Source of the DNA: Pedobacter sp.
Lineage (GTDB): Bacteria; Bacteroidota; Bacteroidia; Sphingobacteriales; Sphingobacteriaceae
Assembly: GCA_014378705.1 (NCBI GenBank)
Contig: JACMND010000054.1
Span: forward strand, 1 to 35,994
DNA length: 35,994 nucleotides
Direction of reading: 5' to 3'
In this document: positions 1 to 35,994 of the stretch, piece after piece
How positions within the stretch are numbered: position 1 is the first letter of the stretch
How the letters are laid out: the number at the start of each line of letters is the position of its first letter
The notes under the pieces: model-generated
Databases searched by the model: none
Told to the model about the DNA's origin: nothing
Seen by the model: the letters and a program-made list of their open reading frames with translations, nothing else
Translations under genes and position numbers: made by a program

Positions 1-46
1 CTAAAAGCAAAACAGCAAAAACAATATAGATTATAAAATCAGGCAT
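1..46 (-). CDS. N-terminal fragment of a membrane protein, probably WbpL/MraY-like initiating sugar-phosphate transferase
   Basis: An ATG at 44-46 opens a reading frame that runs off the left edge after 15 codons. The visible residues are MPDFIIYIVFAVLLL, a strongly hydrophobic start as expected for a polytopic membrane protein. The WbpV/WbpK-like SDR lies 217 bp upstream. In Pseudomonas O-antigen loci such an SDR is followed by wbpL, the glycosyltransferase that puts FucNAc-1-P or QuiNAc-1-P on undecaprenyl phosphate. The identity therefore rests mainly on gene order, because 15 residues cannot prove a family. A different membrane protein is possible. Confidence 0.4.
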   Translation of the reverse strand, partial: MPDFIIYIVFAVLLL

Positions 47-263
47 TGTTGAAGGCAACGGCAATTTTTAATATCCCAGTTGATGCCGATAAAGGTAAAT
101 CCTTTTTTAAAGCTTTTTTTAATTTTTTATTTGCGAAAGTTCATGCCTTTTTTGTGAAGATTTCTTTTTATAAAGCATTTAAGATACCTATGTTTTTTGC
201 CAGGATTTACTATTCAATTGGGAATTTACGAACCTGTTTACCTTTTTGTAGTTACTTTAAACG

Positions 264-1163
264 TTATTTTATTTTAAAGCCTTTAAGAACAGAAGTTGAA
301 CTCCAACCTAATAATTTTCGGGCTTTAGAATCATCAAAAGTAAGGTCAGATGTGATTTTTTTTAATTTTTCAGAATTAATCGGAGCTTTATTGCCAATCA
401 TATCCCCTATTCTTGCAAACGTTTTTGCCAATCCTCCAGAAATATTTCTGGGTAACTTTTTATTCAACTGCTCTGCAATTACTTTACTTAGCTCTTTAAA
501 TGAAGGATGATAACCATCCGTAAGGTTAAAAACACCACCAACTTGAGCAGCTTTTAAAATAATATAAGCAACATCTTTGGCCAGAACTACGCTTTTTTTT
601 GATCTTCCTCTATCAATGTTAAAATAATACCCTTTATGAATTGCTTTAATCATAGAACCCAAATTACCAGGAGGATTGGGACCCGCTATCAAAGGCAATC
701 TTAAAATAGTACAAATTACACCCCGGTTTTTACACCATTCCAGTACTATTTCTTCACCTTTAATTTTACTCAATCCATAAGCATCAGAGGCTGATAATTT
801 TTCGGCCTCATTGATGGCTAATCCGCTTTCTTTACCATAAACCGCAACAGAACTAATAAATACGAACGACTTAGGAAGAATGTTGATCTGCTCAAGCCCA
901 AATAAAAGATTAGAAGTACCCTCGACGTTGACCTTAAAAAAAGCCGCCTTTTCTTTTTCGGATGTTGGAACAGAGTGAGCTTTTCCTGCTGAGTGAATCA
1001 CCAGATCAAACGGTTGATTAAATCTTGGTACAGATTTATCCAAAGCACATTTTACATGACCATTCAACCTGCCAAGGGTAGTGATTTGATTGTCTTGGTT
1101 GTTTAAATGATCGTAAATAATACTTCCTAAAAAGCCCGTAGCGCCGGTAATCAGAATATTCAT
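264..1163 (-). CDS. SDR-family NAD-dependent epimerase/dehydratase, WbpV/WbpK-like
   Basis: The 299-residue protein is an extended short-chain dehydrogenase. It has the nucleotide-binding motif GATGFLG at residues 7-13, SSVAVYG at 104-110, and the catalytic pair Tyr129/Lys133 in YGLSK. The length and the C-terminal ending (LLGW then a short basic tail) match the group that includes WbpV and WbpK. Those enzymes reduce or epimerise UDP-4-keto-6-deoxy-GlcNAc at C4 to give UDP-QuiNAc or UDP-FucNAc for the first sugar of the repeat. It starts 4 bp after the GT2 gene and precedes the putative WbpL-like gene. A WbpM-like 4,6-dehydratase would be needed to supply its substrate and is not in the window. 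Which C4 epimer it makes cannot be read from the sequence. Confidence 0.8.
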   Translation of the reverse strand: MNILITGATGFLGSIIYDHLNNQDNQITTLGRLNGHVKCALDKSVPRFNQPFDLVIHSAGKAHSVPTSEKEKAAFFKVNVEGTSNLLFGLEQINILPKSFVFISSVAVYGKESGLAINEAEKLSASDAYGLSKIKGEEIVLEWCKNRGVICTILRLPLIAGPNPPGNLGSMIKAIHKGYYFNIDRGRSKKSVVLAKDVAYIILKAAQVGGVFNLTDGYHPSFKELSKVIAEQLNKKLPRNISGGLAKTFARIGDMIGNKAPINSEKLKKITSDLTFDDSKARKLLGWSSTSVLKGFKIK

Positions 1164-1167
1164 GCAG

Positions 1168-1995
1168 CTAGTAATGAGTGCTTCTTAACAAATTGAAGTA
1201 TACCCACTCAAGTAAGCGTTTTGGGATTAATCTTAAAATAACCCGTAACGTGATGTTGTAATACAGCGCTGGTTTGCTTATAAACTTATCTGTTGACAAC
1301 TTCTTAAAAAAAACTATTTCGTTCTTTAGATAGTCTGCGCCGCGTCTTCTCCCTACCATATTATTTCCTATTCTTGCGTCAACCAAAGGTTTCTGCAGGT
1401 TGTAAAATTTAGCTCCATGCCTGGCCATTTCATACCAGAGGTTGTAATCTTCGTAAACTCTGTTATTCCAATAGCCTCCTGCAGCAATAGCAAGTTCACG
1501 TCTGTAAATCACAGTCATGTGGTTTATCGGATTTCTATATTTCAGGTACTTTACAATATCATTGTGTTGTTCAGGAAGAGGTCGTTTTTTATTAATATCT
1601 CCTGGTTTAACTAAAAATTCCCTTATCAAACTTCCAATCACATCGATTTCAGGGTTTTCAATCAGAAAGCAAATTTGTTTCTGAAATCGGTCAGGCATTG
1701 AAACATCATCGGAGTCCATTCTGGCGATGAATTCATAGGAAGCCTCCATCAACCCAGCGTTCATCGCTTTTCCCATGCCTAAGTTCTGGCTTAATTTGAT
1801 CCGTTTAATAATGGCTGGATATTTTGCCGAGTATTTATCAAGAGTCCTATAAAGATCCGTATTTAACGGACCGTCTTCAACAATAATAATTTCATTTGGG
1901 AGTAATATCTGCCCATCGGTTATACTACTCAAAGCTTCATCAAGAAAGCGGTGATCTTCCTTGATGTAAACAGGCATTAAAACTGAGAATTCCAT
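1168..1995 (-). CDS. Family 2 glycosyltransferase
   Basis: The 275-residue GT-A enzyme begins MEFSVLMPVY, the usual GT2 N-terminal strand. It carries EDG at 40-42, the metal/donor-binding ARMDSDD (DSDD at 94-97), and a downstream ED at 182-183 in YEDYNLWY, a likely catalytic-base region. It resembles AmsE-type transferases of exopolysaccharide clusters. It would add one sugar of the repeat on the cytoplasmic face of the membrane. The preceding GT2 gene, 34 bp away, encodes a clear paralogue sharing RIGNN(M)xGRR near the C-terminus. The donor and linkage cannot be deduced. The start is an ATG and needs no adjustment. Confidence 0.88.
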   Translation of the reverse strand: MEFSVLMPVYIKEDHRFLDEALSSITDGQILLPNEIIIVEDGPLNTDLYRTLDKYSAKYPAIIKRIKLSQNLGMGKAMNAGLMEASYEFIARMDSDDVSMPDRFQKQICFLIENPEIDVIGSLIREFLVKPGDINKKRPLPEQHNDIVKYLKYRNPINHMTVIYRRELAIAAGGYWNNRVYEDYNLWYEMARHGAKFYNLQKPLVDARIGNNMVGRRRGADYLKNEIVFFKKLSTDKFISKPALYYNITLRVILRLIPKRLLEWVYFNLLRSTHY

Positions 1996-2029
1996 ATAGT
2001 AATTACTTTCTACGCTTCTTCAACTGACT

Positions 2030-2854
2030 CTATATTTGCTTTGATCTTAATAAATGTTTGTAAAACCTTTTTAAAATCCACAAAGGCATTAGCCTTAATA
2101 CTATTTTGATTGGAATAATGATGGCATACTCGCCAAAGGTAATGTGTCTTTCAATTAAGGAGGTGTTCAAAAACGTGAGCTCAGATCTAAGGTAAGACCA
2201 ACCGTGCCTTCGGCCGATCATGTTATTGCCGATTCTAAAGTGCAACAAAGGCTGCTGAAGATTTTCTATCCTATATCCTGCTTTAAGCAGCCTTATCCAA
2301 AGATAAAAATCTTCAAAAAGTGGCATTCTTTTGTAGGAGCCAACCTGAAGGACCGGAGATTTTCTGAACATTACTGAAGGGTGATTGAGTGGATTTCTAC
2401 GCTTGCTGAACCGGATAATATCCATGTACCCGCATGGCAGGGACCTAAAAAGATTCAGATCACCGGGATACTGATTAAATTCCTGAATATTACACCCAAC
2501 AACTGCTAATTGTTGATTTTTAATCATGTGTTTGTATTGAGTTTCAAATCGATCAGGATAGGAAATATCATCTGCATCCATTCTAGCAACCAACTCATGA
2601 CTACAGTTTACCAGGCCTTGATTTAATGCATAGGCAAGACCCCTGTTCTTCTCAAGTTCAATTTGTTTGAAAGTTCCTTCAAAATCCTTTTTGAAATTAT
2701 CAATCACCGATCTAAGTTCATTAGGTATGGCACCATCAACAACGAGGACAATCTCGTCGGGCTTAACAGTCTGATCAATCAGACTTGATAAGGCAATCTT
2801 AAGATGGCCCCCATTGTCTTTTCTATAAACTGAAATCAGCACTGAAAAACTCAT
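2030..2854 (-). CDS. Family 2 glycosyltransferase (paralogue of the next gene)
   Basis: I place the start at the ATG at 2852-2854, giving 274 residues that begin MSFSVLISVYRKDN. A longer in-frame reading would add seven residues overlapping the previous gene, but GT2 proteins normally begin at this strand, and this ATG follows the preceding stop codon by one base. The DxD-type motif is DADD at 93-96 in ARMDADD. The C-terminal half contains FEDFYLW and RIGNNMIGRRHG, both closely matched in the downstream GT2. The two probably arose by tandem duplication and may add consecutive sugars. The donor is unknown. Confidence 0.87.
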   Translation of the reverse strand: MSFSVLISVYRKDNGGHLKIALSSLIDQTVKPDEIVLVVDGAIPNELRSVIDNFKKDFEGTFKQIELEKNRGLAYALNQGLVNCSHELVARMDADDISYPDRFETQYKHMIKNQQLAVVGCNIQEFNQYPGDLNLFRSLPCGYMDIIRFSKRRNPLNHPSVMFRKSPVLQVGSYKRMPLFEDFYLWIRLLKAGYRIENLQQPLLHFRIGNNMIGRRHGWSYLRSELTFLNTSLIERHITFGEYAIIIPIKIVLRLMPLWILKRFYKHLLRSKQI

Positions 2855-2855
2855 C

Positions 2856-3968
2856 TTAATTAAACAAATTAACAAACCGCTCTATCTGCAGTTCAGGCTT
2901 GAACTTTTTAATTTGCCCGGGTATATGCTGAATATATAGATTCTGATTATTAATTACTGATTCCATTCCATCTGCCATCCGCTCTTTAGTTAATTCATCT
3001 AAAATAACCCCCGTTTTACCCACTACTTCAGGCAGCGCTGAAGAGCCAGACACAATAGATGGCTTTCCTTGATACATCGCCTCCAGAATTGGAATTCCAA
3101 AACCTTCGTATTTACTCAGGTATAATAAAGCAGTACAATTTTTAATATATTCTTCTTTCCTATTTTCATCAAGATAGCCAAGAAAAAAAATGTTTTGAGA
3201 ACTCGAAAGATTCTTTACGTACTGATATATCGCTTCGTAGTTCCAGCCCGGCTTACCGATAAGGTAGTATTTGTACTCCATATTTTGTGAATTTCGTTCT
3301 AAAAAGGTTATAAACCCATCAAGCATCAGTTCAATATTTTTTCCGGGTTCAATGGTACAAACCGTTATAAAAAAGGGCAAAGATGGGTTGTTCAAACTTA
3401 GTTTGGCATTCATAAAGTTGTAAACTACAGAAATTTTATCCGCACTTATGTCCGTCAGATTGATAATGTCAATTTTTGAAAATTCAGAAACCGTAATCAC
3501 CTTTGTCGAAAGCCTTGCACTGAGTACAGAGATGCTTTGAATATACTTCCCTCTAAAATATCCATACTTCTCTGGTATATGGAAAGGGATCATGTCATGT
3601 ATGGTACAAATAGTACGGGTTTTCGGGCTTAGAAATTTGGATAGTAACGGCACTACCGGGTTTGGTGCGAAATAGATGCATGGCTTTTGAACTAAAAGAT
3701 AAACCGGAAGTATCAGTTGTTCATAGAGAATTCTTAAAATTAAGAACCGATGAATAAAAGCAACCCTTTTAAATCTGATGTTGCTTACATAAGGCACATT
3801 AAATACCTTGGCAGTGTCAATATTTTTCGGGCAGAGGATTATAATTTTTGTGAACCGCTGGTAAAATCCGGAGTTTGACGGAAGTCCTTCAAATAACCGC
3901 TTCATGAAATACCCGGTGCCGGCAAGCTTACTGTCCCTGTAATTCAAGAGATTGATATATAAGTTCAT
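2856..3968 (-). CDS. Family 4 (GT-B) glycosyltransferase
   Basis: This 370-residue protein has the GT4 C-terminal signature. The EX7E motif is E288 to E296 in YEGFGIPILE, followed by GKPSIVSGSSALPEV, which forms the nucleotide-sugar site. IHDMIPFH at 123-130 is an N-terminal motif common in mannosyltransferase-like GT4 enzymes. A retaining transfer to the lipid-linked oligosaccharide is expected. Its ATG overlaps the end of the wzy gene by 4 bp, and its stop lies one base before the next GT2 start, so all are translationally coupled. A GDP-mannose or related donor is possible but unproven. Confidence 0.87.
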   Translation of the reverse strand: MNLYINLLNYRDSKLAGTGYFMKRLFEGLPSNSGFYQRFTKIIILCPKNIDTAKVFNVPYVSNIRFKRVAFIHRFLILRILYEQLILPVYLLVQKPCIYFAPNPVVPLLSKFLSPKTRTICTIHDMIPFHIPEKYGYFRGKYIQSISVLSARLSTKVITVSEFSKIDIINLTDISADKISVVYNFMNAKLSLNNPSLPFFITVCTIEPGKNIELMLDGFITFLERNSQNMEYKYYLIGKPGWNYEAIYQYVKNLSSSQNIFFLGYLDENRKEEYIKNCTALLYLSKYEGFGIPILEAMYQGKPSIVSGSSALPEVVGKTGVILDELTKERMADGMESVINNQNLYIQHIPGQIKKFKPELQIERFVNLFN

Positions 3969-5092
3969 GCTTTTTTAGGTAATTTAATAAGTAGTGCGGC
4001 CAAGATGTATTGTATAATTAAATAGCCGATTGTAAGAATACTTAAACCCCAATAGTAGAGCAGTGCTGATATTGAGTTTTTACCAGATTTTATGAAAATC
4101 TGATAGCAATATTGCCGGATAAAGCCGCTTAACATCCCAAAAAAAATAACCCCCGGAAATCCGAAATCAGCATACAACGAGCCTAACCCAAACGATGGCA
4201 TATAGTTGAGTGCAGCAAACTCTGGCAAAAAATCATAATTTAAAATGGCAAAACCATAGGCATATGGCTTGCCTTCCCAAATAATTCTGGGGATGAATTT
4301 ATAAAAAGAGGAAAAATAGATTTCACCCCAATAAAAATGTTTATCAGGCTTGGCTAATTCTTCAATAAGGAAAGATTGCTTCTCATAAATATCAAAATAC
4401 GTTACGGCCGTTAAATAAGGATTGTCCGCACCGCCGGTAGACTGCGCAAAATGGTAAAACACCAGAAGGAAAAATACTGGAATAGAGTATATGAAAATTG
4501 TACGGACCTTTAACATTTTATACTCTTCAAAATAAAGCAATAAAAAAAGCAATAAATTGAAGATTGCAAATTTGCTCCCGGAAAAGATGATAAAAAACAG
4601 TACAAAAGCGATATGGATTTTGAACCGCCGATAAGTGACCAAAAGGATAATTACCCCTATAAGTAAAAACGTTTTGCCCAACTCGTAAAACGATGCAAAT
4701 TTTGTGAACACAACTGTTTCGTAAAAACACCTGATTCCTGTTAGTGAGAAGCCGCATTGAAACAGGATACTCAGTGTAGGAATTAATAGCAAAAAACCGA
4801 TAATGATATTGAAATTCCCAATAAGTTTGCGATTCTTTACTTCTGGCAAAGTAAAAGATTTGAGTCTAGAAAAAGTGCCTACGAATAAACCGGTTACGTA
4901 CAAAATGATTACCATATTTGAAGCAAAAGATTCCTGCGAATCCGGGAGGACTTGTATTCTTATTATTTGAGGCAATACAAGGAAGATCAGTGAGAAGTGG
5001 GCCTCAAAAGTAAAAGGGTTCAGTAAAACGCCATACCTTAAATAAGAAAGATAGCATAGGATTAAAATGTAAATGAAAACAGTTATAATCAT
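3965..5092 (-). CDS. wzy: Oligosaccharide repeat-unit polymerase (Wzy-like)
   Basis: The 375-residue protein is almost wholly hydrophobic, with roughly ten predicted membrane spans. A more polar stretch around residues 215-300 contains many aromatic residues and is likely the large periplasmic loop. Wzy polymerases are recognised mostly by this topology and by position, because their sequences diverge quickly. Here the gene sits between two GT4 genes in a locus that also has a flippase, Wzz and Wza, and no other polymerase is present. It would join lipid-linked repeat units on the periplasmic side. It overlaps both neighbours by 4 bp. Confidence 0.75.
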   Translation of the reverse strand: MIITVFIYILILCYLSYLRYGVLLNPFTFEAHFSLIFLVLPQIIRIQVLPDSQESFASNMVIILYVTGLFVGTFSRLKSFTLPEVKNRKLIGNFNIIIGFLLLIPTLSILFQCGFSLTGIRCFYETVVFTKFASFYELGKTFLLIGVIILLVTYRRFKIHIAFVLFFIIFSGSKFAIFNLLLFLLLYFEEYKMLKVRTIFIYSIPVFFLLVFYHFAQSTGGADNPYLTAVTYFDIYEKQSFLIEELAKPDKHFYWGEIYFSSFYKFIPRIIWEGKPYAYGFAILNYDFLPEFAALNYMPSFGLGSLYADFGFPGVIFFGMLSGFIRQYCYQIFIKSGKNSISALLYYWGLSILTIGYLIIQYILAALLIKLPKKA

Positions 5093-6360
5093 TTAACAAG
5101 TAACCGTTTGACGGCCGCAATTTCTTTATCTAAACGGGTTTCCCAAGAGTAAAGTGCCTGAAATGCACCTTCTTTAAGATTTTGCTTGATCTGCGTTTGT
5201 TTAGCGTGGTCTTCCAACAGATCTTCAATATCTTGTGCAATGATTTGATATTGAACTTCTTCAACATCTTTGACATCATCAATCGGATATATCAATCCAG
5301 AAAAGCCATGCTTTATCCACTGACCGGTATCGCCGTTATCCAATGTTACGATCAGTTTATTCGCGTTTATTGCTTCCAGTAACGGGTTTCCCACATTTGA
5401 ACTTTCATACATCGAAATGAAAATATCAGATATCCCTAAATAATACTTCACCTTAGCTTGCGGTACGGCACCAGTAAAGCGAACGTAATCTTCTAATTTA
5501 AAATTTTCAACGAGTGCCTCAAATTGAGGTTTCATCGCTCCTTCACCAACTATTAAAAAGTATATATTTTTATAATTATGTTTGTTTACAATCTTATCCA
5601 AAACCCGAATACATCGATCTATTCTTTTATGATCATCCAGACGACTTACAGAAAGCATTAGCTTCTTATCTTCGGGAATGGATAACTCCTTTTTCAAATT
5701 TTCCAGGTCTGAATTAGTGCAATCAAACTTGTCAACCCCATTCACAAAAAAATAGAAATTCTTCAGGTGCTTAGAGCCTAGTTGTTTTAATATGTTGTTG
5801 CCCTGACTACCATCATTAGTGATAATACAAATATCGGATTTTGTCTTTAAGGCATAGAAAGTGTCTGCGTTGGAAATTTTACGGGCCCACTTTTTTTGAT
5901 TTAACCATTCTTTTACATAAAGCACGCCCTGAAAGCGGGCCACAATCTTTGCTTTTCCGGTTAAAGAAAGCAACTTTAGAAATCTGGCAGAAAGAAAGCC
6001 GAGCTGCTCATAGCCGTAAACCACATCAAATTCACGCTTCCGAAGAGTTCTGGCCCCAAAGTAAATCAACTGGCCTAAAGCCATATATCGCCGCAGACGG
6101 AATAAGATCTTAATTAATTTCTCGTTGGAGGCATTGTTAAGCATCGCAGTTAGCGGTGGGTAGACCCTGGTGAGCGCTAAGCCATTAATATTAATCTCTC
6201 GTTCGTAAAAGTAGTTTCCTTTGTTGGAGTTATCTCTTGAAACAATGTAATGCACCTCCCAGCCATCTCTAATGTAGGCCTCTGGGGTTTTTCTAATTAC
6301 CTGTATCGATTTTTCCTTGAAATCGTCGGCTGATAAAAACAATACACTTGGATTCTTCAC
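5089..6360 (-). CDS. Family 4 (GT-B) glycosyltransferase with modified EX7E motif
   Basis: The start codon is GTG (6358-6360), overlapping the preceding amidotransferase stop as GTGA. No upstream ATG fits, and the next Met is at residue 73. The 423-residue protein has a GT4 C-terminal half: VSRLDDHKRID around 238-248, then VGEGAMKP, and YESSNVGNPLLEA near 318-330. In this last motif the two glutamates (E319, E329) are nine residues apart rather than seven. The acceptor or donor subsite may therefore differ from standard GT4 enzymes. In the P. aeruginosa B-band locus, wbpG is likewise followed by a GT4 gene (wbpH), so it may transfer the amidinated uronic acid or a neighbouring sugar. Confidence 0.83.
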   Translation of the reverse strand: MKNPSVLFLSADDFKEKSIQVIRKTPEAYIRDGWEVHYIVSRDNSNKGNYFYEREININGLALTRVYPPLTAMLNNASNEKLIKILFRLRRYMALGQLIYFGARTLRKREFDVVYGYEQLGFLSARFLKLLSLTGKAKIVARFQGVLYVKEWLNQKKWARKISNADTFYALKTKSDICIITNDGSQGNNILKQLGSKHLKNFYFFVNGVDKFDCTNSDLENLKKELSIPEDKKLMLSVSRLDDHKRIDRCIRVLDKIVNKHNYKNIYFLIVGEGAMKPQFEALVENFKLEDYVRFTGAVPQAKVKYYLGISDIFISMYESSNVGNPLLEAINANKLIVTLDNGDTGQWIKHGFSGLIYPIDDVKDVEEVQYQIIAQDIEDLLEDHAKQTQIKQNLKEGAFQALYSWETRLDKEIAAVKRLLVK

Positions 6361-7478
6361 TTCTTCTTTAAAAGTTTTCTTAAAAGCCGGTTAACATTGA
6401 ACAGCCATTCGTCACTCTTATAATCAAGATGGGCTTTTGGCGGATTGTCCATTATTTCTTCAAACTCCTTTGAAGAAAATCCTAACTTTTTTAACACAAA
6501 TTCCTTATCTATTGTAAGCTCTAGTTGCTTATAAGCAGGGTTTTTAGTTTCTTCTAAAGCTTTTTCCCTAGATATCTCCCCATTTCTGATTTGTGCTGAA
6601 AGGTGAACCTTACGTTTATCATATCCAAACTTTTCGGGAAGGTAAAACGCCTGATAAAATTTAGTGAATGTTGATTCAAAATGCTTGCCGCCATAGTATT
6701 GCCAGCCAAACTCCTTATTAAGTTCTGCCATAGCCAATTCTTTGGAGTAATTTATTTTATTTAATGGCTCCAGATAAACTCCCCCAAGCCCGAGCTTTTT
6801 GGCAAGAATATACTTTATGGAATTCATGGTTGGAAACTGTGATATTTTTTTTGAACCAAATTTATTTTGAATATCTCTAATATTGACTAAATCCTGCTTC
6901 CGCCATATCCATCGAACAGGCATGCCGTGCTCCGTTGCATAATTGGTACCGGACAATATGTACTTTATTCCATGTTGTTTTCTTAATTTAAACATGGTTG
7001 CCATAATAGCGTGATCCGAAAGCATTTCAATATCTACTACACTTGCCTTAAAAAAAGATCTTTGAAGGTCTTTAAATTCAGGCCAATCAATTACATAAGT
7101 AGCTAAATCAAAGCCGCATTTATCTACAATCTTCTTGATATTAGATACCGCAATTTCTGAATTCCAGCCATTATCAAAATGAACACATAGAGCTTTAAGG
7201 TTTAATCTATGCGCAATTAAAGCAACGTATGAACTATCAACCCCGCCACTCAATCCAATAACGCAATCGTATTTTGTATTGGGATCAGAAGAAACAAGAT
7301 TTTTTATCCCCTGTAAATTTTGCTCTTCTTCTTTGGAGGTAAATTTTAGCCTGGGCAAGATATCTTTTGCTTCTATGCAATGATTACACACCCCTTCACT
7401 ATTAAAATTAATATCCGGATCTGAAGTATCCATTATACATTGTGAACAGATACGTATGTTATTAGATTGTTTATTCAT
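6357..7478 (-). CDS. N-acetyl sugar amidotransferase, WbpG/PseA family (second set)
   Basis: The 373-residue protein starts with a Cys4 zinc-ribbon-like module (C11, C14, C31, C34) and then the PP-loop SGGVDSS at 77-83, an ATP-pyrophosphatase signature. WbpG/PseA-type enzymes adenylate an N-acetyl amide oxygen and replace it with ammonia, giving an acetamidino sugar. Ammonia comes from a partner HisH glutaminase through a HisF barrel, and both genes lie immediately upstream. The order hisH-hisF-wbpG is the same as in the P. aeruginosa B-band locus, where the product is a 3-acetamidino-ManNAcA. Overlaps are 8 bp upstream and 4 bp downstream. I infer that this set acts on the WbpB/E/D uronic acid product. 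Confidence 0.88.
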   Translation of the reverse strand: MNKQSNNIRICSQCIMDTSDPDINFNSEGVCNHCIEAKDILPRLKFTSKEEEQNLQGIKNLVSSDPNTKYDCVIGLSGGVDSSYVALIAHRLNLKALCVHFDNGWNSEIAVSNIKKIVDKCGFDLATYVIDWPEFKDLQRSFFKASVVDIEMLSDHAIMATMFKLRKQHGIKYILSGTNYATEHGMPVRWIWRKQDLVNIRDIQNKFGSKKISQFPTMNSIKYILAKKLGLGGVYLEPLNKINYSKELAMAELNKEFGWQYYGGKHFESTFTKFYQAFYLPEKFGYDKRKVHLSAQIRNGEISREKALEETKNPAYKQLELTIDKEFVLKKLGFSSKEFEEIMDNPPKAHLDYKSDEWLFNVNRLLRKLLKKK

Positions 7479-8232
7479 GTAAAATGGATTCTAATTGGAT
7501 AGCAGTTGGGTAAGAAATCAACACCGCCCGATGTGGCCCATGATAAACAAAAATACTGCCTGCGGCAACAGCAGATGCCCCTGCAGCGATTGCTGCATTT
7601 AAGTCTGAGTAAGACGAAGCTCCACCACAAGCAATTAAAGGGATAGACAGGGAATGAGAAACTTTATTGATCAGATCTAAATCATAACCACTGTAAGAAC
7701 CATCTCTATCAACGCTATTTAAAAATATTTCCCCAACCCCAGCAGCCTCCAGTGTTTGGGCATAGTTCACAGGATCCAAAGAGTTTGATTTTCCCTTAAC
7801 ATGGTCGTATACATAAGTTTTGCCAAACAGGCTGTTCTTAACATCTACACCGCCAATTATGCTAGAACTTCCGAACTGTCTGGAAGCTTCTTTAAGCAAT
7901 GATAAATCAGTGAGGGATTGATGATTGATACCCACTTTTTCAATCCCTATTTTTAAAAGCATTTCTATTTGCTTAAGATTTTTAACGCCACCTGCATAGC
8001 TCAGGGGCATAAAACATTCAGAAGCAAGATCCTTGAGAGTTTCCCAATTGGGTTCTTTATTATGGCGTGATGCATCGATATCCATAAAAATCAACTCATC
8101 GACTTCCTTTTCGTTAAAAATCCTTAAAGCATTAATGGGATCACCGATATACTTGTATTTCTTAAACTTTTCGGTTTTAACTAGTCCACCGTCCCGAAGT
8201 AAAAGACAGGGTATGACTCTGTTTTTCAGCAT
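7471..8232 (-). CDS. HisF-like ammonia-channel subunit of sugar amidotransferase (second set)
   Basis: The 253-residue (beta/alpha)8 barrel aligns with imidazole glycerol phosphate synthase subunit HisF without gaps up to residue 130. HisF uses Asp11 and Asp130 as acid/base catalysts. Here residue 11 is Leu (IPCLLLRDGG) while Asp130 is kept (GGVDV). The loss argues against a role in histidine synthesis and for a role as ammonia conduit from HisH to WbpG. Phosphate-site features such as YAGGV and ACGGAS remain, so a phosphorylated or nucleotide ligand may still bind. The gene starts 6 bp after hisH and overlaps wbpG by 8 bp. Confidence 0.88.
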   Translation of the reverse strand: MLKNRVIPCLLLRDGGLVKTEKFKKYKYIGDPINALRIFNEKEVDELIFMDIDASRHNKEPNWETLKDLASECFMPLSYAGGVKNLKQIEMLLKIGIEKVGINHQSLTDLSLLKEASRQFGSSSIIGGVDVKNSLFGKTYVYDHVKGKSNSLDPVNYAQTLEAAGVGEIFLNSVDRDGSYSGYDLDLINKVSHSLSIPLIACGGASSYSDLNAAIAAGASAVAAGSIFVYHGPHRAVLISYPTAIQLESILHE

Positions 8233-8238
8233 TCCTTT

Positions 8239-8853
8239 CTAATATCTCTCAACAAAGTTTTTGAGTAATTTAAGACCAAATTTATGACTTTTTTCTGGAT
8301 GAAACTGAACACCCATTATATTATCCCGTTCAAAAGCCGAGACAAATTTTAGTCCATGGTGCGTCCATAACAAACTCTCCGTTTCGTTCTCACTTTCAAC
8401 ATAATAAGAATGCACAAAGTAAAATCTATTTTCATTTTCCGGGTCTTCAAGAAGCTTTGAGGATTTTGCCGGAATAACTTTATTCCAACCCATGTGTGGT
8501 ATTTTTAATTTAGACCCTTCATCAAAAGAAAACTTCTTAACCTTAGCATTCATCCAACCCAATCCGGGAAGCGCTCCTTCTTCACTACCTTTAGTCATTA
8601 ATTGCATTCCAAGGCAGATGCCAAGTACGGGCAATTTATCAGTTAAGACTTTCCGGTTTAGTATTTCAAGCCAGTTATTGTCAATTAAATGGCTCATCCC
8701 GGAATCAAAAGCGCCTACGCCCGGCAAAATTATCTTAGAAGCATCTTCCAATTGCTCAGGTTTATCAATTATCTCTGCTTCAACCCCTATTCGTTTCAGC
8801 ATGTTTTTAATGGAGCCCAAATTTCCGAGGCCATAATTTATAATGTGAATCAT
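8239..8853 (-). CDS. HisH-like glutamine amidotransferase (second set)
   Basis: This 204-residue class I glutaminase has the nucleophile Cys80 in LGICLGMQLM and the His185/Glu187 pair in FHPEKS, so the catalytic triad is complete. NYGLGNLGS at 6-14 and PGVGAFDSGM are standard HisH signatures. It would release ammonia from glutamine for the adjoining HisF-like barrel and WbpG-like ligase. It overlaps the preceding glycosyltransferase by 4 bp. The operon context and the changed HisF partner make amidination of a sugar far more likely than histidine synthesis. It is only moderately similar to the other HisH in the window. Confidence 0.9.
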   Translation of the reverse strand: MIHIINYGLGNLGSIKNMLKRIGVEAEIIDKPEQLEDASKIILPGVGAFDSGMSHLIDNNWLEILNRKVLTDKLPVLGICLGMQLMTKGSEEGALPGLGWMNAKVKKFSFDEGSKLKIPHMGWNKVIPAKSSKLLEDPENENRFYFVHSYYVESENETESLLWTHHGLKFVSAFERDNIMGVQFHPEKSHKFGLKLLKNFVERY

Positions 8854-10259
8854 TCAATATACCTCTTTATAAACTCCCCAAAATTAGCTTTCCAGGAATT
8901 TGCCCAAAAATAACCACTTAAGTCATTCATATCAAAACTGTAGGGATTAAATATACTTTCTATATTTTCAATTGTTATTTTAGGGATCTTAATGCCCTCT
9001 GTGATATATGTCCGGGTATAAGAGGAGTTAAAAAGGAAAACCGGAACCTTTACAGCCATTGCCTCAAAAAGCGCCGTTGAAGTTTCACCCACTATCATTT
9101 TTGATCTGCTAATGCTTTCATATAGGTCACTTTCCTTATCGATTATCAAGCCTTGTTTGATAAGCGCAGAATATTTTTCGTTAGCCTGTTTCATTTCCAA
9201 TGGGTGAGGTCGCAAAGTCAAGGTGAAGCCCTTATTAATTGCATACGGGATTAACCTGGAAAGAAAAGCTGAAGTTTCTTGAAATGTTATACCAGAGCTG
9301 AGAAATAGAATCTGATTATCTGCAACTTTTGGCTTTAACGCAGCAAGCTTCTCTGATAAGAAAGGATTCCCAATTACTATTTTTTGACCTGGAATTTTTA
9401 CTGCAGAGCTCCAGAAATCTCCGTACATAAGCAGGTAATCTGGATAGTAATCTTTTACAATCTTAATATTAAGCAAACCGTTTCCCAAATTATAGGCATG
9501 ATGCTCTTCGTTAACAAAGCCATGCTGAAGTTCGGCTACTGGAATTTTTAGAGAGTGGGCAGCTATAATAATATAGGAACGGCTTCCGTAGCTCCCATCT
9601 TCGACGAAGATTATCTTGGGCCGTTTCGCTTTAAAAAATTCTACATAGGTTTGAATCGAGGATTGAAATTCCAGGCAGTTCCGTTCAATAATATCCCTTA
9701 TTCTCTTCCAAGTTTTCTCTTGCAGTAATCTCCCAATTTTAAAACCAATGCTTTCTAAAAGTTCCTTAATTATTAACGAGTCGTCCAAATTTAACTTTGG
9801 TTTGTAAATTTTCCGGGAAATTGCAGACTTTAGTCTTAGTGGCAAATGAGCGTACACGTTCTTATGAACCCTGGGCCATCTTAGATGTTTATCTGCTGTA
9901 TCTTCAATTAAGGCAGCTTGATTTTCGATTTCAAAGTAAAAATAATCTGTTATACGATTAAAGTACCTACCCTCCTGGTTAAGAACATTGGTAATTCCAG
10001 AATTAAAAAAAAGTATGGATTTATTTTGAATTGACGTTGGAGGCTTGCTAAAACTCTGAACTAATGTCTTTACAATCTGGTACAGGCTGACCTTTGATTC
10101 TGAACGTGCGTTGCCCAAATCATTTTGCTCATTTAGAATTTCGAGGATAACTTGGAATCTTACCAATGGCCAAATCAAGTAGCCTTTGGATCCAAATTTA
10201 AACGCTAACAGGCTCTGATCCTCCTCAAGTAATTTTACTAATTCCGATGGACGCAACAT
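8850..10259 (-). CDS. GT-B-like transferase, candidate nonulosonate (legionaminic acid) transferase
   Basis: The 469-residue protein has no signal peptide and belongs to no family I can name with certainty. It has an acidic EDG motif at 220-222 (IIFVEDGSYG), LQHG at 244-247, RPHP at 350-353 and GETSTALFEA at 391-400. A D/E-D/E-G motif followed by an HP motif and a Ser/Thr-rich site is known from bacterial sialyltransferases (GT38, GT52, GT80). HG/HP combinations also occur in CDP-glycerol glycerophosphotransferases and in KpsC/KpsS-type capsule proteins. All of these use CMP- or CDP-linked donors. Because CMP-legionaminic acid is made in this operon and no other candidate transferase fits, I infer that this enzyme may transfer it. 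The function is unproven. Confidence 0.6.
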   Translation of the reverse strand: MLRPSELVKLLEEDQSLLAFKFGSKGYLIWPLVRFQVILEILNEQNDLGNARSESKVSLYQIVKTLVQSFSKPPTSIQNKSILFFNSGITNVLNQEGRYFNRITDYFYFEIENQAALIEDTADKHLRWPRVHKNVYAHLPLRLKSAISRKIYKPKLNLDDSLIIKELLESIGFKIGRLLQEKTWKRIRDIIERNCLEFQSSIQTYVEFFKAKRPKIIFVEDGSYGSRSYIIIAAHSLKIPVAELQHGFVNEEHHAYNLGNGLLNIKIVKDYYPDYLLMYGDFWSSAVKIPGQKIVIGNPFLSEKLAALKPKVADNQILFLSSGITFQETSAFLSRLIPYAINKGFTLTLRPHPLEMKQANEKYSALIKQGLIIDKESDLYESISRSKMIVGETSTALFEAMAVKVPVFLFNSSYTRTYITEGIKIPKITIENIESIFNPYSFDMNDLSGYFWANSWKANFGEFIKRYIE

Positions 10260-10314
10260 TTTAACTATTAATTTTAAGAATTAAAGAGTCAGGTCTATAA
10301 ACTTGTGCATTGTT

Positions 10315-11724
10315 CTAAACTTTTATTTTTTTGGAAAACCGGAAGCCCCAAATAAAAACCACCAGTAATATAGCGCAGGTCAGGATAAATTTAATTTCAA
10401 TACTTACTTCTCTTAAAGAAAATGCCATTGTCGTCGCGATAATAATGAAAATGAACCAGAACATTAATTCGAAACGATTAAAAGAGTGATTTTGGTTTTT
10501 TAGAAAATATCCCGCAAAACCCTGATACATCATGGCGACAAAAGTTGTATATGCCGCTGCCTGAAAGCCATAAAGCGGTATAAAAATAAAGTTCAGAAGA
10601 ATGTTTATTGCACCTGCAGCAAAACTTATTCTCCAAAGTTTGGATGTCTTTTCATCAAATTGGAGCTTGGTTATTACACTCCAGTAGAGTGGCCTGTATG
10701 AATAACTCATTACAATAATTATTGCTAAGGAATATGCCTCTGTTAAGCTTTGGTTGCGGATAAATATTGTAAAAAGTTCTTTGGACCATAGCGACACAAT
10801 GAAAGAACCCACTATAAACAAGAGCTGTAGAAGAATGGTTATCCTTTTTGCAATTAAAAGACCGCTGTTTTGTGGTTCATTGTAAAGCTTTAGGTAAATT
10901 GGACCTACTGCCATGCCGATGGAGTTGCCAATAACTTCTAAATAATTTCCCCACATATAAGCCACATTGTAGAGTCCAATCTGTGAAATCGGTGTATTAA
11001 AAGCCGAAAGCATTACCCTGTCTGATGCATTCAGCATGTAGGCTGAATAGCTGTGAGGAACCATCGGAAGAGCTACTTTGAACCGTGCTGCAGCCCATCG
11101 CAAACGAATCCTGGCGAGTGGAATTAGACGCATTTTATATAACAAAACGGCATAGATAAATGCCATAATGGCCAATGAACTGAAGGTTGCATAAAACCAA
11201 CCCATATAACCCATACTTTTTACCGCGATGAAATAATATTGCCCTCCAACTGCAATAAAGCCTGATAAAATTGACACAATGGATATCGCAAATGGTTTTT
11301 CAGCGGCCTGATAGTATCGTGATCCAATCAAGATAGGTACATCAAAAAAAACGCATTGAACTGCTAATAAAAGAATAATTTCCGGTCTATCAGATAAGGC
11401 TTCATCAGGAATTACCACATATAGTAATAGGGATTGGAAAATCGCGATTACGATACCCCAAAGCAGCAAATACCAAATAACTTGCCGCCAAACCCAAATC
11501 CAGCGGGTGGGGTGTTTGTAGTAGCTGTTGAACATAGGAACAACCATCCCTAAATCTCGGGCAGAAGAGAAAATTAAACTGTAAGCAACAATAGTTCCCC
11601 AAACGCCAAAATCCGTCTTAGAAAGATGAGGGGTAAGAAATGGTAGAAGAAAAAAGCCCACAATTTTAGGTAATTGAGGGCCAATTGCGTAAATAATTGA
11701 ATGAGAAAATACCTTTTTAATCAC
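10315..11724 (-). CDS. wzx: Oligosaccharide flippase (Wzx-like, MOP superfamily)
   Basis: This 469-residue polytopic protein has about 12-14 hydrophobic segments, an early IGPQLPKIVGFFLLPFLTPHL segment with the PxL..FGVW continuation seen in polysaccharide flippases, and no large soluble domain. Wzx moves the undecaprenyl-pyrophosphate-linked repeat unit across the inner membrane. The start is GTG at 11722-11724, overlapping the acyltransferase stop by 8 bp. No in-frame ATG exists until about residue 60, which would delete the first spans. A 55-bp AT-rich gap separates it from the next gene, one of the few breaks in the operon. Confidence 0.87.
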   Translation of the reverse strand: MIKKVFSHSIIYAIGPQLPKIVGFFLLPFLTPHLSKTDFGVWGTIVAYSLIFSSARDLGMVVPMFNSYYKHPTRWIWVWRQVIWYLLLWGIVIAIFQSLLLYVVIPDEALSDRPEIILLLAVQCVFFDVPILIGSRYYQAAEKPFAISIVSILSGFIAVGGQYYFIAVKSMGYMGWFYATFSSLAIMAFIYAVLLYKMRLIPLARIRLRWAAARFKVALPMVPHSYSAYMLNASDRVMLSAFNTPISQIGLYNVAYMWGNYLEVIGNSIGMAVGPIYLKLYNEPQNSGLLIAKRITILLQLLFIVGSFIVSLWSKELFTIFIRNQSLTEAYSLAIIIVMSYSYRPLYWSVITKLQFDEKTSKLWRISFAAGAINILLNFIFIPLYGFQAAAYTTFVAMMYQGFAGYFLKNQNHSFNRFELMFWFIFIIIATTMAFSLREVSIEIKFILTCAILLVVFIWGFRFSKKIKV

Positions 11725-12214
11725 AACGGGTTTTGTATCTAATCAGTTTTGCGGGAACTCCACCCACAATACTCCATGGTTCAACGTTCTTTGTTAAAAC
11801 GCTGTTAGCGCCGACTATAGAATTTTCTCCAATAATAACCCCGGGGTTAATAAACACATTTGCTCCAATCCACGCATAGTCTCCAATAATCACATCACCC
11901 ATTTTAATAGCTCTCTCTTCTTTAGAAAAATCCTGATCTGCAACATCCGAACATGTGTAAATCCGAACATTGTGACTGATTTGACTACGTTTTCCTATCA
12001 CAACTTTACAATTGTCGTAAGCTTGAATAGTTGAATAATCGCCTATGTAAGAGTTAGGTCCACAATCAATTTGCCCATTTCCATAAAACATAATGTTTAT
12101 ACCGTTGAACCTGAAAGCAGGGGATATATTATATTTACTCCTGTAGGATCTATAAATAACGCTTTGAAATTTTTGGTTTAAGGCAACTACTATTTTAGCT
12201 AAGAGGCGTAACAT
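11717..12214 (-). CDS. Left-handed beta-helix (hexapeptide) O-acyltransferase, WbbJ/WcaF-like
   Basis: The 165-residue protein is built of isoleucine/valine-led hexapeptide repeats from about residue 55 to 150, for example IGDYAWIGANVFINPGV and IGENSIVGANSVL. It ends in the usual VGGVPAKLI motif of maltose/galactoside-type acetyltransferases. SHNVRIYT around residue 84 contains the histidine expected to act as catalytic base. It probably O-acetylates, or less likely N-acylates, a sugar of the repeat using acetyl-CoA. It starts 3 bp after wbpG and overlaps wzx. The target sugar is unknown. Confidence 0.82.
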   Translation of the reverse strand: MLRLLAKIVVALNQKFQSVIYRSYRSKYNISPAFRFNGINIMFYGNGQIDCGPNSYIGDYSTIQAYDNCKVVIGKRSQISHNVRIYTCSDVADQDFSKEERAIKMGDVIIGDYAWIGANVFINPGVIIGENSIVGANSVLTKNVEPWSIVGGVPAKLIRYKTRCD

Positions 12215-12217
12215 GTA

Positions 12218-13405
12218 TTATTGCCTAATTTTATTTAAATCATTATTTGAAACAGATTGTATAAGCTTCCATTCCCCTTTTTCATTCTTTTTCCATAGGT
12301 GATCCGATCTCCAACTATTAATTACTTCCCAAAAGTAATCTTCTGTTATATCACAATATTCTAAAAAGGTCGCAAAGTACTTTTCAGGAAATTCTCCGTC
12401 AAATTTATTTACTAAAGCAACGCCCTCTTCTCTTGTGATGTGACCATCTCTTATTTCATGGGCAGTGTCAGAAGTACATCTTCCTAATCCAAATTTTATA
12501 TAGGCCAGGAAATAATGAAAGCCATCAATTTTGTCATCTAATGATGCATACTTGGAATAAGTACCCTCATTCCTTACCGGGTTAGCTTTAAAGCCGGTGT
12601 TCTCTACACAGTAGTAATAATTTTCCTGCGGCACCCACTTCTTATAGTAACCGTAAAAATGAATCTCAGCACCTAATTTATCTAATGACTCATTTGATGG
12701 GGGCATATACGGCACTAAATCCTCCTCCCGAACTCCGTACTTCACCAGGTCCTCGGGTCCTAAACCTGAAAAATAATGTTTTTTATGGTCTGACCTGTAG
12801 TCTCTGGTTGGATTAAAAGCATTTTTCATATCGCCTCCATATTCTACTTCACCGTTCTCTCCGTACATAATTAACGGTACCTGATGCTGCACGGCCACCT
12901 GAAGCGGAAAATTGGTTTGACCATAAATAAAAGGCTGAAAAGGATCACCCAAAATTTCAAAAGACAATTTAGTTAGCTTTTTATGAGTCTTCCCGGCAGG
13001 CGTTCCTAACACATTGGCCAAATCACCAATGCGGATCATATTATGTAAGTTTTGAAAGCCAATGTCTGTATATAGATGAGGCGCCCATGTAACAGTTATT
13101 GGGTTCATGTTATACTTGTGCTTTAATTCGTGCGCAATGTATGCAGCATCCTTTCCACCACTACAAGGCACTACCACATCATAACGTCCATCATTGCGAC
13201 GAAATCTATTTAAGAGTGTCAATAATTCCTTTTCTCTGTCACTCCAACTTATTTTATTTTTTTTAAATTCAGCAAAGTTACATGCCGAACAAACTCCATT
13301 TTCGTCAAAAGTAATCCGCGGACGCTGGTTTGAAATAGTGCATTGTGTACAATACTTGATCTCTGAAGATAACTTATATCTCTCTTGTGTATTCTTATGT
13401 TCCAT
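12218..13405 (-). CDS. N-acetyl sugar amidotransferase, WbpG/PseA family (first set)
   Basis: The 395-residue protein has a Cys4 module (C19, C22, C39, C42) and the PP-loop SGGKDAA at 82-88, as in WbpG, PseA and related sugar amidotransferases. It is longer than, and clearly distinct from, the second copy, including SGGKD instead of SGGVDSS. It also has a tyrosine-rich FYGYYKKW segment and a charged C-terminal tail. The gene follows hisF and hisH, which directly follow legF. The simplest reading is that this triad amidinates legionaminic acid, or its CMP form, to a 5- or 7-acetamidino derivative, as PseA does for pseudaminic acid and as found in Legionella and Campylobacter legionaminates. 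The substrate assignment is inference from position. Confidence 0.88.
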   Translation of the reverse strand: MEHKNTQERYKLSSEIKYCTQCTISNQRPRITFDENGVCSACNFAEFKKNKISWSDREKELLTLLNRFRRNDGRYDVVVPCSGGKDAAYIAHELKHKYNMNPITVTWAPHLYTDIGFQNLHNMIRIGDLANVLGTPAGKTHKKLTKLSFEILGDPFQPFIYGQTNFPLQVAVQHQVPLIMYGENGEVEYGGDMKNAFNPTRDYRSDHKKHYFSGLGPEDLVKYGVREEDLVPYMPPSNESLDKLGAEIHFYGYYKKWVPQENYYYCVENTGFKANPVRNEGTYSKYASLDDKIDGFHYFLAYIKFGLGRCTSDTAHEIRDGHITREEGVALVNKFDGEFPEKYFATFLEYCDITEDYFWEVINSWRSDHLWKKNEKGEWKLIQSVSNNDLNKIRQ

Positions 13406-13406
13406 G

Positions 13407-14048
13407 TTATGATTTACGATCTAAAAAATATTTATATATGCTTAAGCCGGTTTCGCCACTTTTTTCAGGGTGGAATTGAAATCCAAAAATATTTTCATTT
13501 TGAACGGAGGAACAATACTTAAATTCTTGATAATTGGTGTACGTCAAAATATCAGACTGAATTAAAGGTTCCGCATAATACGAGTGAACGAAATACATAA
13601 ATTCCATTTCTGAAATTTCACGCAACGGTGTATTTGCCCAATTACATCCCGCATTAATTAATCTATTCCAACCGATATGCGGAATTTTCATTTTTTTATC
13701 GTTAACCTTTTCAGGAAATCTTTTTATGACTCCGGGAATAAGTCCCAACCCTTTATTCATTCCAAACTCTTCACTCTCGTCAAACAACAACTGCATACCT
13801 AGGCATATTCCCATCAGCGGCTTTCCTGATTTTGCGAAATCCCTTATCACGGGCACTAGGTCGAGCTCTAAAAGGTGATTCATAGCGATTTTAAAAGCGC
13901 CTACGCCAGGTAAAATTACCGAATCTGCATTAATTATTTCTTCCTTATTGGAAGTGATAACAGGAGAAAAGCCAACATGATTGCATGCTTGCGCTATGCT
14001 GTAAAGATTACCTAAGCCATAGTCTATGATTACTACTTTCTTATCCAT
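13407..14048 (-). CDS. HisH-like glutamine amidotransferase (first set)
   Basis: I choose the ATG at 14046-14048 (213 residues, MDKKVVIIDYGLGNL). The longer reading starts with TTG four codons upstream and overlaps hisF, whereas HisH proteins normally begin just before this IDYG motif. In numbering from the longer form, the triad is Cys86 (MGICLGMQL), His197 and Glu199 (FQFHPEKSG), all intact. It supplies ammonia to the HisF-like barrel encoded just upstream and to the WbpG-like ligase just downstream. It starts 2 bp after the hisF stop. Gene order in this triad (F-H-G) differs from the second set (H-F-G). Confidence 0.9.
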   Translation of the reverse strand: MDKKVVIIDYGLGNLYSIAQACNHVGFSPVITSNKEEIINADSVILPGVGAFKIAMNHLLELDLVPVIRDFAKSGKPLMGICLGMQLLFDESEEFGMNKGLGLIPGVIKRFPEKVNDKKMKIPHIGWNRLINAGCNWANTPLREISEMEFMYFVHSYYAEPLIQSDILTYTNYQEFKYCSSVQNENIFGFQFHPEKSGETGLSIYKYFLDRKS

Positions 14049-14050
14049 TT

Positions 14051-14896
14051 CTATCGACAATAAATTTCTTTTGAGTGCAAATGTTCTTTTAGACTAATTA
14101 AATTAAAAGGTGCGAATTTACTAAAAGACCTGCCGCTCAAAATAAAATCGATATTCCCTTCTGTACTATTTTCCCAATTAGAAGTAAGATTTTTGATTGT
14201 ATCGTAATGCAAAACAGACGCCAGCGAAACAGCGTCCACAATTTCTGAATCAAGAAGCTCTTCAACATGCCGCTTTGTCCCGGCTCCTCCGTGAGCAATA
14301 ACCGGAATGGAAACCGAATTAGCAACAGCTCTTATCAGTTCTAAATCAAATCCACTACCTGTACCTTCATTGTCGACAGAAGTAATTACCAATTCACCAC
14401 ACCCTAATTGCTCTGCTTTTTTCGCCCAATCAATTACTTCAATTCCGGTTTGCTCTCGTCCATTATCTGTAAATGCGTAATACTTCCCATCCAAATCTTT
14501 AATGGCTTCTATGGTAATTACAATAGTTGATGATCCGAATTCTTCCGATGCTTCTTTTATAAATAAGGGATTCTTGATTGCTGCAGTGTTGATTGCTATT
14601 TTATCAGCGCCTGCTCTTAACATAGTATTAATATCCTGAAGGCTTCTTATACCTCCTCCCACTGTAATTGGAATAAATATACTTTTTGCCGTTTCAGATA
14701 TAATATCATGTAGGCTGTTACGATCATAAAGAGATGCCACCACATCCATAAACATTAACTCATCTGCACCGTGCTCATAATAATACTTAGCAAAGTCTGA
14801 GGGTTTACCAAGGACTCTTAAGCCCTCTAAATGTATCCCTTTAACCAAGTTTGGGCCTTTAATATCTAACCGGGGTATTATTCTAACTGTTTTCAT
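14051..14896 (-). CDS. HisF-like ammonia-channel subunit of sugar amidotransferase (first set)
   Basis: The 281-residue HisF-type barrel aligns with genuine HisF without gaps to residue 130. Asp11 is present (RIIPRLDIKG) but Asp130 is replaced by Glu (ITIEAI). This is the reverse of the other copy, which keeps Asp130 and lacks Asp11. TVGGG around 78-82 and HGGAG later preserve the phosphate-binding turns. A C-terminal extension of about 25 residues beyond the usual HisF length is present. The protein probably passes ammonia from HisH to WbpG rather than making imidazole glycerol phosphate. It overlaps the end of legF by 14 bp, tying the triad to legionaminate synthesis. Confidence 0.88.
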   Translation of the reverse strand: MKTVRIIPRLDIKGPNLVKGIHLEGLRVLGKPSDFAKYYYEHGADELMFMDVVASLYDRNSLHDIISETAKSIFIPITVGGGIRSLQDINTMLRAGADKIAINTAAIKNPLFIKEASEEFGSSTIVITIEAIKDLDGKYYAFTDNGREQTGIEVIDWAKKAEQLGCGELVITSVDNEGTGSGFDLELIRAVANSVSIPVIAHGGAGTKRHVEELLDSEIVDAVSLASVLHYDTIKNLTSNWENSTEGNIDFILSGRSFSKFAPFNLISLKEHLHSKEIYCR

Positions 14897-15581
14897 TTAA
14901 ATTTATATGGCAAAAGTATTCCGCAAGTTTCCAGTCGGCCATTGTATCAATATCAATACTTCTTTCTTCTGGCATAACTACTTTTTTAACGTTTTTAAAC
15001 TCACTTATTTTTGCTTTTTCAAGGGAAGTAACCCTCATTAAGTATATGGAACCATTAAAAGCGTATACAGGAGGACAATCCTGACGGCGCTGAAAATCAC
15101 CTTTTTTAGACTTTTCTAAAAAACCATAAGCATTTTCTTCAAACAGATTAAAGTATGGGTTTGCTTTAGACTCTTTAACAGTTACTACCATATCACAATC
15201 ATCATTGAACTCTGTGATTACATTCTTGAAATCCGTTTGGGATCTAAATGGGGAGGTAGGTTGTAATAATAAAACAGCATCAAATTCTTTGTTTTTTTCT
15301 TTGTAATGATTTAATGCGTGTAATAAAACATCATAAGAGCTTGAGCTATCTAAAGCTAAATGGCCCGGCCGCTTAAACGGGATATTTACCGTTCTTTCTT
15401 TTGCTATGGCTATCACTTGCTCATCATTGGTAGAAATACATAATTCATCTCCGAGACTCATGTTTTTCAGGGCAAAATCAATTGAATAAGAAATAAGCGG
15501 TTTGGTATTTAATATTTTTACATTTTTCCCAGGCAATCCTTTTGATCCTTCTCTCGCTGGTATCAGATACAATATTCTCAT
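14883..15581 (-). CDS. legF: CMP-legionaminic acid (acylneuraminate-type) cytidylyltransferase
   Basis: The 232-residue enzyme has the cytidylyltransferase P-loop-like motif PAREGSKGLPGKN at 8-20 and LLQPTSPFRSQ further on, both characteristic of NeuA, LegF and PseF. It activates the nonulosonic acid as its CMP derivative, the last step before transfer. Legionaminic acid is preferred over neuraminic or pseudaminic acid because legB, legC, legH, legI, legG and ptmE are all next to it. The gene has only the catalytic domain, without the esterase domain found in some NeuA proteins. It overlaps ptmE by 1 bp and hisF by 14 bp. Confidence 0.9.
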   Translation of the reverse strand: MRILYLIPAREGSKGLPGKNVKILNTKPLISYSIDFALKNMSLGDELCISTNDEQVIAIAKERTVNIPFKRPGHLALDSSSSYDVLLHALNHYKEKNKEFDAVLLLQPTSPFRSQTDFKNVITEFNDDCDMVVTVKESKANPYFNLFEENAYGFLEKSKKGDFQRRQDCPPVYAFNGSIYLMRVTSLEKAKISEFKNVKKVVMPEERSIDIDTMADWKLAEYFCHINLNENS

Positions 15582-16636
15582 TACAACTTAATATGTCTAA
15601 TGTCTTCTTGGGCTTTGGTGTAATCACTATACTTCCCGATATCGAGCCAATAACCTAATAGGGGATAGTGTACCATAATTTGATTTTTTTCTGCAATGAT
15701 TAAATCCATCATATCAGTGGCATTAAAAAAACAACCTTTAGCTAACAGCCTTTTCAATTCAAATTTCATTAAATAAATCCCTCCATTTGAATAATATGTA
15801 TAGCTGGGTTTCTCTTTAAATGCTGTCACAAAATGTTCTACGGTTTCTAAAACCGCATAGGGTATATTTACTTGGTAAGGAATGCTTGCTAAAGCCATGC
15901 TGGCATTATGCTCTTTAAAAAACCGGTAAAAATCTTCTATATCTATATTGGTGAGGATATCGGAATTCATTATTAGAATGTCCTCATAATTTACCTCATC
16001 AATTAAGGATAAAGCACCTAATGTGCCTAAAGCTTCTGTTTCTTCAATGTAATGTATATTAATTCCCTTAGATGAACCATCACCTAAATAATTTATAATT
16101 TGCTCTTTAAGATATTTTACACTGATAAAAATATCTTTTATCCCATAGAAAATTAACCTGTCAATATTATGTTCAATGATCGGCTTTTCACCAATTTTAA
16201 GCATGGGCTTAGGCTGAAAATCTGTTAGAGGGCGTAACCTTTCGCCTCTCCCCCCTGCCATAATAAGAGCCGCTACAGGAATCATAGTTATGGTTCTCTT
16301 AAGATCCAAAAGCTCTAACAACCTATATTGGTCGTCTAAAAGCGGAATCAAGTTTAGATCTGCCTTCCTGAAAGACTTTATTAAATCGAGATTATCATTG
16401 GAATTTTTTAAATACTTAAAACTCGTATTCATGAAAGATGCGATCGAATGAGATATTTCCAACCCGTTTAATAAGCCTCTCCTGATATCCCCATCTGTTA
16501 AAGAACCCACAATTTGTTCAGAATCATTCATTACGAATAATGTTCTGCTCACGTTATCCGGCAAAATATCCAATGATCTCAAGGCAACCCGGGCTTCCTG
16601 ATTAAAGTTAACTACATATGGTTGGCTATTGCTCAT
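15581..16636 (-). CDS. ptmE: CBS-domain sugar-1-phosphate guanylyltransferase (PtmE-like)
   Basis: The 351-residue protein has two parts. Residues 1-115 form a CBS pair, with GSLTDGDIRRGLL at 44-56 as a typical CBS loop. Residues 118-351 are a nucleotidyltransferase with GGRGERLRPLT at 128-138 and PKPMLKIG. In Campylobacter jejuni, PtmE of this architecture makes the GDP-linked glucosamine that commits carbon to legionaminic acid rather than to UDP-sugar pools. The CBS domains suggest control by an adenine or guanine nucleotide. The gene overlaps legG by 11 bp and legF by 1 bp. GTP use is inferred from the family. Confidence 0.85.
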   Translation of the reverse strand: MSNSQPYVVNFNQEARVALRSLDILPDNVSRTLFVMNDSEQIVGSLTDGDIRRGLLNGLEISHSIASFMNTSFKYLKNSNDNLDLIKSFRKADLNLIPLLDDQYRLLELLDLKRTITMIPVAALIMAGGRGERLRPLTDFQPKPMLKIGEKPIIEHNIDRLIFYGIKDIFISVKYLKEQIINYLGDGSSKGINIHYIEETEALGTLGALSLIDEVNYEDILIMNSDILTNIDIEDFYRFFKEHNASMALASIPYQVNIPYAVLETVEHFVTAFKEKPSYTYYSNGGIYLMKFELKRLLAKGCFFNATDMMDLIIAEKNQIMVHYPLLGYWLDIGKYSDYTKAQEDIRHIKL

Positions 16637-17744
16637 GGGAAATTTCTTCCTTTAAAATTTTTAAAATTATATCTGAAGCTCCGGTCTTAAAATATAGATT
16701 ATCTCCGGAATACTCTTTGCTTGATTCAATCTTTGCTATTGCACTTTTTATATCTGCCAATAAAATATCACTCTGTATTATATTGGTCCCGCAGGACCTT
16801 CCGTCCTGCCTTTTACCTAAATTTATGACATACTTGCCAAAAGAGGCTGCTTCAATAATTCCGCTTGATGTATTTCCCAACAAAAAACTACAAAACTTCA
16901 TTGCTGTAAAATAGCTTTCGGTACCAAGGTTTTCAATAAAAAATATGCCGGGCCTGTTTGTAAGATTACTTTTAAAAATCCTTCTTATAGTATTTCCTAA
17001 TGTATCCGAATTTGGCATCGTAATCAGGAATTGATATTTTTTTGAGGATTGTATTACTTTTACCAGTTCTTCTGCATAATGTATATTAAGGTTTGGATTG
17101 ACCGTTTCCGGGTGAAAAGTTGTAAGTATGGTAGGAATCGTTAAATCAATATGCCATTTTGCTTTAAACACATCCGTACTTAATAGCGGGATGGCTGCTA
17201 TATTATCTAAACTTAATGCCCCAACATAATACACATGATTAGGCTCATCAATCATCTGCTTTAACCGTTCCTGGTATATTTCGGTAGAGGTAAAGTGAAC
17301 TGATGAAGCATGAGAAATAGCATGCCTGAAAATATTATCTATAGCCCCCATGGTCTTTTCGCCACCATGCAAGTGGGCAAATTTGACGTTAAACGGCACA
17401 CCAGCCATCACGGCTGCAAACATCTCGTACCGATCGCCTAAGCAGAAGATAAGATCGAATACTTCAACATTCTCCTTCCAAAAAGAAGAAAACTTCATCA
17501 TGGTTAAACTCATTGCCGTAGCGATAGCCTCCTTACTATCAGAAACAAGCATTGATTCTATTTTGTACTTGACTGTAAACCCTTCCTTTTCAATTTCATT
17601 TAAAGTATATCCATGAAAAGGAGACAGATGAGTTCCAAAAGCTATAATCTCCAATGTAAAAAAAGGATCTTTTTTTAATGCCTTTAAAAGCGGGAGAAAT
17701 ATACCAAAATCAGCCCTCGAACTTGTTAAAACACCTATTTTCAT
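16626..17744 (-). CDS. legG: Hydrolysing NDP-sugar 2-epimerase, LegG/NeuC family
   Basis: The 372-residue GT-B-fold enzyme begins MKIGVLTSSRADFGIF, the usual NeuC/LegG start, and has HLHGGEKTMGAIDNIFRHA, FHPETVNP and LGNTSSGIIEAASFGK, which are conserved active-site segments of hydrolysing 2-epimerases. It releases the nucleotide while inverting C2, giving the ManNAc-type sugar that LegI condenses with pyruvate. With LegB and LegC present, the substrate should be the NDP-2,4-diacetamido-2,4,6-trideoxy sugar rather than UDP-GlcNAc. It overlaps legI by 4 bp and ptmE by 11 bp. Confidence 0.9.
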   Translation of the reverse strand: MKIGVLTSSRADFGIFLPLLKALKKDPFFTLEIIAFGTHLSPFHGYTLNEIEKEGFTVKYKIESMLVSDSKEAIATAMSLTMMKFSSFWKENVEVFDLIFCLGDRYEMFAAVMAGVPFNVKFAHLHGGEKTMGAIDNIFRHAISHASSVHFTSTEIYQERLKQMIDEPNHVYYVGALSLDNIAAIPLLSTDVFKAKWHIDLTIPTILTTFHPETVNPNLNIHYAEELVKVIQSSKKYQFLITMPNSDTLGNTIRRIFKSNLTNRPGIFFIENLGTESYFTAMKFCSFLLGNTSSGIIEAASFGKYVINLGKRQDGRSCGTNIIQSDILLADIKSAIAKIESSKEYSGDNLYFKTGASDIILKILKEEISHEQ

Positions 17745-18763
17745 AATTCCTGCAAATCTTCAAACTGCAATTTACTACCTGCGGGCAAATACCTGTTAGT
17801 TGCTTTTCCTATTATATTTTTCAACTGCATTGGAGATATTCCATCTCCGGGCCTGAGCATTATCAAATCTGTTTCTTGAATTAATTCCCCTTTAAGCACA
17901 TCTCTGTCTAAATGAATGCTTTTTCTGGCAATTTTTATGTTCTGCACTTCAGATGCGCTTGGTTCTTTTAAAGAAGATCCTAAAGCTTTTTCAATATTCC
18001 GGATGGCTTTTACCATTTCAATTAGTTCATTGGGTTCTAACGAGGCTGAATGGTCTGGCCCGGGCAATGTCCTGTCCAACGTAAAATGTTTCTCAATTAC
18101 TTTTGCGCCTAACGCAACTGCAGCTATCGGAACTTCAATACCCAGCGTATGATCGGAATAACCTATCTCTACCCCAAAATTTTCTTTAATATTTAGCATG
18201 GCCAGTAAGTTAACATCGCTAAAAGCAGTAGGATATTCGGTATTACAATGCAGGACAGTTATTTTAATTAGAGAATTGGTACCTGATCGCAGAATCATTA
18301 AAGCCTCCCCAATCTCTAAAAGAGTAGACATTCCCGTTGAAACAATAATCTCGTCGGCTAATAAAGCTACCTTTTCAAGATAGGGTAAATTTGTTATTTC
18401 ACCAGAAGGTATTTTAAATAGCCTAATTCCTATTCGATATAAAAAATCCAGACTTTCAAGATCAAACCCAGTGGATAAAAATTTTATATTTTTTTTTGCA
18501 CAATAAGCAATCAACTCCAAATGATCATCTTCAGATAATTCAAGCTTTTTAAGCATTTGAAATTGAGACTCCGCCGTATCTGTATTTTTATTTTGATATT
18601 CTGCCTTTTGAGCAATAGTACTAACAAGCTTGTCGGCCTTAAAGGTTTGGAATTTTACGAAATCAACACCTGATTTAGCAGCAACATCAATCAATAATTT
18701 AGCTATTTTAATATCACCGTTATGGTTGACACCGGCTTCTGCTATTATTACCACCTTTTTCAT
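17741..18763 (-). CDS. legI: Legionaminic acid synthase (NeuB family)
   Basis: The 340-residue enzyme has an N-terminal NeuB TIM barrel and a C-terminal SAF (antifreeze-like) domain at about 278-338. Visible signatures are AEAGVNHNG at 9-17, KFQT at 37-40, and EKHFTLDRTLPGPDHSAS at 224-241, the metal and substrate-binding segments. It condenses phosphoenolpyruvate with the 6-deoxy-diacetamido-mannose from LegG to give N,N-diacetyllegionaminic acid. NeuB, LegI and PseI cannot be told apart by eye with certainty, so the assignment comes from the surrounding leg genes. It starts 3 bp after legH. Confidence 0.9.
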   Translation of the reverse strand: MKKVVIIAEAGVNHNGDIKIAKLLIDVAAKSGVDFVKFQTFKADKLVSTIAQKAEYQNKNTDTAESQFQMLKKLELSEDDHLELIAYCAKKNIKFLSTGFDLESLDFLYRIGIRLFKIPSGEITNLPYLEKVALLADEIIVSTGMSTLLEIGEALMILRSGTNSLIKITVLHCNTEYPTAFSDVNLLAMLNIKENFGVEIGYSDHTLGIEVPIAAVALGAKVIEKHFTLDRTLPGPDHSASLEPNELIEMVKAIRNIEKALGSSLKEPSASEVQNIKIARKSIHLDRDVLKGELIQETDLIMLRPGDGISPMQLKNIIGKATNRYLPAGSKLQFEDLQEL

Positions 18764-18766
18764 AGT

Positions 18767-19387
18767 TTATACAGTTCGTTGTCCTGGATTACCATAAATG
18801 ATGGCGTTATCTGGAATATTTTTCACGATAACGGAGCCAGCTCCAACAATTACATTTTCTCCAATTATCATCCCTTCTCTAATAGTAGCATTCGCACCAA
18901 TAAAAGAATTTTTCCCAATACTAACATTGCCTGCAATTGCAGCCCCGGGTGCAATATGAACGAAATCACCGATTTCACACTCGTGCTCTATTATGGCTCC
19001 GGTATTAATTATAACCCCCTTCCCAATAAAAGCCAAAGGATTAATTAGTGAACCAGCCATAATCGTTATTCCTTCAGATAAAGAAACTTTTGATGCTATT
19101 GTTGCCTTGGGGTGAATGGCATTAAAGGAATTAAAGGATCGACTTTTTAAATAGGTGTATACTTTTCTTCTAACCATGTTGTTACCTATTGAAACAACAA
19201 AATTGTTTGTGCTCAAAATTTTAGATGATACCTCATTGTATTCGTCCCCTAAATAAGGAAGATTAAATGGGTTATTCGCTTTAGTAACTTTTTCCATATA
19301 TCCAGATATGGTGCATCCTTGCTGAAATAAAATATCAGCAACTACAAATGCGTGCCCGGAATAACCAACAAGGATTACATTATCCAT
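18767..19387 (-). CDS. legH: NeuD/PglD-type sugar N-acetyltransferase
   Basis: The 206-residue protein starts with a Rossmann-like sugar-binding module (VILVGYSGHAFVVADIL at 4-20). It continues as a left-handed beta-helix of hexapeptide repeats. His135 in IIEHECEIG is the position of the catalytic base in PglD, and His144 follows in the acetyl-CoA region. It would N-acetylate the 4-amino group made by LegC, giving the 2,4-diacetamido-trideoxy sugar. It ends with the usual YGNPGQ motif. The stop of legC directly abuts its ATG. O-acetylation of the finished nonulosonate (NeuD role) is a less likely alternative. Confidence 0.87.
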   Translation of the reverse strand: MDNVILVGYSGHAFVVADILFQQGCTISGYMEKVTKANNPFNLPYLGDEYNEVSSKILSTNNFVVSIGNNMVRRKVYTYLKSRSFNSFNAIHPKATIASKVSLSEGITIMAGSLINPLAFIGKGVIINTGAIIEHECEIGDFVHIAPGAAIAGNVSIGKNSFIGANATIREGMIIGENVIVGAGSVIVKNIPDNAIIYGNPGQRTV

Positions 19388-20545
19388 CTATCTATCTCTT
19401 ACGCTGCTTGGGATGTTAACTAAACGATCGGCAATCCATTCACTATTGGTTAGTGCGCCTCTTTCCGCTTTCTTAAACATGGGCAACCGATTCATTAATT
19501 GCCAAACCGGCCTCGTCATAACGCCATTGTTGTTGCTTTCTTCCAAAAATGAATTACGGCTTTCAATATTCTTAAATATCAATGCATTTAGCCAATAGTT
19601 TGATTTAGCATCAGTGATATCAGACAGAAACGGCTGATTAATACTATCAAAATACTGGTGATAAATGGCTGCCAACTCCCGCTTATTTTGTACAAATCTA
19701 CTCAGTTGTTCTAATTGCGCACAGGCTAAAGCGGCATTTAGGTTTGGCATTCTATAATTATAGCCAATCTCGTCATGAACAAACTCCCATTTATGAGGGA
19801 CTTTTGCCTGGGTAGTTAAATGTTTAGCCCTTTTTGCCAGGTTCTCGTCATTGGTTATTAATGCCCCGCCACCTCCACAGGTTATTGTTTTATTTCCATT
19901 AAAGCTAAAAACCCCAACCTTACCAAAATTGCCGGTATGTTTTCCCTTGTAGTACGACCCTAAAGATTCAGCAGCATCTTCAATTAAAACGATATTCCAA
20001 TGATCACATATTACTTTAACTTCATCAATCCTTCCCGGCAATCCAAATGTATGCATAGGGATACAAGCTGATATCTTTTTTCCAGTTCTTTTATTGTAAC
20101 TAAACCCGTCATTCCTTTTTTCGGCGTTCCCGATTAAAAATATTTCCAATGCTGTTGGAGACATTCCGGCTGTATCTGAATCCACATCAATAAAAACCGG
20201 ATCTGCCCCAATATATGCTATTGCATTAGCCGTAGCAATAAAAGTTAGTGCCTGGGTTAACACTTCATTTCCCCTCTCAACCCCGCAAACTAACATTGCA
20301 ATGTGCAGAGCATTTGTTCCATTTACTAAAGCTACTGCATAATTGCTATCCGTTTGTTGAGCCATCATAATCTCAAAGCGGTTAACGTATTCACCTACCG
20401 ACGAAACATATGTTGAATCAAGGGCATCGTTCAGATAATTTTTCTCATTTCCTTTAAATACGGGTGCATGCAAAGGAATAGAGTCCTGTCCAGGAAACTG
20501 ACTTTTTATAAAATGAATGATTTGCTTATTTAAAGCCCCGATCAT
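19388..20545 (-). CDS. legC: PLP-dependent 4-aminotransferase (DegT family)
   Basis: The 385-residue DegT/DnrJ/EryC1-family enzyme has the PLP lysine at Lys219 in FSFNGNKTITCGGGG and the pyridoxal-stacking aspartate in LIEDAAES at 187-194. The NGNK(T/I)IT-CGGGG version is typical of LegC-type aminotransferases encoded beside LegB. It converts the 4-keto-6-deoxy-HexNAc nucleotide to the 4-amino sugar using glutamate. It overlaps legB by 4 bp and directly abuts legH. The start at 20545 gives the normal family length. Confidence 0.9.
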   Translation of the reverse strand: MIGALNKQIIHFIKSQFPGQDSIPLHAPVFKGNEKNYLNDALDSTYVSSVGEYVNRFEIMMAQQTDSNYAVALVNGTNALHIAMLVCGVERGNEVLTQALTFIATANAIAYIGADPVFIDVDSDTAGMSPTALEIFLIGNAEKRNDGFSYNKRTGKKISACIPMHTFGLPGRIDEVKVICDHWNIVLIEDAAESLGSYYKGKHTGNFGKVGVFSFNGNKTITCGGGGALITNDENLAKRAKHLTTQAKVPHKWEFVHDEIGYNYRMPNLNAALACAQLEQLSRFVQNKRELAAIYHQYFDSINQPFLSDITDAKSNYWLNALIFKNIESRNSFLEESNNNGVMTRPVWQLMNRLPMFKKAERGALTNSEWIADRLVNIPSSVRDR

Positions 20546-21540
20546 ATATTGTAAATTTCAGATTTATACTGTTTCAAATTCTGCGGATCTTTAAACCATT
20601 TGATGGTCTCTGCCAAACCATCTTGTAAAGAATATTTTTGTTGCCATCTCGTGTTCTGTCTAATCTTTTCATTAGAGCCATATAATCTAAAAACTTCAGA
20701 TTTCCCGGGCCGTAACCTTTCGCTATCAGAAATAATACTTGCATTGGGATTGATTTGATTTATTAGTTCCTGTGCTAAGTCGCCAACTGATATTTCAGAC
20801 TGAGTAGCGATATTGCAGTCATGTCCGATCAGGGTGTCTGATTTTGCAATCTCAACAAATCCTTCCACCGTGTCTTTCACATACAATAAATCTCTGGTTG
20901 GGATTAAATCCCCTAATTTTATTTCTTCATTTCCATTTAATAGTTGTGTAATTATTGTAGGAATAACAGCCCGGGCAGATTGCCGCGGACCATATGTGTT
21001 AAAAGGTCTGACAATTGTTAACGGCAGATCAAAACTTCTGAAAAAAGAGTCCGCGATGCAATCAGCACCAATTTTGGAGGCCGAATAAGGTGATTGAGGC
21101 TGTCGCGGATGTGACTCGTCAATTGGTATATACTTTGCCGTTCCATAGACTTCGGATGTGGAAGTAACTAAAACCCTTTGAACTCCAAGATCCTTTGCTG
21201 CCTGAACAATGTTAAGTGTTCCCTTCACGTTAGTATCTATATAGCTGTCAGGCGAATGATAGCTGAATGGAATCGCTATCAACGCTGCTAAATGGAAAAC
21301 AACATCGATATCTTTCATTGCAGTGCGGACACCATTAGGATCACGAATGTCGCCGGCGAAAATTTCGGCTTTAGAGAGTACGTTGGCAGGAATTGAGTCC
21401 AGCCAACCCCAGCTGTTAAAAGAATTATAATATACGAAGGCTTTAACAGTGGCACCTTCTTTAATTAAACGCTCCACCAAATGGCTTCCAATAAATCCAT
21501 CAGCACCAGTGACCAACACCCTTTTCCCTTTTAAAATCAT
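20542..21540 (-). CDS. legB: NDP-GlcNAc 4,6-dehydratase (extended SDR)
   Basis: The 332-residue SDR has the NAD site TGADGFIGSHL at 11-21, TSTSEVYG at 126-133 and the catalytic Tyr152/Lys156 in YSASK. The segment YNSFNSWGWLD at 38-48 is characteristic of LegB and related dehydratases. It makes the 4-keto-6-deoxy intermediate from GDP- or UDP-GlcNAc, the first committed step toward legionaminic acid. PtmE in the same operon suggests GDP-GlcNAc as substrate. It is joined by a 1-bp overlap to wbpB and a 4-bp overlap to legC, so two sugar pathways share one transcript. Confidence 0.9.
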   Translation of the reverse strand: MILKGKRVLVTGADGFIGSHLVERLIKEGATVKAFVYYNSFNSWGWLDSIPANVLSKAEIFAGDIRDPNGVRTAMKDIDVVFHLAALIAIPFSYHSPDSYIDTNVKGTLNIVQAAKDLGVQRVLVTSTSEVYGTAKYIPIDESHPRQPQSPYSASKIGADCIADSFFRSFDLPLTIVRPFNTYGPRQSARAVIPTIITQLLNGNEEIKLGDLIPTRDLLYVKDTVEGFVEIAKSDTLIGHDCNIATQSEISVGDLAQELINQINPNASIISDSERLRPGKSEVFRLYGSNEKIRQNTRWQQKYSLQDGLAETIKWFKDPQNLKQYKSEIYNI

Positions 21541-22577
21541 TAGGATTGACTGTTTTTTAGATCGTAAATGCGTTCAATAATATCTACTACTTTCAATCCT
21601 TCCAAAGCATTTGTAGTAATGGATGCTCTTCCTTTCAATACATCAATAACATTTTCGATGATAAAATGATGATTTGCAGCTGAACCTTTGTAAGCACCAT
21701 AGTCATTCCCAGGATTTGTTGGAGCAAGTTCAGGTAATTCATAATCTTTTACATTACAAACCTCTACTTTATCCATGTATTGTCCGCCTATTTTCACTGC
21801 GCCATTTTCAGCAATTATAGTCATAGAACTTTCCAGATTTTGATTCCAAACCGAAGTTGAATAATTGATCGAACCCATTCCTCCATTTACAAAATCGAAA
21901 TTAACAAATCCAGAATCTTCAAAATCGGTCAGATCACGATGATTGAAGTCATGAAATCTCGCCATTATATTCTGAATGTCTCCAAAAAGCCAATACATAA
22001 TATCTATAAAATGCGAAAATTGAGTAAACAGAGTTCCCCCATCCAAGTCCTTTTTACCATGCCAGCTTTCCGGTTTATAATATCGATCGTCTCGATTCCA
22101 GTAGCAATTTAACTGAACCATGTAGATCTCTCCTAGTTTACCGCTTTCTATAAGTTCTTTTATCCACACACTTGGTGGCGAATAGCGATTCTGCATAACG
22201 GCAAACAAATGCTTATGAACATTTAATGCTTTGTAAATCACTTTCTCTGAATCATTTCTAGTTAAGGCCATTGGCTTCTCAACTACAATATGCTTTTTTG
22301 CCTCCAGAAACAGCAATGATTGCTCTGCATGGAAGCCATTCGGGGTAGCAATATTTACAACATCAATCTCATTGATCAACTCAGACTGCAATAATTCTTC
22401 AACACTGTTAAATACAGGAACAGTATATTCACTAATCCCCAGATCCTCCCTCTCTTTCACATCAACCAAAGCGATCAATTCAGATTCCGGATTTCTCTCT
22501 ATCATCTCTGCATGCCGTTTCCCAATGTGGCCACAACCAACAACTGCGAACTTTATCTTTCTGTCTTTGTAAATCAT
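21540..22577 (-). CDS. wbpB: Gfo/Idh/MocA oxidoreductase, WbpB-like UDP-GlcNAcA 3-dehydrogenase
   Basis: The 345-residue protein has the Rossmann motif VVGCGHIGKRHAEMI at 12-26 and the family EKP motif at 100-102, with the C-terminal alpha/beta domain expected for Gfo/Idh/MocA enzymes. WbpB oxidises UDP-GlcNAcA at C3 and works with the aminotransferase WbpE, which regenerates the cofactor partner. Here wbpE and wbpD are directly upstream. WbpA, which makes UDP-GlcNAcA, is not in the window. The gene overlaps wbpD and legB by 1 bp each. Confidence 0.88.
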   Translation of the reverse strand: MIYKDRKIKFAVVGCGHIGKRHAEMIERNPESELIALVDVKEREDLGISEYTVPVFNSVEELLQSELINEIDVVNIATPNGFHAEQSLLFLEAKKHIVVEKPMALTRNDSEKVIYKALNVHKHLFAVMQNRYSPPSVWIKELIESGKLGEIYMVQLNCYWNRDDRYYKPESWHGKKDLDGGTLFTQFSHFIDIMYWLFGDIQNIMARFHDFNHRDLTDFEDSGFVNFDFVNGGMGSINYSTSVWNQNLESSMTIIAENGAVKIGGQYMDKVEVCNVKDYELPELAPTNPGNDYGAYKGSAANHHFIIENVIDVLKGRASITTNALEGLKVVDIIERIYDLKNSQS

Positions 22578-23155
22578 TACTTAATTCGTGTAATCTGACT
22601 ATTTTCTAATTTGTACTCCTGTTTACTCTCGGGGCATCCTGCTAAACCTTCTTCGTTAAAACTAAGACGATGTCCGAATTCACTAACCCATCCAATCTGT
22701 CGGGCTGGATTACCTACTACCATTGCATAAGGAGCTACTGTTTTAGTAACCACTGATCCGGCACCGATAAAAGCAAACTCGCCAATATCATGGCCGCAAA
22801 CTATTGTTGCATTTGCCCCGATTGTAGCACCACGACCAACGTGTGTTTTTGCGTATAGGCCTCTTCTGTTTACAGCACTTCGTGGATTTAGCACGTTGGT
22901 GAAAACCATAGAAGGGCCAAGGAAAACATCATCATCGCAGGTAACCCCTTCATAAATGGAAACATTGTTTTGAACTTTGACGTTTTTCCCCAAGTTAACT
23001 CCGGGGGAAATAACTACATTTTGCCCAATGTTACAATTTTCGCCAAGCACGCAACCGCTCATCAAATGGCTGAAATGCCATACCTTAACGCCATTTCCGA
23101 TATGGCTACCTTGGTCAACAATTGCCGACGGATGTATGAAATAAGCCTCAGCCAT
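22577..23155 (-). CDS. wbpD: UDP-2-acetamido-3-amino-uronate N-acetyltransferase
   Basis: The 192-residue left-handed beta-helix protein begins FIHPSAIVDQGSHIG and has VWHFSH at 25-30, both strongly reminiscent of WbpD. Its hexapeptide repeats run to about residue 155, followed by a C-terminal segment WVSEFGHRL that WbpD-like proteins also carry. It would acetylate the 3-amino group of UDP-GlcNAc3NA to give UDP-GlcNAc3NAcA. That acetamido group is the natural target for a WbpG-type amidotransferase. It overlaps wbpE by 8 bp and shares one base with wbpB. Confidence 0.9.
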   Translation of the reverse strand: MAEAYFIHPSAIVDQGSHIGNGVKVWHFSHLMSGCVLGENCNIGQNVVISPGVNLGKNVKVQNNVSIYEGVTCDDDVFLGPSMVFTNVLNPRSAVNRRGLYAKTHVGRGATIGANATIVCGHDIGEFAFIGAGSVVTKTVAPYAMVVGNPARQIGWVSEFGHRLSFNEEGLAGCPESKQEYKLENSQITRIK

Positions 23156-24290
23156 GTTGGAATAATTTTATTGTATCAGTGATAAACCGAAGCTCATCTG
23201 CCGACATTTCGGTGTGAATTGGAAGTGAGATCACACGTTTACAAAGCTCCTCGCTTATAGGAAAGTCGCCTTCTTGATGAGTATCTGTTTTAAAAGCATT
23301 TTGCATATGCAATGGGATTGGATAATAAATCATTGAAGGCACCCCGTGTGCACTTAAGTAAACTTTAAATAACTCCCGATCTATAGTTGCAGATAGCTTT
23401 AAGGTATATTGATGAAATACATGTGTAGAATTGTGTTGCCGGGCTGGTATTTGAAGCCAGTCTAACAATCCTAACTCCGTATCATAAATATCAGCAGCTT
23501 TGTTCCTGGCCAGGGCATAGTCATCCAAATGAGGAAGTTTTACTAAAAGAATGGCTGCTTGAAGCGTATCAAGTCGACTATTTACCCCTATTACATCATG
23601 GCAATATTTTATTTCCTGTCCGTGATTGGCTATTTTTCGGATACGGTTTGCCAAAAAAGCATCGTTAGTTATAAGTGCTCCGCCATCACCGTAACAACCG
23701 AGATTTTTAGACGGGAAAAATGATGTACAGCCGATGTCTCCCATTGTACCAGCTTTTTTAACAGTGCCGTCAGAAAATGTATATTCAGCACCTAATGCCT
23801 GAGCCGTATCTTCAACAATGTACAAACTATGCTTTCTTGCAACTTCCAATATTTCTTCCATGTCAGCACATTGGCCAAATAAATGAACCGGCACAATGGC
23901 CCTGGTCTTTGAAGTAATTGCATTTTCAATTAATTCAGCCGTGTTGTTAAAGGTGTTAGCATCTACATCAATTAATACAGGGGTTAAACGAAGAAGGGCT
24001 ATTACTTCTGCAGTTGCTACATAAGTAAAGCAAGGAACGATCACTTCATCTCCTGGTTGAAGATTTAGAGCCATTAATGCAATCTGCAAGGCATCCGTGC
24101 CATTACCACAAGCTATTACGTAATTGCTTCCTAGGTACAATTGCAAATTACTTTCAAATGTTTTTACTTGTGGGCCATTAATAAACTCCGTTGAATTGAC
24201 AACCTCCTGAATAGCAAAGTCTATTTGTGGCTTAACCCGATCATATTGGCCTCTTAGGTCAGCCATTTGTATTTTGTTTGCTTTACTCAT
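23148..24290 (-). CDS. wbpE: UDP-2-acetamido-3-keto-uronate aminotransferase
   Basis: The 380-residue DegT-family aminotransferase has the PLP lysine at Lys195 in TSFFPSKNLGCYGDGG, a motif nearly identical to that of WbpE. It also has GNGTDALQIALMAL and IVEDTAQALGAEY. It transfers an amino group to C3 of the keto-uronate made by WbpB. It is the first gene of the sugar-synthesis block, 107 bp downstream of wzz, and that gap contains a perfect 10-bp inverted repeat. It overlaps wbpD by 8 bp. Confidence 0.92.
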   Translation of the reverse strand: MSKANKIQMADLRGQYDRVKPQIDFAIQEVVNSTEFINGPQVKTFESNLQLYLGSNYVIACGNGTDALQIALMALNLQPGDEVIVPCFTYVATAEVIALLRLTPVLIDVDANTFNNTAELIENAITSKTRAIVPVHLFGQCADMEEILEVARKHSLYIVEDTAQALGAEYTFSDGTVKKAGTMGDIGCTSFFPSKNLGCYGDGGALITNDAFLANRIRKIANHGQEIKYCHDVIGVNSRLDTLQAAILLVKLPHLDDYALARNKAADIYDTELGLLDWLQIPARQHNSTHVFHQYTLKLSATIDRELFKVYLSAHGVPSMIYYPIPLHMQNAFKTDTHQEGDFPISEELCKRVISLPIHTEMSADELRFITDTIKLFQHG

Positions 24291-24322
24291 ATTTATTTAT
24301 TCAAGTTCGGCTTCTTAAATTA

Positions 24323-24356
24323 TTATAAAACATTTAAAATAATGCTTGTTTTATAA
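24323..24356. repeat. Perfect 10-bp inverted repeat between wzz and wbpE
   Basis: TTATAAAACA at 24323-24332 and its exact complement TGTTTTATAA at 24347-24356 enclose a 14-nt loop. It sits in the 107-bp gap upstream of wzz's end and wbpE's start, the largest break inside the core operon. The stem is AT-rich, so a hairpin would be weak and there is no U-tract for an intrinsic terminator. It could be an operator or a processing site. No function is shown by the sequence. Confidence 0.5.
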
Positions 24357-24397
24357 CAATTTAACCTAACCTGGTAATTTCCTGCCTATACTTTATT

Positions 24398-25525
24398 TTA
24401 CATCATCAAATTTTTGAAAAACAACCTGATGCTTAATATAATAACCACTAAAAAACCGGCTAATAACGAGCCTAAAACAATTCCTTTTAGTTTTCCGAAA
24501 CTTTCTTTTTCTAAAGGGTATACCGGCTCATCCACCACTTGTATTAAAGGTGTTTCTTTACGTAGTGAGATTTTTGACATCTCCAGATTTTTTACGAGTT
24601 CAGCTAAAATAGTTTTACTGGTTTCTGCAGAAAACTGAGAGCGCTGCATAGGTGCTGCCCGCTTTATTTGCCTGGTTAAGTTTAAGTTAGGGGTAGCATC
24701 TGCAATTGAGGCAGCACTATATATCGCACCGTTCATGACTGCACGAACCGAGTCGGTTTTCTGTTGTAGAATGGCAACATTTTCTAATGACTTTTTGGTT
24801 TTCGTTTGTATGTAAAAATCATTAACGTTTTTAACTATTTGGTCATTAAATGATTTGGCAAAAATCTCATCTTCAGATTTTACGTCGACCTGAATAATGC
24901 TGAGTTTTTTGTTTGGCTTAGACACCAGTAGATAGTTTTTGTTTATTTGCTTAACTGTTTCGCCCAAAATACTATCTTGAATTCGATTAAATATTTCTGG
25001 CTTATTAAATTGAATATTCTTTAGTTCAAACCTGTTTGACCATTTATACCTTAATTTATTAAAATCTATATACCTGTCTACTAGTAATTGCTTCTCCCCT
25101 TTTATCTCTATCATGCTTAAAAGAGTTTTCTCAATCATTGTACGGGATTTGTATAGCTCGATAATATTATCACCCTGAAAAATACCTCCGCCACTGCCGC
25201 CCAAATCAACTCCCACCATAGAAGCTAAACCTGCGTACTGACCGATTCCACCTCCACTGCCATCTCCGCTTTCTAATACAAATGTTGTAGTAGCAGTAAA
25301 AACAGGTTTTTTATAAATGGCATAAGCCAGGCCGAACAAGCCTCCAATAATACCGGCAATTACAATAAAGTACCATTTTGAAAATAAATATTTCCACCAG
25401 TTCCGTATTTTAAGAATTACCTCTTTAAGTGAAATTTCATCAGCCTCATTTTCCTTTGAGTTTTGAGCTTTATCCTGATTGCCTGTTATAGAGGAATGCG
25501 CTTTAAATTGAGTCTTATCTTCCAT
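24398..25525 (-). CDS. wzz: Polysaccharide chain-length regulator (Wzz/PCP family, no kinase domain)
   Basis: The 375-residue protein has a polar N-terminus, a first membrane span around 52-72 (WYFIVIAGIIGGLFGLAYAIY region), a large periplasmic part rich in helices, and a second span near 350-370 followed by a short tail. There is no Walker-type tyrosine kinase domain, unlike many export PCP proteins. Two glycine-rich stretches (GDGSGGGIGQ and GGSGGG) follow TM1. It would set chain length with Wzy and connect to the Wza channel encoded directly upstream. The ATG shares one base with the end of wza. Confidence 0.87.
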   Translation of the reverse strand: MEDKTQFKAHSSITGNQDKAQNSKENEADEISLKEVILKIRNWWKYLFSKWYFIVIAGIIGGLFGLAYAIYKKPVFTATTTFVLESGDGSGGGIGQYAGLASMVGVDLGGSGGGIFQGDNIIELYKSRTMIEKTLLSMIEIKGEKQLLVDRYIDFNKLRYKWSNRFELKNIQFNKPEIFNRIQDSILGETVKQINKNYLLVSKPNKKLSIIQVDVKSEDEIFAKSFNDQIVKNVNDFYIQTKTKKSLENVAILQQKTDSVRAVMNGAIYSAASIADATPNLNLTRQIKRAAPMQRSQFSAETSKTILAELVKNLEMSKISLRKETPLIQVVDEPVYPLEKESFGKLKGIVLGSLLAGFLVVIILSIRLFFKNLMM

Positions 25526-28041
25526 TACCTAAATAACGTTAAAACCACCGCAGCCAATGATGCCAGGCCGGTTGAAATTCCAACTAATCCCGCAAGGGAT
25601 GAGGCGTTTTTCTTTTCTTTTTTTGGAACGAATATTTCCGCACCTGGCTGCACTTTGGGGTAATCGTTAAAAAAAAGCAATACCTTACGGGTACTCCTTA
25701 CAGAACCGTTAGCGTAAACTATATAAGATCTTTTTTTAAGCGACCGTTCTGAAAACCCTCCGGCTCCTGAAATGTATCGCTTAAACCCCCGCCCATTGTT
25801 GTAAATTATTGAATTCGGCGAAAGCACTTCACCACTAACCTTTATTGTTTGCAGTTGCTTGGGCACTCGGATGGTATCTCCCTCCTCCAAAGTAAGATCG
25901 AAATCCGAGCCTGGTTTAGCCAATATTTTATCTAAAGAGATTCCAACATAAACGTTCTTAATCGCCTCCTGATCTTTAATATTATCAGTCGAATCTGTTA
26001 AAACCCCTTGTAATCGTTGGAAGGTTTTAAATCTTTCAAGATCATCAGCTTTTGTATCAAAATTATTTTTTTGGGTGGTTTGAATCGGCGCAGCACCGGG
26101 ACGTTTTAATGAGGCACCTTTTGGATAGGCCAGGGCTGTTAATCCGCCTGCACGTGATACCAGATCTGAAATACGTTCGTTTTTACGAACTACTGTGTAA
26201 GTACCCGGATACAATACCTCACCTTCAATTCTAACCTGACGTTGTACTTCATACCCTGTTTCACTTCTGACTGAAACCATGTCAAAAGGCTGAAGAACAA
26301 ATTTTTCTCCGAGCAATTGCAGGTTTTTATCCACATTGACCTGGAAAACCTGGGCGGTAACAGCAGCAGTTGACAGTACATTACTGTTTGTCACACGTCT
26401 TGAAATTTCAATCCGTTGTGGACTTGCTCCTTCCTGGAAACCACCGGATTGAATGATCAGATCTTCTAAACTCATCCCTTCAGCAAAGTCAAAAGTTCCC
26501 GGCTCACGAACTTCTCCTTCTATAGAAACTTTATATTCATCGCGAAGATCAAAAATAGAAGAAATGGTAATCACGTCTTCTCGCTGTAATTGAATATCTG
26601 TAGCAGTACCCGCAAGAATTTTATCCAAATCAAAAGAAATTAATTGAGAGGTATTGTCTGCTTTTAGCCTAGTTATATAACCTCGGGATAAAAAAGCTTC
26701 ATCTGTTACACCTTCGGCTTTTTTTATTAAAGAAGCCAGTGTTAATGTTTTTTCCAGTTCATAATCGCCAGGACGAAAAACAGCGCCTTCTATTGTTACA
26801 CGGTTTTCAAAGCGGTCTAAAATAGGCTCAGCAAAATATTTATCTCCGTTTTTTGGTTTGTAAACATTAAACTCCGATGCAAAAACATCGGTGATTCTTC
26901 TTTCACGATCTGTATTTTGCAGTACTTTAATACGAGCGCTATAAGCTTGCGTATTAAAACCACCGGCAAAATTAATCACGTCCTGTAAAGTTTCACCTGC
27001 AATTGCTTCAAAAATTGCCGGCCGCTTTACCTCACCTGTAAATTCAACACGTACCCTGTAGGTAGGAATACGGATCACATCCTGATCCTGTAAACGGATG
27101 TTATTTGTTTGAAACCCTTTTAACAAAAACTCATAAACGTCCAATTTTCCTACAACCCGGTTGTTTCGTATAATTTCTATCTCACGAAAAGACCCGTTTT
27201 CAGTTGGCCCGCCTGACGCGTAAAGTGCATTAAAGGCTGTCGCAAGAGATGGCAAAGTGTAAGATCCGGGTTTAACAACCTCACCAAGCAAAGTCACTTT
27301 AATACTTCTAATATTACCAATTCCGATAGTTACCTGGGTTCGGCCGTTACGGATGCCGGGGTAAGTGGAGGCTAACCGTGAACGTATTTTTTGTGTAGCC
27401 TGCTCCACTGTCAATCCACTTACGGATAAAATACCGGCATATTCTATGCGAATTGTTCCTTCCGGGCTAACTGTTAATTCGTAGTTTGCTTCGTTATCAC
27501 CGGTAATGTCAATTCTAATTTCATCATCCGGCCCAATCATATAATTGCCGGGAGTTGCCAGGCGCAAATTTGGCTCAAAGGATAAATTGCTATTTTTAAA
27601 TAAGCTGGCACCAAAAATTTTAGATCTCAATTCAATCAAAGCTTTTTCTGCTTCTGTTTCCGGGTCTTCCTGAACTGAATCGGTTGTATCTTGTTCTGTG
27701 TTTAATTTTCGGCCGGTTTTAGGGTCATTAATCCTATTTTTTTTATCTGCATCCGGTTTTTCTTTAAGTGCATCCTGCTTTTTAATCTTTTCAACCCTTT
27801 CCCTTAGCTTTTGTATTTCTTCGGGACGCATTCCCCTGGCTTGCGCTACCTGTTCCAGTTGTGATTCAGACAATCCAGTTGATTCTACCTGGCGTAGAAA
27901 TGCCCTGATCTGGTCATCAGAAAGCTCATCAACCCGTACATTGCTTAGGTTTTGAGGATTGATGGTTTGTGACTTGCTACTACTCGAATAAAAAATTCCT
28001 GAAAGTAAACAGAGAAGTAATAAGATTCTTTTAATATTCAT
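25525..28041 (-). CDS. wza: Outer-membrane polysaccharide export protein with multiple SLBB domains (Wza family)
   Basis: The 838-residue protein has a signal peptide (about 1-24) and a charged, coiled-coil-like linker (about 65-145). A Poly_export domain is marked by MIGPDDEIRIDITG, and six SLBB-like repeats are recognisable by [V/I]xGEVxxPG (for example IEGEVREPGTF and IEGEVLYPGTY). A hydrophobic segment LAGLVGISTGLASLAAVVLTLF closes the C-terminus. E. coli Wza is about 380 residues with fewer SLBB domains; this long form is normal in Bacteroidota. No clear lipobox is seen, though Cys11 lies in the hydrophobic stretch. It forms the export channel for the polymer. Confidence 0.9.
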   Translation of the reverse strand: MNIKRILLLLCLLSGIFYSSSSKSQTINPQNLSNVRVDELSDDQIRAFLRQVESTGLSESQLEQVAQARGMRPEEIQKLRERVEKIKKQDALKEKPDADKKNRINDPKTGRKLNTEQDTTDSVQEDPETEAEKALIELRSKIFGASLFKNSNLSFEPNLRLATPGNYMIGPDDEIRIDITGDNEANYELTVSPEGTIRIEYAGILSVSGLTVEQATQKIRSRLASTYPGIRNGRTQVTIGIGNIRSIKVTLLGEVVKPGSYTLPSLATAFNALYASGGPTENGSFREIEIIRNNRVVGKLDVYEFLLKGFQTNNIRLQDQDVIRIPTYRVRVEFTGEVKRPAIFEAIAGETLQDVINFAGGFNTQAYSARIKVLQNTDRERRITDVFASEFNVYKPKNGDKYFAEPILDRFENRVTIEGAVFRPGDYELEKTLTLASLIKKAEGVTDEAFLSRGYITRLKADNTSQLISFDLDKILAGTATDIQLQREDVITISSIFDLRDEYKVSIEGEVREPGTFDFAEGMSLEDLIIQSGGFQEGASPQRIEISRRVTNSNVLSTAAVTAQVFQVNVDKNLQLLGEKFVLQPFDMVSVRSETGYEVQRQVRIEGEVLYPGTYTVVRKNERISDLVSRAGGLTALAYPKGASLKRPGAAPIQTTQKNNFDTKADDLERFKTFQRLQGVLTDSTDNIKDQEAIKNVYVGISLDKILAKPGSDFDLTLEEGDTIRVPKQLQTIKVSGEVLSPNSIIYNNGRGFKRYISGAGGFSERSLKKRSYIVYANGSVRSTRKVLLFFNDYPKVQPGAEIFVPKKEKKNASSLAGLVGISTGLASLAAVVLTLFR

Positions 28042-28189
28042 TTATCAGATATGAGTTTTGAGATGTGAGTATTGAAACATTTCCCATCTCCAATATTATC
28101 TCTTTTGTTACGCTTAAAGCTTTCTTATAAGTATTTATAGGCTGGTTTAAATTTGATAGTTCAATTTCAAATTTTTTGGAGAGTTCCAT
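28031..28189 (-). pseudogene. Probable remnant of a HEPN (HI0074-like) partner of the nucleotidyltransferase
   Basis: An ATG at 28187-28189, inside the 3' end of the nucleotidyltransferase gene, opens a 52-codon frame that ends within the first codons of wza. Its beginning, MELSKKFEIELSNLNQP, followed by KALSV, looks like the start of HI0074-type HEPN proteins. Those normally continue to about 130 residues with a long helical bundle and a catalytic RxxxxxH motif. Here everything after about residue 30 is missing or unrelated. The usual arrangement (HEPN gene overlapping the MNT gene end) is kept, so I read it as a deletion remnant. Chance similarity in a short frame is possible. Confidence 0.4.
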
Positions 28190-28470
28190 ACGATTATCTT
28201 CTTTAAAGCTTCTTCTCTAAAACTACTGTCAACCTGATTAAAATCTCTCAAATCTACATGAAAAGGAACAATGCTTTCTTCTATTGCATTCTCAATCTCG
28301 GCTCTTAACATAACAGGTAAATCCGAGTCACCTAAAAACCCAATATCAATATCTGAAATCTGATACGCATTGCCCACAGCTCTACTGCCAAATAAAAAGA
28401 TCGCATATTTATCTGAAGGCACTTTTTTAAGTACGATCTCTCTAATAATATTTACATAATCTACCAACAC
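28147..28470 (-). CDS. Minimal nucleotidyltransferase (MNT, HI0073-like)
   Basis: The 107-residue protein has the nucleotidyltransferase fold signature GSRAVG at 28-33 with SDIDIG (Asp40, Asp42), and a third acidic residue at Asp73 in HVDLRD, so the catalytic triad looks complete. Such MNT proteins are usually paired with HEPN proteins as toxin-antitoxin systems in which the MNT adenylylates the HEPN toxin. The full partner is absent; only a short fragment follows. The start is GTG (28468-28470), 3 bp after gmd's stop. It is a frequent passenger of polysaccharide loci and is unlikely to be part of the sugar pathway. Confidence 0.8.
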   Translation of the reverse strand: MLVDYVNIIREIVLKKVPSDKYAIFLFGSRAVGNAYQISDIDIGFLGDSDLPVMLRAEIENAIEESIVPFHVDLRDFNQVDSSFREEALKKIIVWNSPKNLKLNYQI

Positions 28471-28473
28471 GTT

Positions 28474-29607
28474 CTACTCAAAATAATTTAAAACTGTAAA
28501 GCCTCCTTTTTTTAAATATTCATCTTTTTTCATCAGATGAAGATCAGAAGTTACCATCTCCTTAACTAAAGCAGCAAGATTATATTTTGGTTTCCAACCC
28601 AATTTATTATGGCATTTTGAAGCATCTCCAACCAGGAGATCTACTTCGGTAGGCCTGAAATATTTAGGGTCTACTTTAATAATTGTTTGACCAAGTTTAA
28701 GCTCATTTTTAACTCCCAAACTTGCACAAATTTCATCGTCAAAATCAATAATAACCCCTTTCTCGTTCTCATTTTTTCCACTAAACTCAATTTCAATACC
28801 CAGCTCAGAAAAACTCATTCTGATAAAATCACGTACCGTTGTGGTTACTCCGGTTGCAATAACGAAATCTTCTGGTTTTTCTTGTTGCAACATCAGCCAC
28901 ATGGCTTCTACATAATCTTTAGCGTGGCCCCAATCCCTCCGGGCCGATAAGTTACCCAGATATAAGCAGCTCTGTAAACCCAAGGCAATTTTTGCTGCGG
29001 CCCTTGTAATTTTACGGGTAACAAAAGTTTCGCCGCGTACAGGGCTTTCATGATTAAAAAGAATTCCGTTACAAGCGAACATATTATAGGCTTCGCGGTA
29101 ATTTACCGTAATCCAGTAAGCATACATTTTAGCTACGGCATAAGGTGAACGCGGATAAAAAGGGGTCGTTTCGTTTTGAGGAACAGCTTGAACCATTCCA
29201 TATAATTCTGAAGTAGATGCTTGATAAATACGCGTTTTTTCAGTCAATCCCAATAAGCGAACCGCTTCAAGAATTCGCAGAGTTCCTATTCCATCCGCGT
29301 TAGCAGTGTATTCCGGTGTTTCAAAGCTTACCTGCACATGGCTCATTGCCGCTAGATTGTAAATTTCATCTGGCTGAACTTCCTGAATTATCCGAATAAG
29401 GTTGGTTGAATCGGTAAGATCACCGTAGTGAAGCTTGATGTTTAGGTTCTCTTCATGCGGGTCCTGATACAGATGGTCAATTCTATCTGTATTGAATAAA
29501 GAACTTCGGCGTTTTAACCCGTGGACAAAATAACCCTTCTTTAATAAAAACTCTGCTAAATAAGCACCATCCTGACCCGTTATACCTGTAATTAAAGCAA
29601 CCTTCAT
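28474..29607 (-). CDS. gmd: GDP-mannose 4,6-dehydratase
   Basis: The 377-residue extended SDR has [11 protein letters not shown] at 7-17, STSELYG at 131-137 and Tyr156/Lys160 in [21 protein letters not shown] is a near-invariant GMD segment. It converts GDP-mannose to GDP-4-keto-6-deoxymannose, the precursor of GDP-L-fucose, GDP-D-rhamnose or GDP-perosamine. No fcl, rmd or per gene follows, so the end product must depend on genes elsewhere. A 282-bp gap with a 26-bp near-perfect palindrome lies upstream, suggesting that gmd begins its own transcript. Confidence 0.93.
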
Positions 29608-29631
29608 TAATAACTAAAGTATTTTGTTGAG

Positions 29632-29657
29632 ATATTATTTAACCGGTTTAATAATAT
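29632..29657. promoter_or_regulatory. 26-bp near-perfect palindrome upstream of gmd
   Basis: The dyad is centred on CC|GG in AACCGGTT at 29641-29648, with outer arms ATATTATT (29632-29639) and AATAATAT (29650-29657). Twenty-four of the 26 positions are symmetric; only the T at 29640 facing the T at 29649 breaks it. It ends 24 bp before the gmd start codon. With no spacer it looks more like a protein-binding operator than a hairpin terminator, and there is no U-tract. It is the strongest symmetric element in the window outside the terminator. Its role is inferred. Confidence 0.5.
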
Positions 29658-29889
29658 TTTAACGTCAGATAAAGGCACAAGCGTTTAAAATGCTCTATAA
29701 ACTTTATTCAACGCTGCAAAAATATAGTTTTTTATCGATTTATTTGGTTCTGATAAAAGGAAACAGTTGTGAGGTTGATTGTGAGATTCAGGAATAGTTT
29801 GCTTAAATAGGTAAATTACAAGATTAAACTTCGTAAGGGCTACTTGAGAACCAAAAGTATTAGACTTCTTTTTCAGATACCGCTTTTCT

Positions 29890-30750
<861 letters not shown>

Positions 30751-30760
30751 TTATTGGTTC

Positions 30761-31624
30761 TTAACTTAATATGCCATTTAAATTGACTAAACATTTTTTT
30801 AAACTATCCCGCCAATAAGGTATTTTTATGCCTGCAGAAGCTTTAATTTTCGATTTATCCATTACAGAAAATGCCGGCCTTACCGCTCTGGATGTATATT
30901 CGGCACTTAATATGGGTAACACTGTTACGGGCATCCCGCTTATCTCAAATATCGCTTTCGCAAAATCATACCATGAACTAACCCCTTCATTACTATAATG
31001 ATAAATTCCATAATCCCTATTTTCAGTCGAAATTAAAGTAAGGATGCATTCTGCAAGGTCAGGAGCATAAGTGGGCGTTCCAATCTGATCTGAGATAACG
31101 CTTAATTGATCGCGTTCTTTGCCAAGTTTAAGCATCGTTTTAACAAAATTATTTCCATACTCAGAATACAGCCAACTGGTTCTTAGTATAAAAAAGTTTA
31201 TGTTATGTTCTGCGATAGCTATTTCACCTTCCAATTTTGTTAAACCATAAACATTTATGGGTTCTGTAAGATCTGTTTCGGTAAGAGGTAACGGCGTACG
31301 GCCGGCAAAAACAAAATCAGTTGAGATATGAACAAGTATGGCATTGTATTTCCTGCAAAGCTCAGCAAGGTTTGCGGCCCCATCCTTATTTATCTTTCTT
31401 GCTATAATTAAATCATCTTCAGCTTTATCTACAGCGGTATACGCCGCACAATTAATTACATAATCAGGTTTTTCTTTTTCAAAAAGTTCCTTTATTAATT
31501 CAACTTTTAAAATATCTGCTAATTCTTCTTCTGGAAACAATACATCAATGGCAAATTGATCTGATACTTTTTTTAAACATTGGCCAAGCTGCCCGTTACC
31601 GCCAAAAACGATTGCTTTGATCAT
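30761..31624 (-). CDS. rmlD: dTDP-4-dehydrorhamnose reductase
   Basis: The 287-residue SDR begins IVFGGNGQLGQ (5-14), has INCAAYTAVDKAE at 57-69, STDFVF at 101-106 and the catalytic Tyr126/Lys130 in YGLTK. These match RmlD, which reduces the 4-keto group to give dTDP-L-rhamnose. It is transcribed ahead of rmlA with a 10-bp gap. Because rmlB and rmlC are missing here, the pathway must be completed from elsewhere in the genome. A 138-bp gap separates it from the DUF3109 gene, so its promoter may lie there. Confidence 0.92.
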   Translation of the reverse strand: MIKAIVFGGNGQLGQCLKKVSDQFAIDVLFPEEELADILKVELIKELFEKEKPDYVINCAAYTAVDKAEDDLIIARKINKDGAANLAELCRKYNAILVHISTDFVFAGRTPLPLTETDLTEPINVYGLTKLEGEIAIAEHNINFFILRTSWLYSEYGNNFVKTMLKLGKERDQLSVISDQIGTPTYAPDLAECILTLISTENRDYGIYHYSNEGVSSWYDFAKAIFEISGMPVTVLPILSAEYTSRAVRPAFSVMDKSKIKASAGIKIPYWRDSLKKCLVNLNGILS

Positions 31625-31670
31625 ACTTTAACAGGATTCAGATTAATATTTGTAATATACCATTCTATTT

Positions 31671-31731
31671 ATCTGCTTAAGATAAAGTAAGAAACGGCGA
31701 AATTAACAAAATTAAGCGCTAATAAGCAGAT
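31671..31731. repeat. 9-bp inverted repeat upstream of rmlD
   Basis: ATCTGCTTA at 31671-31679 and its exact complement TAAGCAGAT at 31723-31731 flank 43 nt in the gap between the DUF3109 gene and rmlD. The long spacing makes a transcript hairpin unlikely, but two half-sites for a dimeric regulator or a looped structure are possible. The match is short, so chance is a serious alternative. Confidence 0.3.
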
Positions 31732-31762
31732 ACCCGTTGAAATGAAATTTTCGACTAAAGGC

Positions 31763-32335
31763 TTACGCCTGATTAAATAGCTCTACCTGTTTTGTTAATT
31801 CCTCATACCATTCCAATCCGTATTTACGGATTAGCGGTTCTTTTAAAAACTGAAAGACAGATACTTTTAGTTCATTACCAAAGGCACAAGCCGGACTGCA
31901 AATATTCCAACGGTCGTAATGCAAAACTTCAAATTCTGGATAACTGGTTACTCTAATCGGGTACAGGTGGCAGGAAATCGGTTTCTTCCAGGCTATTTTT
32001 CCATTCTCATAAGCCTTCTCAATTGCGCATTTTGATATGCCACTTTCCCAGGTAACATACGCACACTCTTTATACGTATCTACACATGGGGTTGTGTAAT
32101 CACCTTCAAAATCTTTAACATAAGTTCCATTTTCTTCAATGGTTTTAATCCCCTTTGCTGTCATAAAAGGTTTAATAAACGGATAGATCTCATCTAAAAC
32201 AGCAAGTTCTGACAGTTCCAGTGGTGCGCCTGAGTCGCCTTCAATACAACAGGCACCTTTACATTTGTTCAGGTTGCAAACAAAATTTTCCCTGATAATA
32301 TCCTCATGCACCAATGTGCTTTGAACTTCAATCAT
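31763..32335 (-). CDS. DUF3109 cysteine-rich protein
   Basis: The 190-residue protein contains ten cysteines, including the cluster at C20, C25, C29 and C30 (CNLNKCKGACC), then C84, C91, C103, C122 (SCHLYPIR) and C146/C150 (CSPAC). The pattern is that of DUF3109, related to the YkgJ-type metal-binding domain, and suggests Fe or Zn binding. The biochemical function is unknown. It is a conserved housekeeping-type gene in Bacteroidota and lies 12 bp after the DUF3108 gene, probably in one transcript with it. It is not expected to be part of the polysaccharide pathway. Confidence 0.85.
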   Translation of the reverse strand: MIEVQSTLVHEDIIRENFVCNLNKCKGACCIEGDSGAPLELSELAVLDEIYPFIKPFMTAKGIKTIEENGTYVKDFEGDYTTPCVDTYKECAYVTWESGISKCAIEKAYENGKIAWKKPISCHLYPIRVTSYPEFEVLHYDRWNICSPACAFGNELKVSVFQFLKEPLIRKYGLEWYEELTKQVELFNQA

Positions 32336-32347
32336 TCTTAAATATTT

Positions 32348-33121
32348 TTATTTGGAGGCTACTAACGGGTATTTAAGCCCTGTAGCATGAGTTAATTCCA
32401 TGGTAACCGATCCTACCAAAATCTCTACCTGGGCCTTAACCGGAATTCGATTATTATCATCTGTGATCCATAAAAACAATTTGCTGTCTTTACGAAAAAT
32501 ACGACCCGGTTGTATGGACGGGCTAAATTTTAAACAATTTAAATTACCCAACGAAGTTTTTACCCGCTCTTTCCCTAAATATTGAATGGTTAGATTTGTA
32601 ACACCGTCATCAAGGAAATAATCTAGAGAAAATTTATCGCCGTTTTTAATTTTGGTAAGGTCTAAGCCTCTTGCGAAGTAGTATGCCGATACAATATCAA
32701 ACGTTTGCCCGGTACTTTTAAAATTTCCCTTATTTGTCACAATTTTTTTCTCTTGCTGATAAAAACGTGCCTTATCCCTTCGTCTGTAATTTGCTTCACG
32801 TATATCTTCTGTGTATAGATAGGGAACCATTTCATCTTTATCTATATACGAATCATAACGGTTTCGAACTTTATAAAAAATATTAAAACTTCCTGCTGTT
32901 CTGCCTAATGCGGTTAATTGAAATACCTCTTTATTATTAAATTTTACTTCCGTTTCCTTTACCTGCAAAGTTGCTTCCGCGGCCGTAAAAAATCCGTACC
33001 TAAAACGATATTTCAGTTGTTCTCCAGCTTTAAACACAGATTCTTTTTTATTGATAAGCTTCTGGCCATACAAGCTGATCGAAAAAATTGACAAGGATAA
33101 TAAGATGATTATCTTCTTCAT
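32348..33121 (-). CDS. DUF3108 secreted protein
   Basis: The 257-residue protein starts with a signal peptide (MKKIIILLSLSIFSISLYGQ) and continues as a beta-rich soluble domain. Segments such as FKAGEQLKYRFRYGFFTAAEATLQ and a late PGRIFRKDSKLFLWITDD fit the DUF3108 family, which has a beta-barrel or beta-sandwich fold and unknown function. It should be periplasmic. No lipobox is visible. It precedes the DUF3109 gene by 12 bp and follows a 307-bp gap that likely holds its promoter. Confidence 0.82.
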   Translation of the reverse strand: MKKIIILLSLSIFSISLYGQKLINKKESVFKAGEQLKYRFRYGFFTAAEATLQVKETEVKFNNKEVFQLTALGRTAGSFNIFYKVRNRYDSYIDKDEMVPYLYTEDIREANYRRRDKARFYQQEKKIVTNKGNFKSTGQTFDIVSAYYFARGLDLTKIKNGDKFSLDYFLDDGVTNLTIQYLGKERVKTSLGNLNCLKFSPSIQPGRIFRKDSKLFLWITDDNNRIPVKAQVEILVGSVTMELTHATGLKYPLVASK

Positions 33122-33428
33122 ATAGAATATAACGTAGAGAGGATTTAAATTGTGCTTATCAAATTGCTGAAACTGTTTTTAAGAATTAACGATGAACCTA
33201 TCTATTAGACCTGATCGATACAACAATTCACCTCCTTTAAAAGACTATAGAACGAACGTAAATTTTGCATAGGCCCTGATTTTATTAGATCCTGAATGAT
33301 TAGAAAAGCAATTTCAGTTCGTTTAGGTTATTTCAGTCCCGTTATATGTTTCAAGCCCTGGATAAAACCAGATGCTCTTTACTGCTGCCGGGTTTATTTA
33401 ACCCTTCCAGTGTTCCAGTGCAGGTATA
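33122..33428. other. 307-bp intergenic region between DUF2480 and DUF3108 genes
   Basis: No open frame of note is present on either strand. On the minus strand, TAAAGGAGGTGA at 33228-33239 is a perfect Shine-Dalgarno-like 12-mer, but only a 14-codon frame starting at TTG follows it. About 20 nt beyond a nearby TTG is TAGGTTCA, a poor match to the Bacteroidota -7 element TAnnTTTG. A small GGGTT/AACCC hairpin lies at 33390-33404 without a T-tract. I would expect the DUF3108 promoter here but cannot place it. Confidence 0.5.
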
Positions 33429-33944
33429 CTAATCCTTACGTTTGTAAATTGGTACGGTAGAACAAGGTTCGCCATACATAATGCTTTTGGCCACGCCAGA
33501 CAGTCTTTCAGTTATGGACACAAAGGCTGAAACAGGCACATCAACATCACCACATCCTTTAATCACCACCCGCTGATCGCGATATTTCTCAATATCTAAT
33601 GCTTTGATCTTCTGTTGAAACAACACCGTTTCCAGTGTATTTAAATCACCAAAAGTTATTGACAAAGCAAATGGCGCCATTTTAACAGCCAGTAACATAT
33701 AGGCCCATGTAGGAACAATGGCGTCTGCCGAACAGATTATAGCCATGTGTTTACCTGTGTAAACAGACCAGTCATAGTCTTTAACAAACTCCCTGAAATC
33801 TCGCTCTCTGAGCATCAGACCGTGAAAAAGGTTATCTTTAATGTCGTACAAAACCCGCTCGCCCTCCGGATAAAATGCTGCAAGATCTATACTGACTAAA
33901 CCACTTTGAGCTACTTTATTTACTATACTTTCCTGTATTTGCAT
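33429..33944 (-). CDS. DUF2480 family protein
   Basis: The 171-residue soluble protein starts MQIQESIVNKVAQSGLVSIDL and ends with a conserved-looking segment, KSIMYGEPCSTVPIYKRK. It also has VIKGCGDVDVPVSAF. These are DUF2480 features; the family is found in Bacteroidota and has no established function. The two conserved cysteines (about residues 132 and 162) might bind metal or form a disulfide. There is no signal peptide. An intrinsic terminator ends about 10 bp before its start codon, so its promoter must be very close or within the preceding PPIase gene. Confidence 0.85.
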   Translation of the reverse strand: MQIQESIVNKVAQSGLVSIDLAAFYPEGERVLYDIKDNLFHGLMLRERDFREFVKDYDWSVYTGKHMAIICSADAIVPTWAYMLLAVKMAPFALSITFGDLNTLETVLFQQKIKALDIEKYRDQRVVIKGCGDVDVPVSAFVSITERLSGVAKSIMYGEPCSTVPIYKRKD

Positions 33945-33954
33945 TTAAGCTATA

Positions 33955-33991
33955 AATAAAAAAATCCGAAAGAAATACAATTCTTCCGGAT
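33955..33991 (-). terminator. Intrinsic terminator after the PPIase gene
   Basis: On the minus strand the arms ATCCGGAAGAA and TTCTTTCGGAT (plus-strand 33981-33991 and 33964-33974) form an 11-bp stem with one G-U wobble and a 6-nt loop, followed directly by a T-rich run. It lies 22 bp past the PPIase stop codon and is the only convincing Rho-independent terminator I found. It separates the PPIase transcript from the DUF2480 gene. Confidence 0.85.
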
Positions 33992-34013
33992 GTAAAGTTA
34001 AGAATTTAAGAAC

Positions 34014-35994
34014 TTAAAAGAATCGGACACGGTGGTCTTTAATGTCAGCCTTATCTCTTAATACTTTAAAAGCATCTGATGTAGCTCGTTGTACCAAAGC
34101 CTGTGAAATTTGAACTTTTTGTTTATAGACATTGGTTAACGGTGCTGGATTGCTAAACCCTTCCACCGCAAACACGTAAACTCCCTGTTCTCCGGTTATC
34201 ACTTTGGAAAGTTTACCAGGTTGAGAACCAAAAACAGCTCCAATTACTTTATTCTCCTGTCCGGCTCCAGGAATAATGGGATTTGCGAACACTATATTTT
34301 GAATTGCTTGAGCCGGTTTTCCAACTTTTTGACCTACCTGATTAATATTAGCGGCTCCGGCAACGGCTTTTGATAGCTTATCGTTAAGCATTCTGCCTTT
34401 AACATCTGTTTTAACAATTGATTCTATCTGGCTTTTGACTTCGGATAAGGGTTGAATTCCTTTTTTGTTGATAGTTATAAGTTTTGCAATTACAAATTTA
34501 TTATCTGTTTCAAATATCTGGTCTGAAACATCACCTTCATCTGCTTTAAATGCCCAACGTATAATTTCTCTGGGGCTTTCTATCCCTACAACTAAACCTT
34601 GCATGGGTGTAACTTTTTCTGCAATCAATTTTTTATAATTACTCTTTTTAATATTATCGTCAAACGCTGTTGCGTTTTTGGCCGCACTTAAAAAGGAGGA
34701 TGCTTTGCCATATGCTTGTTGCTGAGTTTTGCTGCTACTTGAGAGGCTTTTATTAATAACAGCCACCTTAACCAATTTAGAAGAGCCCTTCTGTGAATCG
34801 ATTTTTATAACATGAACCCCATACTGAGTAGTAATTACTTTCAAATCACCTGCTTTGCCATTAAAGACGGCTTCGTCAAAGGCTGGTACCATGGCACCGC
34901 GGCCGAAAGTGCCAAGGTCGCCTCCCTTTTCTTTGGTAGCGTCTGTACCAAATTTACCAGCCAGGTCAGCAAATGAAGCCCCCGCTTGTATTAAATTTTT
35001 TAAAGAATCTGCTTTGGATTTTGCCTTGTCAAGCCCGCCTTCTGTTGCCGGATTTAACAATATATGACTGGCCTTAACTGAATCAGGGCCAACCTTGGAA
35101 TCAATAACTTTTGCGGCGTAATAATTTCCGTTACTAAAAACCGGACCAACAAATGAGCCTGGCGCTGCATTAAAAACAAGTGAATCTAAAGCTGCGTCAA
35201 GTTGTCCTTTTCGAACATATGAAACCGGAAGTTTGCTGTCCGAGTTCATGGCTACAAACATAGAATCGTTGTTTGTATTCTTAAGACCATTGAACAACTT
35301 GTCTACCTGCTGCCTTGTTTCTAAAGAATCTGATTTTGAGGGATTGGCATCAAACACAACATATTCAAAGGTCCGTGTTTCTTCTTCGTTTTTAAACCTT
35401 GTTTTGTTTTCATCGTAATATTTTTGGTAATCTTCGTCTGTAAGCTTAACCTGATCATCGGGAAGTGATTCAAACGGAAGGTTTATATAGTTGAAGTTTG
35501 CCAATTTATTTCGTTGGTTGTAATCTTCGCGAGCTTCTAATGAAGTAACATACAAGCTATTTTTTATCAGGTTATTGTATTTCTCAGTTAATTTATTCTG
35601 GCGAACGTTTACTAAAAATTGCGTCCACTGGACACTGATTTCACTGTTAGGAGCCTGAGTTGATATATTTTGCAGAAATGAATTTAATTGGTTTCTGTTT
35701 AGCTGACCTGTTTGAGGGTCACTAAAATTCTGTACAACCTGTGGATCAGGGTTTTTCCCATTGATCATATCATTCAATTCATTCTTGCTTATCTGCAATC
35801 CCAAACGATTAATTTCCTTATCAATAAGGATTTGAGATATGGTTTGGTTCCATGTGTTATCAACCACATAAGAAGTCATTTGAGGATTCAGATTATTCTG
35901 CCCCATTTGCTGTTTAAAATTATTAGAATTTACCTCAACCTTTTCGTTAAATTCCTGGATAGAAATAGTCTCACCGGCAACTTCCCCAACCTGA
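34014..35994 (-). CDS. Peptidyl-prolyl isomerase, SurA/PpiD type (N-terminus beyond the window)
   Basis: The frame is open to the right edge: 29 further codons (QVGEVAGETISIQEFNEKVE and on) precede the internal Met at 35904-35906, so the true start lies outside. The 659 visible residues include a SurA-N-like helical chaperone region. A parvulin domain at about 307-400 of the visible part has ASHILL, FADLAGKFGTD, GGDLGTFGRGAMVPAF and YGVHVIKID. The C-terminal region is like PpiD. PpiD-type proteins are anchored in the inner membrane and help fold exported proteins. It ends in a strong terminator and is not part of the sugar locus. Confidence 0.92.
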   Translation of the reverse strand, partial: QVGEVAGETISIQEFNEKVEVNSNNFKQQMGQNNLNPQMTSYVVDNTWNQTISQILIDKEINRLGLQISKNELNDMINGKNPDPQVVQNFSDPQTGQLNRNQLNSFLQNISTQAPNSEISVQWTQFLVNVRQNKLTEKYNNLIKNSLYVTSLEAREDYNQRNKLANFNYINLPFESLPDDQVKLTDEDYQKYYDENKTRFKNEEETRTFEYVVFDANPSKSDSLETRQQVDKLFNGLKNTNNDSMFVAMNSDSKLPVSYVRKGQLDAALDSLVFNAAPGSFVGPVFSNGNYYAAKVIDSKVGPDSVKASHILLNPATEGGLDKAKSKADSLKNLIQAGASFADLAGKFGTDATKEKGGDLGTFGRGAMVPAFDEAVFNGKAGDLKVITTQYGVHVIKIDSQKGSSKLVKVAVINKSLSSSSKTQQQAYGKASSFLSAAKNATAFDDNIKKSNYKKLIAEKVTPMQGLVVGIESPREIIRWAFKADEGDVSDQIFETDNKFVIAKLITINKKGIQPLSEVKSQIESIVKTDVKGRMLNDKLSKAVAGAANINQVGQKVGKPAQAIQNIVFANPIIPGAGQENKVIGAVFGSQPGKLSKVITGEQGVYVFAVEGFSNPAPLTNVYKQKVQISQALVQRATSDAFKVLRDKADIKDHRVRFF

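Follow-up and report, generated by a model that had tools for sequence, protein, structure and literature searches.

Two sugar-amidination triads of separate descent in one Pedobacter polysaccharide operon, with predicted legionaminic acid and hexosamine substrates

Introduction

Why would a single polysaccharide operon carry two complete gene sets for sugar amidination? Amidinated sugars alter surface charge and antigenicity, and the assignment of WbpG homologues to their sugars is poorly known. The question is raised by a Pedobacter sp. contig, JACMND010000054.1, of which 35,994 nucleotides (the window, meaning the whole stretch of DNA analysed) hold two WbpG-HisH-HisF triads. An original prediction, made from the letters of the window, assigned one triad to legionaminic acid (Leg) and the other to a 2,3-diamino-uronic acid.

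Organization of the operon

Twenty-five genes run in the same direction with almost no gaps, and the run contains both complete triads, as had been proposed: all six genes are open, match their profiles and follow the predicted orders, hisF-hisH-wbpG in triad 1 and hisH-hisF-wbpG in triad 2. The gene content suggests a surface-polysaccharide operon of Wzx/Wzy type, presumably read as a single transcript; scans for promoters and terminators found sites no more numerous than in shuffles.

25525-28041, minus strand: Wza-like export protein, upstream of the 25-gene run
24398-25525, minus strand: Wzz-like, upstream of the 25-gene run
23148-24290, minus strand: wbpE-like aminotransferase; WbpE chain 3nyu, E 1.5e-95
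22577-23155, minus strand: wbpD-like hexapeptide acetyltransferase; family match, 70-73% identity to the genes of loci L100 and L101
21540-22577, minus strand: wbpB-like 3-dehydrogenase (Gfo/Idh/MocA); 3q2k E 5e-53, 3q2i E 8.6e-53; 82% identity to a Pedobacter cryoconitis gene
20542-21540, minus strand: legB 4,6-dehydratase; TIGR04180, 495.6 bits, cut-off 475
19388-20545, minus strand: legC aminotransferase; TIGR04181, 537.7 bits, cut-off 420
18767-19387, minus strand: legH-like sugar N-acetyltransferase (NeuD family); TIGR03570, 211.9 bits, cut-off 160.8
17741-18763, minus strand: legI (NeuB family); TIGR03569, 476.1 bits, cut-off 399.65
16626-17744, minus strand: legG (NeuC family); TIGR03568, 364.6 bits, cut-off 235.9
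15581-16636, minus strand: nucleotidyltransferase, which we take to be PtmE-like; nucleotidyltransferase families, none of those shown above cut-off
14883-15581, minus strand: legF-like CMP-sugar synthetase; PseF, 133.8 bits, below the cut-off of 205.7
14051-14896, minus strand: hisF1, HisF-like subunit of triad 1, 281 aa; WbuZ, 273.3 bits against a cut-off of 299.7
13407-14060, minus strand: hisH1, glutaminase of triad 1, 217 aa (TTG start) or 213 aa (ATG start at 14045); TIGR01855, 213.9 bits, cut-off 105.4; GICLGMQ and FHPE
12218-13405, minus strand: wbpG1, predicted nonulosonate-branch N-acetyl sugar amidotransferase, 395 aa; TIGR03573, 8wex match, tree
10315-11724, minus strand: between the triads, probable flippase (Wzx), judged by hydrophobicity and position; no Pfam match at 1e-3
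8239-8853, minus strand: hisH2, glutaminase of triad 2, 204 aa; TIGR01855, 236.7 bits, cut-off 105.4; both motifs
7471-8232, minus strand: hisF2, AglZ/HisF2-family subunit of triad 2, 253 aa; NF038364, 351.2 bits, cut-off 310
6357-7478, minus strand: wbpG2, predicted hexosamine-branch N-acetyl sugar amidotransferase, 373 aa; TIGR03573, trees, AlphaFold model
5089-6360, 2856-3968, 2030-2851 and 1168-1995, minus strand: glycosyltransferases (Pfam)
3965-5092, minus strand: probable polymerase (Wzy), from its hydrophobic sequence; no Pfam match at 1e-3
264-1163, minus strand: SDR epimerase/reductase at the operon end (Pfam)

Against NCBIfam TIGR03573 ('N-acetyl sugar amidotransferase'; curated cut-off 203.2 bits) WbpG1 scores 343.0 bits (E 2.3e-102) and WbpG2 280.4 bits (E 2.5e-83), both above the threshold. 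Both HisH proteins pass TIGR01855, and HisF2 passes the AglZ/HisF2 model for acetamidino modification; HisF1 stays below both the WbuZ and the hisF cut-offs (hisF, 266.5 against 294.55). The family assignments predicted in this way lie far beyond chance. Neither HisF looks like the histidine enzyme, because neither keeps both aspartates aligned to D11 and D130, presumably the catalytic residues of histidine HisF: position 11 is L in HisF2 and position 130 is E in HisF1. On these residues and the gene context a role in histidine biosynthesis was rejected. The tetracysteine CxxC...CxxC, given as the NASAT motif in an excerpt of PMC10607449, is present in WbpG1 (C19/C22 and C39/C42) and WbpG2 (C11/C14 and C31/C34). 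The PP-loops differ as predicted, SGGKDAA in WbpG1 and SGGVDSS in WbpG2; against the family form SGGXDS, the SGGVDS of WbpG2 fits and the SGGKDA of WbpG1 differs at its last residue. The AlphaFold model of WbpG2 (mean pLDDT 91.3) aligns with the Legionella enzyme 8wex over 318 residues (Z 25.3, rmsd 3.2; next entry Z 12.6), and WbpG1 is assigned the NASAT fold by its sequence match to 8wex. By these comparisons both WbpG proteins belong to the N-acetyl sugar amidotransferase family, with a predicted acetamidino-forming activity.

Separate origins of the triads

Comparisons drew on two collections. The phylum sample (G labels) comprises 395 genomes, 54 of which, our own included, have an amidotransferase above cut-off; stretches were fetched for 52 of the 53 others, G293 being left out. 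The named set (L labels) was chosen for its WbpG2-type gene and takes the best 80 of 568 places, which amount to 79 loci.

The triads are not recent duplicates, a point on which the original prediction holds. Global identity between the copies is 28% for WbpG, 42% for HisH and 32% for HisF. In a 164-row NASAT tree a deep split (SH-aLRT 100) separates the WbpG1 branch, with 37 rows, from the WbpG2 branch, with 127, and a constraint placing the two copies together is rejected (p-AU 1.6e-51). The WbpG identity and the tree rule out a recent duplication, and the phylogeny that had been proposed as a check puts the copies in different substrate branches rather than in one clade. This tree and a second one containing 8wex are quick trees with SH-aLRT support only; the first omits 8wex and rows shorter than 280 aa or below 100 bits to both window copies, and Pseudomonas aeruginosa WbpG is in neither. 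Neighbour labels reach 10 kb in the first and 20 kb in the second, and genes cut by a stretch end are missed.

Of the 37 rows of the WbpG1 branch, 29 have NeuB within 10 kb, versus 8 of the 127 of the WbpG2 branch (Fisher 6.6e-18); those eight count against a hexosamine substrate. Clustering on the tree takes 16 changes for NeuB (shuffle minimum 29), 18 for WbpB (27) and 6 for FnlA (13). PseB, with 9 changes, falls within the range of its shuffles (minimum 8, mean 9.8), and the frequency of FnlA neighbours is not distinguishable from one main branch to the other (2/37 versus 14/127, Fisher 0.53).

Triad 1 and legionaminic acid

WbpG1 matches the crystal structure of the Legionella pneumophila LPS enzyme, 8wex, over residues 5-391 of 395 (E 5.5e-107), and the two enzymes, each in a legionaminic setting, share an 11-row clade (SH-aLRT 100). 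Four of its other nine rows are without LegB, PseB or FnlA within 20 kb, three have LegB, and two have PseB or FnlA only. WbpG1 differs from 8wex in its PP-loop SGGKDA and in being without an insertion of about 15 residues (residues 55-69 in the available text of PMC10607449), and the window, unlike the Legionella system, has a second triad. Triad 1 adjoins LegB, LegC, LegI, LegG and NeuD-type acetyltransferase genes, all above NCBIfam cut-offs, of which TIGR03568 and TIGR03569 are general NeuC and NeuB models and not Leg-specific; PseF, below its cut-off, is the best match of the CMP-Leg synthetase candidate. In Legionella a ptmG homologue is described, in part of PMC3766260, as performing the step from CMP-Leg5Ac7Ac to CMP-Leg5Am7Ac, and 8wex is presumably ORF28, the enzyme of this ptmG/ORF28 step. 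The 8wex clade and the adjacent Leg genes bear out the proposed link of the first triad to legionaminic acid, and Leg5Am7Ac is its well-supported predicted product.

Triad 2 and the WbpB/D/E sugar

The closest relatives of WbpG2 among the matches listed (61-63% identity; Pedobacter, Chitinophaga and Taibaiella) stand in clusters whose WbpB/D/E are 60-82% identical to the window's, so the substrate of triad 2 is likely a sugar of the 2,3-diamino-glucose type. In the six-row clade of WbpG2 (SH-aLRT 97), four of the five relatives have WbpB in the same cluster, within 10 kb in L100, L101 and L102 and at 16.6 kb in Taibaiella; the fifth, L099, is a 9-kb contig from a genome with weak WbpB matches only. 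Within 21 kb each, L100 and L101 gave no nonulosonate, FnlA or PseB match, save one L101 SDR whose best query is LegB (26%). The window itself has homologues of WbpB, WbpD and WbpE, WbpD being a hexapeptide transferase by family in an operon with the other two. Searches of our genome for FnlA and PseB found nothing at E 1e-60, on which ground FucNAm and pseudaminic acid were rejected as triad 2 substrates. E. coli O145 WbuX and other FucNAm systems belong to the same family, TIGR03573, but FnlA-linked rows lie mostly in their own 17-row clade (SH-aLRT 100).

A close described counterpart is the P. aeruginosa WbpG-HisH2-HisF2 set with WbpA/B/E/D/I (ManNAc3NAmA). Here too a triad, with HisF2 above the AglZ/HisF2 cut-off, shares an operon with WbpB/D/E, and 3nyu is the best match of WbpE. 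In contrast to P. aeruginosa, a wbpA-type gene and a WbpI/WecB gene were not found in the assembly (209 contigs), which points to a gluco, perhaps non-uronic product. At E 1e-60 the genome has one NDP-sugar dehydrogenase, best matched by UDP-glucose dehydrogenases, and all 19 of the 19 compared genomes have two or three; in a TIGR00236 (WbpI/WecB) search nothing in the assembly exceeded the cut-off, and the sole hit was legG. Of the proposed 2,3-diamino-uronic acid, the WbpB/D/E sugar is supported by the relatives' clusters, whereas 'uronic', like 'manno', is unproven because these genes were not found.

Genetics from another genus may also be relevant. A colony-morphology screen in Sphingomonas LM7, as given in an excerpt of PMC11340318, hit genes of one cluster for a nucleotide-sugar dehydrogenase, an aminotransferase and a WxcM acetyltransferase, with insertions also in an MviM dehydrogenase, WbuX, HisF2 and HisH. 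By analogy, this would be independent evidence in favour of the proposed role of triad 2.

Care must be taken in reading the WbpB association. WbpB was checked in 30 of the 79 named loci (29 genomes), six of the 29 genomes giving no match at 1e-15, and a further comparison covered 8 genomes. Gelidibacter is among the six, and its locus L157, with a triad-2 set near Leg genes, counts against the WbpB/D/E sugar. WbpB type and triad 2 are not obligate partners, because WbpB clades cross with amidotransferase types: the window's WbpB is in a different clade from those 1.0-6.4 kb from triad-2-branch genes in G391, G239, G026 and G033, and window-type WbpB stands near an FnlA-type amidotransferase in G012 and G308. 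L052 (G045) and L071 (G117) form long branches outside both main WbpB groups.

Proposed mechanism and alternatives

We think it probable that the operon encodes two independent sugar-amidination systems, triad 1 forming Leg5Am7Ac and triad 2 a 3-acetamidino WbpB/E/D sugar, both in one repeat. Ammonia freed by HisH from glutamine would be handed on by a HisF-like barrel no longer capable of histidine chemistry to the WbpG-type PP-loop enzyme, which, with ATP, would replace the oxygen of an N-acetyl group with NH to give the acetamidino group. LegB/C/H/G/I/F would supply (CMP-)Leg5Ac7Ac for conversion to Leg5Am7Ac, and WbpB/E/D a UDP-2,3-diacetamido sugar (gluco; uronic only if a UDP-GlcNAc 6-dehydrogenase exists) for conversion to its 3-acetamidino form. 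The observed basis is gene content, motifs, separate clades, conserved neighbourhoods and the predicted fold of WbpG2; from it we infer the substrates, the nitrogen changed and the presence of both sugars in the same polymer.

Triad 2 might instead act on a third N-acetyl sugar, e.g., the 2-N-acetyl of QuiNAc, D-FucNAc or a HexNAc uronate made off the contig, leaving the WbpB/D/E sugar unamidinated. C2 amidines are known on GalNAcA and FucNAc (part of the review PMC3210612), an SDR gene closes the operon, and G187 has both triads without a WbpB match at 1e-30; with no FnlA match in our genome at 1e-60 and window-type WbpB/D/E retained by the closest listed WbpG2 relatives, we judge this unlikely, if still worth keeping in view. 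Quite improbable, in our estimate, is a di-amidino nonulosonate, in which the triads would modify separate nitrogens of legionaminic acid, those at C5 and C7. Two amidotransferases do stand round one HisH/HisF pair in the Leg cluster of G124 and the PseB-bearing clusters of G079, G217 and G311, but both enzymes there are of the nonulosonate branch, whereas WbpG2 is of the hexosamine branch, where NeuB neighbours are so few. In G042 and in Gelidibacter, the latter without a WbpB match at 1e-15, a triad-2-type set stands close to Leg genes and triad 1 was not seen, which would suit this idea; L100 and L101, with nothing nonulosonate in their 21 kb beyond the LegB-like SDR, argue the other way.

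Since WbpA/B/E/D help make a linking sugar in Porphyromonas and Tannerella (according to an excerpt of PMC7468200), WbpB/D/E could also serve the type IX secretion anchor sugar (Wbp/Vim pathway) rather than a repeat unit. This is very unlikely given that they open the 25-gene run with the Leg genes, glycosyltransferases and both triads, and that Taibaiella and Pontibacter show a similar linkage, as do Roseateles and Sphingorhabdus with less similar genes (32-55% identity). Nor would we expect one triad to be non-functional or spare, with a single amidine made: the A at the end of the WbpG1 PP-loop could be so read, but none of the six reading frames is broken, each WbpG has both CxxC pairs and the SGGxD core, each HisH has the glutaminase motifs, and the triads are kept together in at least six named loci.

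For the favoured reading of two amidinated sugars, the question of charge follows. Legionaminic acid has a carboxylate group, as would a diamino-uronic acid. Each amidinium would then be balanced and a polymer with amidines on two sugar acids would be zwitterionic; the unusual positive charge originally predicted does not follow. If the genome is truly without wbpA, WbpB/D/E and triad 2 would give UDP-2-acetamido-3-acetamidino-2,3-dideoxyglucose, non-acidic and cationic, which with zwitterionic Leg5Am7Ac would make a net positive repeat, an extreme member of a doubly amidinated class spread over Bacteroidota and Proteobacteria; we consider this outcome doubtful.

Occurrence in other genomes

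Two or more amidotransferases above cut-off lie within 25 kb on one contig in 13 of the 54 sample genomes (G000, G026, G033, G079, G124, G187, G188, G205, G217, G224, G239, G311 and G383), as two complete triads in G000, G187 and G224 (one per branch) and, within the nonulosonate branch alone, in G383. At least six of the 79 named loci have both complete triads (L098, L113, L117, L118, L145 and L176), a lower bound since 33 of the remaining 73 are shorter than 21,000 bases (contig ends). The rarity that had been implied for the double arrangement is rejected on these counts. In five of the six loci a WbpB homologue stands no more than 17 kb away, its identity to the window's being 80% in Taibaiella, 46% in a Chitinophagaceae MAG and 32-35% in the others. 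We recognised neither two triads in one cluster nor a repeat with both amidines in the open-access literature, which is weak evidence of absence as most carbohydrate-structure journals lie outside it.

Taibaiella koreensis (NZ_QVNU01000002.1; L098, L177-L179) repeats the window's order, WbpE-WbpD-WbpB-LegB-LegC-LegI-LegG-PtmE-LegF-HisF1-HisH1-WbpG1 ... Hexap-Wzx-HisH2-HisF2-WbpG2, with 83% identity in WbpG1 and 61% in WbpG2. Unlike the window, it has a wbpA-type gene directly upstream of wbpE and no LegH match in the cluster, and its 22% match to the window's 8850-10259 gene stands before, not after, the flippase.

Significance

This operon pairs amidotransferases of the nonulosonate and hexosamine branches, and single deletions would allow the two specificities to be separated. 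The branch and neighbourhood patterns may make acetamidino sugars predictable from genomes, and a repeat with both amidines is also predicted for cultured species, Taibaiella koreensis among them.

Operon layout

The window, one whole contig (35,994 bases) of a 3.3 Mb assembly in 209 contigs that by its named relatives probably belongs to Bacteroidota, carries a run of 25 minus-strand genes from 24290 to 264 with intergenic gaps of -14 to +55 bases. Its features, in order of transcription, are as follows.

Preceding the run: Wzz- and Wza-like genes
Minus strand, first three genes: wbpE, wbpD, wbpB
Minus strand, after wbpB: legB, legC, legH, legI, legG, ptmE-like, legF-like
Minus strand, 14051-14896, 13407-14060 and 12218-13405, after legF-like: hisF1, hisH1, wbpG1 (triad 1)
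Minus strand, between the triads: hexapeptide transferase, then probable flippase, then the 8850-10259 gene
Minus strand, 8239-8853, 7471-8232 and 6357-7478: hisH2, hisF2, wbpG2 (triad 2)
Minus strand, after wbpG2 to the end of the run: glycosyltransferases, probable polymerase, SDR

Neither triad lacks a gene, and the motifs examined were found, the sole departure being SGGKDA in WbpG1 in place of SGGXDS. The 8850-10259 product (469 aa) matches no Pfam family at 1e-3, and its hits to surface-carbohydrate and glycosyltransferase models are weak and stay below cut-off; its position, between the flippase and hisH2, suggests a glycosyltransferase. Elsewhere in the window, a lone 107-aa Polbeta/NTP_transf_2 nucleotidyltransferase (28147-28470) is flanked by the Wza-like gene on one side and a gene for GDP-mannose 4,6-dehydratase on the other.

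Two lineages of amidotransferase

A tree of 72 rows was built from the two window copies, the Legionella enzyme and 69 amidotransferases from 52 other genomes. WbpG1 and WbpG2 fall on opposite sides of its deepest split (SH-aLRT 99), and forcing them together costs 298 log-likelihood units (p-AU 1.6e-51). In a 164-row tree the split separates 37 from 127 rows (SH-aLRT 100). NeuB lies within 10 kb of 29 of the 37 rows on the WbpG1 branch versus 8 of the 127 on the WbpG2 branch, and PseB is nearby in 10/37 versus 0/127; judged from these neighbours, the WbpG1 branch is the putative nonulosonate branch. WbpB shows the reverse pattern (34/127 on the WbpG2 branch, 2/37 on the other; Fisher 0.006). 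FnlA is near 14/127 and 2/37, respectively, a non-significant difference, and 12 of those 14 sit within a single 17-row clade. The WbpG2 branch is, on gene content, the predicted hexosamine branch.

For triad 1, the sugar is probably legionaminic acid (Leg). WbpG1 matches 8wex, the crystallised Legionella N-acetyl sugar amidotransferase (NASAT), at E 5.5e-107, and the two share an 11-row clade (SH-aLRT 100, 72-row tree). legF adjoins the triad, and LegB, LegC, LegG, LegI and a NeuD-type transferase score over curated cut-offs. The Legionella ptmG homologue, which we infer to be the same ORF as 8wex, reportedly makes CMP-Leg5Am7Ac (PMC3766260).

WbpG2 matches 8wex by sequence only marginally (E 4e-5), but its AlphaFold model (mean pLDDT 91.3) can be superposed on 8wex across 318 residues with a Z of 25.3, against 12.6 for the entry ranked second. 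Among its closest named relatives (best 80 of 568 places) are genes of Chitinophaga hostae and Pedobacter cryoconitis, both 63% identical, and a Taibaiella koreensis gene at 61%. In the first two species about 11 kb spans WbpA-WbpE-WbpD-WbpB together with the triad, and 21 kb from each showed no nonulosonate, FnlA or PseB match save a LegB-like SDR at 26% in Chitinophaga. The window's WbpB, WbpD and WbpE are 75-82%, 70-73% and 60-61% identical to theirs.

WbpB types and the missing wbpA

Several findings weigh against a fixed pairing of triad 2 with WbpB/D/E. In a WbpB tree from the 395-genome phylum sample, the window gene groups with G012, G308, G042, G045-C33, G166, G026-C1:49 kb, G191 and G297 (SH-aLRT 99), whereas WbpB genes at 1.0-6.4 kb from triad-2-branch genes (G391, G239, G026, G033) stand apart from it, so part of the association reflects another WbpB type. 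In G012 and G308 window-type WbpB lies near an FnlA-type amidotransferase. At 1e-15, WbpB had no match in 6 of 29 genomes, those behind 30 of the 79 named loci; Gelidibacter, one genome lacking such a match, has triad 2 near Leg genes. The second WbpB type is often near amidotransferase genes (loci L053, L054, L057, L060, L072), and G026 has both types.

The 209-contig assembly holds no wbpA-type gene. Its one NDP-sugar dehydrogenase over cut-off best matches UDP-glucose dehydrogenases among solved structures, and Taibaiella WbpA as query finds just that gene, at 26%; at least two such dehydrogenases (1e-60) occur in 19/19 other genomes of one set and 9/10 of another. WecB/WbpI likewise gave no match over cut-off. 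Between wzz and wbpE, where the clusters of P. cryoconitis and C. hostae carry wbpA, the window has only 107 bases on an unbroken contig. The gene is thus missing from this position, although unassembled sequence may contain it.

At neutral pH the acetamidino group carries a proton, and Leg bears a carboxylate; Leg5Am7Ac is therefore zwitterionic, as is an amidinated diamino-uronic acid. The unusual positive charge of the original prediction would follow only if the WbpB/D/E sugar lacked C6 oxidation.

Recurrence and significance

Taibaiella koreensis, a cultured species, has nearly the entire window layout, with an additional wbpA-type gene. In Roseateles, Sphingorhabdus and a Chitinophagaceae MAG, a single cluster unites both triads with Leg genes and with homologues of WbpB/D/E. 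MAG SP317 clusters both triads and WbpB/D/E homologues with nonulosonate genes whose kind is unsure, since they are only 27-38% identical to the window's. A Pirellula MAG has both triads and Leg-type genes, its weak WbpB matches lying on other contigs, and in Pontibacter triad 2 accompanies WbpE-D-B and Leg genes, with no triad 1 within 51 kb.

Other arrangements occur. G026 (L054/L055) and G239 (L057/L058) each have three over-cut-off amidotransferases in one cluster, two of the three near WbpB/D/E, and are candidates for three amidinated sugars or alternative substrates. In G124 (L029), G079 (L033), G217 (L049) and G311 (L032), a single HisH/HisF pair lies beside two nonulosonate-branch amidotransferases, in clusters with Leg genes or PseB; these enzymes may put two amidines on the same nonulosonic acid or may draw on a common source of ammonia.

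Every part is already known, and the combination recurs in other genomes. Repeats each with one amidine sugar are described in sections of a review (PMC3210612), and a search of the open-access literature returned no discussion of two triads that we recognised. One paper lists three NASAT sequences for Vibrio vulnificus (PMC10607449), so multiple sequences from a single species are already documented. The operon would constitute a two-specificity amidination system, which predicts a double amidine and can be tested.
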